Source of the DNA: an uncultured Alsobacter sp. | Lineage (GTDB): Bacteria; Pseudomonadota; Alphaproteobacteria; Rhizobiales; Beijerinckiaceae | Length of the DNA: 64,000 nucleotides | Assembly: GCF_945952055.1 (NCBI RefSeq) | Contig: NZ_CAMFHB010000005.1 | Coordinates: forward strand, 62,001-126,000 | Reading direction: 5' to 3' | Shown: piece by piece, positions 1-64,000 of the stretch | Layout: every line of letters starts with the position of its first letter | Numbering within the stretch: the stretch's first letter is position 1 | The notes under the pieces: generated by a model | What the model saw: the letters and a program-made list of their open reading frames with translations, nothing else | What the model was told of the DNA's origin: nothing | Database searches by the model: none | Position numbers and translations under genes: made by a program

Positions 1-1537
1 TCACGCCGTCCTCGAAGCCGGTTTCGGCGGCCTTCTCGAACCAGGCGAAGGCGGCCTCCTCGTCCTTGGGCACGACGGTGCCCTGCTTCAGCGCCAGGCC
101 GATGCTCACCATCGCCCGGGCGTTGCCGGCCCTGGCCGCGGCCTCGAACAGGGGAATGGCCTCGCTCTGGCGTCCGGCCGCGCTCAGCGCGCGCGCCAGG
201 TGCGTCTTGTAGAGCGGATCGTCCGGCCAGCGCACGGCGGCGGCCTCGCAGGCCTTCACCGCGGCCTGGGCCTGGTCGACCAGCATCTCCCAGGGCACGC
301 CGCGCACCGCGTCCGTACCGTCATGGTCGTGCGTGGCTAGCCGCGCGCAGAGCGCGCCGGGGGTGTCGTCGCCGGCCGCCGGCGCGGCCTGCAGCAGGCT
401 GCGGGCCGCCGGACCGTGGGCCCCCGACGGGAAGCGGCGCAGATACTCCTGCACGAGCGCGCGGTCGCGCATGCGGCTGGCGAGCGCCCAGAGCTTCTCC
501 TCCTCGCCGGCGACGAGCCCTCGCGAAAGGCCGGTCGGCGCGGCCTGCGGCGACAGCGCGGCGACCCGGATGCGGTCGCGGGCGGCGGCGGCGTGCACGC
601 CCGCGGGGTAGCGGCGCAGGTAGGCGTCCATCAGGCTCGTGCTGCCGGTCGCGGATGCGTACTGCCAGAGCTGGGTCTCCAGGCTCGCCAGGTCCTCTTC
701 GCCCTGGGCGAAGGTGAACTCCCTCAGGAGCGCGCTTTCGTCCACCGGCGACTGCGCGCCGCCCGTCTGCCGGAAGACCTCGCTGCGCACCTTGAGCATG
801 AACCGCTCCAGCGGCTGGCCCGGGGTGCCGACATGGGTGAGGAAGGCCTTGGCGTAGAAGCTGTTTCGTCCGGCGTCGCCCTCGTACGAATAGGCATCGG
901 GCAGCGTGGCATAGGCCATCAGGAAGTTCGGCCGCTTGGGGACGGGCGCGAGGCCGTCGCGCAGCACCTGCTGGTCGGCTCCGGGCCGACCCTTGAGCGG
1001 GTTGTTCCGACAGGCGTCCAGGAAGATCAGGTGGATCGGCCCCCGATCCGCCCCGGCGCCGCCCGCGCCTCCCTCCAGGCTCGCCAGCACGTCCTGGACG
1101 GCGATCGTGCCGGACCGGATGCTGTCGGGACCCTTGAAGTCCACCGGCGCGAGGACGTTGGCGCCGCCCAGCTGGAAGCCGTGGCCGGAATAGTAGAACA
1201 GCGACACGTCGGCGGTGCGGGCGTCGCGCGCGAACGCGTCGATGAGCGCGCGCATCGCGCCCAGGTCGAGGTCGACGCCCAGGCGCACCTCGAAGCCGAG
1301 CGCCTCGAGCGCAGACCGGATGTCGGCCGCGTCGTTGGCGGGCTTGTCGAGCTGCGGCAAGGCGGCATAGGCCGCGTTGCCGATCACCAGCGCGACCCGG
1401 CGCTCGGCGTGCGCGCGGGCCGGGAAGCCCGCCGCCATGGCCACCGCCAGGATGGCCGAGGCGACGGCGGCGGCCAGCGTCCGCGTCGTCCGCCGCGACG
1501 GCCGGGCCGGTCGCGCGCGCAGGAGAGCCAGGATCAT
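1..1537 (-). CDS. Caspase-like (C14) peptidase with Sel1-type repeats, 3' end outside window
   Basis: The frame stays open from an ATG at 1537 to the left edge, so at least 512 residues are present and the C terminus is missing. A signal-like hydrophobic stretch (about residues 20-45) precedes a caspase p20 fold. The catalytic dyad is visible: His119 in YYSGHGF and Cys176 in FLDACRNNP. The end of the visible part has Sel1/TPR-like helical pairs (for example AFAWFEKAAETGF). Bacterial C14 proteases of this type are exported and cleave after basic or acidic residues; the substrate here is unknown. It is divergent from a two-partner secretion pair, suggesting a shared surface function. The Sel1 region may bind a partner protein. 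Confidence 0.88.
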   Translation of the reverse strand, partial: MILALLRARPARPSRRTTRTLAAAVASAILAVAMAAGFPARAHAERRVALVIGNAAYAALPQLDKPANDAADIRSALEALGFEVRLGVDLDLGAMRALIDAFARDARTADVSLFYYSGHGFQLGGANVLAPVDFKGPDSIRSGTIAVQDVLASLEGGAGGAGADRGPIHLIFLDACRNNPLKGRPGADQQVLRDGLAPVPKRPNFLMAYATLPDAYSYEGDAGRNSFYAKAFLTHVGTPGQPLERFMLKVRSEVFRQTGGAQSPVDESALLREFTFAQGEEDLASLETQLWQYASATGSTSLMDAYLRRYPAGVHAAAARDRIRVAALSPQAAPTGLSRGLVAGEEEKLWALASRMRDRALVQEYLRRFPSGAHGPAARSLLQAAPAAGDDTPGALCARLATHDHDGTDAVRGVPWEMLVDQAQAAVKACEAAAVRWPDDPLYKTHLARALSAAGRQSEAIPLFEAAARAGNARAMVSIGLALKQGTVVPKDEEAAFAWFEKAAETGFEDGV

Positions 1538-1800
1538 CGACACCTCGGAAGGGCGTTCATGCCCCTGTTTACTCCAGGCGTGATTTCCAGCTGGCTAATG
1601 CCGCCGCCCGAGCGGACGAGGAGCCCGGCGAGGATTGTCGGCAGCGAGGCGAGGACGCAGGCGCGAGGACCGCGGAACGGATTCGACTTTCCGAATTCGA
1701 CTCGCTCCAGGGTAGAAAGTCAGTAAGTCACCAGTCTGTTTACGCGAATCACACGTCTTGTGTTTAAGAAGCAGGGGTTGATTAGGACATATGACCCCCG
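1538..1800. promoter_or_regulatory. Divergent intergenic region, caspase gene / tpsB
   Basis: This 263-base gap must carry the promoters of both divergent genes. It is less GC-rich than its flanks near 1720-1795. A direct repeat of ATTCGACT lies at 1681-1688 and 1695-1702 (14-base spacing), a possible operator. I see no convincing -35/-10 pair. Confidence 0.35.
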
Positions 1801-3552
1801 ATGGTTGTGACTCGTCATTTGCGGGTACTCCCTCTCTGCCTTGCCGGCGTGGTGATCGCGGCCGCCGGTTCGGAGGGCGCATTGGCCCAGTCCGCCTCCC
1901 AGATCACGCCCCCCAGCTTTCGTCCCGCCGCGACGCGCTCCGGCGGGTCCATCGTGTTCTCGGGGCAGCCCGGCCTCGATACGCCCGAGGGCGCCGACCG
2001 CCTCTCGGTCACCCTGTCGGGCGTCGCCGTCGTCGGTGACGTGCCCGACAGGACCGGCGAGCTGGCGGCCCTGAAGGCACGCCTCGTCGGCCGGAGGATC
2101 CCCGCGTCCGAGATCTTCGCCGCGGTTCGCGAGCTGGAAGCCGCCTATGCCCGGGCGGGCTTCGTGCTGATGCGCGTGGTGCTGCCCGCGCAGACGCTGA
2201 AGGACGGCGGCCTGCTCAAGCTGGCGGTGGTCGACGGCGTGATCGAGCGCGTTGACTACCGCACCATGTCCGACCGGATCAAAGGCCGCATCGCGGCCGT
2301 GGTCGAACCCCTCGTCGGCCGCAGGGGCCTCACGCTCGCCGAGATCGAGCGGCGGCTCCTGATCGCCGGCGACACGCCCGGCGTCGCGCTGCGCTCGGCC
2401 CTGAAGGCGGGCAAGACCCCCGGGACCACGGTCCTGGTCCTGGAGCCGCGCTACCACGCGCTCGGATCCTTCGTGGGTTTCGACAACACCCTGTCCGGGC
2501 AGCTCGGCCGCTCCCAGACGACCGTCGGCCTGGACGCCAACTCGGTCCTGTCCCAGGGTGAGCTCATCTACCTGAGGGCCGCGGGGCACCTGGGCAACAC
2601 GACCAACGGCAACGGCGGTCTCGTGGACGAGGATCCGCGCGTCCGCACCCTCGCCGCGGGCGTGGTCGTGCCGCTGGGCCAGGACGGGCTCACCTTCAAC
2701 CTCGAGGCCGCCAAGAGCCGGACCACGCCGAAGCCGGCACCGGGCCTGCCGGCGCTGCAGTCCTACAGCACCTTCGACCGCGTCTCGGGCCGATTGCGCT
2801 ACCCCTGGATCCGGTCTCGTGCCCTGACCGTGTCCTCGGAACTGTCGTTCGACATCGAGAACGCCCTGCAGGGGGTTCTCTTCGCCCAGCAGCACACGCC
2901 GGTGGCGAAGGACCGGCTGCGGGTGCTGCGCCTGTCGTCGGACGCGGCCTACAACACCGACACGCTCGGCCTCGTGTCCGGCAAGGCGACGCTGTCCTTC
3001 GGGCTTCCCGCGTTCGGCGCCCGCTCCGGAACCGCCGCATCGTTCTACCCTCTCTCGCGGACGGGGTCGTCGCCCGAGTTCCAGAAGCTCGAGGTCGCCG
3101 CGAGCTACGGCAAGCGGCTGTTCGACCACGCGGACGTGGCGCTCTATGCCCGCGCGCAGACCTCGTTCAACCAGGCCCTACCCCAGGCCGAGCAGATCGG
3201 CTTCGCCTCGTTCCAGGAGCTCTCGACCTTCAACGCCGGCGCGCTCGGCGGCGACAGCGGATGGGTCGTGCGCGGCGAAGTCTCGTCGCCGTGGGACGTC
3301 CGCTTCGAGGAGTTGCAGTGGCGGGTCGCCCCCTACGTCTTCGCCGCCACCGCCGGCCTCTCCCTGAGCAAGCCGACGGCGGTGGAACAGGCGACCACGC
3401 GCGCAAGCTCCATCGGCCTCGGGCTGCGCGTGCTGTCGGCCATCGACGTGTTCTCGCAAGCCAGCGTCACCATCGAATTCGGCCGTGCCTATCGCGACGA
3501 CGGAGGACCCGACTCGAATCGGTTCACCGTCGTCGGGGCGGTGCGCTTTTGA
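1801..3552 (+). CDS. TpsB outer-membrane transporter (ShlB/FhaC/HecB family)
   Basis: This 583-residue protein has a signal peptide (about residues 1-30, ending ALAQ), a POTRA-like domain at about 68-155 (starting LSVTLSGVAVVGDV) and then a long beta-barrel region ending in a C-terminal Phe, as in Omp85-type barrels. TpsB proteins recognise the N-terminal TPS domain of one partner exoprotein in the periplasm and export it through the outer membrane. The partner gene starts 30 bases downstream. The ATG at 1801 is the only start that keeps the signal peptide, since an in-frame stop lies just upstream. Its Shine-Dalgarno sequence (AGGA at 1784) is unusually far away. Confidence 0.93.
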   Translation: MVVTRHLRVLPLCLAGVVIAAAGSEGALAQSASQITPPSFRPAATRSGGSIVFSGQPGLDTPEGADRLSVTLSGVAVVGDVPDRTGELAALKARLVGRRIPASEIFAAVRELEAAYARAGFVLMRVVLPAQTLKDGGLLKLAVVDGVIERVDYRTMSDRIKGRIAAVVEPLVGRRGLTLAEIERRLLIAGDTPGVALRSALKAGKTPGTTVLVLEPRYHALGSFVGFDNTLSGQLGRSQTTVGLDANSVLSQGELIYLRAAGHLGNTTNGNGGLVDEDPRVRTLAAGVVVPLGQDGLTFNLEAAKSRTTPKPAPGLPALQSYSTFDRVSGRLRYPWIRSRALTVSSELSFDIENALQGVLFAQQHTPVAKDRLRVLRLSSDAAYNTDTLGLVSGKATLSFGLPAFGARSGTAASFYPLSRTGSSPEFQKLEVAASYGKRLFDHADVALYARAQTSFNQALPQAEQIGFASFQELSTFNAGALGGDSGWVVRGEVSSPWDVRFEELQWRVAPYVFAATAGLSLSKPTAVEQATTRASSIGLGLRVLSAIDVFSQASVTIEFGRAYRDDGGPDSNRFTVVGAVRF

Positions 3553-3582
3553 ACCGGGCCCTCAGGAACGGGTGCTTCTGAC

Positions 3583-6500
3583 ATGTCGAAACGGGCACGC
3601 TTGATCGCCGCCCTCCTGGCCAGCACCGCGCTCGCGGGCAGCGTCCTGGCCGGCAGCGTCCTGGCCGGGTCGACGGTGGCCCGCGCCGCGGAACTGCCCT
3701 CCGCGCCGAGCGTGGCGTATGGCGCGGTCACCGTCGGGCCGGGCGGCCCGGGCACCCTCTCGGTCGTGCAGACCTCGCCCACGGCCATCGTGAACTGGCA
3801 GAGCTTCTCGATCGGGCAAGGTGGTGTCGTCTCCATCCAGCAGCCCTCGACGGACGCCGCGCTCCTCAACCGGGTCACCGGCACGACCACCTCCACCATC
3901 GCCGGCCAGCTCACGGCGACGGGGCAGGTCTATCTCATCAACCCCAACGGCATCCTGATCACGCCCACCGGAACGGTGAAGGCCGGCGGCGGCTTCGTGG
4001 CTTCGACCCTCGACATCGCCGACGACGATTTCATCGCGGGCAAGCGGACCTTCCGGGGCACCGGGTCGTCCAGGGGCGTCGTCCACCAGGGGTCGATCGA
4101 GATCGGTTCGGGCGGCTACGCCGCGCTCATCGGCGGCTCCATCGACTCCAGCGGCACGATCACGGTGCCCCTGGGCAAGGTCGGGCTGGGCGCCGGCGAG
4201 CAGGTCACCCTCGATCCCTCGGGAGACGGCTTCCTCCAGGTGGCCCTGCCCTCCACCGGCCTTTCGACCGACACGGACCTCATCCGGCACAGCGGCCGCA
4301 TCGTCGCCGACGGCGGACGCGTCGAGATGAAGGCCGCCACGGCCCGCGACCTCGCCCGCAACGCCATCAACCTGTCCGGGATCGTGGAGGCCAAGACCGT
4401 CTCGGGCCGGTCCGGCGCGATCGTGCTTGGCGGCGGCGACGGAGGCCGGGTCACCGTCTCCGGCAAGCTCACGGCGACCGCGGCCGCCGGGAGCAAGGCC
4501 AAGGGCGGCTCGGTCACGGTGACCGGCAAGCAGGTCGCCCTGAAAGGGGCAAGGATCGACGTGAGTGGCGATGCCGGCGGCGGCTCCGTCCGGATCGGCG
4601 GGGACTACAAGGGCCTCGGCACCCTGCAGCGGGCGGAGACGACGTCGGTGGACGCAGGCACGACCATCCTCGCCGACGCCGGTTCGACCGGGACGGGCGG
4701 ATCGGTGGTGATCTGGTCCGACCGCTACACGACCTTCGCCGGAAGCATCTTCGCCAGGGGCGGCGTCACGATGGGCGACGGCGGCCAGGCCGAAGTGTCG
4801 TCGAAGGGCATCCTCGACTATCGCGGCTTCACGGACCTGCGCGCCTCGGCGGGCCGGACCGGGACACTGCTGCTCGACCCCTATGACCTCTACATCGAGG
4901 CGGTGCCCTTCCCCGGCAACGGCAACGCGGTGGTGTCGGGCTCCTTCCTGCCGTCGTCCGACAATTCGGTCCTCGACGTCACCGTGCTGTCCAGCGCCCT
5001 GGAGACGGCCAACGTCACCCTTTCGACGCGCTCGTCGGACGGGGTGGGAGGTTCGCAGGCCGGCGACATCATCGTCGGCGCGCCGGTGACCTGGTCGTCC
5101 GCATCGACGCTGACGCTGAACGCGGAGCGCATCGTCGACATCGGCTACGGCTTCAACGCCCCGGCCGGCGCCGTCGTGATCAACGCGTCCTCGATCAAGA
5201 ACGACAACACGGTCGCCCGCTCCAACGGGACGGTCACCGCCGCCGGCGGCGCGAGCGCGCTGGGCGGCGCGACGCTGTCGCAGCTCGACCTGACGAGCGA
5301 TTCCGCCGGATCGATCGTCCTCAACGGCACCTACGACGTCGGCTCGAGCTTCTCGGTGACCGGAGGCTCCGTCCAGTTCGGCGGATCGGTGACGGCCGGC
5401 AGCCTCGTCCTGAGCGGGACCAGCCTGACCTCGTCCGGCCCGATCTCCGCCGGCACCTTCGTCCTCAGCAGCGGAACCTGGTCGCAGGTCGGATCGGGCG
5501 GCGTGCTGCCGGCCTTCACCGTCACCGACCTCTTCGCGCTGTCGCCGTCGGCCACCTTCCTGCGGGTGCTCAGCGGCGACGGCGTCTCCACGCCGTATCA
5601 GCTCGGCGACATCTACGGCGTCATGGGCATCGGCACCAGCGGCATGCTCGGCCTCAGCTTCGCCCTCGCCAACGACATCAATGCCGGCGGCCCCCGCTTC
5701 GACCCGATCACGGGCACGTTCACCGGCACGTTCGACGGCCAGGGCCACACCATCAGCAACCTCACCATCGCGAGTTCGGACACGGGTACGGTCGGGCTCT
5801 TCGGCACCAATGCCGGTCAGATCCGAAACCTGACCCTGGCCGACGTCACGGTGTCGAGCCTCGGCTCGGGCCTGCAGCAGGTCGGCGGCATCGCCGGCCT
5901 CAACGACATGGGCGGCGTCATCTCGAACGTGAAGGTGACCGTCGCGGACATTTCGAGCTCCGACCTCACCGGCGAAGCGAGCGTCGGCGGCATCGTGGGG
6001 ACCAACCTCGGCACCATTTCCGGGGCCGCGGTGGTGCCCGGATCGGGGTCGGGGACGGTGCGCGGGCTTGCCGAAACCACCGCGGTGGGCGGCCTCGTCG
6101 GCGCCAATGGCGGCACGATCGTCAACAGCTATGCACGCGTCGGGATCGTGTTCGGCGGTGCCACCGTGTCGCGATCCGCACCGGCGACCCCGACGACCAT
6201 CAACGGCGCCGCGGGCGGCCTGGTCGGGTTGAACCTGGGATCGATCATCAACTCGTACTCCACCGGCGGCATCACGATCCCGGCGGTGGCGGGCACCGCC
6301 ACCATCGTCGGCGGCCTCGTCGGGCTCGACAATGCCAGCCCGCTGCTGTCGACCTGGGACGTGGAAACCGCCCAGCTCGTCGCCTCGTTCGTCGGGACCG
6401 TGTCGAACTCCTTCTGGGACATCACGGCATCCGGCCTCCCCACGTCCGCGGGCGGCATTGCGCTGACCACCGGCCAGTTTCAGAACACGGCCGGATTCAT

Positions 6501-7290
6501 GGCCACCGCCAGCGGCTGGGATTTCACGAGCGTCTGGGCACCCGGTGGCCCTGGCATCTATCCCGCCCTCTACGGCGTCGACACGACGTTCTACATCGGG
6601 CCGCTGTCGGTGGCCCCGCCCCCGACCGAAGTGGCGGCCACCTTCGTCAGCACGTCGAACCCGTTCACCCAGCCGGGCGAGCCGCTGTCCTTCTCCACGG
6701 TGCCGGTCAGCCTCGGTGCCGGGGACGAGCTGGTGGGCCCGCTCCTCAATGGCGGCGGAGGCGGGTCGGGTTCGTCGGGCGACGGCGGCGGGCCGGCCTC
6801 CGGGACGTCCGGCGGATCCGGCGAGGGCGGCGGCTCGGGCAGCGGCGGCGGTCCAACGCTGGGCTCCGGGCAGCAGCCGGCCACCGTGGAGACCGCCCGC
6901 GTCACGCTCACCTCGATCGAGCGCAGCGCGGACACCTTCCAGACCAGGCTTTCCGATTGCGAGCGGGGCGGCGCGGGCTATGCCGGCTGCGTCGGCGACG
7001 CCATGAACCAGTTCGCGTCGGCGCTCGACGACCGGGCGCTGCAGCTGCCCCCGCCGCTGCGCGGCATCTCGGCAGTGATCCGGGAGGCCGCGGCCCGCGT
7101 GCGGTCGGCCCGCACCATCGGCGAGGCCCGCAGCGCCGTCCGCGACGCGCTGACGGCCGTGCGCGGCGCCATCGCCCTGATCAAGGTCGACGACCCTGCC
7201 GTCGCCCGGATCCAGGTCCGGCAGGCGAGCACGATCCGCACCGCCCTGGAGCGGGTCGATCTTCGCCTCGCGAGCGCCGGGGGGCTCTGA
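3583..7290 (+). CDS. TpsA exoprotein: filamentous-haemagglutinin N-terminal domain with GLUG repeats
   Basis: The 1235-residue protein opens with a signal peptide (to about residue 36) that holds three copies of LAGSV/T. The TPS recognition domain follows, with LLNRVTG at 94-100 and NPNGI at 120-124, the hallmark of FHA-type substrates. A beta-helix with little sequence complexity continues to about residue 700. GLUG-like units (GGIAGLN, GGLVGANGG, GGLVGLN) follow at about 720-910. After a Gly/Ser-rich linker (about 1050-1097) comes a charged, helical C-terminal domain with two Cys spaced 11 apart. It is probably a surface adhesin exported by the upstream TpsB. The helical tail is not typical and may anchor or signal. 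Confidence 0.92.
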   Translation: MSKRARLIAALLASTALAGSVLAGSVLAGSTVARAAELPSAPSVAYGAVTVGPGGPGTLSVVQTSPTAIVNWQSFSIGQGGVVSIQQPSTDAALLNRVTGTTTSTIAGQLTATGQVYLINPNGILITPTGTVKAGGGFVASTLDIADDDFIAGKRTFRGTGSSRGVVHQGSIEIGSGGYAALIGGSIDSSGTITVPLGKVGLGAGEQVTLDPSGDGFLQVALPSTGLSTDTDLIRHSGRIVADGGRVEMKAATARDLARNAINLSGIVEAKTVSGRSGAIVLGGGDGGRVTVSGKLTATAAAGSKAKGGSVTVTGKQVALKGARIDVSGDAGGGSVRIGGDYKGLGTLQRAETTSVDAGTTILADAGSTGTGGSVVIWSDRYTTFAGSIFARGGVTMGDGGQAEVSSKGILDYRGFTDLRASAGRTGTLLLDPYDLYIEAVPFPGNGNAVVSGSFLPSSDNSVLDVTVLSSALETANVTLSTRSSDGVGGSQAGDIIVGAPVTWSSASTLTLNAERIVDIGYGFNAPAGAVVINASSIKNDNTVARSNGTVTAAGGASALGGATLSQLDLTSDSAGSIVLNGTYDVGSSFSVTGGSVQFGGSVTAGSLVLSGTSLTSSGPISAGTFVLSSGTWSQVGSGGVLPAFTVTDLFALSPSATFLRVLSGDGVSTPYQLGDIYGVMGIGTSGMLGLSFALANDINAGGPRFDPITGTFTGTFDGQGHTISNLTIASSDTGTVGLFGTNAGQIRNLTLADVTVSSLGSGLQQVGGIAGLNDMGGVISNVKVTVADISSSDLTGEASVGGIVGTNLGTISGAAVVPGSGSGTVRGLAETTAVGGLVGANGGTIVNSYARVGIVFGGATVSRSAPATPTTINGAAGGLVGLNLGSIINSYSTGGITIPAVAGTATIVGGLVGLDNASPLLSTWDVETAQLVASFVGTVSNSFWDITASGLPTSAGGIALTTGQFQNTAGFMATASGWDFTSVWAPGGPGIYPALYGVDTTFYIGPLSVAPPPTEVAATFVSTSNPFTQPGEPLSFSTVPVSLGAGDELVGPLLNGGGGGSGSSGDGGGPASGTSGGSGEGGGSGSGGGPTLGSGQQPATVETARVTLTSIERSADTFQTRLSDCERGGAGYAGCVGDAMNQFASALDDRALQLPPPLRGISAVIREAAARVRSARTIGEARSAVRDALTAVRGAIALIKVDDPAVARIQVRQASTIRTALERVDLRLASAGGL

Positions 7291-7365
7291 CCGGGCGCGA
7301 GGCGGGATGACAGCCGCCCGCCGCCCTGATACCTCGGCGGGACCAATCCGCAGAGGGAGCCCTTC

Positions 7366-7716
7366 ATGACCATCCAGCGCATCGAACCCGGCCCGCGCAT
7401 GAGCGCCGCCGTCGTCCACGGCAACACCGTCTACCTGGCCGGCCACGTGGCCGACACGGCGAAGGGCAAGAGCGTCTCCGAGCAGACCAAGGACGTCCTC
7501 GCCCAGATCGACGAGACCCTCGCCGCATCCGGCTCGGACAAGACCAAGATCCTGTCGGCCACCATCTATCTCGCCGACATCAAGACCTTCGCCGAGATGA
7601 ACAGCGTGTGGGACGCGTGGGTGTCGAAGGGCAACACGCCCGCCCGCGCGACGGTCGAAGCCAAGCTCGCCGCACCCGAATACACGGTCGAAATCGTAAT
7701 CGTGGCGGCGCGCTGA
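7366..7716 (+). CDS. RidA/YjgF-family enamine/imine deaminase
   Basis: The 116-residue protein matches the RidA family in length. It has YLAGHVA near residue 25 and the signature region PARATVEAKLA with the conserved Arg, then EIVIVAA at the C terminus. RidA proteins hydrolyse reactive enamine/imine intermediates made by PLP enzymes, protecting other PLP enzymes from damage. Subgroups differ in substrate, so I cannot say this is archetypal RidA. The next gene starts 20 bases downstream, so the two are probably cotranscribed. Confidence 0.88.
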   Translation: MTIQRIEPGPRMSAAVVHGNTVYLAGHVADTAKGKSVSEQTKDVLAQIDETLAASGSDKTKILSATIYLADIKTFAEMNSVWDAWVSKGNTPARATVEAKLAAPEYTVEIVIVAAR

Positions 7717-7736
7717 GCGCAGCCCGAGGGGGACGC

Positions 7737-9353
7737 ATGGCGCAGGACCAGCAGTTCGACTACGTCGTCGTCGGCGCCGGCTCGGCCGGCTGCGTCCTCG
7801 CCAACCGCCTGTCCGCCGACCCGGCCTGCCGCGTGCTGGTTCTCGAGGCCGGCGGCATGGACGACTGGGTGTGGTTCCACGTTCCGGTGGGCTACCTCTT
7901 CGCCATCGGCAATCCCCGCGCCGACTGGCTCTACCGCACCGTTGCCGAGCCCGGGCTCGGCAACCGCGCCATCGCCTATCCGCGCGGCAAGGTGATCGGC
8001 GGCTGCTCCGCGATCAACGCCATGATCTACATGCGCGGGCAGGCCGCCGACTATGACGGCTGGCGGCAGCTCGGCTTGTCGGGCTGGGGCTGGGACGACG
8101 TGCTTCCGGCCTTCCTCGCCCAGGAGGACCATGTCGCGCCGCCCAACGCGGCCCACCGCTCGGGCGGCGAGTGGCGCGTCGAATATCCCCGCGTGCGCTG
8201 GGAGATCCTCGACGCCTTCAAGGCCGCCGCGATCGAGCTGGGCATCCGCGAGGTCGACGACTTCAACGCCGGCGACAACGAGGGCGCGTCCTATTTCCAG
8301 GTGAACCAGCGGCGTGGCCGCCGCTGGAGCGCGGCGCGCGGCTTCCTCAAGCCCGTGCTCGGCCGCCCCAACCTGAAGCTCGAGACCCGCGTGGCCGCCG
8401 AGCGCGTGCTGATCGAGAACGGCCGCGCGACAGGCGTCGTCTACCGCGGCCCCGACGGCGGAAAGCGGGTTGCCCGCGCCGCGCGCGAGGTCGTCCTTTC
8501 GGCCGGTGCCGTCGCCACGCCGCATCTGCTCGAGCTGTCGGGCATCGGCGACGGCGGGCGCCTGCAGGCGCTCGGCATCGAGACGGTGCATCACCTCCCC
8601 GGCGTCGGGGAGAACCTGCAGGACCACCTCCAGGTGCGCCCCGTCTACACGGTGCAGGACGTGCGCACGCTCAACGTGGACAACCGCTCCCTCCTGAAGA
8701 AGGCGGGCATGGCCCTGGAATACGCCCTGTTCCGCACCGGGCCGCTCACCATGGCGCCCTCGCAGCTCGGCATCTTCACCCGCTCCTCGCCCGACTACGC
8801 GACGGCGAACCTGCAGTTCCACATCCAGCCCCTGTCGCTGGACAAGTTCGGCGACCCGCTGCACCCCTTCCCGGCCGTCACGGCCAGCGTCTGCAACCTG
8901 CGGCCGGCGAGCCGCGGCAGCATCCACGCGGCCTCGCCCGACCCTGCGTCGCCCCCGGCGATCGCGCCCAACTATCTCTCGGCCGAGGAAGACCGCCGGG
9001 TCGCCTCCGACGCGCTGCGGCTGGTCCGCCGGCTGGTCTCGGCGCAGGCGCTGAAGCGGTACAATCCCCAGGAGTTCAAGCCGGGCGCGCACCTCGTCTC
9101 CGACGAGGATCTCGCCCGCGCCGCGGGCGAGGTCGCCTCCACCATCTTCCACCCGGTGGGGACCGCGAAGATGGGCACCGCGTCGGACCCCCTGGCGGTC
9201 CTCGACGAGCGCCTGCGGGTCCGCGGCCTCGCGGGCCTGCGCGTGGCGGACGCCTCGGCCATGCCGCGCATCACCTCCGGCAACACCAATTCGCCTACGA
9301 TGATGATCGCCGAGAAGGCCGCCGCCATGATGCGGGAGGACGCCCGTGCCTAG
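7737..9353 (+). CDS. GMC-family FAD-dependent oxidoreductase (choline/alcohol dehydrogenase-like)
   Basis: The 538-residue flavoprotein begins with the dinucleotide-binding motif GAGSAG at 13-18. It has the GMC signature near PRGKVIGGCSAINAMIYMRG and ends with the active-site regions FHPVGTAKMG (catalytic His, about residue 470) and GNTNSPTMMIAEKAA. Relatives oxidise choline, long-chain alcohols, polyethylene glycol or sugars; the sequence alone does not choose the substrate. No betB or betI is nearby, which argues against a dedicated choline operon. The ATG at 7737 follows a GAGGGGGA ribosome site. Its end overlaps the start of the next gene by 8 bases. Confidence 0.92.
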   Translation: MAQDQQFDYVVVGAGSAGCVLANRLSADPACRVLVLEAGGMDDWVWFHVPVGYLFAIGNPRADWLYRTVAEPGLGNRAIAYPRGKVIGGCSAINAMIYMRGQAADYDGWRQLGLSGWGWDDVLPAFLAQEDHVAPPNAAHRSGGEWRVEYPRVRWEILDAFKAAAIELGIREVDDFNAGDNEGASYFQVNQRRGRRWSAARGFLKPVLGRPNLKLETRVAAERVLIENGRATGVVYRGPDGGKRVARAAREVVLSAGAVATPHLLELSGIGDGGRLQALGIETVHHLPGVGENLQDHLQVRPVYTVQDVRTLNVDNRSLLKKAGMALEYALFRTGPLTMAPSQLGIFTRSSPDYATANLQFHIQPLSLDKFGDPLHPFPAVTASVCNLRPASRGSIHAASPDPASPPAIAPNYLSAEEDRRVASDALRLVRRLVSAQALKRYNPQEFKPGAHLVSDEDLARAAGEVASTIFHPVGTAKMGTASDPLAVLDERLRVRGLAGLRVADASAMPRITSGNTNSPTMMIAEKAAAMMREDARA

Positions 9354-9855
9354 GATGGTGGTGGAGCACGTCGTCGTCGGCATCGGCGAGGCGGCGCCTC
9401 TGCCCCGGGACGGGCGGCAGTCCGAGACCACGCTCGCCGTGGCGCGCGGCGTGTCGCGCCTGTTCGCCGGGTTCGGCTATGCCACGCTGCCCGAGGTGAC
9501 GCTCGCCTCCGGCCGCCGCGCCGACCTCCTCGCGCTCGGGGGCGACGGCAGCCTCGTGATCGTGGAGATCAAGTCCAGCATCGAGGACTTCCGCACGGAC
9601 GCGAAGTGGCCCGACTACCGCGCCTACAGCGACCGCCTGTTCTTCGCCATCCCGCCGCACGTGCCGCCGGAGATCATGCCGGAGGACGCCGGGCTGATCG
9701 TGGCCGACGCCTACGGGGCCGAGGTGCTGCGCGAGGCCCCCGAGCACCGGCTTCCGGCCGCGACGCGCAAGGCGCTCCTGGTGCGGTTCGGACAGGTCGC
9801 CGCCGTGAGACTGCAGGGCCTACTCGATCCCGCCGCGCTCGCCGGACGGGACTGA
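9346..9855 (+). CDS. mmcB: MmcB family DNA-repair nuclease
   Basis: This 169-residue protein matches MmcB, an alphaproteobacterial protein linked to mitomycin C resistance in Caulobacter. It has a PD-(D/E)xK nuclease layout: Asp60 (RRADLLAL) and Glu74-x-Lys76 (VIVEIKSS). The GTG at 9346 sits 5 bases after GGAGGA, while the ATG at 9355 is too far, so I chose GTG. The 8-base overlap with the oxidoreductase suggests translational coupling, though the two functions look unrelated. I do not see a clear LexA box close by. Confidence 0.87.
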   Translation: MPRMVVEHVVVGIGEAAPLPRDGRQSETTLAVARGVSRLFAGFGYATLPEVTLASGRRADLLALGGDGSLVIVEIKSSIEDFRTDAKWPDYRAYSDRLFFAIPPHVPPEIMPEDAGLIVADAYGAEVLREAPEHRLPAATRKALLVRFGQVAAVRLQGLLDPAALAGRD

Positions 9856-9949
9856 CCGCCGCCGTTGCACGTCCGGGCCTCACCAACGGCCATATCGTCA
9901 CCATATGTTGGCCGGTCCGGCTCTTTCCCGGATCGAAGGACAGGGTACC

Positions 9950-10651
9950 ATGCTGATCGCCGCCGCCTTCCGAGCCATCGGACAGGTCTTTTCGCCGGGG
10001 CTGCGCTCCCTTCTGTGGAAGTCGCTGGGGCTGACGCTCGCGCTGCTGGCGCTGGCCTGGGCCTCGCTCACCAAGCTGTTCTCCTGGTGGGTGGCCGGCA
10101 CGACCTTCATGACGGACCATGCCTGGCTCGACGTCTATGCCGTGCTGCTGGCCGGCTTCGGCCTGGTCATCGGCTTTGCCTACCTCATTCCGTCGGTCTC
10201 GATGCTCGTGGCGGGCTTCTTCCTCGATGACGTCGCGGAGAAGGTCGAGACCGAATCCTACCCCGCCGATCCGCCCGGCCAGCCGCTGCCGCTGGGCCCG
10301 GCGCTCCTGGACGCGGCCAAGCTGGCCGTCCTCAGCCTGGGCGTGAACCTTCTCGCCCTGCTCTTCTTGTTCGTGCCCGGGGTCAACATCGTGGCCTTCT
10401 TCCTGGCCAACGCCTTCCTGCTCGGACGCGAGTACTTCGCGCTGGCCGCCGGCCGGTTCCGGCCCAAGGAGGATGCGCGCGCGCTGCGCCAGCGCCATCC
10501 CGGCACGGTGGCGCTGGCCGGGCTGCTGGTGGCCGGCTGCGCGGCCATCCCGATCGTCAACCTGCTGACGCCGCTCTTCGGCGTGGCGCTGATGGTCCAC
10601 GTCCACAAGGGGCTCTCGGCCCGCGAGGCGCGGGCCCTGCCGGCCGCCTGA
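9950..10651 (+). CDS. EI24-domain (CysZ-like) integral membrane protein
   Basis: The 233-residue protein has about four to six hydrophobic segments and the arrangement of the EI24/CysZ family, with GREYF near the middle and a short charged C terminus. CysZ of enterobacteria takes up sulfate; alphaproteobacterial members are mostly uncharacterised. I chose the ATG at 9950, which has AAGGA about 9 bases upstream; an ATG at 9905 would add 15 residues without a better ribosome site. The gene is convergent with the NDUFA9-like gene, with 30 bases between stops. Confidence 0.82.
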   Translation: MLIAAAFRAIGQVFSPGLRSLLWKSLGLTLALLALAWASLTKLFSWWVAGTTFMTDHAWLDVYAVLLAGFGLVIGFAYLIPSVSMLVAGFFLDDVAEKVETESYPADPPGQPLPLGPALLDAAKLAVLSLGVNLLALLFLFVPGVNIVAFFLANAFLLGREYFALAAGRFRPKEDARALRQRHPGTVALAGLLVAGCAAIPIVNLLTPLFGVALMVHVHKGLSAREARALPAA

Positions 10652-10681
10652 GCGGGCCGGCCTGCCGCGGCGGGGCGGCGA

Positions 10682-11680
10682 TCAGGCCAGGCGACGGTTG
10701 TCGAACTGGCCGGTCTTGCGGTAGCGCGTGAGATAGCTCGGCACGATCGCCTCGATGATCTCGGGCTGGATGCCGAGACCCGCCAGCGTGCGGCCGTCGT
10801 CGACCGCGGCCTGCGAGACCACGTTGTCCTGGCCGAGCAGGGTCACCTGGTCACGCGTCAGGAGGAACTCCTCCGGCAGGAGGCCGAAGCTCGCATACTT
10901 GACCGCTTCGAGCACGCCGGCCTGCAGGCGGGCGACGCCGAAGGGCAGCGGCACGAGGGCGCGACGGCGCTCCGTCACCTGCAGCACGTATTCGATGAGC
11001 TCGCGGAAGCTCTTCACCTCGAGGCCGCCGAGCTCGTAGATCGTGCCGGGGCGGGCCGTGCCGTCGACGGCGCGCGCCATGGCTTCCGCCACGTCGCCGA
11101 CGAAGACCGGCTGGAAGCGCGTCTCGCCGCCGCCGATCAGCGGCATGACCGGGGCGATCCGGGCGAGCGAAGCGAAGCGGTTGAAGAAGCTGTCCTCGGG
11201 GCCGAACACGATGGAGGGACGCACGACGATGGCGTCCGGCACGGCATCGAGGGCCGCCTGCTCGCCGGCGGCCTTGCTGCGGGCGTATTCGGATTCGGAG
11301 TTCGCGTCCGCGCCGATGGCGGACATCTGCACCAGGCGCGTGAGGCCGGCGGCTGCGGTGGCCCGGGCCACCGCCGCGGCGCCCTCGGCCTGCACGCGGT
11401 CGAAGGTCTGCTGGCCCGCCTGCGACAGGATGCCGACGAGGTTCACGACGGCGTCGGCGCCGGAGATCGCCTGGGCGATCGACTGCGGGTAGCGCAGGTT
11501 CGCCTGGACCGCGTGGATCTGGCCGACATTGCCGATGGGCTGGAGGAACTTGGCGAGGTCGGGCCGGCGCACGGCGACGCGCACGCGGTAGCCCCGTTTG
11601 GCGAGCGCCCGGACGAGATGCCGACCGACGAAGCCCGATCCGCCGAAGACCGTGACCAGCTGGTTGCGCGCCGTGCTCAT
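10682..11680 (-). CDS. Complex I NDUFA9-subunit-like NAD(P)-binding protein
   Basis: The 332-residue protein is an atypical short-chain reductase with a Rossmann motif at 13-19 (GGSGFVG), a VNLVGIL segment and SIVFGPEDSFFNRFA, typical of the NDUFA9/39-kDa accessory subunit family. In alphaproteobacteria such proteins are thought to associate with NADH dehydrogenase or act as quinone-related reductases. The catalytic Tyr-x3-Lys is partly preserved (YARSK). No nuo genes are in the window. It is transcribed alone. Confidence 0.88.
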   Translation of the reverse strand: MSTARNQLVTVFGGSGFVGRHLVRALAKRGYRVRVAVRRPDLAKFLQPIGNVGQIHAVQANLRYPQSIAQAISGADAVVNLVGILSQAGQQTFDRVQAEGAAAVARATAAAGLTRLVQMSAIGADANSESEYARSKAAGEQAALDAVPDAIVVRPSIVFGPEDSFFNRFASLARIAPVMPLIGGGETRFQPVFVGDVAEAMARAVDGTARPGTIYELGGLEVKSFRELIEYVLQVTERRRALVPLPFGVARLQAGVLEAVKYASFGLLPEEFLLTRDQVTLLGQDNVVSQAAVDDGRTLAGLGIQPEIIEAIVPSYLTRYRKTGQFDNRRLA

Positions 11681-11794
11681 GCTCTCGTGCCTCCGGAAGC
11701 GATGTCCCGCAGGCTCTTAGAACATGCAGACCGAAAGGGGAATTCGGATTTTCGGCGCAGTCCGGGCCGGCTGGCCTGTTGCGGCGGCGCGCGG

Positions 11795-12136
11795 TCAGTT
11801 GCGACGGCGCGCCCGGACGGGAATCGGCACCAGCACCCGGCGGTCGCGACGCCCGCCTCCGCCTCCGCCATGCCCGTCATCGCCGTCATGCGGCAGCAGC
11901 ATGACCGCGCTGCCCGCCACGAGGCTGCCGAAGGTGATCATGAAACCACCCGCCAGCAAGATGAACGCGATGGCGCCGCTGTCGGAATTCATGATCAGCG
12001 CGCCGATGCCATGGGCGTCGAACGCCACCAGGGCGACCGCGAAAGCGAATCCGAACAACGCGCCGATGCCGGCGTGCGCGAGGACGAGCCGCAACGTTTC
12101 GTTGCGCTTGAACAGGTCCTCGAGGTCCTTCGGCAT
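11795..12136 (-). CDS. Small two-helix membrane protein, unknown function
   Basis: From the ATG at 12136 this encodes 113 residues. A charged N terminus (MPKDLEDLFKRNE) is followed by two transmembrane segments (about 22-45 and 53-75). The tail then has HDGDDGHGGGGGG followed by a basic stretch. The His/Asp/Gly run could bind metal but this is speculation. A longer frame to 12202 exists; the inner ATG starts a more natural protein. I do not recognise a family. Confidence 0.6.
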   Translation of the reverse strand: MPKDLEDLFKRNETLRLVLAHAGIGALFGFAFAVALVAFDAHGIGALIMNSDSGAIAFILLAGGFMITFGSLVAGSAVMLLPHDGDDGHGGGGGGRRDRRVLVPIPVRARRRN

Positions 12137-12264
12137 CGCCGCCTCCGTGCTGATTGTCCTATGGTGGGACGAGAACCGTGTCAGGACAAGGGCAGACCGC
12201 ACTTTCGACGAGTGAACTTTCGGTGACGGTCACCGGTTCCTTTCGAAAGCGGCCCCAGACGCCG

Positions 12265-12293
12265 TTGACACCACCCTCCCGTCCCCGTATGTA
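12265..12293 (+). promoter_or_regulatory. Promoter of tRNA-Leu
   Basis: A perfect -35 box TTGACA (12265-12270) is followed after 17 bases by TATGTA (12288-12293). The tRNA starts ten bases further on, which fits sigma-70 initiation just before the mature 5' end. Confidence 0.7.
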
Positions 12294-12302
12294 CCCCGCC
12301 GG

Positions 12303-12387
12303 GCCCAGGTGGCGGAATTGGTAGACGCGCTGGTTTCAGGTACCAGTGGTGAAAGCCGTGGAGGTTCGAGTCCTCTCCTGGGCACCA
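12303..12387 (+). tRNA. tRNA-Leu, anticodon CAG
   Basis: The 85-base sequence folds as a class II tRNA. The acceptor stem is GCCCAGG with CCTGGGC. The anticodon stem CTGGT/ACCAG encloses a loop with CAG. A variable arm and a T arm with GGTTCGAGTCC follow. The CCA end is encoded (12385-12387). It reads the CUG codon, the dominant Leu codon in this GC-rich genome. A short AATC-TTTTTT-C-GATT stretch directly after it probably ends transcription. Confidence 0.97.
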
Positions 12388-12635
12388 ATCTTTTTTCGAT
12401 TGTGTGCGCCGACCCACCGCCGAAGAGCGGTTCAAGGCCCTCCGGGGCCGCGGGTTCGCCCGGCGCCTGATCGGCGGAAAGCCCCACGCCGGCTTTCGTT
12501 TCGCCCCGAATGACTGTCCCCAGCGTCGAGTCGTTCAGGTCGCGTGCCTTGCGCGCGCGGCGCTCTGGCGACTTGAGCTGCCGGGGGCGGTCGTGGCACT
12601 CCTCGGGCGATGGGTGGCGTTCGGTGGAGGGCGGC

Positions 12636-13259
12636 TTGCAGCGGTTCGGACTCACGGCTGACGTCAAAGTGTCTCCGCTTGTCGCCATGCTGGCCGGCGC
12701 CGTGGTCGCGGCGGCGCTGGGCGGGTTGTCGCTGCTGCGGGCCGACGACATCGTCACCGGCTGGCGCAATGCAGCCAACGTGACCGCGCGCACCGCCGTC
12801 CCGGTGTTCCTCGCCGCCTATTGCGCCTCGAGCCTCGTGCGCGTGTTCGGCGGACGCCTGCCGCGCGCCCTGCTGGTGAACCGGCGGTCGCTCGGCCTCG
12901 CCGTCGCCGCCATCATGACCGTCCATGTCGGCGCGATCCTCGGGCACGGCGCGGTGTCGCGGGACCCGCACGCGGTGCACGTGATCGACAGCGGCGGGCT
13001 GACCTACGTGTTCATCTACCTGATGGCGCTGACCTCCAACCAGGCGTCGCGGCGCGTCCTCGGGCGCTGGTGGGGCGTCCTGCACGGCGTGGGCGCCCAG
13101 GTGATCCTGCTCAAGTTCTTCTCGCTCGTGGTCCTGCGCAGCTGGCCCCATCTGGGCGTGTTCTCGACCGTCATGGGCGCGGCCATCGTGGCGGCGGTGG
13201 CGCTGCGGATCGTCGCATTCTTCGCCGCCCGCCGGGCCGACGGCGCCAGGCCGGCGTGA
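12636..13259 (+). CDS. Ferric-reductase-like haem membrane protein
   Basis: This 207-residue protein has about five transmembrane segments and His residues inside helices (AIMTVHVGAI, VLHGVGAQV), with RRSLGL and TSNQASRRVLGRWW, a pattern seen in ferric-reductase-like transmembrane domains such as MsrQ. These bind b-type haem and pass electrons across the membrane. No msrP partner is adjacent. The start is uncertain: TTG 12636 lies 4 bases after GGAGGG, GTG 12624 is in frame upstream, and an ATG at 12510 would add an unlikely Arg-rich leader. Confidence 0.65.
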   Translation: MQRFGLTADVKVSPLVAMLAGAVVAAALGGLSLLRADDIVTGWRNAANVTARTAVPVFLAAYCASSLVRVFGGRLPRALLVNRRSLGLAVAAIMTVHVGAILGHGAVSRDPHAVHVIDSGGLTYVFIYLMALTSNQASRRVLGRWWGVLHGVGAQVILLKFFSLVVLRSWPHLGVFSTVMGAAIVAAVALRIVAFFAARRADGARPA

Positions 13260-13353
13260 CGTCGCGCGGCGCCAGCGATCCCGCTTTACGCGTTCGCGCG
13301 CCCGTTCCAGTGTAGCCCGACCTCCGTTCGACCTTCCCTGGTCGGGTCCCCAC

Positions 13354-14295
13354 ATGCTCCGGCTGCTTCGCGTCCTGGCCGTCTTCGTCGGCGGCACCCT
13401 CCTGAGCTACGTGCTGGTGCTGGTCGCGGCCTTCACCTTCTGGTCCTTCGTGCCCACGCCCGATCCGACCAAGATGATCGCCGCCACGGTTTTCCTCGTC
13501 GTCGGCCCGGCGCTTGCCCTCGCGGGCGGGTCCTGGCTGGCGGCCTGGGCCTGGACCGGTCGGCTCCCGTGGCCGGTGACGGCCTGGGCACGCCGGCGCG
13601 AAGCGCGACGGCTGGCGAGGGCCACGGTGGCTGGCGTGTCGGTGCCGGCGACCAGCGCAGCCGAGCGGGGCATCGGCTGGCTGTTCGTGTTCGTCGGCGG
13701 CGGCGGCATCCTGGCGGGGCTCGCGGCGCTGTCGGCGTTCCGGGACACCGGCGATCCCTGGCTGCACGTCCCGGCGATCCACCTTCTGCCGGTGTTCATG
13801 CTCCTCGTCGTGGGGCTGCTCGGCCCGGCCTTCCTGGGTGGCATCGGCCTGTTGCGCGGCCGGGTGTGGGGGCGGCCCGTCGTCACGGTCACCGCCATCC
13901 TGCTCCTGTTCGTCCCGCCCGTCGGCACGGCGGCCGGGGTCGTCGCCCTGGCAGTCCTGCACCACCGGCGCCGCGCCGGCCTGTCCCACGGAGCGGCCGT
14001 CGACGTGCCCGGGCCGGCCACGTGCGTCCACCTGGCGCCGATCGAGACCGCCAGCGCGGCTGCCGGCCTCGCCGTCACGCGGCGCATCGGCGGCGTCGCC
14101 GAAATTCACTGCACCGCCTACCCGCCGTCGCTGCAGCGTCTCCTGCCGGCGGGATCGCCGGTCGTCCTGGAAGAGTGGGCGGCGCCCGACCGGTCGACCC
14201 TCGACCCGCCCCGCCTCGTCCTGCGCTGCACCGCGTGCCGCTCCTGGCTGGTGTTCGACGGCACGACCGCCGCGCCCTCGCTGGGCCCGTCCTGA
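13354..14295 (+). CDS. Multi-spanning membrane protein with C-terminal soluble CxxC domain, unknown
   Basis: The 313-residue protein has about five hydrophobic helices (about 5-27, 40-62, 105-128, 145-168 and 178-200). A soluble C-terminal part of about 100 residues follows, with Cys at AEIHC and a CxxC in LRCTACRSW that could hold zinc or a disulfide. I do not recognise the family. It follows the ferric-reductase-like gene after 94 bases and may be cotranscribed. The stop is 25 bases before a strong hairpin shared with mop. Confidence 0.6.
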   Translation: MLRLLRVLAVFVGGTLLSYVLVLVAAFTFWSFVPTPDPTKMIAATVFLVVGPALALAGGSWLAAWAWTGRLPWPVTAWARRREARRLARATVAGVSVPATSAAERGIGWLFVFVGGGGILAGLAALSAFRDTGDPWLHVPAIHLLPVFMLLVVGLLGPAFLGGIGLLRGRVWGRPVVTVTAILLLFVPPVGTAAGVVALAVLHHRRRAGLSHGAAVDVPGPATCVHLAPIETASAAAGLAVTRRIGGVAEIHCTAYPPSLQRLLPAGSPVVLEEWAAPDRSTLDPPRLVLRCTACRSWLVFDGTTAAPSLGPS

Positions 14296-14320
14296 CGGGC
14301 GCACCGGCCACGACCAGGGC

Positions 14321-14338
14321 GGGGAGCTTCAGCTCCCC
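14321..14338. terminator. Convergent hairpin between membrane gene and mop
   Basis: A perfect 7-4-7 hairpin, GGGGAGC-TTCA-GCTCCCC, spans the mop stop codon between two convergent genes. It has no clear T tract on either strand, but its position fits a bidirectional terminator. Confidence 0.5.
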
Positions 14339-14538
14339 ACCGCGACCATGACGTCCGACGCCTTGATGACCGCCACGGCGGCCTGGCCCTTGGCGAGGCC
14401 CAGCTCATCGACGGCCTCGTTGGTGATGGAGGCCGTGACGACCGCGCCGCCGATGTCGATGCGCACGTGCGAGGTCGTCGCGCCCCGCACGATGTCGACG
14501 ATGGTGCCGTTCAGCTGGTTGCGGGCGCTGATCTTCAT
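14329..14538 (-). CDS. mop: Molbindin (TOBE-domain molybdate-binding protein)
   Basis: The 69-residue protein is a single Mop/TOBE domain (SARNQLNGTIVDI at the N terminus, KASDVMVAVG at the end). Molbindins assemble into hexamers that bind molybdate or tungstate and buffer it in the cytoplasm. It is divergent from modE across an 80-base gap with a ModE-like palindrome, so both genes are probably controlled together by molybdate. Confidence 0.92.
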   Translation of the reverse strand: MKISARNQLNGTIVDIVRGATTSHVRIDIGGAVVTASITNEAVDELGLAKGQAAVAVIKASDVMVAVGS

Positions 14539-14584
14539 CGGACCGTCTCCCGGTTGACGCGCGGCGGGCGGCCTGCGCAGGATG

Positions 14585-14608
14585 CGTTATGTAGTTCACT
14601 ATATAGAG
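14585..14608. promoter_or_regulatory. Candidate ModE operator
   Basis: CGTTATGTA (14585-14593), six bases, then TATATAGAG (14600-14608) resembles the ModE consensus of two inverted CG-n-TATATA half-sites six or seven bases apart. It stands out as AT-rich in the mop/modE gap and lies 10 bases before the modE ATG, where binding would block modE transcription or translation start. Confidence 0.65.
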
Positions 14609-14618
14609 CCAGCGCCTC

Positions 14619-15416
14619 ATGACAAATCCGCTGCGTGCCAGCGTGTCCCTGATCGGCGGCGACCTGACCTCCGTCGGGCACGAGCGCATCCGCCTGCTGG
14701 AGGCGGTCGCCCAGGCTGGGTCGATCAGTGCCGGCGCCCGGGCGGCGGGCATGAGCTACAAGGGAGCGTGGGACGCGCTGGCCGCCATGGCGAACCTGTT
14801 CGGCGGCCCGCTCCTGGTCACCCAGACGGGAGGCAAGAGCGGCGGTGGCTCGCACCTGACCCCGCTCGGCCAGGCCGTGGTCGCCGCCTTTACCCGGCTC
14901 GAGGGAGAACTGGCGCGAGCGCTGCGGGCCATGGAGCGCGACCTCGCCGGAACGGGCCTGCCGGCGTCGAGCCTGCTCGGCGGCTTCATGCTGCGCACCA
15001 GCGCCCGCAACGTCCTGCGCGGCACCGTCGCCTCCATCCGCGCGGACGCGCTGAATGCGGAGGTGAGCGTCGCCGTCGGCGCGAGCACGGTCATCCACGC
15101 GCACATCACGGCCGAGGGCCTCGCCGACCTGGGCGTCGCCGTGGGCCGGGACGTGCTGGTGCTGGTGAAGGCCAATTTCGTCACGCTGGCGACGGCGGAG
15201 GACGCGCGGAAGGTGGCGGTGCGCAACCGCATTCCCGGAACGGTCGCGCGCGCCGAAGTGTCCGACGTCAGCGGTCAGGTGGCGCTCGACATCGGCGACG
15301 GGCGCACCCTCACCGCTTCTGTCACGGCCGAGGCCGTCGCCGCTCTCGGCCTGACGGCCGGCGTGCCGGTTGTCGCGCTGTTCGAGTCCAACCGCGTGAT
15401 CCTCGCGGTGGACTGA
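14619..15416 (+). CDS. modE: Molybdate-responsive regulator ModE
   Basis: The 265-residue protein has a winged-helix N-terminal domain (about 18-110; helix-turn-helix around SISAGARAAGMSYKGAWDAL) and two tandem TOBE domains (about 126-190 and 198-262), the full-length ModE plan. With molybdate bound, ModE dimers repress the uptake genes. The ATG at 14619 begins a natural N terminus. modA follows 31 bases after the stop, so the two form an operon. Confidence 0.94.
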   Translation: MTNPLRASVSLIGGDLTSVGHERIRLLEAVAQAGSISAGARAAGMSYKGAWDALAAMANLFGGPLLVTQTGGKSGGGSHLTPLGQAVVAAFTRLEGELARALRAMERDLAGTGLPASSLLGGFMLRTSARNVLRGTVASIRADALNAEVSVAVGASTVIHAHITAEGLADLGVAVGRDVLVLVKANFVTLATAEDARKVAVRNRIPGTVARAEVSDVSGQVALDIGDGRTLTASVTAEAVAALGLTAGVPVVALFESNRVILAVD

Positions 15417-15447
15417 TGCCCCGGTTCCCCTGCCATGGAGTGCTGTC

Positions 15448-16206
15448 GTGACGGCTCGTTCGGTCCTGCGCTGCGTCGTCCTTGCCGCGGCCGCCCTGTT
15501 CCTCGTGCTTCCCGCGCGCGCGGCCCAGGTCAACGTGGCCGTCGCCGCCAATTTCACCGATGCGGCCAGGGAGATCGCAGCCGCCTTCGGCAAGGCGAGC
15601 GGCCATGAGGCCGTGCTGAGCTTCGGCTCGTCGGCCCAGCTGCTCGCCCAGATCGGCCAGGGCGCGCCGTTCCAGGTGTTTCTCTCCGCCGACGAGGAGC
15701 GCCCCGCCAAGGCCATCGCGGACGGTCTCGCCATCGCCGACAGCCGCTTCACCTATGCCGTCGGCAAGCTCGTGCTGTGGAGCAGGGATCCGGCGCGGGT
15801 GGAGGGAGCCGAGACGCTGAAGGCCGGCGCCTACGACAGGCTCGCCATCGCCAATCCCGCCGCGGCCCCCTATGGCGTCGCGGCGATCGAGACCCTGACG
15901 GCGCTGGGGATTCAGGAGGCGGCGAAGGGCAAGATCGTCATGGGCAACAGCATCGCCCAGGCCTTCCAGTTCATCGACACGGCCAATGCGGAACTCGGCT
16001 TCGTCGCCCTGTCGCAGGTCGTCAACCGCAGCGACGGGTCTCGCTGGCTCGTCGACCAGACGCTGTACAGGCCGATCCGCCAGGACGCCGTGCTCCTGAA
16101 GACCGGCGCGGAGTCCGACGCGGCGAAGGCCTTCCTGGCGTTCCTGAAGGGGCCGGAGGCGAAAGCCGTCATCGCCCGCTACGGATACGTGGACAGGCCG
16201 GACTGA
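15448..16206 (+). CDS. modA: Periplasmic molybdate-binding protein ModA
   Basis: From GTG 15448 this encodes 252 residues: a signal peptide (about 1-25, ending ARAAQ), then VAVAANFTDAAREIAAAF and a Ser-rich anion site in FGSSAQLLAQIGQGAP, as in ModA. It delivers molybdate to the ModBC ABC transporter. The permease and ATPase genes, which usually follow directly, are not here: the next gene is ribonuclease D after 137 bases. Confidence 0.94.
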   Translation: MTARSVLRCVVLAAAALFLVLPARAAQVNVAVAANFTDAAREIAAAFGKASGHEAVLSFGSSAQLLAQIGQGAPFQVFLSADEERPAKAIADGLAIADSRFTYAVGKLVLWSRDPARVEGAETLKAGAYDRLAIANPAAAPYGVAAIETLTALGIQEAAKGKIVMGNSIAQAFQFIDTANAELGFVALSQVVNRSDGSRWLVDQTLYRPIRQDAVLLKTGAESDAAKAFLAFLKGPEAKAVIARYGYVDRPD

Positions 16207-16343
16207 CCGGCCGCATGGAAGGCCCAGCCTCCGCCGGGCCGGGATGGCGGGCGAAACGGCGTGTGGCCTCGGGATCGCGGCCATGATAACGGGGCGTCCG
16301 AAAGGCGCCGCGGCTGGCGCCGCAAGGCCTGGAACGCTGCACC

Positions 16344-16958
16344 ATGACCATCCGCCTGCATCACGGCGACCTGCCCGACGGGGTCGATTTCGGCCCGGTG
16401 GTCGCCATCGACACGGAGACGCTCGGCCTCAATCCCCTGCGCGACCGGCTCTGCCTCGTGCAACTGTCGCGGGGCGACGGAACGGCCGATCTCGTCCAGA
16501 TTCCGCAGGGGTCGGTGCGCGCGCCCAATCTCGCGCGGCTCATGGGCGACCCGGCGGTCACCAAGCTGTTTCACTTCGCCCGTTTCGACCTGGCCGTCCT
16601 CTACCACACCCTGGGTGTGATGCCGGCTCCGGTCTACTGCACCAAGATCGCCTCGAAGCTGGTCCGCACCTACACCGACCGGCACGGGCTGAAGGACATC
16701 GTGCGCGAGCTTCTCGGCGCCGAGATCAGCAAGCAGCAGCAGTCCTCGGACTGGGGCGCGCCCGTCCTCAGCGACGCGCAGCTCGCCTATGCCGCCTCCG
16801 ACGTGCTGCATCTGCACGCGCTCAAGGCGGCCTTCGACGGCCTGCTGGACCGCGAGGGCCGGCGCGACGTGGCCGACGCCTGCTTCGCCTTCCTGCCGAC
16901 CCGGGCGCGGCTCGACCTGATGGGCTGGCCGGAGGTCGACATCTTCGCCCATACCTGA
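16344..16958 (+). CDS. Ribonuclease D-type 3'-5' exonuclease (short form)
   Basis: The 204-residue protein holds only the DEDD exonuclease domain: Asp23 and Glu25 in AIDTETLGL, Asp in FARFDLAVLY (about 82) and Tyr-x3-Asp in YAASDV (about 149). It lacks the HRDC domains of enterobacterial RNase D, as is usual for the alphaproteobacterial short form. It likely trims 3' ends of tRNA or other small RNAs. The gene sits just before lptC, an arrangement common in the Hyphomicrobiales. Confidence 0.92.
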   Translation: MTIRLHHGDLPDGVDFGPVVAIDTETLGLNPLRDRLCLVQLSRGDGTADLVQIPQGSVRAPNLARLMGDPAVTKLFHFARFDLAVLYHTLGVMPAPVYCTKIASKLVRTYTDRHGLKDIVRELLGAEISKQQQSSDWGAPVLSDAQLAYAASDVLHLHALKAAFDGLLDREGRRDVADACFAFLPTRARLDLMGWPEVDIFAHT

Positions 16959-17095
16959 GCGTTAACCCCCGCTCGTGTAGAGGACCGTCTCACTCTCGCC
17001 ACGAGGTTGTGATGCGTGGCGCGGCCTCGAACTTGCTTTTCTGAGGGGCGGCCCGTCGGCCGGCCACCTCACCCCGGGAGACTTCGACCATCGCC

Positions 17096-17782
17096 ATGAG
17101 CGCCGGACCGACACCCATGGCCAGCCAGATGCGTGCGGCGCTCGTCCAGCGGCGCTATCGCGAGGCCGTGCGCCACACGCGCTGGGTCCGCTTCCTGCGC
17201 AAGGCCATCCCCGTGGGCTCCGCCGCGACCGTGGCCGCGATCGTGTTCGTGGGCATCGTGCAGCCCTTCCGCACGCTGCCGGACGGCGTGTCGATCTCCA
17301 ACATCAGCCTCAACGGCACCAAGATCACGATGGAGCTGCCCAAGCTCACCGGCTTCAAGAAGGACAGCCGTCCTTACGAGGTTACCGCCCAGTGGGCCGC
17401 CCAGGACGTGAAGACGCCGAGCATCATCGAGCTCAAGGAACTGCGGGCCCGCATCGCCATGCAGGACAAGAGCATGGCCAACGTCACGTCGGTGGAAGGC
17501 GTCTACGACAGCTCGATCGAGAAGCTCGACCTGAAAACGGATGTTCGGGTGCGCACCGATAGCGGTTATGATGTGCGGATGAACTCCGCGCGCATCGACT
17601 TCAAGGGCGGCAACGTCTCCAGCCAGGAGCCGGTGAGCGTGCGCTTCACGGGCGGCACGATCGACGCCGGCCGTCTCGACATGACCGACAATGGCCAGCA
17701 CATCATCTTCGACGGCAGGGTCCGCACCATCCTGACGCCGCAGCAGGAAAAGTCGGCCAGCGCCAAGGACAAGAGCCAATGA
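17096..17782 (+). CDS. lptC: LPS export protein LptC
   Basis: The 228-residue protein has a basic N terminus, one transmembrane helix (about 37-57) and a periplasmic beta-jellyroll region. LptC is anchored in the inner membrane with LptBFG and hands lipopolysaccharide to LptA. The ATG at 17096 lies after GGGAG (about 17079). Its stop overlaps the lptA start by 4 bases, so translation is coupled. Confidence 0.92.
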   Translation: MSAGPTPMASQMRAALVQRRYREAVRHTRWVRFLRKAIPVGSAATVAAIVFVGIVQPFRTLPDGVSISNISLNGTKITMELPKLTGFKKDSRPYEVTAQWAAQDVKTPSIIELKELRARIAMQDKSMANVTSVEGVYDSSIEKLDLKTDVRVRTDSGYDVRMNSARIDFKGGNVSSQEPVSVRFTGGTIDAGRLDMTDNGQHIIFDGRVRTILTPQQEKSASAKDKSQ

Positions 17783-18495
17783 TCCGTCGCCTGACCGCCG
17801 CCAGTCTCGCCGTTGCCCTCGCAGCGACGACCCTTCCGGGCCTCGCTTTCGCGCAGGCCGCCAAGCCGGATGCGAAGGCGGACGCCAAAGGCGACAAGAA
17901 GTCGGTGGTGCCGGGCTTCGGCAGCAACTCGAAGGAACCGATCCAGATCGATGCCGATCGCCTGGAGGTGTTCAGCAAGGAACAGCGGGCGGTCTATACG
18001 GGCAACGTCGTCGCCGTGCAGGGCGACACGACGATCAAGTCGGCCACGATGATCGTGTTCTACGACCGCCAGCAGGACCGCGCCGCGGCCGGCGGGGCGC
18101 AGGCCCAGCAGGCGGCCGCGTCCGGGGCCCAGGGCGAGGGTGGCACGCAATTGCGCCGCGTCGAGGCCAAGGGCGGCGTGACGGTCATCTCCAAGGATCA
18201 GGTCGCGACCGGCAACGACGGGGTCTTCGACCGCGCCTCGAACAAGATCGTCCTCACCGGCAACGTCGCGCTCAGCCAGGGCGACAACGTCACCAAGGGC
18301 GAGAAGCTGATCTACGACACCGAGACCGGCGTGGCGCTGGTCGAGTCCGGCCCGAGCGCCGGCCGCGTGAAGGGCTTCTTCGTCCCGGGTGACGACAAGG
18401 ACGCGAAGGACGGCAAGGACGCCAAGGGGAAGGGCAAGCCCGACGCCAAGGCCGATGCCAAGCCCGATCCCAAGAAGCCGGCTCCGAAGAGCTGA
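17779..18495 (+). CDS. lptA: Periplasmic LPS bridge protein LptA
   Basis: This 238-residue protein has a signal peptide (about 1-27, ending LAFAQ), an OstA/LptA domain (about 50-200; IQIDADRLEVFSKEQRAVYTG) and a low-complexity tail of Lys, Asp, Ala and Pro from about 200. It forms the periplasmic bridge for lipopolysaccharide. The Lys/Asp/Ala extensions before and after the domain are common in this order. The usual next gene, lptB, is missing: only a decayed hicAB follows. Confidence 0.93.
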   Translation: MIRRLTAASLAVALAATTLPGLAFAQAAKPDAKADAKGDKKSVVPGFGSNSKEPIQIDADRLEVFSKEQRAVYTGNVVAVQGDTTIKSATMIVFYDRQQDRAAAGGAQAQQAAASGAQGEGGTQLRRVEAKGGVTVISKDQVATGNDGVFDRASNKIVLTGNVALSQGDNVTKGEKLIYDTETGVALVESGPSAGRVKGFFVPGDDKDAKDGKDAKGKGKPDAKADAKPDPKKPAPKS

Positions 18496-18504
18496 GCGAC
18501 GGAT

Positions 18505-18890
18505 TCAGGTCGACTCGAGCTCGCGCTGGGCCGCTCGCAGCAGAAACCCGGAACGGGTCGTTCCCTGCGCCTCGGCTCTACGGTCGATCTGCCTGAGGAC
18601 ATCCTCGGGCATCGTGATGTTGACGCGCAAGCTTTTCGCTGGGGGCCCGTCAACGAGAACGGCGACACCGTCCCGGTTCTCGCGGACGGCCATGATGGCG
18701 TCCAGCGTGGATGGTGCGGGGACGTCTTCGCCGTCGAGTCGCATGCCCTCGATATGAAGGGCCAGTGCCTCGACCGCCATGGCGCGAGCCTCTTCCAGCG
18801 TCGTGCCTGCGGTCACGCAACCGGGAAAATCAGGGAACGACACCCCGAAGTCGCTGTTCTCCTCTTGTGGAGCAGAGCGATGTACTGCAT
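18505..18890 (-). pseudogene. hicB: hicB antitoxin, frameshifted near its start
   Basis: The ATG at 18890 starts a normal HicB N terminus, MQYIALLHK, but one base is missing at about 18865. The reading frame resumes as EENSDFGVSFPDFPG and runs to 18505 with the HicB core (GCVTAGTTLEEARAMAVEAL) and a ribbon-helix-helix tail (SLRVNITMPEDVLRQIDRRA). A GTG at 18843 could restart translation of the last 112 residues, which includes the DNA-binding tail. HicB neutralises HicA, a mRNA interferase. Confidence 0.75.
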
Positions 18891-18894
18891 TGGC

Positions 18895-18960
18895 TCACGT
18901 CCTCAACGACACCCCAGACTGCTTCTCGATACTGCGCAGTGTTCCGATCGGCAGGTCGAC
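18895..18960 (-). pseudogene. hicA: hicA toxin remnant (last 21 codons)
   Basis: Reading VDLPIGTLRSIEKQSGVSLR to a TGA at 18895, this matches the C-terminal end of HicA. An in-frame stop precedes it and the neighbouring gene's stop is at 18970, so the N-terminal two thirds are deleted, including the catalytic His region. It ends 4 bases before the hicB ATG, the normal hicA-hicB order. Confidence 0.75.
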
Positions 18961-18969
18961 GTCACCGCC

Positions 18970-19305
18970 CTACCGGCCCTTGCACATCTGGGTCAGCGCT
19001 GACTGGAAATCGTTCACCTGGCTGTCCATCTGGCCCGACATCACACGACGGTCGGTGTCGGTCTTGCAGCGCTTGTAGAGTGCCGAGGCCTTCTTGAAGG
19101 TCGTGATCTGCTCGCGCCAGACCGCACATTGCTCCTGGCGCGAGCTGTCCTGCGCCTTGACCAGCTTGGCCTGGGCCGTGGAGAGCTCGCTGTCCATGAC
19201 GATCAGGTCGCGGCGGCACTCGGCCGTGTCGACGGTGCCGGCCTGGACGTCCAGGGCGAAGGCGGCGAGCCCCGCCGCGACGATCGTGAAACTGAAGACC
19301 CGCAT
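18970..19305 (-). CDS. Secreted small Cys-containing helical protein, unknown
   Basis: The 111-residue protein has a signal peptide (about 1-22, ending VQAG) and a mature part of about 89 residues with four Cys (AECRR, EQCAV, KRCKT, QMCKG), likely two disulfides in a helical bundle. No family is recognised. It lies between the hicA remnant and fumarase, with only 28 bases to the fumarase stop, on the same strand, so it may be read through from fumarase. Confidence 0.65.
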   Translation of the reverse strand: MRVFSFTIVAAGLAAFALDVQAGTVDTAECRRDLIVMDSELSTAQAKLVKAQDSSRQEQCAVWREQITTFKKASALYKRCKTDTDRRVMSGQMDSQVNDFQSALTQMCKGR

Positions 19306-19333
19306 GAACCCTCCCCGGCCATGAAGGGCCAGC

Positions 19334-20950
<1,617 letters not shown>

Positions 20951-21062
20951 GGTGGGATCTCGCGGCAAGACGTTTGAAGAGCTGTCAGCTTCTAGGATGC
21001 CGGAACGGGGTTTCCAAGTCGTCGATGGGCGAAGTCGCCCGTGAGCGGGAGCCAGCCCTGCG

Positions 21063-21092
21063 TTGACACCGGCGCGGCCCTTACGCGAGATA
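21063..21092 (+). promoter_or_regulatory. Candidate glk promoter
   Basis: A perfect -35 hexamer TTGACA at 21063-21068 is followed 18 bases later by a weak GAGATA. It would place initiation within about 10 bases of the glk GTG start, giving a very short leader. The rest of the 155-base gap to the fumarase start shows no other clear site. Confidence 0.3.
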
Positions 21093-21105
21093 CCCGGACG
21101 CATTC

Positions 21106-22125
21106 GTGGACCTGCCCGTGACACAGCCGACGCCGTCCTTTCCGCTGCCGCTCGTCGTCGCCGACGTGGGTGGCACCAATGTCCGCCTGGCCGCCGTCGA
21201 TGCGCCTGGAGCGGCCCTGCGCCCGCTCGGCAACCTGCGGACCGCGGACTTCCCCGGCCCCGCGCAGGCCATTCACAGCGTGGCGGCAGGCCTTTCCGCA
21301 CCGCGGTCGGTCGTGCTCTGCGGTGCCGGGCCCATCGACGGGCGTCGATGCCAGCTCACCAACGCCGCGTGGACGATCGACGGTGACGCGCTCGCCTCCG
21401 ACCTCTCGCTCGACCAGGGCCTGCTGCTCAACGATTTCGAGGCTCAGGCACTGTCCCTGCCTGCCATCCCGCCGGACGGCCTGATGACCATCGGCCCCGA
21501 CCTGCCGCCGGGGAAGGGCCCGCGGCTGGTGCTGGGCCCCGGCACCGGGCTGGGCGTCGGAGCGCTGGTCAACGCTGCCGGGCGGCACGTGCCGGTCCCC
21601 AGCGAGGGCGGGCACGTGGACCTCGCCTTCGGCACGGCCGAGGAAGCCAGGGCGCTCGCCGTGGCGGACCCCGTCATGGGCCGGTTGACCGGAGAGGCGA
21701 TCCTGTCGGGCAGCGGGCTGGCGCGCCTGCACCAGGCGCGTTGCCGCGTGCACGGGCGGCCGGACGGCGGGCTCGATGCCGCCGGGGTGGTGAAGGCGGC
21801 CCTGGCCGATCCGGCCGGCCACGAGGCCGGGACGATCCGCATGTTCCTGGCGATCCTCGCCCGCTATGCCGGCGACATGGCCATCACCTTCGCCGCGACG
21901 GGCGGCGTGTTCCTCGCCGGAGGGATCCTGCCGCGCATCCGGAGCCTGATCGATCCCGCGGCCTTCCGCGCGGCCTTCGAGGCCAAGGCCCCGGTCGAGT
22001 GGCTGCCGAAGGCGATCGCGACCCGCCTGATCGTCTCCCCCGACGCGGTCCTGCACGGCATGGCCGCCATCGCCCTGAACCCTGCCGACTACGTGCTCGA
22101 CTACGAGGGCCGCTGCTGGCGGTGA
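21106..22125 (+). CDS. glk: Glucokinase (ROK-independent Glk family)
   Basis: The 339-residue protein phosphorylates glucose with ATP. It has the phosphate-1 loop [13 protein letters not shown] (about 17-29), LLNDFEAQA with the catalytic Asp, the glucose-binding GPGTGLGVG and PSEGGHVD, and a C-terminal [12 protein letters not shown]. The length fits bacterial Glk. GTG 21106 is used; a second GTG at 21118 would shorten it by four residues. It feeds the Entner-Doudoroff or pentose-phosphate route typical of this group. Confidence 0.92.
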
Positions 22126-22293
22126 GCGATGTCGGCCAGCTGGGGTTCGACACCGGCGTGGAGCCTTCAACGGCTCCGGTGGGCTGCCCCGCGAGGCGAA
22201 CGCGCCGACAGTGGCGCTCATGGCTCGCAAGCACCCCACCGAACGTTTCGAGACGCCCTCGCCGCCGGAGCCCCGGCGCCTGGACCTGCTGTC

Positions 22294-23217
22294 ATGGTTG
22301 ACGAAGCTCACGGGACCGGTGTGTCCGCCGCCATCCCCGCCCGGTCACCCTCGTGGGACGACTGGCAGACCGCCCTGGCCGTGGCTGCTCATGGATCTAT
22401 GAACCGGGCCGCCCAGGTGCTCGGCGTCAGCCAGCCGACCGTGGCGCGGCGCCTGCGCTCCCTCGAGAGCCGGCTCGGCATCTCCCTGTTCCAGGCCGGA
22501 CCCAACGCCACCACGTTGACCGCCGCCGGCGCCGCCGTGCTCGCGCGGGCGCAGGGCATGGGCGAGGCGGCCTTGGCAGCCGAGGCGACGGCGAAGGCAC
22601 ACCGGCGCGCGCCCGGAGAGGCTCTGCGCATCACCGCGACGTCGTCGGTCACCCTGTTCCTGTCGCGACATCTCGGCGACCTCGCGCAGGCCACCGCGTC
22701 GCGGCCGATCGCGTTCATCCCGACGCGCCAGAGGTTGGACGTCGCCGCCGGCGAGGCGGACGTCGCCCTGCGGATGCGGTCGCTGCCCGACGACCCTGCC
22801 GTGCGGTGCCGGCGTGTCGGACGGATCGCCTTCGCACTCTATGGGCGCCCGGGCGTTCCGGACCTGCCCCTGATCGCGCCGCCGGACGATCCCGAACTTC
22901 GCCTGCAGCGCGAGTTCGTCGCGCGGACCGCGGCAGGCCGGCGCGTGGTGGCGCATATCGGCGACATGCCATCGCGCCACGAGGCCGCCCGGACGGGCCT
23001 CGGAATCGCCGTCCTGCCGTGTTGGCTCGGCGATGCCGATCCGCATCTGGCGCGCGTCCCGGCCGACGACGACCGCTGGGCCGAGGACGTCTATCTGCTC
23101 CGCCCCGCCGTCCATCCGGATCGCGACGCGCTGGCGGCGCTCTGCGCCGCGATCGCCCGGCTCTTCAAGCGGCACGCCAGCGAACTCGCCGGCGGGACTG
23201 ACGCCAGCCACCGATGA
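22294..23217 (+). CDS. LysR-family transcriptional regulator
   Basis: From ATG 22294 the protein has 307 residues. A LysR helix-turn-helix (about 20-80; SMNRAAQVLGVSQPTVARRLRSLESRLG) leads into a substrate-binding domain. The frame is open upstream to 22129 but that stretch is Arg/Pro-rich. It lies 168 bases after glk on the same strand and ends one base from the convergent ClpP-like gene. The target genes are not obvious. Confidence 0.85.
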   Translation: MVDEAHGTGVSAAIPARSPSWDDWQTALAVAAHGSMNRAAQVLGVSQPTVARRLRSLESRLGISLFQAGPNATTLTAAGAAVLARAQGMGEAALAAEATAKAHRRAPGEALRITATSSVTLFLSRHLGDLAQATASRPIAFIPTRQRLDVAAGEADVALRMRSLPDDPAVRCRRVGRIAFALYGRPGVPDLPLIAPPDDPELRLQREFVARTAAGRRVVAHIGDMPSRHEAARTGLGIAVLPCWLGDADPHLARVPADDDRWAEDVYLLRPAVHPDRDALAALCAAIARLFKRHASELAGGTDASHR

Positions 23218-23218
23218 G

Positions 23219-23824
23219 TCACGGCGTCGCCAGGCTGGTGGCGATGCCCTTCTCGAGCGCCGTTCGGCCGGAGATCGCATAGAGCATGTTCGGCGCGGCG
23301 AGATCGATGATCGAAGCCGCCCCGCGCGAGCCGAACTCGTAGTACACGGCCACCATGTAGGCGCTGGCTCCACCGCTGTAGTGATTGGCGTGGAGCGACT
23401 GGGGACTGGAGCCCTGGTGATAGGCGAGCCCGCCGCGCATGGCCTTCGGCGCGACCGCGCCGTCGGCAATCCCGTCCGCTCCCACGTAGTGACGCGCGGT
23501 GCCCGCGGCGAAGATGGCGGTGCAGGCGCTGGCGCAGCGCGCACGCCGCGCGTCGACGAGCGTCGCCCAGCCTTCCTTGCGGATGCGCCGGCCGATCTCC
23601 TGGGCGGCCTCGACGCTGCCGCCGCCGCTGTTCAGGACCACCGTCCTGATGCCGGGCGGCTGGGCATCGACGAAGGCCTTGAAGACGTGATGGTCACCCC
23701 AGTTGAGCGGACCCTGGAGCAGGAGGGATGCGCCCGAACGCTTCAGCTCGACGGCGTGCGCCGCGGGGGTGGAGGAGACGAGCGCCAGACCGGCCAAAAC
23801 GGCCAATGCTTTGAAATTAAACAT
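23219..23824 (-). CDS. Periplasmic ClpP-like serine-protease-fold protein (COG3904 type)
   Basis: The 201-residue protein has a signal peptide (about 1-24), then LNSGGGSVEAAQEIGRRIR (65-81) and RCASACTAIFAAG (96-108), the layout of ClpP-fold proteins. Ser99 would be the nucleophile and His136 (AYHQG) the base. Members are predicted periplasmic proteins of unknown substrate. I chose ATG 23824, which has GGAG seven bases upstream; a TTG at 23842 is possible. That ribosome site is inside a hairpin (23826-23858). Confidence 0.75.
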   Translation of the reverse strand: MFNFKALAVLAGLALVSSTPAAHAVELKRSGASLLLQGPLNWGDHHVFKAFVDAQPPGIRTVVLNSGGGSVEAAQEIGRRIRKEGWATLVDARRARCASACTAIFAAGTARHYVGADGIADGAVAPKAMRGGLAYHQGSSPQSLHANHYSGGASAYMVAVYYEFGSRGAASIIDLAAPNMLYAISGRTALEKGIATSLATP

Positions 23825-23825
23825 G

Positions 23826-23858
23826 AAAAGACTCCGATACAACCTATCCGAGTCTTTT
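23826..23858 (-). promoter_or_regulatory. Hairpin covering the ribosome binding site of the ClpP-like gene
   Basis: Arms 23826-23838 and 23846-23858 pair at 12 of 13 positions around a 7-base loop. On the minus-strand RNA the GGAG ribosome site of the ClpP-like gene lies in the 3' arm, two bases before the ATG at 23824 ends up free. This would hide the site until the stem opens. On the plus strand the same stem ends in six T and could serve as a terminator. Confidence 0.5.
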
Positions 23859-23964
23859 TTGTTTCGAAATTGAGCGCAACGAATTGGAGGTTGTTTTTAG
23901 CCGCGCGGGGACACGCCAGGATGGCGTCCGTCTTCGAGGGACCGGCGACGGCTTCGCAACGCAA

Positions 23965-23990
23965 AAAGGCGGCCCTCGCGGGCCGCCTTT
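23965..23990 (-). terminator. Rho-independent terminator of pnp
   Basis: A perfect GC-rich stem (11 bp, AAAGGCGGCCC and complement) with a 4-base loop, followed on the minus strand by TTTTTGC, lies 28 bases after the pnp stop. Confidence 0.88.
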
Positions 23991-24018
23991 CGCAACTCAT
24001 GGCCGTGAGGCCGCTGGC

Positions 24019-26166
24019 TTACTCGCCGGCGGCAGCGTCCGGCTCGGCCTTGGTCTTCTTCTCGAGGTCCTCGCCGGTCTGCTGGTCGACCGCGCGCATC
24101 GAGAGGCGCACCTTGCCGCGCTCGTCGAAGCCGAGCAGCTTCACCTTCACCTTGTCGCCTTCCTTGATCACGTCCGTGACCTTGTTGACGCGCTGGGCGG
24201 CGAGCTGGCTGATGTGGACCAGGCCGTCCTTGGCGCCGAAGAAGTTCACGAAGGCGCCGAAGTCGGTGGTCTTCACGACCGTGCCGTCATAGATCACGCC
24301 GACCTCGGGCTCCGAGGCGATCGACTTGATCCAGTTGAGGGCCGCGGTGATCGAGTTGAGGTCCGACGAGGCCACCTTGACGGTGCCGTCGTCCGAGATG
24401 TCGATCTTGGCGCCGGTCTTTTCCACGATCTCGCGGATGACCTTGCCGCCCGAGCCGATCACTTCGCGGATCTTGTCGACCGGGATCTTGATCGTCTCGA
24501 TGCGCGGCGCGTACTGGCCGAGCTCCTTGCGCGCGGCGCCGAGGCCCTTCGACATCTCGCCGAGAATGTGCAGGCGGCCTTCCTTGGCCTGGTCGAGCGC
24601 GACCCGCATGATCTCTTCGGTGATGCCGGCGATCTTGATGTCCATCTGCAGCGACGTGACGCCCGTCTCGGAGCCCGCCACCTTGAAGTCCATGTCGCCG
24701 AGGTGGTCCTCGTCGCCGAGGATGTCGGAGAGCACCGCATAGCGCTCACCCTCGAGGATCAGGCCCATGGCGATGCCCGCGACGGGGGAGCGTAGCGGCA
24801 CGCCGGCATCCATCAGCGCCAGCGACGAGCCGCAGACGGTGGCCATCGACGAGGAGCCGTTCGACTCGGTGATCTCCGACACGACGCGGATCGTGTAGGG
24901 GAACTCGTGGTGCGGCGGCAGCATCGGGTGGACGGCGCGCCAGGCGAGCTTGCCGTGGCCGATTTCGCGGCGGCCAGGCGAGCCCATGCGGCCGGTCTCG
25001 CCGACGCTGTAGGGCGGGAAGTTGTAGTGAAGGAGGAACGTCTCCTTGTAGGTGCCCTCGAGCGAGTCGATGAACTGCTCGTCGTCACCGGTGCCCAGCG
25101 TCGCGACGACCAGCGCCTGCGTCTCGCCGCGGGTGAACACGGCCGAGCCGTGGGTGCGCGGCAGGACGCCGGCCTCGGCGACGATCGGGCGCACGGTGCG
25201 CACGTCGCGGCCGTCGATGCGGCTGCCCGTGTCGAGGATGTTCCAGCGCACGATCTTGGCCTCGGCGTCCTTGAACACCGTGGCGACGAGGTTCTTGTCG
25301 AGCGGGTTCTCGACGCCTTCGCCGCAGAGCGCGGCGACGACCTTGGCCTTGGCGGCCGCGACCTTGTCCTGGCGCTCCTGCTTGGCAGGGGTCGTGAATG
25401 CGTCGCGGAGATCCGCCTCGACGAGGTCGAGAATGCGCTTCTCGATGGCCGAGTTGTCCGGGGTCTGGAAGTCGCGGGGTTCCTTGGCGGCGCGCTCGGC
25501 GAGCTTGATGATCGCGTCGATGACCGGCTGGAAGCCCTTGTGGCCGTGCATGACGGCGGCGAGCATCACGTCTTCGGGCAGTTCCTTGGCCTCGGACTCG
25601 ACCATGAGCACCGCGTCGGCCGTGCCGGCGACGACGAGGTCGAGCGAGCTGTCGGCCATCTCGGCGATGGTCGGGTTGAGGCGCAGCTGGCCGTTGATGT
25701 AGCCGACGCGGGCGCCGCCCACCGGGCCCATGAAGGGCACGCCGGAGAGCGTGAGGGCCGCCGAGGCGGCAACCATCGCGACGATGTCGGGATCGTTCTC
25801 GAGGTCATGCGACAGCACGGTCACGATGACCTGCGTGTCGTTGCGGTAGCCTTCGACGAAGAGCGGGCGGATCGGGCGGTCGATGAGGCGGGAGACCAGC
25901 GTCTCCTTCTCGGTCGGCCGGCCTTCGCGCTTGAAGTAGCCGCCGGGAATGCGGCCGGCCGCGAAGGCCTTTTCCTGGTAGTTCACGGTGAGCGGGAAGA
26001 AGTCCACGCCCGGCTTCGGGTCCTTGGCGGACACGACGGTGGCGAGAACGGTGGTCTCGCCGTAGGTGGCGAGCACGGCGCCGTCGGCCTGGCGCGCGAT
26101 CTTGCCGGTCTCGAGCGTGAGCTTGCGCCCCGCCCAGGTGAGTTCAACACGTTGGACGTCGAACAT
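24019..26166 (-). CDS. pnp: Polynucleotide phosphorylase
   Basis: The 715-residue enzyme degrades RNA from the 3' end with phosphate. Two RNase PH domains are present ([21 protein letters not shown] in the first; [20 protein letters not shown] and [11 protein letters not shown] in the second), then a KH domain ([20 protein letters not shown]) and an S1 domain ([20 protein letters not shown]) with an acidic tail. ATG 26166 gives the normal [11 protein letters not shown] start. It lies downstream of rpsO, the arrangement conserved across bacteria, and ends in a strong terminator. Confidence 0.98.
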
Positions 26167-26362
26167 GAGGTTTCCTAGCCTTTCCTGGCCGGGCCGACCC
26201 CATGAGCAAGACGGCTCGACGCTGCCATCCCCGAAGGACGGGAGCGTCCGGCGATCCTGCCATGAACGGTCGGCCTGGCCGGTTATGAGGACGCGGGCAC
26301 CATGCCCGACGTCCCGACACACGGTTCCGCGCCGCACCTGCGGCCGCGGATACACGCACATT

Positions 26363-26383
26363 GCGGCGGCACGATGCCGCCGC
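26363..26383 (-). promoter_or_regulatory. Hairpin in the rpsO-pnp leader
   Basis: A 9-bp GC stem with a 3-base loop (GCGGCGGCA and complement) lies in the 264-base gap between rpsO and pnp. No T tract follows. In Escherichia coli a stem in this gap is the RNase III site for pnp autoregulation; this one is a candidate counterpart. Confidence 0.4.
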
Positions 26384-26430
26384 GGCTACGTCGAACCGGG
26401 CCGGGGCGAACCACGGCCCGGAAGCCGCCC

Positions 26431-26700
26431 TTAGCGGCGGATGCCGAGGCGCTCGATGAGCGTCTTGTAGCGGTTCTCGTCGATGCGCTTCAGGTAGTCG
26501 AGGAGCGAACGGCGCTGAGACACGAGCTTCAGGAGGCCGCGACGCGAATGGTTGTCCTTCGCATGCGTCTTGAAGTGCTCGGTCAGGTTCGAGATGCGCT
26601 CCGTCAGGATGGCCACCTGCACCTCGGGGGAGCCGGTGTCGCCAGCCTTCGTGGCGAAATCCTTGACGACCTGCTGCTTGCGTTCGGCGGTGATCGACAT
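26431..26700 (-). CDS. rpsO: Ribosomal protein S15
   Basis: The 89-residue protein has the standard length and sequence of S15 ([52 protein letters not shown]). It binds 16S rRNA early in small-subunit assembly. The ATG at 26700 has AAGGA about 7 bases upstream. It is followed by pnp. Confidence 0.99.
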
Positions 26701-26764
26701 CGGACAAATCCTTGTACTGGGGTTTACGGGCGGCCGAGCCGGGATGTCGTCCAGCGCGGTCAAG

Positions 26765-26797
26765 CGAAAGACCGCCCAGGCCGGGAGCCAGGGCGGT
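26765..26797 (-). terminator. Candidate terminator or leader hairpin before rpsO
   Basis: On the minus strand ACCGCCC (from 26797) pairs with GGGCGGT (to 26771) around a 13-base loop that has its own short stem, followed by CTTTCG. It could end glpK transcripts or act in the rpsO leader. Confidence 0.45.
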
Positions 26798-26847
26798 TGG
26801 CCGGGCTTATACACGAATTCAGGGGTTTGGCTAGGAGCTTGGGGAGA

Positions 26848-26920
26848 GGGCAGTAGGCAGTGGGCAGTGGGCAGGAAGACAATTCCTACTGCCTACTGCC
26901 CAAGCCCTACTGCCCAAACC

Positions 26921-26929
<9 letters not shown>
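26848..26929. repeat. GGGCAGT/GGCAGTA simple-repeat block forming inverted arms
   Basis: The left part (26848-26875) has four GGGCAGT or GGCAGT units; the right part (26885-26929) has five copies of the complement (CTACTGCC), so the arms can pair around GAAGACAATTC. The block covers the last two codons and TAG stop of glpK. Such repeats are non-coding in origin and unlike the surrounding sequence. Confidence 0.85.
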
Positions 26930-28417
<1,488 letters not shown>

Positions 28418-28535
28418 GGGGCCTCCCTCATGTGCGCGGCCTCGCTGGGGCCGCCGGTTTGTCGCGGGCGGCGATTAAGCTATGGGATGGCCGCGCCCGC
28501 AAGACGGGAGCGCCTTTCGCGGTGACCCGTCCTCC

Positions 28536-28964
28536 ATGCTCGCCCTCGCCGGCCTGTTCCTGGCCGCCTTCCTGTCGGCGACCCTGCTCCCCGGCTCCTC
28601 CGAGGCGGCGCTCGCCGCGCTGCTGGCGAGCGACCGGACGGTCGTCGTGCCCGCGGTCGCGGTGGCGACCCTCGGCAACACGCTGGGCTCCTGCGTGAAC
28701 TGGGCGCTGGGCCGGTTCTTCGCCCACTGGCGCCACCACCCGCGCTTCCCCATCCCCGAGGCGCAGTTCGCCCGCTACGAGGCCTGGTACGCCCGATGGG
28801 GCGTGTGGTCGCTGCTGCTGTCCTGGGCGCCGATCATCGGCGACCCGCTGACCGCCATCGCCGGCGTGTTCCGCACGCCCTTGTGGCTCTTCACCGCGGT
28901 CGTCGCGGTGGCCAAGCTCGCGCGCTACCTTGTGGTCGTCGGGCTGGTGAAGCTGGTGTGGTGA
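28536..28964 (+). CDS. YqaA/DedA-like membrane protein
   Basis: From ATG 28536 the protein has 142 residues, the length of E. coli YqaA. It has two hydrophobic segments flanking a reentrant-like region (PGSSEAALAALL), an AxxGNTLGSCVNWALGR motif and a terminal helix. DedA-like proteins are linked to undecaprenyl-phosphate recycling; the short YqaA branch is uncharacterised. It is divergent from glpK. Confidence 0.85.
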   Translation: MLALAGLFLAAFLSATLLPGSSEAALAALLASDRTVVVPAVAVATLGNTLGSCVNWALGRFFAHWRHHPRFPIPEAQFARYEAWYARWGVWSLLLSWAPIIGDPLTAIAGVFRTPLWLFTAVVAVAKLARYLVVVGLVKLVW

Positions 28965-28996
28965 GCGATCGCCGGGATTGATCCTGCATCTCTCCG

Positions 28997-29090
28997 CCGT
29001 CATGGCCGGGCTTGGCCCGGCCACCCACGACTTCAGGACGGCCCCGGCAAAGTCGTGGATGCCCGGGCCGAGCCCGGGCAGGACGCGCGA
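28997..29090. repeat. Composite palindromic repeat element
   Basis: Two facing units (about 28997-29035 and 29050-29090) pair over most of their length: the first reads CCGTCATGGCCGGGCTTGG and continues to CACGACTT, the second starts AAGTCGTGGATGCCCGGGC and continues to CGGGCAGGAC. Each unit also has its own small palindrome. It resembles the dispersed palindromic elements found between genes in many Hyphomicrobiales. It fills the gap between convergent genes and may act as a terminator. Confidence 0.75.
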
Positions 29091-29127
29091 AGGGGTTTGA
29101 GCCTTGCTGGAGGCCTGGCAGGTCGCC

Positions 29128-30015
29128 TCAGGCGCCCTTGCCCGAGCGCAGGTACTCGACGATCCCGGAGAAGTCCTTGCCCTCGAAACCGTCGCCGGCG
29201 AATGCCTCGTAGATCTTCGCGGCGTGCGCACCGAGCGGCGTCGTGGCGCCCGAGGCCGAGGCCGCGTCCTGCGAGAGCTTCAGGTCCTTCAGCATGAGCG
29301 CGGCGGCAAAGCCGGGCTTGTAGGCGTTGTTGGCCGGGCTGGTGGGGACGGGGCCGGGCACCGGGCAGTAGGTCGTGAGCGACCAGCACTGGCCCGAGGA
29401 GGTGGAGGCCACGTCGAACAGCGCCTGGTGCGAGAGGCCCAGCTTCTCGGCGAGCACGAAGGCCTCGCTGACGCCGATCATCGAGATGCCGAGGATCATG
29501 TTGTTGCAGATCTTGGCGGCCTGGCCCGCGCCCGCGCCGCCGCAATGCACGACCTTGCGGCCCATGGCCTCGAGCAGCGGCTTGGCGGCCGCGAAAGCCG
29601 CGTCGCTGCCGCCGCACATGAAGGTGAGCGTGCCCGCCGTGGCGCCGCCCACGCCGCCGGAGACCGGCGCGTCGATGGAGAGCATGCCGGCCTTCTCGGC
29701 CGCGGCGTGTGCCTGGCGGGCGCTGTCGACGTCGATGGTCGAGCTGTCGATGAAGAGCGCGCCGGCCTTCGCTTGGCCGAGCACGTCGCCCCACACGGCG
29801 AGCACGTGCTTGCCGGCCGGCAGCATGGTCACGACCACGTCCGCCCCGCGCACCGTCTCGGCCGCCGAGGCGGCCGCCTTGGCGCCGCCCTTCACGGCGG
29901 CCTCGACGTTGGCCGGCACCAGGTCGAAACCCGTGACGGCGTGGCCCGCCTTGACGAGGTTGGCGCTCATCGGCGCGCCCATGTTGCCGAGGCCGATGAA
30001 GGCGATGGTGGCCAT
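29128..30015 (-). CDS. mmsB: 3-hydroxyisobutyrate dehydrogenase
   Basis: The 295-residue enzyme oxidises 3-hydroxyisobutyrate to methylmalonate semialdehyde with NAD in valine breakdown. It has the Rossmann motif GLGNMGAPM (8-16), the substrate loop DAPVSGGVGGATAG and the catalytic Lys in GQAAKICNNMILG. It lies 18 bases after the acyl-CoA dehydrogenase gene and belongs to the same operon. Confidence 0.95.
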   Translation of the reverse strand: MATIAFIGLGNMGAPMSANLVKAGHAVTGFDLVPANVEAAVKGGAKAAASAAETVRGADVVVTMLPAGKHVLAVWGDVLGQAKAGALFIDSSTIDVDSARQAHAAAEKAGMLSIDAPVSGGVGGATAGTLTFMCGGSDAAFAAAKPLLEAMGRKVVHCGGAGAGQAAKICNNMILGISMIGVSEAFVLAEKLGLSHQALFDVASTSSGQCWSLTTYCPVPGPVPTSPANNAYKPGFAAALMLKDLKLSQDAASASGATTPLGAHAAKIYEAFAGDGFEGKDFSGIVEYLRSGKGA

Positions 30016-30033
30016 GGTGGTCTCCCTAGGATG

Positions 30034-31194
30034 TCAGGTGTTGCTGCCCTGGCCCCGGCCGACGAGGCCGCGGGCGACGATCAGGCGCATGATCTCGTTG
30101 GTGCCTTCGAGGATCTGGTGGACGCGCAGGTCCCGCACGATCTTCTCGATGCCGTAGTCGGCGAGGTAGCCGTAGCCACCGTGCAGCTGCAGGGCGTCGT
30201 TGGCGACCTGGAAGCCCACGTCCGTGCCGAAGCGCTTGGCCATGGCGCAGAGCTGGGTCGCCTGCGGGTCCTTGGCGTCCAGGGCCGCGGCCGCGCGCCA
30301 CAGGAAGGTCCGCGCCGCCTCGAGCTCGGTCGCCATGTCGGCGAGGCGGAACTGCAGCGCCTGGAAGTCCTGCAGGCGCTTTCCGAACGCGGTGCGCTCG
30401 GCCATGTAGGCGACCGACTTGTCGAGCGCCGCCTGGGCGCCGCCGAGCGAGCAGGCCGAGATGTTCAGGCGCCCGCCGTCGAGGCCGGCCATCGCGATCT
30501 TGAAGCCGATGCCCTCGGGCCCGATCCGGTTGGCGGCCGGCACCCGGCAGTTCTCGAAGATCACCTGGCGGGTGGGCTGCGCGTTCCAGCCCATCTTCTT
30601 CTCGTTGGCGCCGAAGGAAAGGCCCGGCGTGCCCTTCTCGACCACGATGGTCGAGACGCCCGCGGCGCCGCCCTCCCCGGTGCGCACCATCACCACGTAG
30701 ACGTCGGAGACGCCGGCGCCGGAGATGAACTGCTTCACGCCGTCGAGCACGTAGTCGTCGCCGTCGCGGCGCGCCCGCGTCTTCAGCGCGGCGGCGTCGG
30801 AGCCGGCGCCCGGCTCGGTCAGGCAGTAGCTGGCGATGAGATCCATCGTGCACAGGCCCGGTAGCCAGCGCGCGCGCTGCTCGTCCGAGCCGAAGCGGTC
30901 GATCATCCACGCCGCCATGTTGTGGATGGAGATGAAGGCCGACACGGTCGGGCAGCCGGTGGCCAGCGCCTCGAAGATCAGCGCCGCGTCGAGGCGCGTC
31001 ATGCCGGAGCCGCCGACGTCGTCGCGGACGTAGATGCCGCCCATGCCGAGCGCGGCGGCCTCGCGCATCACGTCGACCGGGAAGTGTTTCTGCTCGTCCC
31101 ACTCCACCGCATGCGGCGCCATCCGGTCGGCCGCGAATTCGCGGGCCATGTCGCGGACGGCGATGTGGTCCTCGGTGAGGGCGAAGAGGGTCAT
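30034..31194 (-). CDS. Acyl-CoA dehydrogenase, probably isobutyryl-CoA dehydrogenase
   Basis: The 386-residue flavoprotein has CLTEPGAGSDAAAL (acyl-CoA/FAD site), MGWNAQPT, GGRLNISACSLG, AFGKRLQDFQALQFRLADM and LQLHGGYGY. The catalytic Glu sits in ILEGTNEIMRL, the position used by short- and medium-chain members. Its place between mmsB and mmsA points to isobutyryl-CoA oxidation in valine catabolism. Its ATG overlaps the end of vapC by 4 bases. Confidence 0.92.
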   Translation of the reverse strand: MTLFALTEDHIAVRDMAREFAADRMAPHAVEWDEQKHFPVDVMREAAALGMGGIYVRDDVGGSGMTRLDAALIFEALATGCPTVSAFISIHNMAAWMIDRFGSDEQRARWLPGLCTMDLIASYCLTEPGAGSDAAALKTRARRDGDDYVLDGVKQFISGAGVSDVYVVMVRTGEGGAAGVSTIVVEKGTPGLSFGANEKKMGWNAQPTRQVIFENCRVPAANRIGPEGIGFKIAMAGLDGGRLNISACSLGGAQAALDKSVAYMAERTAFGKRLQDFQALQFRLADMATELEAARTFLWRAAAALDAKDPQATQLCAMAKRFGTDVGFQVANDALQLHGGYGYLADYGIEKIVRDLRVHQILEGTNEIMRLIVARGLVGRGQGSNT

Positions 31195-31622
31195 GACGAG
31201 ATTCCGGGGCGCCAGTCGGCGAGGTGAACGACAAGATTTGCGTCGGGCGTGCCGCGGAGCTTGGTGATCAGTCGTTCGTCCGCGGTGATGAGCCTGGTCC
31301 CGTGGTCTCGCGCACCCTCGAGGTAAAGGCAGTCGAAGACGCTATGGTTGAGGCTGAGCGATCGATCGAAGGCTCTATCGACCAAGCCCGACGTCGCGAA
31401 GACGACCCCGATGACACGCCGGATCGTGACCAGAGCTTTGCGTGCCGCCATCTCCTGCATCTGTCGAACTCTGACCAATCTCGTCAGAGCATTGGCGCAT
31501 TCGCCCTCGAAGATGTCGGGTGCAAGGAACGAAGCGCCACTGGACAGGACCAAACGGCCTGGCTGTCGGAGCACGCCCTGCGAGAAGGCATGAAGCACGC
31601 TGTTGGCGTCAATCACCTCCAT
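31191..31622 (-). CDS. VapC-type PIN-domain ribonuclease toxin
   Basis: The 143-residue protein has the PIN-domain acidic residues: Asp5 (VIDANS), Glu39/Glu41 (FEGECAN), Asp97 (SVFDCLYL) and Asp115 (TADERL). VapC toxins cleave tRNA or rRNA. Start overlaps the antitoxin end by 10 bases, typical of vapBC. Its stop overlaps the start of the acyl-CoA dehydrogenase by 4 bases, so the toxin-antitoxin pair is fused into the valine operon. Confidence 0.9.
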   Translation of the reverse strand: MEVIDANSVLHAFSQGVLRQPGRLVLSSGASFLAPDIFEGECANALTRLVRVRQMQEMAARKALVTIRRVIGVVFATSGLVDRAFDRSLSLNHSVFDCLYLEGARDHGTRLITADERLITKLRGTPDANLVVHLADWRPGISS

Positions 31623-31858
31623 CCGCGACCTTCTCTCTCCTCGCGGATCAGTTCGACGATATCGACATCGGCTGGGATACCGTCGCCGAGCGAATCGAAC
31701 TCCTCGAACAATCGCAGGATTTCGTCTCGCGTCGGCCTCGCAGCTGTCCTGATGACCTCTGCAAGCTCCTGCTGAAGCGAGTGGCCCTTGATTTGGGCAC
31801 GACGCTTGAACGTGTCCATGACGTCATCGTCGATATTGCGCAGCAAGAAGTCCGCCAT
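31613..31858 (-). CDS. VapB/FitA-type ribbon-helix-helix antitoxin
   Basis: From ATG 31858 (GGAG eight bases upstream) the protein has 81 residues. The N-terminal MADFLLRNIDDDVMDTFKRR is an FitA-like ribbon-helix-helix DNA-binding domain; the C-terminal part (DGIPADVDIVELIREEREGR) would wrap the toxin. A perfect inverted repeat lies 19 bases upstream, a natural autorepression site. Confidence 0.88.
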   Translation of the reverse strand: MADFLLRNIDDDVMDTFKRRAQIKGHSLQQELAEVIRTAARPTRDEILRLFEEFDSLGDGIPADVDIVELIREEREGRGWR

Positions 31859-31876
31859 AGCCGATCTCCGCGTCAC

Positions 31877-31894
31877 GATATCGCGAACGATATC
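31877..31894. promoter_or_regulatory. Candidate vapB operator palindrome
   Basis: GATATCG-CGAA-CGATATC is a perfect 7-4-7 inverted repeat just upstream of the antitoxin start. Ribbon-helix-helix antitoxins bind such palindromes as VapBC complexes. It lies in the 96-base gap after mmsA. Confidence 0.65.
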
Positions 31895-31954
31895 ATTTTG
31901 GATCGAGACACGGAAGGGGCCGCCCTCCGAGTGGAGGCGGCCCCGTCTGTCTCG

Positions 31955-33454
<1,500 letters not shown>

Positions 33455-33625
33455 CGAGGTCCTCCCGCTTGCCGGCCGCGCGCGGCGGCCGAGATCCTGG
33501 TTCGTGGCGTTGCGTTAGCATTGCCATCGGCGCACGGCCATGGGAAATTTGGGCACGTTGCGGTGCGAAAATCCCCATATCGATCCCGGATCGGCTGATG
33601 GGACAGCCGCGCCGGGGAGGTGACC

Positions 33626-34534
33626 GTGAGCCACTTCGACTGGGATGACTTGCGCTTTTTCCTGGCCGTTGCAAGAGCCGGTCGCCTCACGGTGGCCGCC
33701 AGGCGGCTCGGCGCCGACCACGCCACGGTCAGCCGCCGCGTCACCGCGCTGGAGAGCGCCCTCAAGACGACGCTGTTCGATCGCCGCCCCCAGGGCTACG
33801 TGCTGACCGCCCACGGCGAGCGGCTGGTGAGCGCGGCCGAGGCCATCGAGACCGCGGCCATGGCCGCCTCCGCCGACATCGGCGGGGCCGATCTCGCCCT
33901 CTCCGGCACGGTGCGGGTGGGCGCGCCCGACGGGTTCGGCAGCCTCTTCCTCGCGCCCCGCCTCGGCGCCCTGGCCGAGCGCCACCCTGGGCTCGAGCTG
34001 CAGCTCGTCGCGATGCCCAGGCTCCTGTCGCTCTCCAAGCGCGAGGCCGACATCGCCATCGCGCTCGGCCCGCCCAAGGAGGGCCGCGTGGTCGCCCGCA
34101 AGCTGACCGACTACAGGCTGGGCCTCTATGCCTCGCCGGGCTACGTGGCCGGACACGCGCCCATCCGCGCCCGGGACGACCTCTTCGAGCACCGGCTCAT
34201 CGGTTACATCGACGACCTGATCTTCATGCCCGAGCTCGACTACCTGGACGAGGTGTGCAGGGGCCTGCGCCCGCGCGTCCAGCTGTCCAGCCTGGTCGCG
34301 CAGATCGAGGCGACGGCGGCCGGCGCCGGGCTGTGCGTGCTGCCCGCCTTCGTCGTGCGCGGGCGACACGACCTCGTGCCCGTGCTCGCCGACGACGTGT
34401 CGCTGACCCGCACCTTCTGGCTGATCGTCCATGCGGAGCTGCGCGACGTCGCCCGCGTGCGGGCCACCGCGGACTTCGTCGTCGAGCAGACCAAGGCCGC
34501 CCGCAGCCTTTTTATGGAGGCGCCGGGCGCCTGA
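33626..34534 (+). CDS. LysR-family regulator, likely of the valine operon
   Basis: The 302-residue protein has the LysR DNA-binding domain at the N terminus (LTVAARRLGADHATVSRRVTALE) and an effector-binding domain. GTG 33626 is 5 bases after GGGGAGG; GTG 33620 overlaps that site and is less likely. It is divergent from mmsA across 171 bases, the normal layout for a LysR regulator and its target. The gap has an AT-rich stretch with facing GCAC/GTGC units near 33553-33573. Confidence 0.88.
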   Translation: MSHFDWDDLRFFLAVARAGRLTVAARRLGADHATVSRRVTALESALKTTLFDRRPQGYVLTAHGERLVSAAEAIETAAMAASADIGGADLALSGTVRVGAPDGFGSLFLAPRLGALAERHPGLELQLVAMPRLLSLSKREADIAIALGPPKEGRVVARKLTDYRLGLYASPGYVAGHAPIRARDDLFEHRLIGYIDDLIFMPELDYLDEVCRGLRPRVQLSSLVAQIEATAAGAGLCVLPAFVVRGRHDLVPVLADDVSLTRTFWLIVHAELRDVARVRATADFVVEQTKAARSLFMEAPGA

Positions 34535-34574
34535 ACCGTTGCCGCGCGGCGGCCGGGTCGGCTAAATCGCGGGC

Positions 34575-35618
34575 ATGCCGATTCATGACCCCGTCCCCCG
34601 CCGTCTCGAACTCGACTATGTCGACATGCACACGGCCGGGGAACCGGTCAGAATCGTCACGCGGGGCTATCCCGATCTCGCCGGCGAGACCGTCCTGGAG
34701 CAGCGTCGCGACGCCAAAGGCCGCTTCGACCGGCTGCGGCGCGCGATGATGCTGGAGCCCCGCGGCCACGCGGGGATGTACGGGGTCATCCCCGTCCGGC
34801 CGGCCCTGCCGGCCTCGGCCATGGCGGTGCTGTTCACGCACAACGAGGGCTATTCGACCATGTGCGGGCACGCCACCGTGGCGCTCGGCCGCTACGTGGT
34901 CGACGCCAAGCTCGTGCCCGTCGTCGAGCCGATCACGCGCTTCACCATCGAGGCTCCCTGCGGGCCGCTCGCCCTCTCCTGCGCGGTGCAGGACGGCAAG
35001 GTCACCAACGTGGCCTTCGAGAGCGTGCCGGCATTCGTCCATGCCCGTGACCTGTCGGTGGCGGTGGAGGGCTTCGGACGGGTTCTGTGCGACATCGCCT
35101 ATGGCGGCGCCTACTACGCCATCCTGCCCTCCTCGCGGATGGGGCTCGACTTCTTCGCCGCACCGGTCGAGGACCTGGTGGCGGCAGCCGGGGCGCTGAC
35201 GGACACGATCCGCTCCGGCATGACGATCCGGCATCCCACCGAGCCGGACCTCGGCTTCCTCTACGGCACGATCTTCACCGACGATGCCCCGGCCGGCGAG
35301 GAAAGCTGGAACCTGTGCGTCTTTGCCGAGCGCCAGATCGACCGCAGCCCGACCGGGTCCGGCGTCACGGCACGGATGGCGCTCGACCACGCCCGAGGCC
35401 TGGTGGGGCTGGGCCAGGGCCGGGTGTTCCGCGGCATTTCCGGCGAGCCGTTCAGCGGTCGCGTGACCCGGGCTGATCCCACGCTCGCCGGCGCCGTCCG
35501 CGTCGAGGTGAGCGGCATGGCCTACTACGCCGGGCGCGGCACCTTCGTGATCGAGCCGGAGGATCCGCTGGGCTACGGCTTCGATCTGGCGCGCCGTTTC
35601 GGCGACGTGAGGAGCTGA
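34575..35618 (+). CDS. trans-3-hydroxy-L-proline dehydratase (proline racemase family)
   Basis: The 347-residue protein has the first catalytic Cys (Cys97, MCGHATVALG) but Thr260 in place of the second Cys (DRSPTGSGVTAR). Racemases and 4-hydroxyproline epimerases use two Cys; the Cys/Thr pair is the mark of trans-3-hydroxy-L-proline dehydratases, which give pyrroline-2-carboxylate. It follows the LysR gene by 40 bases. No pyrroline-2-carboxylate reductase is adjacent. Confidence 0.9.
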   Translation: MPIHDPVPRRLELDYVDMHTAGEPVRIVTRGYPDLAGETVLEQRRDAKGRFDRLRRAMMLEPRGHAGMYGVIPVRPALPASAMAVLFTHNEGYSTMCGHATVALGRYVVDAKLVPVVEPITRFTIEAPCGPLALSCAVQDGKVTNVAFESVPAFVHARDLSVAVEGFGRVLCDIAYGGAYYAILPSSRMGLDFFAAPVEDLVAAAGALTDTIRSGMTIRHPTEPDLGFLYGTIFTDDAPAGEESWNLCVFAERQIDRSPTGSGVTARMALDHARGLVGLGQGRVFRGISGEPFSGRVTRADPTLAGAVRVEVSGMAYYAGRGTFVIEPEDPLGYGFDLARRFGDVRS

Positions 35619-35742
35619 TCCACCGCCCTTTCAATTGCGGTGACGGTGCGGCGAAAAAGCCGGATTCCCGCCAAGGTGCGGCCCTTCGCGGGCCGGATTG
35701 GCAAACGACTGTGCGAGCGTGACCAGAACAAGGGAGCTCGCC

Positions 35743-35979
35743 ATGACCGTTATGACCGCCGAGATCCTCGACAAGGACCGCGCCGGTGCGGCCCTGCTGC
35801 GGGCCTGCCTGAAGGACGATCGTCGTTACGCGCGGGTGAGCGCGCTGGCCCGTCGTCGCGAGCCTGCCCATCGCCCCTTCCCCCTTTCGGCGCCGCGCGG
35901 CGTCACGCTCCACATGGCGGCGACGGTGCTCGCCTCCACCACCGTCATCGGCATCAAGACCGGCTTCTTCTCCGGCTGA
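35743..35979 (+). CDS. Small protein with C-terminal hydrophobic helix, unknown
   Basis: The ATG at 35743 follows GGGAG by seven bases and gives 78 residues. The first half is charged, the middle is basic (ARRREPAHRP), and the end has one hydrophobic segment (HMAATVLASTTVIGIKTGFF). I do not recognise a family. It stands alone between the dehydratase and the CHAD gene. Confidence 0.5.
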   Translation: MTVMTAEILDKDRAGAALLRACLKDDRRYARVSALARRREPAHRPFPLSAPRGVTLHMAATVLASTTVIGIKTGFFSG

Positions 35980-36060
35980 GTCCGTCTCCCCGCCCCGTGC
36001 GGCGTTTGCCGCCCCGGCCTCCCCATGCTTTCATGACGGGCGACATCCGGAGCCCGATGC

Positions 36061-36969
36061 TTGGCAGCCCGCCCCGCCCACCGACCGTCCGCCGAGCCGA
36101 CCAGCCGGCCCGGTCGGGGGACACAGGATCTCGCGGCTCTCCTGCGCCTCCACTTCGCGACGCTGCGAGAGGACCTGGCGCGCAAGGACGACCGTGAGCG
36201 CGCCGTCCACCGGGCCCGGCGCCACGTCAAGAGCATGCGCGGCCTCCTGCGCCTGGCCTGGCCGGACCGCGAAGCACGCTCGGGCGACATCGCCGTCCTC
36301 GACCGAAGCCTGAAATCCCTCGCCGATCATCTCGCCCCCGCCCGCGACGAGCGGGTCGCCGCCCGCACGGCCGACGGTCTGGCCGGCCGCTGCAAGGGCG
36401 AGGCGGCCGCGTGGCTGGCCTCCCTCGCGCAGACGGCTCACGCCGCGGCCGCGCGTGGCGAGATCAACCGGCAGGGCGCCGCCCGGCAGCGCCGCGCGAT
36501 CGCCGCGATCGAGACCCGGCTCGCGGGCCTGTCCTGGCCGCGAACGCCGGACGACCTCGCGCTATCGCTCGGCCGCTGGCACCGCCGTGCCCGGCGCGCG
36601 CTGGCCGAGGCCCTGGCCCTGGGCGACGCGGAAGCCCTTCACGATGCCCGGACGAGTGTGGTGCGGGTGCTCGTGCAAGTCGAGGCGCTGGCCGCGGCGG
36701 GCGGAGGCTTCGCGGGCCGGCTGCGCGGCCTCGATCGCCTGCGCGCGGCGCTGGGCGAGCACCACGACCTGGCCCTGCTGGCGCACCGGATCGCCGCGTC
36801 GTCCCCGCCCGCACCGGTGGGCAAGGCCGTGCTCGCGGCGTTGGCCCGGCGCCAGCGACGGCTCGAGCGCGAGGCGGTGCGCCTTCACGCGCGCTGGCAC
36901 GGGCCGGCGTCGGGCCTGGAGCGCAAGGCGCGCAAGCGACTGACGCGCAGGGGACGCGGCAAGCCATGA
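36061..36969 (+). CDS. CHAD-domain protein
   Basis: The 302-residue protein is rich in Arg, His and Lys in helical segments, with the CHAD signature VHRARRHVKSMRGLLRL near residue 50 and a second copy of the pattern at about 195 (LHDARTSVVRVLVQVEAL). CHAD domains bind polyphosphate. The only nearby start is TTG 36061, since an in-frame stop lies at 36034. Its stop overlaps the next ATG, so the methyltransferase is coupled to it. Confidence 0.82.
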   Translation: MAARPAHRPSAEPTSRPGRGTQDLAALLRLHFATLREDLARKDDRERAVHRARRHVKSMRGLLRLAWPDREARSGDIAVLDRSLKSLADHLAPARDERVAARTADGLAGRCKGEAAAWLASLAQTAHAAAARGEINRQGAARQRRAIAAIETRLAGLSWPRTPDDLALSLGRWHRRARRALAEALALGDAEALHDARTSVVRVLVQVEALAAAGGGFAGRLRGLDRLRAALGEHHDLALLAHRIAASSPPAPVGKAVLAALARRQRRLEREAVRLHARWHGPASGLERKARKRLTRRGRGKP

Positions 36970-37613
36970 TCGAGGACCCCGTCGGGTTCATCCTGTCCCA
37001 CACCCGCCCATTGCCGCCCCCGCATACGCCCGAACTCGTGCTGCACGTCGCCACGGAGGCCACGCCGCTGTGGCAGAAAACCGAGGAGGAGCTGGGCGAG
37101 ATCGGTCTGCCGCCACCCTTCTGGGCCTTTGCCTGGGCCGGAGGTCAGGCTCTCGCCCGCTACGTCCTCGATCATCCGGGTGAGGTGGCCGGGCGGCGGG
37201 TGCTCGACTTCGCCACCGGATCCGGGCTCGTGGCCATCGCCGCGGCCCGGGCGGGCGCGGCGCGCGTCGAGGCGACCGACATCGATGGCTTCGCCGTGGC
37301 GGCCGCCGGGGTGAACGCCGCGGCGAACGGCGTCGAGGTCCATGCGACCCTGGAGGACGTGGTGGGCCTGGACCGCGGCTGGGACGTCGTCCTGGCCGGC
37401 GACGTCTGCTACGAGCGCGACATGGCCAGAGCCGTCACGGACTGGCTCGGCCTCCTGGCCTCGCGCGGCGCGCGGGTGCTGGTGGGCGACCCCGGCCGGT
37501 CCTACCTGCCGCGCGAGCGGCTGGAAGAACTTGCCGTGTACCAGGTGCCGACGACGCGGGAACTGGAGGACAACGAGGTCAAGCGCACGACGGTGTGGCG
37601 GCTGCCGCCATAG
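36966..37613 (+). CDS. Class I methyltransferase of the NNT1/EFM7 (ETFB lysine methyltransferase-like) type
   Basis: The 215-residue protein has PPFWAFAWAGGQALARYVLDHP before the SAM-binding motif VLDFATGSGLVAIAAARAGA, the acidic ATDIDGFA and AGDVCYE. This layout is that of COG3897 protein methyltransferases; an Agrobacterium relative methylates electron-transfer flavoprotein beta. It overlaps the CHAD gene by 4 bases. The target is unproven. Confidence 0.82.
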   Translation: MIEDPVGFILSHTRPLPPPHTPELVLHVATEATPLWQKTEEELGEIGLPPPFWAFAWAGGQALARYVLDHPGEVAGRRVLDFATGSGLVAIAAARAGAARVEATDIDGFAVAAAGVNAAANGVEVHATLEDVVGLDRGWDVVLAGDVCYERDMARAVTDWLGLLASRGARVLVGDPGRSYLPRERLEELAVYQVPTTRELEDNEVKRTTVWRLPP

Positions 37614-37622
37614 TGCGCCGGA

Positions 37623-38825
37623 TCAGGACATCACGCTCCCGGCGATGAGGGCGCGCGCGGTCAGCTTCCCGATGTTCTCGTGCAGCGCCATGTGGTCGGT
37701 GGGCGGCCCGTAGGCCGTCGAGGTCCAGGTGCCGGCATGCAGGTGGATCCATTCCACGGACGGATCCGTGGGACCGTCCTGCGAGACCGTGACGTTCTTC
37801 GCGCTTTTCAGTTTCGGCGCGGAGTTGTGCTTGGCTTTCCAGTGCGGGCCGTCCAGGTCGAACTGCTCCCGGATGATGCCGGTCCCGCCAAGCTTGTTGG
37901 CAAAGCGGACGAGATGCTGGATGCCGGAGCTGTAGCTCAGCACTCCGACCCGGTTGACGGGTCCGGTGACCTCTCGCTTCACGGCCGTCGCGCAGGCATG
38001 CAGGATCGCGTCGAGGGTCTCGAGCCCATGGTCGCCGAAGACGTTGGTGTTGCCCTGGTTGGAGCGGGATTCGATGGTCATGAACGGGATGAGGACGACC
38101 GTCTTCCTGACCTGTCCTCCCTGAACGCCCATGATCGAGGTGTAGCGCTCGACACTCGTCCAGCGGCCGGTGAACTTGGCGTAGTTCGGAGTGTCCTTGG
38201 GCTCCATCGTATCGGGATGGAAGAAGATGTAGGCCTTGGTGAAGTCGACGGTGCCCTCGGGCACGCAGGCGCCGACGTGGAACGTCGTGCCGGCACGCGT
38301 CACCTCGAAACGCATCTTCGCCACCGTCGCGAAGGCGGTGCTGACCCGGAGCGTCTCGCCCTTCTTCGCCGTCTTCATGCGAAAGGACGCGAAGCTGCTG
38401 ATGTCGACGGAGGCCTCCTGGGCAGGGGCAAACGTGCCGCCCGACGCCAGTTTCACGTCGACGCCGCCTTTCTCAATCGAGAGCGCGATGCGCGCGAACG
38501 GCATGCCCTTCTTGTCCACGGCGGTGAGCGTCCCCGTGCCCTCGTGCGCGTCATACGGGATCACACGATAGATATTGTACCAGAGGTGGTCTCCGTCGGG
38601 GTCGTAGGCATGCTTCTCCTGGCCGACGAGGTAGCAGTTGGCCATCAGCTTTCCCTTGTTGTTGTAGGCAACAAGGCTCAGCACCTCTCCACCGTTGCCG
38701 CCGCCCCAGAGCACGACGTCCTTGCTCTTGTCGAAGGCCTTGATGCTCATGGCGGTGAGGACACCGTCGGCGCGCTGCTTGAAGCCTTCCTTGCCGGCGT
38801 TCTTGGGCTTCAAGAAATGCGCCAT
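37623..38825 (-). CDS. Unknown 400-residue cytoplasmic protein
   Basis: From ATG 38825 (AAGGGGA upstream) this encodes 400 residues without a signal peptide. Around residue 140-200 it reads like a beta-sandwich (ASVDISSFASFRM). Near 300 it has GVLSYSSGIQHLVRFANKLG, which resembles a hydrolase-type turn (Ser-Ser-Gly) before a helix, then HLHAGTW near the end. It could be an alpha/beta hydrolase-like enzyme with a beta domain, but I cannot assign a family. Base use is less GC-rich than its neighbours, a weak sign of transfer. Confidence 0.7.
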   Translation of the reverse strand: MAHFLKPKNAGKEGFKQRADGVLTAMSIKAFDKSKDVVLWGGGNGGEVLSLVAYNNKGKLMANCYLVGQEKHAYDPDGDHLWYNIYRVIPYDAHEGTGTLTAVDKKGMPFARIALSIEKGGVDVKLASGGTFAPAQEASVDISSFASFRMKTAKKGETLRVSTAFATVAKMRFEVTRAGTTFHVGACVPEGTVDFTKAYIFFHPDTMEPKDTPNYAKFTGRWTSVERYTSIMGVQGGQVRKTVVLIPFMTIESRSNQGNTNVFGDHGLETLDAILHACATAVKREVTGPVNRVGVLSYSSGIQHLVRFANKLGGTGIIREQFDLDGPHWKAKHNSAPKLKSAKNVTVSQDGPTDPSVEWIHLHAGTWTSTAYGPPTDHMALHENIGKLTARALIAGSVMS

Positions 38826-39019
38826 TGGGGGTCCCCTTCCTCTCGTCCCGTCCGCGGGCTCGTCGGCGTGGCGCGCGGTTGCGGGAGGAGCCGGAAACCG
38901 GGGATCCGAGAGCCGCGCCCCTGGACGCGCCCGACCCCGCCGGCGAAACACCGCAACCGAACGGTCCCGCAGCTCCACGGCGAACCCGTGGAGCGGCAAA
39001 GGCGACCTACGGTTGCATA

Positions 39020-39037
39020 TTAACAATTACTTAACAA
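39020..39037. promoter_or_regulatory. AT-rich direct repeat upstream of the unknown gene
   Basis: TTAACAA occurs at 39020-39026 and 39031-39037, 11 bases apart (one helical turn), in an AT-rich island about 195 bases upstream of the 38825 start. This could be an operator or part of a promoter. The rest of the 289-base gap (38826-39114) shows no gene. Confidence 0.4.
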
Positions 39038-39114
39038 GTGACGCGCGGCACCGCCCGCCAGCAGCCTATGTGACTGATGCGAAGAGCGATTTTCGATGAC
39101 GCCGCGGGGGTCGA

Positions 39115-40137
39115 TTACTCGATGAAGTCGACCGGCGTGCCCGGTTTCACGAGGCTGGCAAGGTCGAGAGCGTCCCAGTTCGTCAGACGCACGCAGCCGT
39201 GCGAGAAGCTCCTGCCGATCATGCGCGGCTCCGGCGTGCCGTGGATCCCGTAGGTCTCGGCCGTGAGGTCGATCCAGACCGCGCCGACGGGGTTGTTCGG
39301 TCCGGGCGGGAGCTTTAGGACGCGCTTGGCCTTCACCTCGCGAAACGCGAATTTCGGGTTGTAGGTCCAGGTCGGGTTGCGGGCCACGCCCTTGACCGCG
39401 AAGGAGCCCGAGGGCGCCGGCTTTTCCTCGCTGCCGATCGAGGCGGGGAAGGTCGCCAGCAGGATGCCGTTGCCGCCGAGCACCCGGACGCGGCGCTTGC
39501 CCTTGTCGACCTCGACGCGCTCCGCCTTCTGGTCCTCGGGGCCGCGCGCGGTGTTGGCGACCAGGATGTCCTCGCCGGCCTCGAACCGCGCCCCGGGATT
39601 GAGGGTGCGCAGCAGCCGCTCGTCCATGTGGAAGCGCTCGGCCAGCGCCTCGGCGGCGTTGCGATAGCCCAGCCGTTTCAGCTTCGCCTGGTTCTCGACG
39701 CCGCTGGGGATCGAGGCGGTGAATGGTCCCGCGACATCGTCCTTGCCGATGCGATAGCTGACGACGGCGTCCGGCCCCCCCGTCGTGAGCCGGTCGAAGG
39801 TCGCCCGGTCCAGCTTGCCGGTTTCGGCCAGTCCCTGCGCCTTTTGGTAGGCCGCCACCGCACGGTCCACGTTGTCGCCGCCCCGCCCGTCGATCTGGCC
39901 GGGCGAGAACCGCAGGCGATCCAGCATCACCTCGGCGCGGATCAGCGCGGGGTCCGCCGCGCGCGTGCCGCGGCCGGTCCAGGCGGCCGCGTTGATGGCT
40001 CGCGCATCGAGCCTTGCCTGGCGCGGGGTACTGGCCTCGCGCGCGGCGGCCGGGAGGGCGACCGTCGCGACGCCGATGGCGAGGGCGAAGAGGCTGCGAC
40101 GGCGCACCGGGTGTCTCCGATCTCGGACAGGGATCAT
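39115..40137 (-). CDS. L,D-transpeptidase (ErfK/YbiS family)
   Basis: The 340-residue protein has a twin-Arg-rich signal sequence (about 1-34), a region with a LysM-like segment (LNPGARFEAGEDILVANT) and the YkuD domain at the C terminus. The catalytic motif is complete: HGTPEP then SFSHGCVRLTNWDAL with Cys315. It forms 3-3 peptide cross-links in peptidoglycan or attaches proteins to it. It lies 46 bases after the DUF4242 gene on the same strand. Confidence 0.94.
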   Translation of the reverse strand: MIPVRDRRHPVRRRSLFALAIGVATVALPAAAREASTPRQARLDARAINAAAWTGRGTRAADPALIRAEVMLDRLRFSPGQIDGRGGDNVDRAVAAYQKAQGLAETGKLDRATFDRLTTGGPDAVVSYRIGKDDVAGPFTASIPSGVENQAKLKRLGYRNAAEALAERFHMDERLLRTLNPGARFEAGEDILVANTARGPEDQKAERVEVDKGKRRVRVLGGNGILLATFPASIGSEEKPAPSGSFAVKGVARNPTWTYNPKFAFREVKAKRVLKLPPGPNNPVGAVWIDLTAETYGIHGTPEPRMIGRSFSHGCVRLTNWDALDLASLVKPGTPVDFIE

Positions 40138-40183
40138 TGTCCCAAGCCGGAAGCGGCGGCGGTGGTTCCACGCCCGGCCACCC

Positions 40184-40456
40184 TCAATGGAAGAAGTAGG
40201 GATCGAGGACGCGAACCTCGGTGATGCTGTCGACCGGCAGGCCGTTGCGCCGGGCGGCGCTGCGGATCGCCTCGGGGGATGGCCCGTCGTAGATGCAGAA
40301 CGTCTTGGTCTTGTCGGGCGAGACGTAGGACTGAACCCAGGTCACGCCGCCTTCGGCGTTCTGGTCCACGACCGTGGAGCAGGCCTTGGCCCCGGCCGGG
40401 TCGGCGGGGATCTTCAGGCCGTCGGGAAAGGTGCGTTCGACCATGTAGCGCGGCAT
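40184..40456 (-). CDS. DUF4242 protein (small ferredoxin-like fold)
   Basis: The 90-residue protein matches DUF4242 in length and pattern (YMVERTFPDGL at the start, VTWVQSYVSPDKTKTFCIYDGPSPEAIR in the middle). A Streptomyces relative binds nickel, but the role is not known. It is divergent from the large ATPase-LuxR regulator, with a perfect palindrome between them, so it is probably that regulator's target. Confidence 0.85.
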   Translation of the reverse strand: MPRYMVERTFPDGLKIPADPAGAKACSTVVDQNAEGGVTWVQSYVSPDKTKTFCIYDGPSPEAIRSAARRNGLPVDSITEVRVLDPYFFH

Positions 40457-40522
40457 CGTCGGTCTCCTTGTGGACGCCCTGGCGGGGCGATGCTTGCAGG
40501 ATGCCGCTGGGACCCGCCGGTC

Positions 40523-40564
40523 GCATGGGGAAGGTTCCCCATGCCGGGTCGCCGCGGTTCCCCA
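40523..40564. promoter_or_regulatory. Candidate operator between DUF4242 gene and LuxR-type regulator
   Basis: GCATGGGGAA (40523-40532) and TTCCCCATGC (40535-40544) form a perfect 10-2-10 palindrome. A third half-site GGTTCCCCA recurs at 40556-40564, 23 bases after the one at 40533. The array lies 67 bases upstream of the DUF4242 start and 58 bases before the regulator start. Confidence 0.65.
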
Positions 40565-40621
40565 GGACCAGGCCGCGCGCTAGGCTTCGCCGACCTGCAA
40601 CCCCGAGCGTCGTGGCGGCCC

Positions 40622-43120
40622 GTGCTCCTCGAGCGATCCAGCGAGTTCGACCGGCTGACGCGCTGCCTGGAGGCCGCGGCAACGGGCCAGGGCTGTGTCG
40701 TGGCGGTGCTTGGCGAGGCCGGGATCGGCAAGACCAGCCTGATCGAGGCGTTCGCCCGCGAGGTCGCCGGTCGTGCCCGCGTGCTGCGCAGTGCCTGCGA
40801 CGACCTCGCCATCTCCGAGCCGCTGGGACCCCTGTGGGATCTCGCCCGCGAGGCCGACGTGACGCTGGCCCGCAGCGCCGCGGCCCCCGTCGCCCTGTTC
40901 TCGGAGGTCCTCGGCTTCCTCTCGGCGGGCGAGGTCCCGACGCTGATCGCGATCGAGGACATCCACTGGGCGGACGACGCCACGCTGGATTTCGTGCGCT
41001 ACATCGGCCGGCGCGTGGCGCGCACCCGCATCATCATGGTCCTGACGGCGCGCAACGAGAGCAGCGAGGCGCGAAAGCGGGTCCGCCGGGCCGTGGCCGA
41101 CATTCCCGCCGAGGCGCTGGTGCGGATCGAGGTGCCCCCTCTCAGCGTTGATGCGGTGGCCGAACTGGCGCGCGCCACACGGATCGACCCGAGGGCGCTT
41201 CACCGCGCCACGGGCGGCAACGCGTTCTTCGTCACCGAAGCCGTGCTGTCGGGCAGCGCCGAGACCACCCCGGCCGGCATCGAGGACACCGTGCTCCTGC
41301 GGGCCGACCGCCTCGCGTCGGCGGCCCGGGCTGTCCTCGACCGGGCGTCGGTGTTCCCGTCGCGCGTGGAGGCGGCCACGATCGCGGCGCTGCTGGGGCC
41401 GGACGCCGGGCAAGGCATTCAGGACTGCATCGGCGCCGGCCTGCTCGTCGAAGTCGGCCCCTTCGTGCAGTTCCGGCACGAGATGGCGCGACGCGTGGTG
41501 GAACGCTCGCTCGGCGCGGCCCGCCGCCGCGACATCAACGCCCGGGTCCTGGACCTGCTGCTCCGGCGCGGAGACACCCCGCCCGTGCACCTGGTGCACC
41601 ATGCGCGCGAGGCCGGCGATTTCGAATTGATCCACGATCTCGCGCCCGATGCCGCGCGCCAGGCCTCGCAGGTCGGTGCGCATCGCGAGGCGGCGTCGAT
41701 CCTGGCGGCAAGCCTCGGGGCGCCGGGCGGCGACGCGCTGCCGGACCGTGCGAATCGGCTCGTCCAGTACGCGACGGAACTGCACCTCACCGGCCGGATC
41801 GCGGAGGCCATGGAGTGCCTCGTCCGCGCGTTGGCCGTCTTCCGCGAAACGGGCGATCGCCTGCGCGAGGGCGACGGCCTGCGTTGGATGTCGCGCCTGA
41901 ACTACCTCGCCGGCCAGCGCGCCGCGGCGGACGCCTATGGGCGGGAGGCGGTAGCCTGCCTCGAGAGCCTGCCCGAGGGGCCGGAGCTGGCCATGGCCCG
42001 GTCCAACCTGTCCCAGCTCGCCATGCTCGCCGACGAGGTCGAGCCGGCGCTGGAGCACGGGCGGATGGCGGCCGATCTCGCCCGCCGCCTCGATCGACCG
42101 GACATCCTGAGCCACGCCCTCAACAACATGGGCGCGGCGCGGCACTGGATCGATCCCCAGGCCGGCAGGCGGGAGCTCGAGGACGCCCTCGCCCTCGCGC
42201 TGCAGGGCGAGCTCCAGGAACACGCGGCACGCGCCTACACCAACCTCGCCTACGTGATGGTGCTGGACCGGGACCACATCCCGGCCGGTCGGGTCCTGGA
42301 GGAGGGCATCGGCTACTGCACCGACCGCGACCTCGACACCTGGCGCGACTACATGGGTGCCTGGCAGGCGGAGCTGCTGCTGCGCATCGGGCGCTGGGAC
42401 GACGCGGCGGCCTGGGCGCAGCGCGTCCTCTCCAATCCGATGGCGCCGCCGCTCGCGCGCTTCCCGGCCTGCGTGGCCCTGGCCCGGCTGCGGGTCCGGC
42501 GCGGGGATGCCGCCGGCGAGCTGGTGCGCGAGGCGGAGGACTACCTGGTCGCCGGCCGCGAGCTGCAGCGCCTGGCAACCTACGCGCTCCTGCTGGCGGA
42601 ACGCGCCTGGATCTCCGGCGAAGGGGTGGCGACGGCCCGGGACCACCTGCGCGAGGTGCTCTCGCTGCGGCCCAACGCGTCGCTCTACCGGGACGTGGCG
42701 TTCTGGGCCCGGGTGCTCTCGCCCGACGCCGACGGCGTCCTGTCGCAGGAGGACGAGCCACCCGCCGACATGCCGTTCGAGACCGCGGTGTTCCTGTCGT
42801 GCCGTCCCGATGCGGACGTCGACCGGGCCATGGCCATCCTCGAGGACCTGCAGGCGACGGCCGCCCTGACCCGCGTCCTGCGGGACCGGCCGGGCCAGCG
42901 CGCCCGATCGTCCCGCGCCGACGGGCCGGACAGGCTGACGCCGCGCGAGCGTGACATCCTGGAGCACCTGAACCGTGGCCTCAGCAACAAGGCCATCGCC
43001 CGCGCGCTCGGCATCTCTCCGAAGACCGTGGACCACCACGTGTCCGCCGTCATCGCCAAGCTGGAGGCGACGTCGCGCGCCCACGCGGCCGCGGTGGCCC
43101 GGGAGCGCGGCCTGGTGTGA
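40622..43120 (+). CDS. ATPase-LuxR (MalT/LAL-like) transcriptional regulator
   Basis: From GTG 40622 the protein has 832 residues: an AAA/NACHT-like ATPase (Walker A GEAGIGKT at 31-38; Walker B IAIEDIHWADD near 105), a long helical TPR-like middle, and a C-terminal LuxR helix-turn-helix (LTPRERDILEHLNRGLSNKAIARALGISP is split over about 772-805). Such LAL proteins use ATP and an inducer to form active oligomers. An ATG at 40541 would add 27 residues but lies inside the palindrome, so I prefer the GTG. Confidence 0.88.
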   Translation: MLLERSSEFDRLTRCLEAAATGQGCVVAVLGEAGIGKTSLIEAFAREVAGRARVLRSACDDLAISEPLGPLWDLAREADVTLARSAAAPVALFSEVLGFLSAGEVPTLIAIEDIHWADDATLDFVRYIGRRVARTRIIMVLTARNESSEARKRVRRAVADIPAEALVRIEVPPLSVDAVAELARATRIDPRALHRATGGNAFFVTEAVLSGSAETTPAGIEDTVLLRADRLASAARAVLDRASVFPSRVEAATIAALLGPDAGQGIQDCIGAGLLVEVGPFVQFRHEMARRVVERSLGAARRRDINARVLDLLLRRGDTPPVHLVHHAREAGDFELIHDLAPDAARQASQVGAHREAASILAASLGAPGGDALPDRANRLVQYATELHLTGRIAEAMECLVRALAVFRETGDRLREGDGLRWMSRLNYLAGQRAAADAYGREAVACLESLPEGPELAMARSNLSQLAMLADEVEPALEHGRMAADLARRLDRPDILSHALNNMGAARHWIDPQAGRRELEDALALALQGELQEHAARAYTNLAYVMVLDRDHIPAGRVLEEGIGYCTDRDLDTWRDYMGAWQAELLLRIGRWDDAAAWAQRVLSNPMAPPLARFPACVALARLRVRRGDAAGELVREAEDYLVAGRELQRLATYALLLAERAWISGEGVATARDHLREVLSLRPNASLYRDVAFWARVLSPDADGVLSQEDEPPADMPFETAVFLSCRPDADVDRAMAILEDLQATAALTRVLRDRPGQRARSSRADGPDRLTPRERDILEHLNRGLSNKAIARALGISPKTVDHHVSAVIAKLEATSRAHAAAVARERGLV

Positions 43121-43141
43121 GGGGTGGCGTGGCGTGAGGGG

Positions 43142-43167
43142 TGGCCTGGGGCACGGGCCTCAGGCCA
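43142..43167. terminator. Hairpin between LuxR-type regulator and patatin gene
   Basis: TGGCCTG (43142-43148) pairs with CAGGCCA (43161-43167) at the convergent gene ends, overlapping the patatin stop. No T tract. Confidence 0.35.
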
Positions 43168-44197
43168 GTTCCTTCTGCAGGTCCAGCGTTCCCTCCACGC
43201 CGATCATGTCGAATTGGGTCTTGAGGAAGCGCCGCCCGGCCGCGACGCCGAGCTCGTGCAGGCGCTGGAAGAAGTCCCAGTCGGCCTTGAGCTTGGTTGC
43301 GGCGCCCAGGCCCGCGAGCTCGTGCTGGGCGTCGATGCGGTGCAGGCGGATGCGCTTGTAGTGGGTGTCCTTCAGCCGGCCGGCGTCGATGAGCCGGCGG
43401 ACGAAGTCGATGGCGCGGAATTCGTGCATCAGGGACGCGTTGAAGGTGATCTCGTTGACGCGCTCGAGGATGTCGCGGGCGTTGTCGGGGGTCTCGTCGC
43501 GCTTGATCGGGTTGATCTGCACGAGGACGATGTCCTCGGTCTGTGTCTCGGTGAAGAAAGGGAACAGCACGGGATTGCCCATGTAGCCGCCGTCCCAGTA
43601 GGGGACGCCGCCGATCTCGACCGGCTTGAACAGGGTCGGGAGCGCCGCGGACGCCATCAGCACGTCGGCGCGCATCTCGTCGCGGCGGAACACGCGGACC
43701 TTTCCGGTGTGCACGTTGGTGGCGGCGATGAAGAGCTTGATGGGGTCGTAGCGGCGCACGGCGTCGAAGTCGATGTGGCTCTCCACGACGTCGCGCAGCG
43801 GGTTGATCTCGAGCGGGTTGAAGGTCGTCGGTGCCGCGAAGACGGGCGCGAAGGGCAGCCAGCCGGCGCCGTTTCCGCCGCCCAGGCCCCAGGCTCCCAG
43901 GAACACGTCGAGGAGCGCGCGCTGCGGGCCGCTGAGGTTGCCGTCCACGCTGACCGCCTGCCAGAAGGCGGCGAGCTTGGTGCGGGCCACTTCTGGGCCT
44001 CCGGCGGCGATGCCGCCCAGCATGACCGCGGCGTTCATGGCCCCCGCGCTCGTTCCCGAGATGCCCTCAATGGCGAGGCGCCCGTCCGCGAGCAGGGCAT
44101 CGATCACGCCCCAGGTGAAGGCGCCATGGGCGCCGCCACCCTGGAGGGCGAGGTTGACCGGTTTCGGCCGGCCGGCCGCTCTGACGCCCGACATCAC
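43160..44197 (-). CDS. Patatin-like phospholipase
   Basis: The 345-residue protein has the oxyanion loop GGGAHGAF (about 20-27), the nucleophile elbow GTSAG and the catalytic Asp in WDGGYMGNP. Patatin enzymes release fatty acids from lipids; no signal peptide is seen, so it acts in the cytoplasm or at the inner face. It overlaps the 3-hydroxybutyrate dehydrogenase gene by 4 bases, so a role with PHB granules or their lipid layer is plausible. Confidence 0.92.
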   Translation of the reverse strand: MMSGVRAAGRPKPVNLALQGGGAHGAFTWGVIDALLADGRLAIEGISGTSAGAMNAAVMLGGIAAGGPEVARTKLAAFWQAVSVDGNLSGPQRALLDVFLGAWGLGGGNGAGWLPFAPVFAAPTTFNPLEINPLRDVVESHIDFDAVRRYDPIKLFIAATNVHTGKVRVFRRDEMRADVLMASAALPTLFKPVEIGGVPYWDGGYMGNPVLFPFFTETQTEDIVLVQINPIKRDETPDNARDILERVNEITFNASLMHEFRAIDFVRRLIDAGRLKDTHYKRIRLHRIDAQHELAGLGAATKLKADWDFFQRLHELGVAAGRRFLKTQFDMIGVEGTLDLQKELA

Positions 44198-44991
44198 TGC
44201 GCTGTCCAGCCGCCGTCGATCGAGAGGTTGCTCCCTGTGATCTGGGACGCCGCGTCGCTCGCCAGGAACACCGCCATGGCCGCCACCTGTTCGGGGGTGA
44301 CGAACTGCTTGGTGGGCTGGGCGGCGAGCAGCACGTCGTCGATCACCTGCTCGCGCGTCAGGCCACGCGTCTTCATCGTGTCGGGGATCTGCTTCTCGAC
44401 GAGCGGGGTCCAGACATAGCCCGGCGAGATGCAGTTGACCGTGACGCCGTAGGGGGCGAGCTCAAGCGCCACCGTCTTGGTGAGCCCTGTGAGCCCGTGC
44501 TTGGCCGTGACGTAGGCGGCCTTGAACGGCGAGGCCACGAGCGAATGGGCCGAGGCGGTCGAGATGATCCGCCCCCAGCGGCGCCTCTTCATCCCGGGCA
44601 CCGCCGTCCGGATGGCGTAGAAGGCCGCCGAGAGGTTGATCGCGATGATCTGGTCCCACTTCGCGAGGGGTAACTCCTCGATGGGCGACACGAACTGGAT
44701 GCCGGCGTTGTTGACCAGGATGTCGACCGATCCGAAACCCGCCTCGGCATCGGCCACCATGCCCGTCACCTCGTCGGACGCCAGCATGTTGGCCGGCGAG
44801 TAGACGACGCGCACGCCGAAGTCTTTCTCGATTCCCGCACGCACGGCCTCGATCTCGTCGGCGCTGCCGAGGCCGTTGATGACGAGATTGGCGCCCTCGG
44901 CGGCCAGTGCCCGGGCGATCGCGAGCCCGATGCCGGAGGTCGAGCCGGTGACGACCGCGTTGCGGCCCTTGAGGGAGGTTGAGAGAGTCAT
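44194..44991 (-). CDS. bdhA: D-3-hydroxybutyrate dehydrogenase
   Basis: The 265-residue short-chain dehydrogenase has VTGSTSGIGLAIARAL, LVNNAGIQFVSPIEE, catalytic Ser and Tyr-x3-Lys (STASAHSLVASPFKAAYVTAK is split), and the C-terminal SNLSIDGGWTAQ typical of BdhA. It oxidises 3-hydroxybutyrate to acetoacetate, the second step of PHB use. ATG 44991 follows GGAG-like sequence; a longer frame to 45105 would include the promoter. phaZ lies about 5.5 kb away. Confidence 0.94.
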   Translation of the reverse strand: MTLSTSLKGRNAVVTGSTSGIGLAIARALAAEGANLVINGLGSADEIEAVRAGIEKDFGVRVVYSPANMLASDEVTGMVADAEAGFGSVDILVNNAGIQFVSPIEELPLAKWDQIIAINLSAAFYAIRTAVPGMKRRRWGRIISTASAHSLVASPFKAAYVTAKHGLTGLTKTVALELAPYGVTVNCISPGYVWTPLVEKQIPDTMKTRGLTREQVIDDVLLAAQPTKQFVTPEQVAAMAVFLASDAASQITGSNLSIDGGWTAQ

Positions 44992-45041
44992 GACCCGTTC
45001 TCCACTGGGCGGCGCCCGGTCGGCCGGGACGAGCCGCATCA

Positions 45042-45082
45042 TGCAGTGCAACATAAACCTTGCCGGTCTTTCTGCAATGCAG
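45042..45082 (-). promoter_or_regulatory. bdhA promoter with PhaR-type operator
   Basis: On the minus strand TTGCAG (45077-45072) and TATGTT (45055-45050) with a 16-base spacer form a promoter. The -35 overlaps CTGCAATGCAG (45072-45082), a perfect CTGC-N3-GCAG PhaR-type site. TGCAGTGCA (45042-45050) lies just after the -10. Confidence 0.6.
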
Positions 45083-45170
45083 CATGGACGGCATGGTTGC
45101 CCCACAGTGGTGCGAAGGCCCTTGAGCCCCTAGATTAGAGCGAGGCGCCGCGCCGGCGCCGGAGATGGCC

Positions 45171-45710
45171 ATGTCGCAGGACAGCGATCACGCTCACGAC
45201 CACGGTCCCGCCGGGGGATCGCACCATCATCACCACCACGAGGGTCCCTGCGCGCACGCGGTCGGCCGCAGCGAGCGCGTGCCGGCGGCGCTGGACGAGG
45301 CCGAAGCCTCCTGCGAGACGCGCGGCCTGAGGCTCACGCCCATCCGGCGGCAGGTTTTGGAAGCGCTCTACGCCAATCACCGCCCGGCCAGTGCCTATGA
45401 CCTCATCGACGCGCTGGCCGCCGGCGGCGACAAGCGACATGCGCCCGTCACGATCTACCGGGCCCTGGATTTCCTGCTCGAGAACGGCTTCGTCCACCGG
45501 CTCGAAAGCCGCAACGCGTTCATCGCCTGTCCCTTCACCCACAAGCCCGGGGAGCCGGTGGTGTTCCTCATCTGCGAGCGCTGCGGCGGCGTGGACGAGG
45601 CCGTGTCGGAGGACCTGGCGAGCGCCCTCTCGCGGCTGACGCAGGCGCAGGGTTTCCAGCCGCGCACGCGTGTCATCGAATTGGCAGGTTGCTGCTCCCA
45701 TTGTACCTGA
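45171..45710 (+). CDS. zur: Fur-family zinc regulator Zur
   Basis: The 179-residue protein has a His-rich N terminus (HAHDHGPAGGSHHHHHHEG), a winged helix (RLTPIRRQVLEALYANHRPASAYDL) and a dimer domain with two CxxC pairs (CERCGG and CSHC) that hold structural zinc. The Cys-rich end and His tail fit Zur rather than Fur. I chose ATG 45171, 6 bases after GGAG; ATG 45165 directly abuts it. It is divergent from bdhA. Confidence 0.87.
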   Translation: MSQDSDHAHDHGPAGGSHHHHHHEGPCAHAVGRSERVPAALDEAEASCETRGLRLTPIRRQVLEALYANHRPASAYDLIDALAAGGDKRHAPVTIYRALDFLLENGFVHRLESRNAFIACPFTHKPGEPVVFLICERCGGVDEAVSEDLASALSRLTQAQGFQPRTRVIELAGCCSHCT

Positions 45711-45793
45711 CAGCCCTGCGCGGGGCCGGTGTTGCGCGCGGACGCGGGATGACCGATCCTGACGCGGCACGACGCCATGCTTGACACTGTGAA

Positions 45794-47116
45794 GTGACAA
45801 CCTCCTCAAACGCCCGGTTCGGCCCGATGACCAGCCCCTCCCCTGACGCCATGTCCTGCCTGCCGCCGCCCGTGACGTCGGGCCCGGCCGACCGCAAGCG
45901 GACCGTGGGCGTGCGGGTCGGCCCCGTCCTGGTGGGCGGCGGCGCGCCCGTGGTCGTCCAGTCGATGACGAACACCGACACCGCCGACATCGACTCCACC
46001 GTCGCGCAGGTCGCGGCGCTGGCGCGGGCGGGCTCGGAGATCGTGCGCATCACGGTGGACCGCGACGAGGCCGCCGCGGCGGTCCCGCACATCAAGGACA
46101 AGCTCCTGAAGCGCGGCATCGCCGTGCCGCTGGTGGGCGATTTCCACTACATCGGCCACACGCTGCTGGCGAACCATCCGGCCTGCGCGGAGGCGCTCGA
46201 CAAGTACCGGATCAACCCCGGCAATGTCGGGTTCAAGGACAAGAAGGACCGGCAGTTCTCGGCCATCGTCGAGATGGCGATCCGCCACGGCAAGGCTGTG
46301 CGCATCGGCGCCAACTGGGGCTCGCTGGACCAGGAGCTCCTCACCCATCTCATGGACGTGAACGCGGCGAGCGCCGCGCCTCTCGACGCCCGTGCCGTGA
46401 CCCGCGAGGCCATGGTGCAATCGGCGCTCCTGTCGGCCGAACGGGCCGAGGAGATCGGCCTGGCCCGCGACCGCATCATCCTGTCGGCCAAGGTGTCGGC
46501 CGTGCAGGAGCTGATCGCCGTCTACCGGATGCTGGCGGCGCGCTCGGACTACGCCCTGCACCTGGGCCTGACGGAGGCCGGCATGGGCTCCAAGGGCATC
46601 GTCGCCTCGTCGGCGGCCATGGGCATCCTTCTCCAGGACGGCATCGGCGACACGATCCGCGTGTCGCTGACGCCCGAGCCCGGCGGCGACCGCACGCTGG
46701 AGGTCAAGGTCGCGCAGGAGATCCTGCAGACGATGGGCTTCCGTACCTTCGTGCCGCTGGTGGCCGCGTGCCCCGGATGCGGGCGCACGACCTCGACGGT
46801 GTTCCAGGAGCTCGCCCGCGACATCCAGGACTGGATCAACGTGTCCATGCCCGAGTGGCGCAAGACGCATCCGGGCGTCGAGGTCCTGAACGTGGCGGTC
46901 ATGGGCTGCATCGTGAACGGACCCGGCGAATCCAAGCATGCCGACATCGGGATCTCGCTGCCCGGCACGGGCGAGACGCCGGCCGCCCCCGTCTTCATCG
47001 ACGGACGCAAGGCCGTGACCCTGCGCGGCCCGACCATCGCGGCCGAGTTCAAGACGCTCGTGCAGGACTACATCGAGGGTCGCTTCGGCAAGGGCGCGCG
47101 CAACGCGGCGGAGTGA
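45794..47116 (+). CDS. ispG: 4-hydroxy-3-methylbut-2-enyl diphosphate synthase
   Basis: The 440-residue enzyme performs the sixth step of the MEP isoprenoid pathway with a [4Fe-4S] cluster. Cluster Cys are in ACPGCGRTT and [10 protein letters not shown]. The N-terminal TIM barrel has VQSMTNTDT and GDFHYIGH. The family's bacterial long-insert region is absent, as usual. GTG 45794 gives a Ser/Pro-rich leader; ATG 45827 is an equal alternative. It is 83 bases after zur. Confidence 0.96.
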
Positions 47117-47143
47117 CCTTCATCCGCCTTCGGGAGACCGTCG

Positions 47144-47701
47144 ATGACCGAACCGGTGCCACCGCCCCTGTCCTCGCCGCGCACGTGGTACTGGCCCTTC
47201 GGCCTCGGCGCCGGTCTCGTCGCGCTCGCGGTGCTGTGCTTCTACCGGTCCTATTTCAACGTCGTCGACAACCCGACGCTGATCGGCCTGTTCATGCTGA
47301 TCGGCGGCGTGGCGGAAGGCATTCTCGCCGTGTTCGGCAGGGCCTGGACCGAGTTCGTGAAGGATCTCGCACCCGCCCTGCTCTACGTGATCGTGGGCAT
47401 GGTGGTGATCGCCGACCCGCTGGCCGGATCGTTCTGGCTGACGCTGGTGCTGGCGGCGGCCTTCATCACCGGCGCGGTCTATCGCGCCACGGCATGGCTG
47501 CGGGATCGGCCGCTACGCGGCTGGACGATGCTCGCGGTGGCGGCCGCGGTCACGATCGTCGTCTGGCTGGCGCTCGTATGGACCTGGCCGCGATCGGGCA
47601 TCTGGGTGCTCGGCACGGTGGCCGGCGTCGGACTGGCCGTGACGGGCTGGTCGTGGATCCAGCGGGGCTGGTCGGCCCGGACGGCGCACGAAGAACTGTA
47701 G
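47144..47701 (+). CDS. HdeD/DUF308-family membrane protein
   Basis: The 185-residue protein has about six transmembrane segments in a tandem arrangement (LGAGLVALAVLCF, LIGLFMLIGGVAEGI, LLYVIVGMVVIADPLAG), the HdeD plan. E. coli HdeD helps acid survival; others are uncharacterised. It starts 27 bases after ispG and may be cotranscribed. It is convergent with the DUF6600-like gene. Confidence 0.82.
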   Translation: MTEPVPPPLSSPRTWYWPFGLGAGLVALAVLCFYRSYFNVVDNPTLIGLFMLIGGVAEGILAVFGRAWTEFVKDLAPALLYVIVGMVVIADPLAGSFWLTLVLAAAFITGAVYRATAWLRDRPLRGWTMLAVAAAVTIVVWLALVWTWPRSGIWVLGTVAGVGLAVTGWSWIQRGWSARTAHEEL

Positions 47702-47743
47702 GAGGCGGAGGCCGCAACGCGCGGCCCCCGCCCGTCGAGATCG

Positions 47744-49480
47744 TCAGTCGCCGGATTGGCCCGCAGGCAGCTTGCGCTGGGGCTGGCCGGCGGCATCGCC
47801 GCCCTTCGCACGACCTGGAGCCATGGCGGCTCCACCGCGTTCCGCGGCGCCGTCCGGCGCGGCGCGCGACGGCGCATCCGCGCCGCCCGAACGCGGCCGG
47901 ACCGTGCCGGTCGCCTCCGAGGGAGCCCCGCCGTTGCGCTGGGCGGGTTCGGCGCGCTGGGCCGCTCCCAGGGGTTCCGCGCGCTGGCCAGAACGGGCGC
48001 CTGCACCCTCGGCCGGCGTGCCGCCCATCCGAGGCCGCTGCTGCTCGTCGGCCTGGGCCCGGCCCTTCGGCTGCTCGCCCGGGCTCGGCCGTTCGTCCGA
48101 CTGGGCCCGCTCGGGCTGCGCGCCACGCCGACCGGTGTCCTCGGCCGTCGAGCGGCCCTGGCCCGGCTCCGGCTGGCGTTCGGCGCGACCGTTGGCCGGG
48201 GTCTTCTCCGGCTTTTCGGCGGCCTTCTGGTCCGGCCCGTCGCTCGCGGGCTTGCGCCGCTCGGCGTTCTGGCCCGCCGCGTCGTTGCCGCGCGGCTTCT
48301 CGGACGCGGTGTCACGCGCCTTGTCGCGGGCGGGCGGGGTCGCGGCGGTATCGGCCTTGGACGGGTCGCCGTTGCGCGCCGCATCCTTGGCGGCACCCTT
48401 GGCGTCGTCCTTGGTCGCGTCCTTCGAGGCGTCCTTGGACAGGTCCTTGGGAGCGGTCTGGGCCGCGTCCTTGGTCCCGGGCTTGTCCGCCTCTCGGGCC
48501 GCGTCGACCTTGCCGGCGTCCTTCGCTCCCGGGGAGGCCGGTGCCGTGGCGCTGTTCTGCCGGGCCCTGGCCGCGGCGTCCGGAGCCGTGGCGGCGTCGG
48601 GCGCACTGGCCGTACCCGCCGGCGTGTCGGCGGCGGCCGGCGCGTTGGGGGGCGTGGCTTGCGGGGTCGTGGCCTGCGTCGGCTGAGGCGCCGTGGCCGG
48701 AGCCGTGCGGGCCTCGGTGGCGATGGCGCGCACCGGCGCGGGGACGGGCACGGCCTCGGCGCGCGGAATGTTGCGCGTCTCGATGCGCACGTCGCTTTCG
48801 CGCTCGAGCACCTCGGGCCGCAGTGCCAGGTTCACCGCATAGGCGCCGCGCACCTCGACCCGGCCGGCCGGCCGCGTCTCGCGGTAGACCTCGGTGACCT
48901 CGGTCTCGCGCACGAAGACGGTGCTGACGCGCTGGGCGGTGATGTCGCGGGCGGGCACGAACACCCACTCCTCCTCCTCGCGGATCGGGGTGGAGCGGTC
49001 GCGGCGCACCGTGACGCGAACGTTCTCGGGCGGCAGCGGCCGCCAGCCGATATGCCGCTTGCTGCGCCGCCATTCGACCCAGGCCGGAGCCCATTTCGTG
49101 TCGGCCACCCAGACCCAGCCCTGGTCGGGATCCTCGAACCAGCGTCCGTAGTGGTAGGTCACCTCGGCCCAGGGTTCGTCGGACTCGAAATACCAGCCCA
49201 CGTCGGCGTTGTAGATCCAACGGCCGTGCGTGTAGGGCTTCCAGTCGCGGTCGACGTCGGCCGGCCGCCAGGCCTGGCCCACCTGGGCGACGCGGACGAA
49301 CCGACCCATCGGCTCGACCTTGTCGCGCAACGTCTCGACCGTGACGGTCGTCTCGCGCGTCGTCGTCGTCTCGACGGTGCGCCGGTTCGCCTGGGCATCG
49401 GCCGGGATGGCCCCCAGGACGGGCAGGGCCGCCAGCAGGGCCGCCGCCGCGACATGTGCAAGGATATGCGTGGATTTCAC
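47744..49480 (-). CDS. Exported DUF6600-like protein with long disordered tail
   Basis: GTG 49480 lies 6 bases after AAGGGAGG and gives 578 residues. A signal peptide (about 1-30, ending ADAQ) leads to a domain with repeated YxxGRWxY / GWVWVxD / WxPAWVEWR units (about 60-170), the DUF6600 pattern. From about 240 on the sequence is disordered and rich in Ala, Lys, Asp, Pro, Arg and Gln. Function unknown; the tail could bind cell-wall polymers. Confidence 0.78.
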   Translation of the reverse strand: MKSTHILAHVAAAALLAALPVLGAIPADAQANRRTVETTTTRETTVTVETLRDKVEPMGRFVRVAQVGQAWRPADVDRDWKPYTHGRWIYNADVGWYFESDEPWAEVTYHYGRWFEDPDQGWVWVADTKWAPAWVEWRRSKRHIGWRPLPPENVRVTVRRDRSTPIREEEEWVFVPARDITAQRVSTVFVRETEVTEVYRETRPAGRVEVRGAYAVNLALRPEVLERESDVRIETRNIPRAEAVPVPAPVRAIATEARTAPATAPQPTQATTPQATPPNAPAAADTPAGTASAPDAATAPDAAARARQNSATAPASPGAKDAGKVDAAREADKPGTKDAAQTAPKDLSKDASKDATKDDAKGAAKDAARNGDPSKADTAATPPARDKARDTASEKPRGNDAAGQNAERRKPASDGPDQKAAEKPEKTPANGRAERQPEPGQGRSTAEDTGRRGAQPERAQSDERPSPGEQPKGRAQADEQQRPRMGGTPAEGAGARSGQRAEPLGAAQRAEPAQRNGGAPSEATGTVRPRSGGADAPSRAAPDGAAERGGAAMAPGRAKGGDAAGQPQRKLPAGQSGD

Positions 49481-49570
49481 GAGCAACCTCCCTTGGCAGG
49501 GTTGAGGGTGCTCCAACGCGGGCTCCGGCCCCAGGTTCCGGCCCCCGGTTCCTGCCGGGCCGGCTCCGGC

Positions 49571-49747
49571 TCAGGGTGCCAGGATGGTGTGGGCCACGTA
49601 GACGATGCCGATCGCGCCCATGACCGCGGCGACGATTCCGACCCAGATCCGCCGGCCGACATAGCTCCGGCCGAGCCACCAGACGATCGCGCCGGTCGCA
49701 CCGACGGCGAGGGCGAGCGTGAGCACCGCCGTGACTGCAACGTCCAT
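49571..49747 (-). CDS. Small membrane protein, 58 residues
   Basis: ATG 49747 follows AGGGGA by 8 bases. The protein has two hydrophobic helices (about 4-23 and 34-55) separated by GRSYVGRR. No family recognised. It lies 90 bases upstream of the DUF6600-like start on the same strand. Confidence 0.55.
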   Translation of the reverse strand: MDVAVTAVLTLALAVGATGAIVWWLGRSYVGRRIWVGIVAAVMGAIGIVYVAHTILAP

Positions 49748-49821
49748 CGATGCATCCCCTGTCGAGCCGTCCAACGTGGCGGACGAACGGCGGCGGCAGG
49801 TGAACGTTCCCGTCTTCGACG

Positions 49822-50406
49822 TCAGCCGACGCGGGCGAATTCGCGCTCGATGGCCGCGGCCACCCGGCTCTCGGCCGGGTTCACCGCGGTGGGGAACACC
49901 GCGGCGATCAGCCCGTCGGTGCCGATGAGGTATTTGTGGAAGTTCCACTGCGGCAGTTCTCGCGGCCGCTCGGTCGCGGCCCAGCGGTAGAACGGGTGCG
50001 CGTCCGGCCCGACCACGCGCTGGCGCGCCGTCATGGGATAGGTCACGCCGTGGCTGTGCGCGACCTCGGCCGTCTCCGCCGGCGTTCCGGCCTCCTGGCC
50101 GCCGAAGTCGTTGGAGGGGACGGCGACCAGGGCGAAGCCGCGGGGCGACAGCCTCTGCCAGAGCGCCTGGAGACTGTCGAACTGGCTCGCGAAGCCGCAG
50201 AAGGAGGCGGTGTTCACCACCATCAGCGGCTTGCCGGCGTAGTCGCCCAGGCGCACCTCGCCACCATGCAGGCCGGGGAAGGTGAAGCTGTAGGCGGTGC
50301 GGCCGCTCATCTTCGGCGCGGTCTGCGCGAGGGCCGGCCCCGACAGGGCGGCCAATCCGCCGGCGAGGAACGTGCGACGGGCGAGGTCGGAGGGCTGGAA
50401 GGTCAT
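49822..50406 (-). CDS. Exported glutathione-peroxidase-family protein
   Basis: The 194-residue protein begins with a signal-like stretch with two Arg (ARRTFLAGGLAALSGPALAQ), then the peroxidase fold. The active Cys70 lies in NTASFCGFASQ (the usual form is CGLTxQ), and the Gln and Trp partners appear later (PSNDFGGQE, WNFHKYLI). The Arg pair allows Tat or Sec export. It reduces peroxides, probably with thioredoxin rather than glutathione in the periplasm. Confidence 0.9.
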   Translation of the reverse strand: MTFQPSDLARRTFLAGGLAALSGPALAQTAPKMSGRTAYSFTFPGLHGGEVRLGDYAGKPLMVVNTASFCGFASQFDSLQALWQRLSPRGFALVAVPSNDFGGQEAGTPAETAEVAHSHGVTYPMTARQRVVGPDAHPFYRWAATERPRELPQWNFHKYLIGTDGLIAAVFPTAVNPAESRVAAAIEREFARVG

Positions 50407-50502
50407 GGTCCTCTCCGCGAAGGCTGACGGTCTGACTTCAGCAGATACGGAGCACGGACGAAATCGGTTGCGTTGCCGCAGCGATCACGAAGCGGCGACC
50501 GG

Positions 50503-51717
50503 TCACTCGCTGGCCAGGATGGTGTTGCGCACGAGCGGATAGATCTGGCCCTCCCACTTGCGGCCGCTGAACACGCCGTAGTGGCCGACGCCGGCCTGCA
50601 TGTGGTGGCGCTTGCGATAGGGCTTCAGGCGCGAGCAGAGATCGTGCGCCGCCACGGTCTGGCCGAGCGAGCAGATGTCGTCGCGCTCGCCCTCCACCGT
50701 GAGCAGGGCCGTGCGGGTGATGGCCGCGGGGTCGATGCGCACGCCCGCCACCACCAGGTCGCCGCGCGCCAGAAGGGCGCGCTGAAACACCCGGTCGACC
50801 GTTTCCAGATAGAACTCGGCAGCGAGGTCGAGCACGGCGAAATACTCGTCGTAGAACGTCTTGATGGTGTGCGCCCTCTCGGTCTCTCCACGGGCCAGGT
50901 GGCCATGCAGGTCCAGATGCGCCTTGATGTGGCGCTGCAGGTTCATGCTCATAAAGGCGGTGAGCTGGACGAAGCCCGGATAGACCCGGCGGCCGGCGCC
51001 GGGGTGCATCCATGGCACCGTGGAGATGAGGTTGGCCTCGAACCACGTCATGTCGTGCTCGTTGGCGAGCGCGTTCACGCGTGTCGGGTTGACGCGGGTG
51101 TCGATGGGGCCGGCCATCAGCGTCATGCTGCGGGGCACGGCCGGGTTGCCTGACTGCGCCATCAGGGCCGTGGTCGCCAGCACCTGGACGCAGGGCTGGC
51201 AGACGGCGACGACGTGCGCGCCGGGGCCGATCTCCTCCAGGAAGCGGACCAGGTGGGTGCAGTAGTCGTCGAAGCCGAAACGGCCGGCCGAAAGCGGCAC
51301 GTCCCGGGCGTTATGCCAGTCGGTGATGAAGACGTCGTGATCCTGCAGCAGCGTGCGGACGGTGTTGCGCAGGAGGGTGGCGAAGTGGCCCGAGAGCGGA
51401 GCGACCACGAGCACACGCGGCTGGGCCACCGCCGTGTCCTTGTGAAAATGCCGCAGGGTGCCGAAGGGCGTCACCAGCACGTCGCGCTCGGTCACCGGCA
51501 CCTCGCGGTTGCCGACGGGGACGCTGTCGATGCCGAACGGAGGCGACACGTGGGTGAGGCCCGCGCGTTCGACGAGCTCCCATGCGGCACGACAATTGCT
51601 CAGGAACGCGTCATCGGCACCCTCGATCGCCGATCCGAAAGCGCCGAGCGCCCAGCTCGCCGCTTCCCTGGCGGGAGAGATCAGGCGAGCATGGGTTTCG
51701 TACGCGAGATACAGCAT
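50503..51717 (-). CDS. phaZ: Intracellular polyhydroxybutyrate depolymerase
   Basis: The 404-residue protein matches PhaZ1-type enzymes: MLYLAYETHARLISPAR at the N terminus, DWHNARDVPLSAGRFGFDDY in the middle and the nucleophile Cys173 in AVCQPCVQVLA, where this family uses Cys in a lipase-like box. It releases 3-hydroxybutyrate oligomers from granules. There is no signal peptide. With bdhA it gives the route from PHB to acetoacetate. It is divergent from a GST gene. Confidence 0.95.
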   Translation of the reverse strand: MLYLAYETHARLISPAREAASWALGAFGSAIEGADDAFLSNCRAAWELVERAGLTHVSPPFGIDSVPVGNREVPVTERDVLVTPFGTLRHFHKDTAVAQPRVLVVAPLSGHFATLLRNTVRTLLQDHDVFITDWHNARDVPLSAGRFGFDDYCTHLVRFLEEIGPGAHVVAVCQPCVQVLATTALMAQSGNPAVPRSMTLMAGPIDTRVNPTRVNALANEHDMTWFEANLISTVPWMHPGAGRRVYPGFVQLTAFMSMNLQRHIKAHLDLHGHLARGETERAHTIKTFYDEYFAVLDLAAEFYLETVDRVFQRALLARGDLVVAGVRIDPAAITRTALLTVEGERDDICSLGQTVAAHDLCSRLKPYRKRHHMQAGVGHYGVFSGRKWEGQIYPLVRNTILASE

Positions 51718-51801
51718 AGCGGGTGCCCCGTCCGTCGTGGCATGAGCGCGCCGGAAGGCGCCGGCCTTGCCGCGGGGGGATCAAGCAAGAGGCAATGCCC
51801 T

Positions 51802-51816
51802 GCTCAAACCTTGAGC
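51802..51816. promoter_or_regulatory. Palindrome between phaZ and GST gene
   Basis: GCTCAA-ACC-TTGAGC is a perfect 6-3-6 inverted repeat in the 146-base divergent gap. It could be an operator for either gene. No PhaR-type CTGC-N3-GCAG is present here. Confidence 0.35.
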
Positions 51817-51863
51817 GGCAGCGTCTCACGGTTCAACGACGACAAAATGCCCTGGGGGAGCCC

Positions 51864-52526
51864 ATGCCTGCCGCCCGCGCGACGCTGACCATCTCAAGCA
51901 AGAACTATTCCTCGTGGTCCCTGCGCGGCTGGCTCATCTGCCGCATGGCCGGGCTGTCCTTCGACGAGGTCCGCGTGTCGATCGACGATCCCTCGGCGCG
52001 CGCCGAACTGCTGCTGCTGTCGCCGTCGTTCCTCGTGCCCTGCCTCACCCACGAGGGCGCCAAGGTGTGGGACACCCTGGCGATCGCCGAATACCTGGCC
52101 GAGGTGCTCCCGGGAGCGGCTCTGTTTCCGGCCGACCGGCAGGCCCGCGCGCATTGCCGATCCGTCAGCGGCGAGATGCACCAGGGCTTCGCCAACCTGC
52201 GATCCGCCCTGCCGATGAACCTCAAGGCCAGGTTCACCGGGTTCAAGGTCTGGGCGGGTGCCCAGCCCGACATCGATCGCATTGCGGAAATCTGGCGGGA
52301 CTGCCTGTCGCGCTACGGCGGACCCTGGCTGTTCGGCGCCAAGCCCTGCCTGGCCGACGCGATGTACGCCCCCGTCTGCACCCGTTTCGAGACCTATGGC
52401 GTGGCTCTCGACGCACGCTGCGCAGCCTATGCCCGGACGGTCCTGGCCTGGGACCTGGTGCGCGAGTGGACCAAGGATGCCCGCGCCGAGCCCGAGGAGC
52501 TCGAGGAGCTCGACGTCGAGTTCTAG
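51864..52526 (+). CDS. Glutathione S-transferase family protein
   Basis: From ATG 51864 the protein has 220 residues. The thioredoxin-like N-terminal half (ISSKNYSSWSLRGWL, with SFLVPCLTHEG and cis-Pro, DTLAIAEYLAE) is followed by an all-helical half. It resembles the short GST group that starts LTISSKNYSSWS; substrate unknown. A large hairpin follows 88 bases downstream. Confidence 0.9.
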   Translation: MPAARATLTISSKNYSSWSLRGWLICRMAGLSFDEVRVSIDDPSARAELLLLSPSFLVPCLTHEGAKVWDTLAIAEYLAEVLPGAALFPADRQARAHCRSVSGEMHQGFANLRSALPMNLKARFTGFKVWAGAQPDIDRIAEIWRDCLSRYGGPWLFGAKPCLADAMYAPVCTRFETYGVALDARCAAYARTVLAWDLVREWTKDARAEPEELEELDVEF

Positions 52527-52613
52527 GGCGCGTTCTTCTCGCGAGCGGCTCGCGCGACAGGCCGGATCACGGCGCGTCGCCGCAGGCTCCAGGCTGACGG
52601 CACCCCGAACGAG

Positions 52614-52665
52614 ACGAAGCCCGGATGGCGTCGCTCGCTGCGCGAGGGCGTCATCCGGGCTTCGT
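52614..52665. terminator. Long hairpin between convergent GST and flp genes
   Basis: ACGAAGCCCGGATG (52614-52627) pairs perfectly with CATCCGGGCTTCGT (52652-52665), and the inside continues with CGCTCGC/GCGAG pairs. It sits between convergent genes and is probably a bidirectional terminator or a dispersed palindromic element. Confidence 0.6.
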
Positions 52666-52706
52666 GAAACATGGCCCGCCCGCGGCTGTGCAGGCGGAGC
52701 AGAGCG

Positions 52707-52880
52707 TCAGTTGGCGCCCTTCACGGCGTTGCCGACGTTGTCGAACGTCGTCACGAGGTTGGTCTTGAGGGCCTGCAGCGAGGCGATCAGGCCGACGGCG
52801 ATGATGGCGGCGATCAGGCCGTATTCGATCGCGGTGGCGCCCGACTCGTCGCGGACGAAGCGCTGGAGAATCTTGGTCAT
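52707..52880 (-). CDS. Flp-family type IVb pilin, copy 1
   Basis: The 57-residue prepilin starts MTKILQRFVRDESGATAIEYG: a short leader before the processing site (SGATAIEY) and one hydrophobic helix (LIAAIIAVGLIASL). Flp pilins are cut by TadV/CpaA and form tight-adherence pili. No tad/cpa genes are in the window. It is nearly identical to copy 2. Confidence 0.93.
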   Translation of the reverse strand: MTKILQRFVRDESGATAIEYGLIAAIIAVGLIASLQALKTNLVTTFDNVGNAVKGAN

Positions 52881-52947
52881 TGGGGAATGCTCCTGGTCAG
52901 GTTGACGGTGTTTCTTGTCTTGGGGCCTTTGTTTCCGGCCGCGATAC

Positions 52948-52974
52948 AATCTAGGACTGTATTAGTTACCGGAA
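52948..52974 (-). promoter_or_regulatory. Conserved upstream element of flp copy 1
   Basis: On the minus strand TTCCGGTAACTAATACAGTC and following CCTAGATTG match the element upstream of copy 2 and lie the same distance (67 bases) before the ATG. It is probably the promoter. Confidence 0.5.
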
Positions 52975-53104
52975 CTTCGCTGGGATTGAGTACCCAGGGC
53001 CTAAAAAAGAACGCCGTCTGCTTGTGGTTAAGCTGCCCTAAACGGTGTCACTGCGCCAAAGGGGGCGGGGATACGCAGGGGATCCGCCGCCGTCCCGACC
53101 AGGA

Positions 53105-53278
53105 TCAGTTGGCGCCCTTCACGGCGTTGCCGACGTTGGTGAACGTCGTGACCAGGTTGGTCTTCAGAGCCTGCAGCGAGGCGATCAGGCCGACCGCGAT
53201 GATGGCGGCGATCAGGCCGTACTCGATGGCCGTGGCACCCGACTCGTCGCTGGCGAAACGCTGGAACAGCTTGGACAT
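53105..53278 (-). CDS. Flp-family type IVb pilin, copy 2
   Basis: The 57-residue prepilin starts MSKLFQRFASDESGATAIEYG and is otherwise the same as copy 1 except for a few residues (Asp to Thr near the C terminus, and four in the leader). It is too short for common length cut-offs. The pair is a tandem duplication with a 398-base period that includes the upstream element. Confidence 0.93.
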   Translation of the reverse strand: MSKLFQRFASDESGATAIEYGLIAAIIAVGLIASLQALKTNLVTTFTNVGNAVKGAN

Positions 53279-53345
53279 TGGAGGAGGCTTCCCTGTAAGC
53301 AGACGGTTGATTTTGATATCGGCTGGGCTCTGTCTTGCCCGCGGT

Positions 53346-53373
53346 CAACTTAGGGTTGTATCGGTTACCGGAA
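53346..53373 (-). promoter_or_regulatory. Conserved upstream element of flp copy 2
   Basis: On the minus strand TTCCGGTAACCGATACAACC and following CTAAGTTG parallels the element of copy 1 at the same distance from the start. The rest of the gap up to 53561 has AT-rich stretches but no gene that I can support. Confidence 0.5.
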
Positions 53374-53561
53374 TCTCAACACGACGCTTTTGGCTAAAAC
53401 GGCAACTAATCTTTGTTTCCAGTTTCTAAACACGATCGGATACTCGCGGGGCAGTCCGGCCGGATGTCCGCGCCCGCCGACAAATCCCTGGGCCGAAATA
53501 AGAATTTGGTCCTTCAAGAAAGCAGTTCCGCGGACCCCACTCCGTCAAGAGGGGTGTTTGC

Positions 53562-54272
53562 CTAACTGCCCGGGGCGCCGCCCGGAGGCTCCACCGCACC
53601 GCGACGCTGCAGCCACACCGCGACCATCCAGCACAGCATGGCCCAGGCCGCCCCGACCGACCAGCCGGCCAGGACGTCGGTGGGCCAGTGCACGCCGAGA
53701 TAGACGCGGCTCGAACCGATCGCCAGCGTCAGCAGCACGCAGACCCCCACGACGTAGAGCTTCACCGCCCGCCGGGTGGTCGTCCGCGCCAGCATGACGC
53801 CGATGGTCAGGTAGGTCACGGCCGACAGCATGGCGTGGCCGCTGGGAAAGCTCAGCGTCCTCACGTCGACCAGGTGGGCCACGAGGTCCGGCCGGGGACG
53901 GTCGAAGCCCAGCTTCAGGACGCTCGACAGCAGCATGCCGCCGCCCGCGGCCAGCACCAGCAGCACGGCGGCGCCACGCTTGCGATCCATGGCCAGATAG
54001 CCGACCGCCACGACCACGATGAGGGTCAGCACCGTCGTGCCCCCCAGGCTGGTCAGGTCGCGCATCATCTGCTCCAGCCACCACGGTCCGATCGGCTGGG
54101 CATTGTCGCCGGGCCGGCGCAGGAGCGTCAGGAGCCATTGGTCGAAGCCGTGCGTGTCGCCCTCGCGAACCTCGTCGGCGATCCGCACGAAGGCGAACAG
54201 GCCTCCGGCGACGGTCATCAACGCGACGATGAATCCGGTTTCGAGACGGGCGAGCCAGGCAGGGCGGGTCAT
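53562..54272 (-). CDS. PAP2-family membrane phosphatase
   Basis: From ATG 54272 (GGAAG six bases upstream) the protein has 236 residues with about six transmembrane segments and the complete PAP2 triad: KLGFDRPRP, SFPSGHAM and SRVYLGVHWPTD. Likely substrates are undecaprenyl pyrophosphate or lipid phosphates at the periplasmic face. An ATG at 54284 is also possible. It is divergent from topoisomerase IB. Confidence 0.9.
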   Translation of the reverse strand: MTRPAWLARLETGFIVALMTVAGGLFAFVRIADEVREGDTHGFDQWLLTLLRRPGDNAQPIGPWWLEQMMRDLTSLGGTTVLTLIVVVAVGYLAMDRKRGAAVLLVLAAGGGMLLSSVLKLGFDRPRPDLVAHLVDVRTLSFPSGHAMLSAVTYLTIGVMLARTTTRRAVKLYVVGVCVLLTLAIGSSRVYLGVHWPTDVLAGWSVGAAWAMLCWMVAVWLQRRGAVEPPGGAPGS

Positions 54273-54393
54273 CGGGACTTCCATTGCAGGGAACGATCGG
54301 GCGGCGGGCCGCTGCCCATAGATGGGTGCTCCCTGGTCGTCCGGGAACCCGGGACCCGTGGCGCGGGTTGCTCGGGTCCGCCAGGGCCACGCC

Positions 54394-55668
54394 ATGACCT
54401 CCTCCCCCGACCGCATGACCGACATCCCGCAGCCCGACGACGGCCTCGTCGTCGATCCCCAGGACGCCGCGGCGTCCGCCGGGCTGAACTACGTCTCCGA
54501 CGAGGAGCCCGGGATCCGCCGCCGGGCCGCCGGCAAGGGCGTCTCCTTCATCGACCCCAAGGGCACCGCCATCCGCGATCCGGCCGCCCTGCAGCGGATC
54601 AGGTCGCTCGCGATCCCGCCCGCCTGGACCGACGTCTGGATCTGTCCCGATCCGGAGGGTCACATCCAGGCCACCGGCCGGGATGCCAAGGGCCGCAAGC
54701 AGTACCGCTATCATCCGCGCTGGCGCGAGGTGCGCGACGGGTCGAAGTTCGAGCACATGATCGACTTCGCCCGTGGCCTCCCGGCCCTGCGCGAACGGGT
54801 GGCCGCCGACATGTCCCGCCGGGGGCTGCCGCGCGAGAAGGTGCTGGCCACCGTGGTCCACCTCCTCGAGAACACGCTGATCCGGGTCGGCAACGCGGAC
54901 TACGCCAAGCAGAACAAGAGCTACGGCCTGACCACCCTGCGCGACAGGCACGTCGACATCGACGGCGGCGACATGCGCTTCGCCTTCAAGGGCAAGAGCG
55001 GCCGGACCTGGAAGCTGCGCGTGCAGGACCGCCGCATCGCCCGTATCGTGAAGGCCTGCCAGGACATCCCGGGCCAGCACCTGTTCCAGTACTACGACGA
55101 GGAGGGGCAGCGGCATCCCGTCACCTCCTCCGACGTCAACGGCTACCTGCGCGAGGCGACCGGCCGCGAGATCACGGCGAAGGACTTCCGCACCTGGCAC
55201 GGCACGGTGCTTGCCGCGGTGGCGCTCAAGGAGTTCGAGGCGATCGACGGCGCGGCGCGGACCAAGAAGGCCGTCCGGGAGGCCATCGAGCGCGTCGCCG
55301 CGCGGCTCGGCAACACGCCCACGATCTGCCGCAAGTGCTACGTCCATCCCGAGGTGGTGAACGCCTATCTGGAGGGCGGGCTCCTGCCGGAGGTGCGGGA
55401 GGACATCGAGCAGGAGGTGCGCCAGGAGCTCAGCCACGACCTGCACGCGCTGAAGCCGGAGGAGGCCGCCCTGCTGGCGCTGCTGCAGGCGAGGCTGGCC
55501 GATGCGCGCGATCCCGGCACGGCACTTCGGCAGAAGCTCAACGCGTCGCTCGAAGGGCCCAGGCCCGCGCGTCCCAGAGGCGGAAAGGCTGCTCAGGCCC
55601 GTGCAGCGGCGAAAGTGCCTCGCACACCTCCAAAGGACCGGCCTGCGCGTCGTCGTAGCTCCAGTTGA
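54394..55668 (+). CDS. DNA topoisomerase IB (poxvirus type)
   Basis: From ATG 54394 the protein has 424 residues. The catalytic Tyr316 is in RKCYVHPEVV; Arg and Lys partners are in YRYHPRWREVRDGSKF, GRTWKLRVQD and DFRTWHGT. It relaxes supercoils with a 3'-phosphotyrosine link. The end is a basic, Ala/Pro-rich tail of about 45 residues, encoded antisense to the last 131 bases of the next (convergent) methyltransferase gene. Confidence 0.94.
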   Translation: MTSSPDRMTDIPQPDDGLVVDPQDAAASAGLNYVSDEEPGIRRRAAGKGVSFIDPKGTAIRDPAALQRIRSLAIPPAWTDVWICPDPEGHIQATGRDAKGRKQYRYHPRWREVRDGSKFEHMIDFARGLPALRERVAADMSRRGLPREKVLATVVHLLENTLIRVGNADYAKQNKSYGLTTLRDRHVDIDGGDMRFAFKGKSGRTWKLRVQDRRIARIVKACQDIPGQHLFQYYDEEGQRHPVTSSDVNGYLREATGREITAKDFRTWHGTVLAAVALKEFEAIDGAARTKKAVREAIERVAARLGNTPTICRKCYVHPEVVNAYLEGGLLPEVREDIEQEVRQELSHDLHALKPEEAALLALLQARLADARDPGTALRQKLNASLEGPRPARPRGGKAAQARAAAKVPRTPPKDRPARRRSSS

Positions 55669-56374
55669 GGATCACGGCCGTTCCACCGGGCCTGAGGACA
55701 CGGGCGATGTCCCGCATCATCGCGCCGGCGACGGACCCGCCGGCCCGCGTGAGATAGGGCATGACGTCCACCGCCAGCACGGCGTCGACGCTGCCCGATC
55801 GCACGCACGCCAGGTCCTGCCCGGGCACCTGCGCCAGCAGAAGGCCGGGGTGGCGCCCGCGCGCCACGGCGAGCATCCGGCCCGAGACGTCGAGGCCGAT
55901 CACCTCCATGCCCTTGGCCAGGAGGGCCCCGGCGACGCGGCCCGTTCCGCAGCCGAGGTCGAGGACGCGCGCGCCCGGGCGCAGATCAGCCCAGGCCTGC
56001 ACGAGATCCACCACCTCCAGGGTCGCGGCGGCGAGCAGGTCCGGGTCGCCCAGGGCGTAGAGCGCCATGGCCGCGTCGGGTGCCGTGTCGGCCAGCGCGT
56101 CGAAGACCGCCTGCCAGCGGGCCGGATCACTGCCGATGCCCGCATGATCGGCGCGTGCGAGCACCGACCGCACGAGGCCGAACGCCGTCGGATGCGCGCG
56201 CCAGAGCCGGTCCAGCGCGTGGAGGTGCCCCGCGTCGCGCGCGAGGGCTGCATCCAGCGCCCGCCGGGCCTCGTCCTCGCTGCCCGGCGCCGCCATGAGC
56301 CGCAGCAGGGCCACCGGAGCGGGCCAGTCGCCGCGCGCGGCTCCCGCCAGCACCTCGTCGACGGTCTCAGCCAT
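55538..56374 (-). CDS. Class I SAM methyltransferase, last gene of the glycan cluster
   Basis: The 278-residue protein has a helical N-terminal half of about 110 residues and then the SAM motif RVLDLGCGTGRVAGALLAKG, GLDVSGRML and a DVMPYLTRAGGS segment. ATG 56374 overlaps the acyltransferase end by 8 bases. It is the last gene of the operon and shares its 3' end with topoisomerase IB on the other strand. Acceptor unknown; a sugar or lipid is plausible from context. Confidence 0.85.
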   Translation of the reverse strand: MAETVDEVLAGAARGDWPAPVALLRLMAAPGSEDEARRALDAALARDAGHLHALDRLWRAHPTAFGLVRSVLARADHAGIGSDPARWQAVFDALADTAPDAAMALYALGDPDLLAAATLEVVDLVQAWADLRPGARVLDLGCGTGRVAGALLAKGMEVIGLDVSGRMLAVARGRHPGLLLAQVPGQDLACVRSGSVDAVLAVDVMPYLTRAGGSVAGAMMRDIARVLRPGGTAVILNWSYDDAQAGPLEVCEALSPLHGPEQPFRLWDARAWALRATR

Positions 56375-57344
56375 CGCCCGTTCTCCGCCAGGCCACCCGC
56401 AGCAGCGGTCGTTCGACCGCCCCCCAGGCTGCCTTGTAGGGTTCGTCGCCGCGCAGCAGGTCGAGCGCCAGGTCGCCGCGCGCGATGGCGCGCAGCACCG
56501 CCTCACCCATCAGGACCGTCCCGGGACTCTCGAAGGCGAATTGCGGGTCGAAGCCGCCGAGCCAGGCATAGCTGCGCCCCGCCGCCCTGAAGCCGCAGTG
56601 GACCCCCGCCACGGCGCCATCGATCGTGAGGACGAGCCCCTCCAGCAGCCCGGCCCTCGCGAGCGCGGGGATGGCGACGCGCACGAAATCGGCCATGCGC
56701 GGATCGGCGAAAACGCCGCCTGCCGCGGGATCGTGGCGCTCGGCATTCAGCGCGATGAGGCGGTCCGCGAAGGCGGCCGCACCGGCATCCCCGGCCCGGT
56801 CCACCGCCACGCCGCCACGCCGGGCCGCGCGGTGGCCTGCCATGCGCCATTTTCGCCAGCGGGACGAGGGCACGGCCTCCTGCCCCCGGTCGAGGTCGAT
56901 CACCGCGGAAGAGCTTCCCGGCAGGACCTCGCGGCTCCAGCCCGGCTGCGGCGCGAGAGCGAGCAGCCGCCCGCCCGGCGGCACGTCCGGCCACAGGACG
57001 TCGCCGTCGCCCACGCTGGCGGCGATCGCCGCGGCCAGTCTCGCGGCGGCCTCGGGCGCGCCGGAGTCCACCAGCACGTCGGTGCGGTCGGAGGGTCCCA
57101 CGCCCATGGGCAGCACGAACCCCGAGGCCGGATCCCGGTAGAGGGGGGCCAGGGCCATCAGACGCTCCCCCTCGCGGACGGCGGCCACGACCGGCGGACC
57201 CGGCGCGAAGACGTCCCACCAGGCCAGGATCCAGTCCGGATGCTGGAACGGATCGCCCTGGGCCCGCTCCCACAGCGACAGCCATGGCGATCGCAACGCC
57301 CGCAGTGCGGCGATCGGGTCGGTCGGGGACAGGACCGGGCTCAT
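56367..57344 (-). CDS. GNAT-fold acyltransferase, CelD/BcsL-like
   Basis: The 325-residue protein has the start DPFQHPDWILAWWDVFAPG, a middle RWRKWRMAGHRAARRGG and the end MGEAVLRAIARGDLALDLLRGDEPYKAAWG, the pattern of CelD-like acetyltransferases (double GNAT). These N- or O-acylate sugars in polysaccharide loci. Next to a PIG-L deacetylase it would re-acylate the freed amine. It overlaps both neighbours by 4 to 8 bases. Confidence 0.82.
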   Translation of the reverse strand: MSPVLSPTDPIAALRALRSPWLSLWERAQGDPFQHPDWILAWWDVFAPGPPVVAAVREGERLMALAPLYRDPASGFVLPMGVGPSDRTDVLVDSGAPEAAARLAAAIAASVGDGDVLWPDVPPGGRLLALAPQPGWSREVLPGSSSAVIDLDRGQEAVPSSRWRKWRMAGHRAARRGGVAVDRAGDAGAAAFADRLIALNAERHDPAAGGVFADPRMADFVRVAIPALARAGLLEGLVLTIDGAVAGVHCGFRAAGRSYAWLGGFDPQFAFESPGTVLMGEAVLRAIARGDLALDLLRGDEPYKAAWGAVERPLLRVAWRRTGDG

Positions 57345-58387
57345 GCGGCGCCGGCCGCGACCGTCCGGCGGTAGAGCGCGAGATAGGCGTCGGTCATGGC
57401 GCGCAGCGAGAACCGCCGGCGGGCGACCCCGCGACAGACCTCGGGATCGATGGCGTCGCAGCGGGAGATCGCCGCGGCCATGCCCGCGACGTCGTCGACG
57501 ATGAAGCCCGTGCGGCCGTCCTCCACCGTGTCGGGCAGCGCACCGGCACGAAACGCGATCACCGGCGTGCCGCACGCGGCGGCCTCCCTGGCGACGAGCG
57601 AACTCGTCTCCGGGACGAGGGAGGGGATGAGAACGCAGCGCGCCGCGCTGAGGAGCCTGCGCTTGCGTTGGAAGTCGACGGGTCCGAGCCAGCGTCGCTG
57701 GCGGTCGAGGCGCGGCAGGACTTCGTCGTCGAAATAGCGGCGATGCGCCGCGTAGTTGAACGTCTCCCCCGCGACGAGGCACGGGATCTCCGCGCGGATC
57801 GCGGCGTCGAGAGCCAGGTGCACGCCCTTTTCCGGACAGACCCGGCCGAGAACGAGCGCGAAGCCGCGGCGGGCATGCCGCGCGCGGGCGAGGTCCTCGA
57901 CCGGAACGCCGTTCTCGATGGGGGGCACCGCGCGGGCCTCCGGCGGCAGCCCCTGCGCCTGGCTTGCCGACACGGGCACCAGCGTCAGGTCCGCGGGAGG
58001 CTCCCGGATCAGGGCGGGCGGGTACCAGTCCACCGGAAGATGCAGGGTGAGGAGGGCGGGCACGCCGGGGGGCGGCAGGGTCTCGGCGGCGTCGATGCCA
58101 TGCAGGTGCACGAGGTCGACGTCGTCCTCCATAAGGGAGGCGTCGATGGCGGCCCGCACATGCGCATGGATCGACAGCCGGGCGGTTTCCTCGATCCGTC
58201 CGGCATGAGCCGGGACGGAGCGCAGCACGCCGCTGACGACGGAGCCCGCGCAGGCGACCACCGTCGAGCGGCAACCGGCCTCGACGAGCGCGGCGTCGAG
58301 CGCCGCGGCGATCTGCTCGGCGCCACCCACCGCGTCGGGGCCGACGGGCGCGAAGGGATAGGCGACGGTGAGGACGTGCGGGCTCAT
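57341..58387 (-). CDS. Glycosyltransferase family 4
   Basis: The 348-residue GT-B enzyme has GGAEQIAAALDAALVEAG near the start, VHLHGIDAAE, the donor region LVLGRVCPEKGVHLALDA and ETSSLVAREAAACGTPVIAF with the conserved Glu pair (E-x7-E). GT4 retains the donor configuration and uses NDP-sugars; MshA of mycothiol synthesis is a family member. ATG 58387 overlaps the deacetylase stop by 4 bases. Confidence 0.92.
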   Translation of the reverse strand: MSPHVLTVAYPFAPVGPDAVGGAEQIAAALDAALVEAGCRSTVVACAGSVVSGVLRSVPAHAGRIEETARLSIHAHVRAAIDASLMEDDVDLVHLHGIDAAETLPPPGVPALLTLHLPVDWYPPALIREPPADLTLVPVSASQAQGLPPEARAVPPIENGVPVEDLARARHARRGFALVLGRVCPEKGVHLALDAAIRAEIPCLVAGETFNYAAHRRYFDDEVLPRLDRQRRWLGPVDFQRKRRLLSAARCVLIPSLVPETSSLVAREAAACGTPVIAFRAGALPDTVEDGRTGFIVDDVAGMAAAISRCDAIDPEVCRGVARRRFSLRAMTDAYLALYRRTVAAGAA

Positions 58388-59268
58388 GGCAGGGGTCGCC
58401 ATGACCACGGACCGGGGCGGCGCGCGGCGGGCAGGCCGGCGAGCGGGGACAGCCCGAGGGCCCGGCGCGCCATGCGGGCGCGACGCAGGAAGGCGGTGGA
58501 GTTCATGCCCCAGCCGAAGCGGTCGTAGAGGACGCGCCCGGCATTGGGCGGCCTGCTCAGGTCGGGCGCGGCGGCGAGCCGCAGGGCTTCGATCCGCTGG
58601 TCGAAGCGCGCCAGCGTGGCGGCCTGCGTGCGAAACGCCGCGATCATGCGGCCCTTCACGTCGCGCAGGGCGGGCGGCAGGCGCACGGCCGCCGTGTCGG
58701 CCGGCCGGCGGTCGCGAAAGCCCCGCAGGAAGGCGCCGGACCCGTCGTCCCGATACAGCGGCATGGCCAGCACCACGGGCGCCTTGCGCCCCGCCACGTG
58801 AAGCAGGGCCACGGCGGCATGGACGGCGACGCTGACCGCGTCGTGGTCGGGGTGCCCGCCTTCGAACGCGTGCGTGACGACGATGTCCCGGCCGGCCAGC
58901 CGTGGCAGGAGGGCGCGGGCGATCCCGCGGATGGCAGCGGTCGCGCCCTGGTCCGCGATGCCCAGCGCATGACGGCGATGCCGCGGGACGGACAGCAGGG
59001 CCAGCGCGGCGTCGAGTTCGCCGCGCCGTGCCGCGGCATAGGCGGCGGCCGTCGCGAAGCCGGCCCGCCGCGCATCGTGCAGGGATCGCGGCGCGCCGTC
59101 CGTGACGTGCACCAGAGCCAGGCGCCGAAAGCGCGCGAGCATCGCCGTGGCCCCCAGCGTCTCGTCGTCGGGGTGCGCCACGACCACGGCGGCCGACCGG
59201 CCGAAGGGCCAGCAGCCCGACGCCGCGAGCTTCAGCAGCGCGCGCGGATGGAGACCGGAGCGGGGCAC
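58384..59268 (-). CDS. PIG-L (LmbE) family N-deacetylase
   Basis: The 294-residue protein has the zinc motif AHPDDE (31-36) and HPDHDAV later, both typical of PIG-L deacetylases such as MshB. They remove acetyl from N-acetylglucosamine-containing glycosides. The GTG at 59268 is the start. It lies between the glycoside hydrolase (7-base gap) and the GT4 (overlap). Confidence 0.93.
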   Translation of the reverse strand: MPRSGLHPRALLKLAASGCWPFGRSAAVVVAHPDDETLGATAMLARFRRLALVHVTDGAPRSLHDARRAGFATAAAYAAARRGELDAALALLSVPRHRRHALGIADQGATAAIRGIARALLPRLAGRDIVVTHAFEGGHPDHDAVSVAVHAAVALLHVAGRKAPVVLAMPLYRDDGSGAFLRGFRDRRPADTAAVRLPPALRDVKGRMIAAFRTQAATLARFDQRIEALRLAAAPDLSRPPNAGRVLYDRFGWGMNSTAFLRRARMARRALGLSPLAGLPAARRPGPWSWRPLP

Positions 59269-59275
59269 GTCCGCC

Positions 59276-60181
59276 TCACGCCGCGACCGCGCGCGCCGGC
59301 GCGTAGCGCCGGATCATGCTGCCGCAGAACTCCGCGAACTCGCGCGGATCGATGGGCGGGCTCGTGTGATGCGGCTCGATCCCGCGATGCTCCGGGGTGA
59401 AGCAGAAGGTCACGGTGACGTCGAAGGGCGCCAGCGCTTCCATCTGGCGGTCAAACCAGTCGAGCGCGCCGGGCCGGAAGCTGTCGGCCCAGGACAGGCC
59501 CGTGCGCAGATACTTGACCCCGAGCCGCTTCATCCAGCCGACGGCCTCGTCGAGGCGCGGGTCCTCGAAGTGGAACCATTGGCAGAGCCCCATCTGCGCG
59601 GCATGGCGCTCGTAGAGCGCCAGCGCCGGCTTCGGCGTGCCGTCCTCGCGCAACAGGCCCATGTGGAAATGCCGGTAGTAGGAGGACCCTTCCGCCTCCT
59701 TGTGGCGGGTGGTGGCCGGCCACGCCTTGGGCAGGTCGTAGAGGCTGTACCAGTGGATCCGCGGCACGCGGCCGACGAGCAGCGCCGCCGTCCGCTCGAG
59801 GCCCCAGGCCTGCACCTCTTCCGCGCCGAAGCTCGAGACGCCGACTTCCGAGACCCAGAGCGGCAGGCTCGTCACGGCGCGGATCTCGTCGAGCTTCTCC
59901 GGCCATTCGTGGATCGTCCACAGGTTCCAGTCGAGCGGGAACCCGTGCACGGCGACCACGTCGATCTCGTTGAAGACGCCGCGGTCGGCCATGTTGCGCA
60001 CGAAGCCGGGATCGATCGGCGACATGCCGCCCAGCGCCCGCGGAAGCCTGTCGTTCTCCGCCCGGATGGCGCGGCCGGCGAGAATCGCCATCTCGGCGAA
60101 ACGCGACCAGTCGGGATCGATGAGCGGGTCCCAGTGCGACTTGTTGTTCGGCTCGTTCCAGATCATGGCGGCTTCGATCAT
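59276..60181 (-). CDS. Glycoside hydrolase, clan A (beta-xylosidase/GH39-like)
   Basis: The 301-residue TIM-barrel protein has the acid/base Glu10 in WNEPNNK and the nucleophile Glu112 in LWVSEVG, with IHWYSLYDLPKAW later. This is the NEP/SEVG pattern of retaining clan-A hydrolases. There is no signal peptide, so it works in the cytoplasm. It overlaps the upstream methyltransferase by 4 bases. In a biosynthetic operon it may act as editing enzyme or transglycosidase. Confidence 0.83.
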   Translation of the reverse strand: MIEAAMIWNEPNNKSHWDPLIDPDWSRFAEMAILAGRAIRAENDRLPRALGGMSPIDPGFVRNMADRGVFNEIDVVAVHGFPLDWNLWTIHEWPEKLDEIRAVTSLPLWVSEVGVSSFGAEEVQAWGLERTAALLVGRVPRIHWYSLYDLPKAWPATTRHKEAEGSSYYRHFHMGLLREDGTPKPALALYERHAAQMGLCQWFHFEDPRLDEAVGWMKRLGVKYLRTGLSWADSFRPGALDWFDRQMEALAPFDVTVTFCFTPEHRGIEPHHTSPPIDPREFAEFCGSMIRRYAPARAVAA

Positions 60182-60948
60182 CGGGTCCTCCCACGGGCCG
60201 GATAGACGGGGACGGCGTCGGCCGGGCGCTCGGCGAGCCGGCAGACGAAAACCTCGGGCTCGGGCCGGCTCTCGATGGCGAAGCCGGCGCTGCGCAGCAT
60301 GGCCGCGGCACAGGGCCCGTTGGGGATCCACCAGTTGGTGGGGTCGCGCGCATAGCGCCGTTCGACGAAATGCAGCCGGGGCCAGTCGGGCCGGTCGAAG
60401 ACCGCGGTTTCCGAGAAGGGATAATCCTCGGCCGGTGGCTCGCCGTCGGCCACGCCGCGCTGCAGGGCCTGGAACACCATCATGTCGCCCGCGACGTGCT
60501 CGCGGATGAGGTCGAGCGCGAGGAGCGGGTGGCGAAGGTGGTAGAGCACGCCCATGAACAGCACGAGGTCGAAGCGCTCGCCGAGCGCGCCGACGTCGTA
60601 GACGTCGAGGCGGTGGAACTCGATGTCCTGCTCGAGCACTTCGGCGGCGAAACGGGCCTGGGCCAGGTAGTCCTCGTCGCTGTCGATGGCGACCACGCGC
60701 GCGGCGCCGCGCCGCTTCATGGCGATGGCGTAGAACCCGCCGTTGCAGCCGATGTCGAGAACCGATTTGCCGGTCAGGTCCGCCGGTAGGGCGTGCGAGA
60801 ACCCCGCCCATTTGGCGCCTGGGTAGTCCCCCAGGAAGTGGTCCGGCGCCGTCCAGACGCCGCCCAGGTCGATGTTGTGGAACCACGGCCCGAGCGCGTC
60901 GGCCCTGCGGCGGATCTCTTCGGGATCGACCTGCCGGTGCGCGCTCAT
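60178..60948 (-). CDS. CmoB-like SAM methyltransferase (possibly TIGR04290 family)
   Basis: The 256-residue protein has PWFHNIDLGGVWTAP, then KSVLDIGCNGGFYAIAMKRRGA (SAM site, split at about 62-80), GVLYHLRHPLLALD and NWWIPN near the end, the pattern of CmoB-like enzymes. From memory this subgroup is TIGR04290, which I could not verify. It overlaps its neighbours by 4 bases each side. Confidence 0.87.
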   Translation of the reverse strand: MSAHRQVDPEEIRRRADALGPWFHNIDLGGVWTAPDHFLGDYPGAKWAGFSHALPADLTGKSVLDIGCNGGFYAIAMKRRGAARVVAIDSDEDYLAQARFAAEVLEQDIEFHRLDVYDVGALGERFDLVLFMGVLYHLRHPLLALDLIREHVAGDMMVFQALQRGVADGEPPAEDYPFSETAVFDRPDWPRLHFVERRYARDPTNWWIPNGPCAAAMLRSAGFAIESRPEPEVFVCRLAERPADAVPVYPARGRTR

Positions 60949-61775
60949 GACGGCCTCCCCGATGCTGCGTCGCGCGCCGTCGGCACGGGGCCTTCGAACG
61001 GTCGACCCTCGGGCCGGCCCAACGTCGCGCCGCGGCCTTCGGCGGCGAGCATGCCGGGGTCGTGCAGCAGCCCGAGAGCCGCGCGGTAGCCGTTGAGGGT
61101 GCCCACGTCGACGTAGCGCGACCCCGCCTTCACGGCCTCCGCGCGCCCGCCCCGTGCGATCCAGGCGTTGACCAGCGTGCCGAAGTATTCGTCCCGGCAC
61201 TGGCGTTCCAGCCAGAGATCCCGCAGTTCGCCGAAGACCCGACCCGGCATCTTGAACGCTCCCCAGATCCAGCGGGAGCGCACCGGCGTGCTCTTCACGT
61301 CGATGGCCTGGACGCGGCCGTCGTCGTCGCAGACCACCGCGTCGAAGACCTCGGGCCGCTCGACGGGAAAGAGGAGGAAGCTCAGGGTGTGCGACGGCAG
61401 CACCGCGAGCGCGTCGGCCGGGAACCAGACCGTGTCCGGCAGGCCCACGACGACGGGTTCGTCGGGGTGGATCAGGGGCAGGGCCCGGAAGACCGCATCG
61501 CACAGGCCGCTTGCCCGGGGCTGCACCACATAGGCGATGGCGGCCGGGCCATAGGCCGCGCCGTAGTAGTCGAGGATGTCCGACTTGCCGGGGGCGATGA
61601 CGAAGCAGATCTTGTCCGCCCCGCCCCGCAGCATGCGCTCGACCAGGTATTCGCTGACGGCGCAGGGCCGTTCCGTTTCGCCGTCGGTCCGCGTGCCGAC
61701 GGGCAGCAGTTCCTTCGAGAAGGCCAGCGGCTGGATGCGGGTGCCCCGTCCGGCTGCCGGAATGATACCCCACAT
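60945..61775 (-). CDS. NDP-sugar pyrophosphorylase (nucleotidyltransferase)
   Basis: The 276-residue protein has the signature GIIPAAGRGTRIQPLAFSKE near the N terminus, GLPDTVWFPADAL and VDVGTLNGYRAAL near the end, the layout of glucose-1-phosphate thymidylyl- or uridylyltransferases. It makes the activated sugar for the cluster. It overlaps the methyltransferase by 4 bases. Confidence 0.92.
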   Translation of the reverse strand: MWGIIPAAGRGTRIQPLAFSKELLPVGTRTDGETERPCAVSEYLVERMLRGGADKICFVIAPGKSDILDYYGAAYGPAAIAYVVQPRASGLCDAVFRALPLIHPDEPVVVGLPDTVWFPADALAVLPSHTLSFLLFPVERPEVFDAVVCDDDGRVQAIDVKSTPVRSRWIWGAFKMPGRVFGELRDLWLERQCRDEYFGTLVNAWIARGGRAEAVKAGSRYVDVGTLNGYRAALGLLHDPGMLAAEGRGATLGRPEGRPFEGPVPTARDAASGRPS

Positions 61776-61776
61776 G

Positions 61777-62877
61777 TCAGACCTCCTTGGCGACGTTGGC
61801 CGTGCGGCGCACGGCGAGCGCTGTCTCCAGCGCGGAGACCAGCGTGTCCGCCCGCCGCCGCGCCGTGTGTTGCTCGAGCAGCCGGGCGCGGGCCGCGCTG
61901 CCGATGCCGGCCAGCGCCTCCGGCGGCTCGGACAGCGCCGCCAGGACGTCCTGCGTGTCGCGCGCCACGATGATCTCGCGGCCGGGCTCGAAGAAGTCCT
62001 CGAGCCCGGGCCATGCGTCCGACACGATCGCCGCCCCGCATGCCGCCGCCTCGAAGAGCCGGCCGGACGGGCACCAGCCGGCCTCGGCCATGGCCTCGCG
62101 CGTCACGTTCAGGGTGAGCAGGGACGAGGCGTAGAAGGCCGGATGGTCGACGGGAGGAAGATGCCGGACGAAGTGGATGTTCTGCGTCCAGGGAAAGTCC
62201 TGCGGGTACTGCGCCCCGGCCAGGACGAAGCGGCGCCACGGCGCCAGCCGCGCGGGCTCCACGAAGAAGGCCTCGACGCCCGCCTGCCTGTCCGGTGCGT
62301 AGGTGCCGATGTAGGACAGGTCGGCCTGGAAGGCCGCCCGGGGCGCCGCCGGGCGATGAACGGCCGGATCGGCATGGCCGTAAAGCGGCACCACCGCACG
62401 CGCGCCGAGATCGTCGCGCAGGCGCTGCAGGGCAGGGCCGCCGGTGTAGCTCAGCACGAGATCGTAGTCGGCGAGCCCCTCCGGGCCGATTGCCGTCTGG
62501 GGCTCGCCACGCGCGATGAGCGACAGGGTGACCGGCGTGTCGAGGTCGTAGAACACCTTCAGCGGAGCCCTCTCGCGGCGCAGAAGCGCGAGGGCGGCGA
62601 TGCCGTCGGGGCAGTAGGACGTCACGATGGCCGCGTCGGCGGCACCGAGCATGTGGCCGGCACGGACGCGGATCTCGCGCCAGTCCCGGTAGAGGATGAG
62701 TTCGCAGCCCGGCACATGCGTCGCGTCGCGATGCTGCGCGTACCAGGGCTGGTCGCGCTCGTAGAAGACGACCTCGTGCCCGAGCTTGCCGAGCGCCGCG
62801 ATCAGTCCGCGCCACAGCGTGGCGTGGCCATTGCCCCACGATGAGGAGACCGAGAGCCCGAAGATCACGATCTTCAT
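61777..62877 (-). CDS. Glycosyltransferase, CgeB-like
   Basis: The 366-residue GT-B protein starts MKIVIFGLSVSSSWGNGHAT and has DLSYIGTYAPDRQ, then GRLFEAAACGAAIVSDAWPG and FEPGREIIVA, as in CgeB-like transferases. It is distinct from the GT4 in the same cluster, so two sugars or two linkages are made. It starts 4 bases inside the phosphatase end. Confidence 0.9.
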   Translation of the reverse strand: MKIVIFGLSVSSSWGNGHATLWRGLIAALGKLGHEVVFYERDQPWYAQHRDATHVPGCELILYRDWREIRVRAGHMLGAADAAIVTSYCPDGIAALALLRRERAPLKVFYDLDTPVTLSLIARGEPQTAIGPEGLADYDLVLSYTGGPALQRLRDDLGARAVVPLYGHADPAVHRPAAPRAAFQADLSYIGTYAPDRQAGVEAFFVEPARLAPWRRFVLAGAQYPQDFPWTQNIHFVRHLPPVDHPAFYASSLLTLNVTREAMAEAGWCPSGRLFEAAACGAAIVSDAWPGLEDFFEPGREIIVARDTQDVLAALSEPPEALAGIGSAARARLLEQHTARRRADTLVSALETALAVRRTANVAKEV

Positions 62878-63473
62878 GGCGCGGCCCTCTCGTTGAGCCG
62901 CATCAGCGTGAGCCGATCGTCCTGCACGCGGAGCGTCGTCAGCGACGCCGGGTCCAGCGCGATCCTGGGCCAGGCGTCGGGCCCCAGACCGAGCGCGGCC
63001 AGCACGAGCATCCGGATGGGCTCGGCATGGCTTACCGCGACCACGCCGGCGTCCGGCCAGTCGCGTGCGACCCGGCGCAGGAACGCCATCCCGCGGGCCT
63101 GCAGCGCGAAGGCGTCTTCGCCGTCCGGGGCCGCCGCCATCGCGCGGCTCGCGTTCCAGCGCGTCCAGTCGCGATCGTCCGCCAGGTCGGCGAAGCGACG
63201 GCCGGTCCACCCCCCCGCATCGAGCTCGTCGAGCAGGGGATCCGCGGCCGGTTGCAGCGCGATCCGCTCCGCCAGGATGGCCGCCGTCTCGCCGCAGCGC
63301 TGGCGCGGGCTCGAGAACAGCGCCTCGACTTCCTCACGCGCGAGCCTGGCGGCCAGGGCGGCGGCTTCGGCGCGGCCCGTCTCGGACAGGCTCACGCCGG
63401 GAGCGCGGGCCACGAGGGTGGAATCCACGACCGCGTGGCTGGCATGGCGCACGAGGTGGACCAGGGTCGCCAC
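62874..63473 (-). CDS. Histidine phosphatase family protein
   Basis: The 199-residue protein has the phosphohistidine motif LVRHAS (Arg9-His10; usually RHG), the SSPRQRCGETA segment and the second His in VSHAEPIR. It would remove a phosphate, perhaps from an inositol-phosphate glycoside. It lies 4 bases after the inositol-phosphate synthase. Confidence 0.92.
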   Translation of the reverse strand: MATLVHLVRHASHAVVDSTLVARAPGVSLSETGRAEAAALAARLAREEVEALFSSPRQRCGETAAILAERIALQPAADPLLDELDAGGWTGRRFADLADDRDWTRWNASRAMAAAPDGEDAFALQARGMAFLRRVARDWPDAGVVAVSHAEPIRMLVLAALGLGPDAWPRIALDPASLTTLRVQDDRLTLMRLNERAAP

Positions 63474-63477
63474 CGCC

Positions 63478-64000
63478 TCACGCCTCCCCGGCGATGAACC
63501 GGAGCGTGCGGGCCCGGGCCTCGGCGTCGGGCACCTGGTCGGGCGGGGATTTCATGAAGTAGCTGGAGGGGCCGGTCAGGGCGCCGCCGATGCCGCGGTC
63601 GCGCGCCAGCTTGGCGCAGCGCACCGCATCGATCACGACGCCGGCGGAGTTGGGCGAGTCCCAGACCTCGAGCTTCAGCTCCAGGTTGAGAGGCACGCCG
63701 CCGAACGTCGTCCCCTCCATGCGGATGTGGCACCACTTGCGATCCTCGAGCCACGGCACGTGGTCGCTCGGCCCGACATGGACGTCCTCGGCCGCCAGCG
63801 GGACATCGAGCATGCTCGTGACCGCTCGCGTCTTGGACAGCTTCTTCGACTCCAGGCGCTCGCGTTCGAGCATGTTCAGGAAGTCGGCGTTGCCGCCGAA
63901 GTTCAGCTGGTAGGTGCGGTCGAGCCGCACGCCCCGGTCACGGAACAGCGTCGTCAGGACACGATGGACGATCGTCGCGCCGACCTGGCTCTTGATGTCG
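63478..64000 (-). CDS. Inositol-3-phosphate synthase, 5' part outside window
   Basis: The last 173 residues are visible. They match the C-terminal part of bacterial inositol-1-phosphate synthase: [39 protein letters not shown] and [22 protein letters not shown], with [11 protein letters not shown]. The enzyme converts glucose-6-phosphate to inositol-3-phosphate with NAD. It is the first visible gene of the cluster; more may lie upstream. Confidence 0.93.

Follow-up and report, generated by a model that had tools for sequence, protein, structure and literature searches.

The ten genes at positions 55538..64000 of the window (the whole 64,000-nt stretch of Alsobacter sp. DNA analysed here) belong to a conserved gene cluster, of which they form the downstream half; from its promoter motif, the cluster appears to be switched on by the general stress response sigma factor EcfG. 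We give somewhat less than an even chance to the reading that this is an oligosaccharide-biosynthesis cluster under EcfG, with inositol as the likely acceptor and a product that probably protects against stress as a soluble compound.

Extent and gene content of the cluster

The window has ten minus-strand open reading frames in this region, as described in the first-pass annotation, which noted an unbroken run with gaps of 1–7 bases and overlaps of 4–8 bases. The count of ten merely reflects the end of the window: in the contig the inositol-3-phosphate synthase gene continues to 64560, and a further eight enzyme genes, together with a small one, follow on the same strand, so that 9.8 kb of the cluster lies outside the window. 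The full run comprises 18 enzyme genes and one gene of 98 aa, all on the same strand. Hence the idea of one unit holds in so far as a single transcription unit is likely, but with 18 enzyme genes rather than ten.

Within the window, the run starts with the inositol-3-phosphate synthase INO1 (360 aa; 63478..64000, to 64560), which matches PF01658, the M. tuberculosis INO1 structure 1gr0 (500 bits) and, below the cut-off of 638 bits, TIGR03450 (537 bits). It is followed by a histidine phosphatase, HP (62874..63473; PF00300, 147.6 bits; TIGR03848, 137 bits, below the cut-off of 204), the CgeB-type glycosyltransferase CgeBd (61777..62877; PF13524, 133.9 bits), and the sugar-1-phosphate nucleotidylyltransferase-like NTP (60945..61775; PF00483, 33.7 bits, and weak RmlA/GalU PDB matches), which adjoins CgeBd in all 46 loci having both. 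Next are the CmoB-like methyltransferase MT1 (60178..60948), which we used as the cluster marker, and a predicted glycosidase, GHx (59276..60181). The last four genes encode a PIG-L-type deacetylase (58384..59268; PF02585, 63.9 bits), the GT4-type glycosyltransferase GT4b (57341..58408; PF13692, 68.1 bits), a PF13480-type acyltransferase, GNAT (56367..57344; 99.4 bits), and the SAM-dependent methyltransferase MT2 (55538..56374; PF08241, 58 bits). The overlap between the PIG-L and GT4b genes is 25 bases if the latter starts at the GTG at 58408, and 4 bases if it starts, as is possible, at the ATG at 58387. The upstream half encodes three SDR proteins (UDP-xylose-synthase-like SDRc, 354 bits against UXS1; SDRb, 276 bits against CDP-tyvelose 2-epimerase; and SDRa), a B12 radical-SAM enzyme, a GT4 glycosyltransferase (GT4a), and three CgeB-type glycosyltransferases. 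The profile matches agree with the families assigned in the first-pass annotation, with one exception: at E 0.01, Pfam and NCBIfam yield nothing for the glycoside hydrolase, which is recognised as a permuted PslG/GH39 relative (see below).

Two of these proteins exceed curated cut-offs: MT1 that of TIGR04290 (371.5 bits; cut-off 300), and the radical-SAM enzyme that of TIGR04295, B12_rSAM_oligo (710 bits; cut-off 400). Both are uncharacterised NCBI families of the 'hypoth_equivalog' type with no function assigned, so the two proteins had already been singled out in NCBI curation. The 'oligo' of the second name presumably stands for oligosaccharide. A literature search yielded no mention of TIGR04290, TIGR04295 or Rta_06860, and no paper combining three of CgeB, INO1, glycosyltransferase, radical SAM, and PIG-L; the portions available of the matches listed do not name such a cluster.

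No Wzx/Wzy flippase or polymerase, ABC exporter or lipid-carrier transferase is encoded by the 19 genes of the run, so that the absence pointed out earlier for the visible part extends to the upstream genes. Nor does any protein of the run have a convincing hydrophobic stretch of 19 residues (the top mean is 1.71, at one position). The upstream half has no capsule or LPS genes, which rules out a capsule or LPS locus.

Conservation and the two glycosidase forms

We used two samples. The first, 80 named loci, consists of the best-scoring 80 of at least 576 relatives, and is therefore biased towards the window's own form. The second consists of 46 genomes picked by TIGR04290 alone from phylum, class, and order samples, the order sample contributing 32 of the 46. 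The two sets overlap slightly: two genomes of the second share their MT1 with two loci of the first. The named loci come from genera including Methylobacterium, Mesorhizobium, Microvirga, Devosia, and Roseomonas, and relatives of the cluster also occur in Sorangium and in MAGs labelled as Myxococcota and Acidobacteriota.

The complete ten-gene set is present in eight of the 46 genomes and eight of the 80 loci, some of which end at contig ends. Checked as the first-pass annotation proposed, the ten genes do not stay together as a fixed unit. They fall into three separable modules, INO1-HP, CgeB-NTP-MT-GH, and PIG-L-GT4-GNAT-MT, each present in some relatives and missing from others; PIG-L is found in 9, GT4b in 16, and GNAT in 15 of the 46 genomes. 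Of the two observations that the first-pass annotation listed against itself, separate occurrence of the families in relatives is seen for the modules; the other, a standard capsule or LPS locus upstream, is not seen.

The runs at the 80 loci also contain 67 extra genes, including four for pyruvyl transferases, four or five for UDP-glucose dehydrogenases, and four for F420-dehydrogenase-like proteins; these families are known from exopolysaccharide loci too. The extra genes match 46 Pfam families, among them one Na+/H+ antiporter; none of the 25 families listed is a flippase, polymerase or ABC exporter. Four of the 80 loci have members of one ABC ATPase family in their flanks.

In line with the first-pass annotation, which called free inositol a rare building block in alphaproteobacteria, the synthesis of inositol is rare in the class: a PF01658 synthase is present in 14 of 144 class genomes. 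At E 1e-10, the PF01658 search found INO1 in 36 of the 46 cluster genomes and not in the other ten, compared to 13 of the 137 class genomes that lack TIGR04290. The association owes most to the order sample, the source of 32 of the 46 genomes; within the 144 genomes of the class sample alone there is none (one of seven genomes with TIGR04290 vs. 13 of 137, p 0.52). At the nearest loci, INO1 is present in 65 of 80. We searched 15 genomes for synthases elsewhere: those of 14 of the 15 loci without INO1 (L078 was left out) and that of L038, which has a piece of INO1 at the locus. Five carry a TIGR03450 copy elsewhere, and seven of the remaining ten, which include L038, have a more distant PF01658 synthase; L038, L068, and L091 have no PF01658 synthase genome-wide. 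The distant synthases, e.g. in Sorangium, may serve other lipids. Seen from the 80 nearest loci, INO1 looked like a core of the whole family; the class-wide sample contradicts this, which leads to a reading with two forms of the cluster.

The histidine phosphatase follows INO1 closely: 35 of the 36 genomes with INO1 have it at the locus, and none of the ten without INO1 does. We propose that it is an inositol-phosphate phosphatase, which would make it a candidate for this activity outside the usual IMPase family.

The glycosidase also comes in two forms. For GHx, Pfam Glyco_hydro_cc falls short of the cut-off (E 0.094), and the closest solved relative by sequence is PslG (GH39) of the P. aeruginosa Psl locus. 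Residues 3–192 of GHx align to PslG 132–327, and residues 201–295 to PslG 26–130; in the structural model, the barrel strands come in the order 4–8, then 1–3. Residues 1–195 superpose on the PslG structure at 2.2–2.3 Å (175 residues, 24% identical). The two catalytic-type Glu motifs fall at E10 and E112, neither of which varies among 42 sequences. GHx thus resembles GH39/PslG in sequence, fold, and both Glu motifs, and departs from it in lacking the canonical strand order 1–8; it also differs from PslG in having no hydrophobic segment and in belonging to a run without exporter genes. By sequence and model, it is a circularly permuted relative of PslG/GH39 and a predicted glycosidase. A natural permutation of a glycosidase barrel is known for GH70 relative to GH13 in clan GH-H; GHx differs in having a GH39/clan GH-A-like barrel. 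The portions available of the literature matches listed name no permuted glycosidase of GH39 or clan GH-A.

In genomes without INO1, the glycosidase is unpermuted and fused to an epimerase. The permuted form accompanies INO1 in 35 genomes and the unpermuted form its absence in nine, with one permuted form without INO1 and no unpermuted form with it (Fisher test, 1.1e-8, kinship ignored). A quick tree built on five core proteins of 86 loci requires at least five changes of glycosidase form (four of them forced by well-supported branches) and has five changes of INO1; in a tree of MT1 only, the form changes three times. The two agree in four of four independent pairs (sign test, p 0.125), and hence we claim no significance for the link once kinship is allowed for. 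A normal and a permuted glycosidase in one biosynthetic cluster constitute a natural pair, in which the permuted member goes with one particular building block, and a testable case of how permutation accompanies a changed enzyme job.

A stress promoter motif

An exact GGAAC-N16-CGTT motif lies 36 bases before the ATG of the 98-aa gene, the first in the run. The available portions of two studies define this EcfG motif from transcriptomes (PMC6599016, PMC7083833); we took it as GGAAC-N16/17-CGTT. In the 80 loci, 51 of 103 regions before module starts have the motif (39 with spacing 17, 12 with spacing 18), while the other spacings from 8 to 27 yield at most five motifs each. Plain letter shuffles of these regions yield 0.58 on average and four at maximum. 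Counted by locus, 40 of the 66 testable ones have the motif, as do 20 of 34 genus-like groups. In the 46-genome sample it was found in 40 of 74 regions and 32 of 45 testable genomes (shuffles: mean 0.375, maximum 3); twelve of these regions precede the 98-aa gene, eight of them with the motif, and the remainder have it in 32 of 62. Control regions at neighbouring genes carry the motif too: 28 at spacing 17 and 11 at spacing 18 among 314 in the 80-loci set (39/314 under this stricter control, 52/378 under a looser first one), and 43 and 17, respectively, among 492 in the 46-genome set. Hence, a part of the signal may reflect a neighbourhood of stress genes. The motif is absent from all five Roseomonas loci, three of four Belnapia loci, and the tested Myxococcota and Acidobacteriota-type loci. 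The host genome has two matches over the cut-off to NepR, a component of the EcfG partner switch.

In alphaproteobacteria, EcfG controls the synthesis of trehalose as an osmoprotectant, according to the part of PMC6599016 available. The likeness lies in the synthesis of a soluble carbohydrate driven by a stress sigma factor, where solubility and control are, for our cluster, inferred; the trehalose system differs in using other enzymes and a far shorter pathway. The EcfG-dependent glycosyltransferase genes of S. melonis (approximately #3505–3509) showed no tie to the cluster in the source as available.

Proposed product and alternatives

Our best reading of the genes is that the product would be a stress-induced, soluble, methylated oligosaccharide, built on inositol in this version of the cluster. 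SDRc would provide UDP-xylose or a close relative, and SDRb and SDRa other nucleotide sugars. GT4a and the three CgeB-type enzymes of the upstream half would assemble a short glycan, to be methylated by MT1 and the B12 radical-SAM enzyme, and the GH39-like enzyme could trim, edit or transfer it. INO1 and HP would supply free inositol, the most likely acceptor, resulting in a non-reducing product, although its role as acceptor is a guess. NTP and CgeBd may add a further sugar, and PIG-L, GT4b, GNAT, and MT2 an amino sugar that is deacetylated, acylated, and methylated. Genes for export or a lipid carrier could be elsewhere in the genome.

Such distant genes are assumed by the best-surviving alternative, a surface glycan or glycolipid (an LPS core decoration, an exopolysaccharide side unit or a glycosylated lipid) with its carrier or exporter encoded elsewhere. 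The six glycosyltransferases, three epimerase-type SDRs, and methyltransferases resemble envelope loci, as do the pyruvyl transferases and UDP-glucose dehydrogenases among the extra genes; against this, the 18-gene run has no clear membrane protein, and flippase, polymerase and ABC-exporter families are missing from the listed extra-gene families. We consider this alternative possible and rather unlikely. An exported secondary metabolite or signal, e.g. of aminocyclitol type, seems improbable, as does a glycan for a protein or flagellin: radical-SAM enzymes, PIG-L, methyltransferases, and inositol supply occur in such pathways too, but a protective role is more in keeping with the stress promoter, and neither the 25 commonest neighbour families (seven of them run against Pfam) nor the extra genes within runs include a recognised efflux pump, resistance gene or gene for a target protein. 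A mycothiol-like low-molecular-weight thiol, with GlcN-inositol made by INO1, GT4, and PIG-L before a GNAT step, is suggested by the co-occurrence of these enzymes, as in the actinobacterial pathway, and by the best INO1 model being TIGR03450 'mycothiol_INO1', but is very hard to credit, as PIG-L, GT4b, and GNAT are confined to the minority of cluster genomes given above, and the mycothiol pathway itself is ruled out by sub-cut-off scores for MshA (44 vs. 462.5 bits), MshB (16 vs. 224) and INO1, and by no MshC above the cut-off in the genome (best match 272 vs. 485 bits, probably cysteinyl-tRNA synthetase).

Returning to the stress oligosaccharide, a broader and more doubtful proposal is that many Alphaproteobacteria make a new class of inositol-capped methylated stress oligosaccharides by two interchangeable forms of the pathway: an inositol-free form with the unpermuted GH39-type glycosidase fused to an epimerase, and a form with inositol, in whose evolution the glycosidase would have been permuted, separated from the epimerase, and linked to INO1 and to HP as a dedicated inositol phosphatase. 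The permuted enzyme would act on the glycosyl-inositol bond. If true, bacteria of genera such as Methylobacterium, Mesorhizobium, Microvirga, Devosia, and Roseomonas would make a stress metabolite that has so far gone unrecognised, with EcfG as a candidate switch to induce it for isolation.

Extent and modular composition of the cluster

The observation of the first-pass annotation was right, and its interpretation was right in part. The ten-gene minus-strand run that it described (55538..64000) exists, but it is not an entire unit, having been cut by the window end: the window covers bases 62001-126000 of a 210.5-kb contig, and ORF reading of the contig showed that the run goes on for a further 9.8 kb. 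The coordinates of this upstream half are given for L006, the retrieved locus of this contig (window position = L006 position + 54999). The first gene in transcription order encodes 98 amino acids (18551-18847, minus strand; window coordinates 73550-73846) and matches no family of Pfam or NCBIfam at E 0.01. It is followed, on the same strand, by SDRa (17426-18538; generic epimerases are the sole matches), SDRb (16383-17429; CDP-tyvelose 2-epimerase match, 276 bits), a B12-binding radical-SAM protein (15094-16386; NCBI family match of 710 bits, cut-off 400), GT4a (13998-15092), CgeBa, CgeBb, and CgeBc (10677-14001), and SDRc (9571-10590; UDP-xylose synthase UXS1 match, 354 bits), after which come the ten genes. 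Intergenic gaps in the upstream half are small, the maximum being 86 bases ahead of SDRc. Gene names are consistent between Pfam and NCBIfam. The inositol-3-phosphate synthase INO1 matches that of M. tuberculosis (500 bits), and the methyltransferase MT1 scores 371.5 bits against a family cut-off of 300; MT1 and the radical-SAM protein are members of two uncharacterised NCBI families.

With MT1 as the anchor, we found at least 576 relatives in named genomes and retained 80 loci, mainly from Alphaproteobacteria, but also from Sorangium cellulosum and MAGs labelled Myxococcota, Acidobacteriota/Terriglobia, and Pedosphaera. A second sample was selected on the MT1 family TIGR04290 above cut-off alone, without regard to other genes; this yielded 10 of 299 phylum genomes, 7 of 144 and 14 of 387 class genomes (two samples), and 32 of 297 order genomes, 46 distinct genomes over all samples. 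The ten genes do not stay together across relatives, as the complete set is present in 8 of the 80 loci (tblastn). The loci are composed of module A, SDRa-SDRb-(rSAM)-GT4a-CgeBa-b-c-(SDRc); module B, INO1-HP-(CgeBd-NTP)-MT1-GHx, where HP is a histidine phosphatase and GHx a GH39/PslG-like glycosidase; and module C, PIG-L-GT4b-GNAT-MT2. Among called genes, MT1 adjoins GHx in 74 of 75 loci with both, CgeBd adjoins NTP in 46 of 46, and INO1 adjoins HP in 55 of 58. Of the 61 loci that span 19 kb or more, 22 have three or more genes of module C, with CgeBd-NTP present every time (tblastn); in the MT1-only sample, the module occurs in 15 of 46 genomes, again always alongside CgeBd-NTP.

Several other families recur at these loci. 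A PF01676 metalloenzyme resembling phosphopentomutase (L044 15090-16214 and relatives) is found within the cluster or close to it in 8 of the 80 loci. A zinc alcohol dehydrogenase family (L094 15127-16083) is nearby in 17, a Gfo/Idh/MocA family (L073 12643-13629) in 15, and a ∼570-aa protein that matches no Pfam family at E 0.001 (L092 6325-8028 and relatives) in 17. A family of topoisomerase IB type occurs close to the cluster in 8 of the 80 loci, and Pfam names type IB DNA topoisomerase in 5 of the 67 extra genes inside the runs; by eye, the ORF beside the cluster at window 54322-55668 (plus strand) resembles these. According to PMC6599016, topoisomerase IB in S. melonis depends on EcfG, the general-stress sigma factor.

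EcfG promoter motif

A GGAAC-N16-CGTT site at L006 18883-18907 (minus strand) lies 36 bases ahead of the ATG of the 98-aa gene and is the sole GGAAC-N17/18-GTT match in this 20-kb locus; the 64-kb window has five matches, none positioned ahead of this run. The EcfG motif is reported as GGAAC-N16-CGTT in Sphingopyxis (PMC7083833), identical to our site, and GGAAC-N17-20-GTT in Sphingomonas (PMC6599016), with which the site is consistent. The genome has two genes for NepR, a partner-switch component of EcfG control.

Across the 80 loci, the motif occurs in 51 of 103 regions upstream of module starts (spacing 17 in 39, spacing 18 in 12). None of the other spacings between 8 and 27 had more than five matches, and shuffled regions had a mean of 0.58 (maximum 4). 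Among 314 control regions ahead of other genes of the same loci, 28 had the motif at spacing 17 and 11 at spacing 18, and therefore the neighbourhood seems to be stress-linked too. The motif is present in 20 of 34 genus-like groups and absent from all five Roseomonas loci, three of four Belnapia loci, and those loci from outside the Alphaproteobacteria that were tested. Of 74 regions in the 46-genome sample, 40 carry the motif (32 of 62 when those ahead of the 98-aa gene are excluded), as do 32 of 45 testable genomes, including 5 of 10 lacking INO1; for control regions, the counts are 43 and 17 of 492. Relatives of the 98-aa gene are present at 15 of the 46 sampled loci, and the motif precedes 8 of 12 tested copies.

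Permuted glycosidase and inositol synthase

GHx is circularly permuted relative to PslG, the GH39 enzyme of the Pseudomonas aeruginosa Psl locus. Its start is within ∼10 residues of the WNEPN motif in all 75 loci with a called gene, and its halves match PslG in swapped order (3-192 to 132-327; 201-295 to 26-130). A rotated copy gave a single alignment (32.9 bits, E 3.6e-7), compared with 18.7 bits and E 0.008 unrotated. In the AlphaFold2 model (pLDDT 89.7, but below 50 for residues 155-166; pTM 0.89), there are eight strands, whose order may be read as 4-8 followed by 1-3. VIA-align superposed model residues 1-195 on PslG (2.2-2.3 A); the identity of 24% was the highest in its list, and the C-terminal third was omitted, as expected from a sequential aligner.

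In the 46-genome sample, the glycosidase differs in form in nine of the ten genomes without INO1, where the same family is unpermuted and fused ahead of SDRb in one ORF of 640-685 aa. A profile of seven unpermuted domains matches PslG 22-305 as one stretch (E 5.9e-6), while the best stretch for 42 permuted sequences is 133-319 (E 4.7e-7). The permuted form accompanies INO1 in 35 genomes and occurs without it in one (G426, ∼270 contigs); no genome combines the unpermuted form with INO1, and in one no glycosidase was seen (G443, 8-kb contig). Of the 36 genomes with INO1, 35 have HP at the locus; none of the ten without INO1 does. On the core-protein tree, glycosidase form and INO1 change jointly in four of four independent pairs, too few for significance.

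The PF01658 synthase is present in 36 of the 46 TIGR04290 genomes. In the class sample of 144 genomes, by comparison, 13 of the 137 without TIGR04290 have it; within that sample alone there is no association (1/7 vs 13/137, p 0.52). Among the 80-locus genomes without INO1 at the locus, 14 were searched and 12 of them have a synthase elsewhere, either a relocated or a more distant one. These fit a requirement for inositol in the permuted form, although they may serve other purposes. The Sorangium record (G307:C1:7825052, locus L077) carries a more distant inositol-phosphate synthase ∼5.5 kb off the fetched locus edge and a second copy far off.

Proposed product

From what is known of the families, the cluster would make sugar nucleotides, probably including UDP-xylose, and the product would be assembled by several glycosyl transfers and methylations, the amino-sugar module being optional; in this version of the cluster, inositol would be built into the product. 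The earlier observation that an exporter is lacking holds for the whole run, and by a hydropathy scan none of its proteins appears membrane-bound. Given the stress promoter and a run with no apparent membrane proteins and no exporter, a soluble protectant seems likelier than a glycan of the cell surface. The most surprising part, which the first-pass annotation did not contain, is that a permuted glycosidase accompanies inositol.
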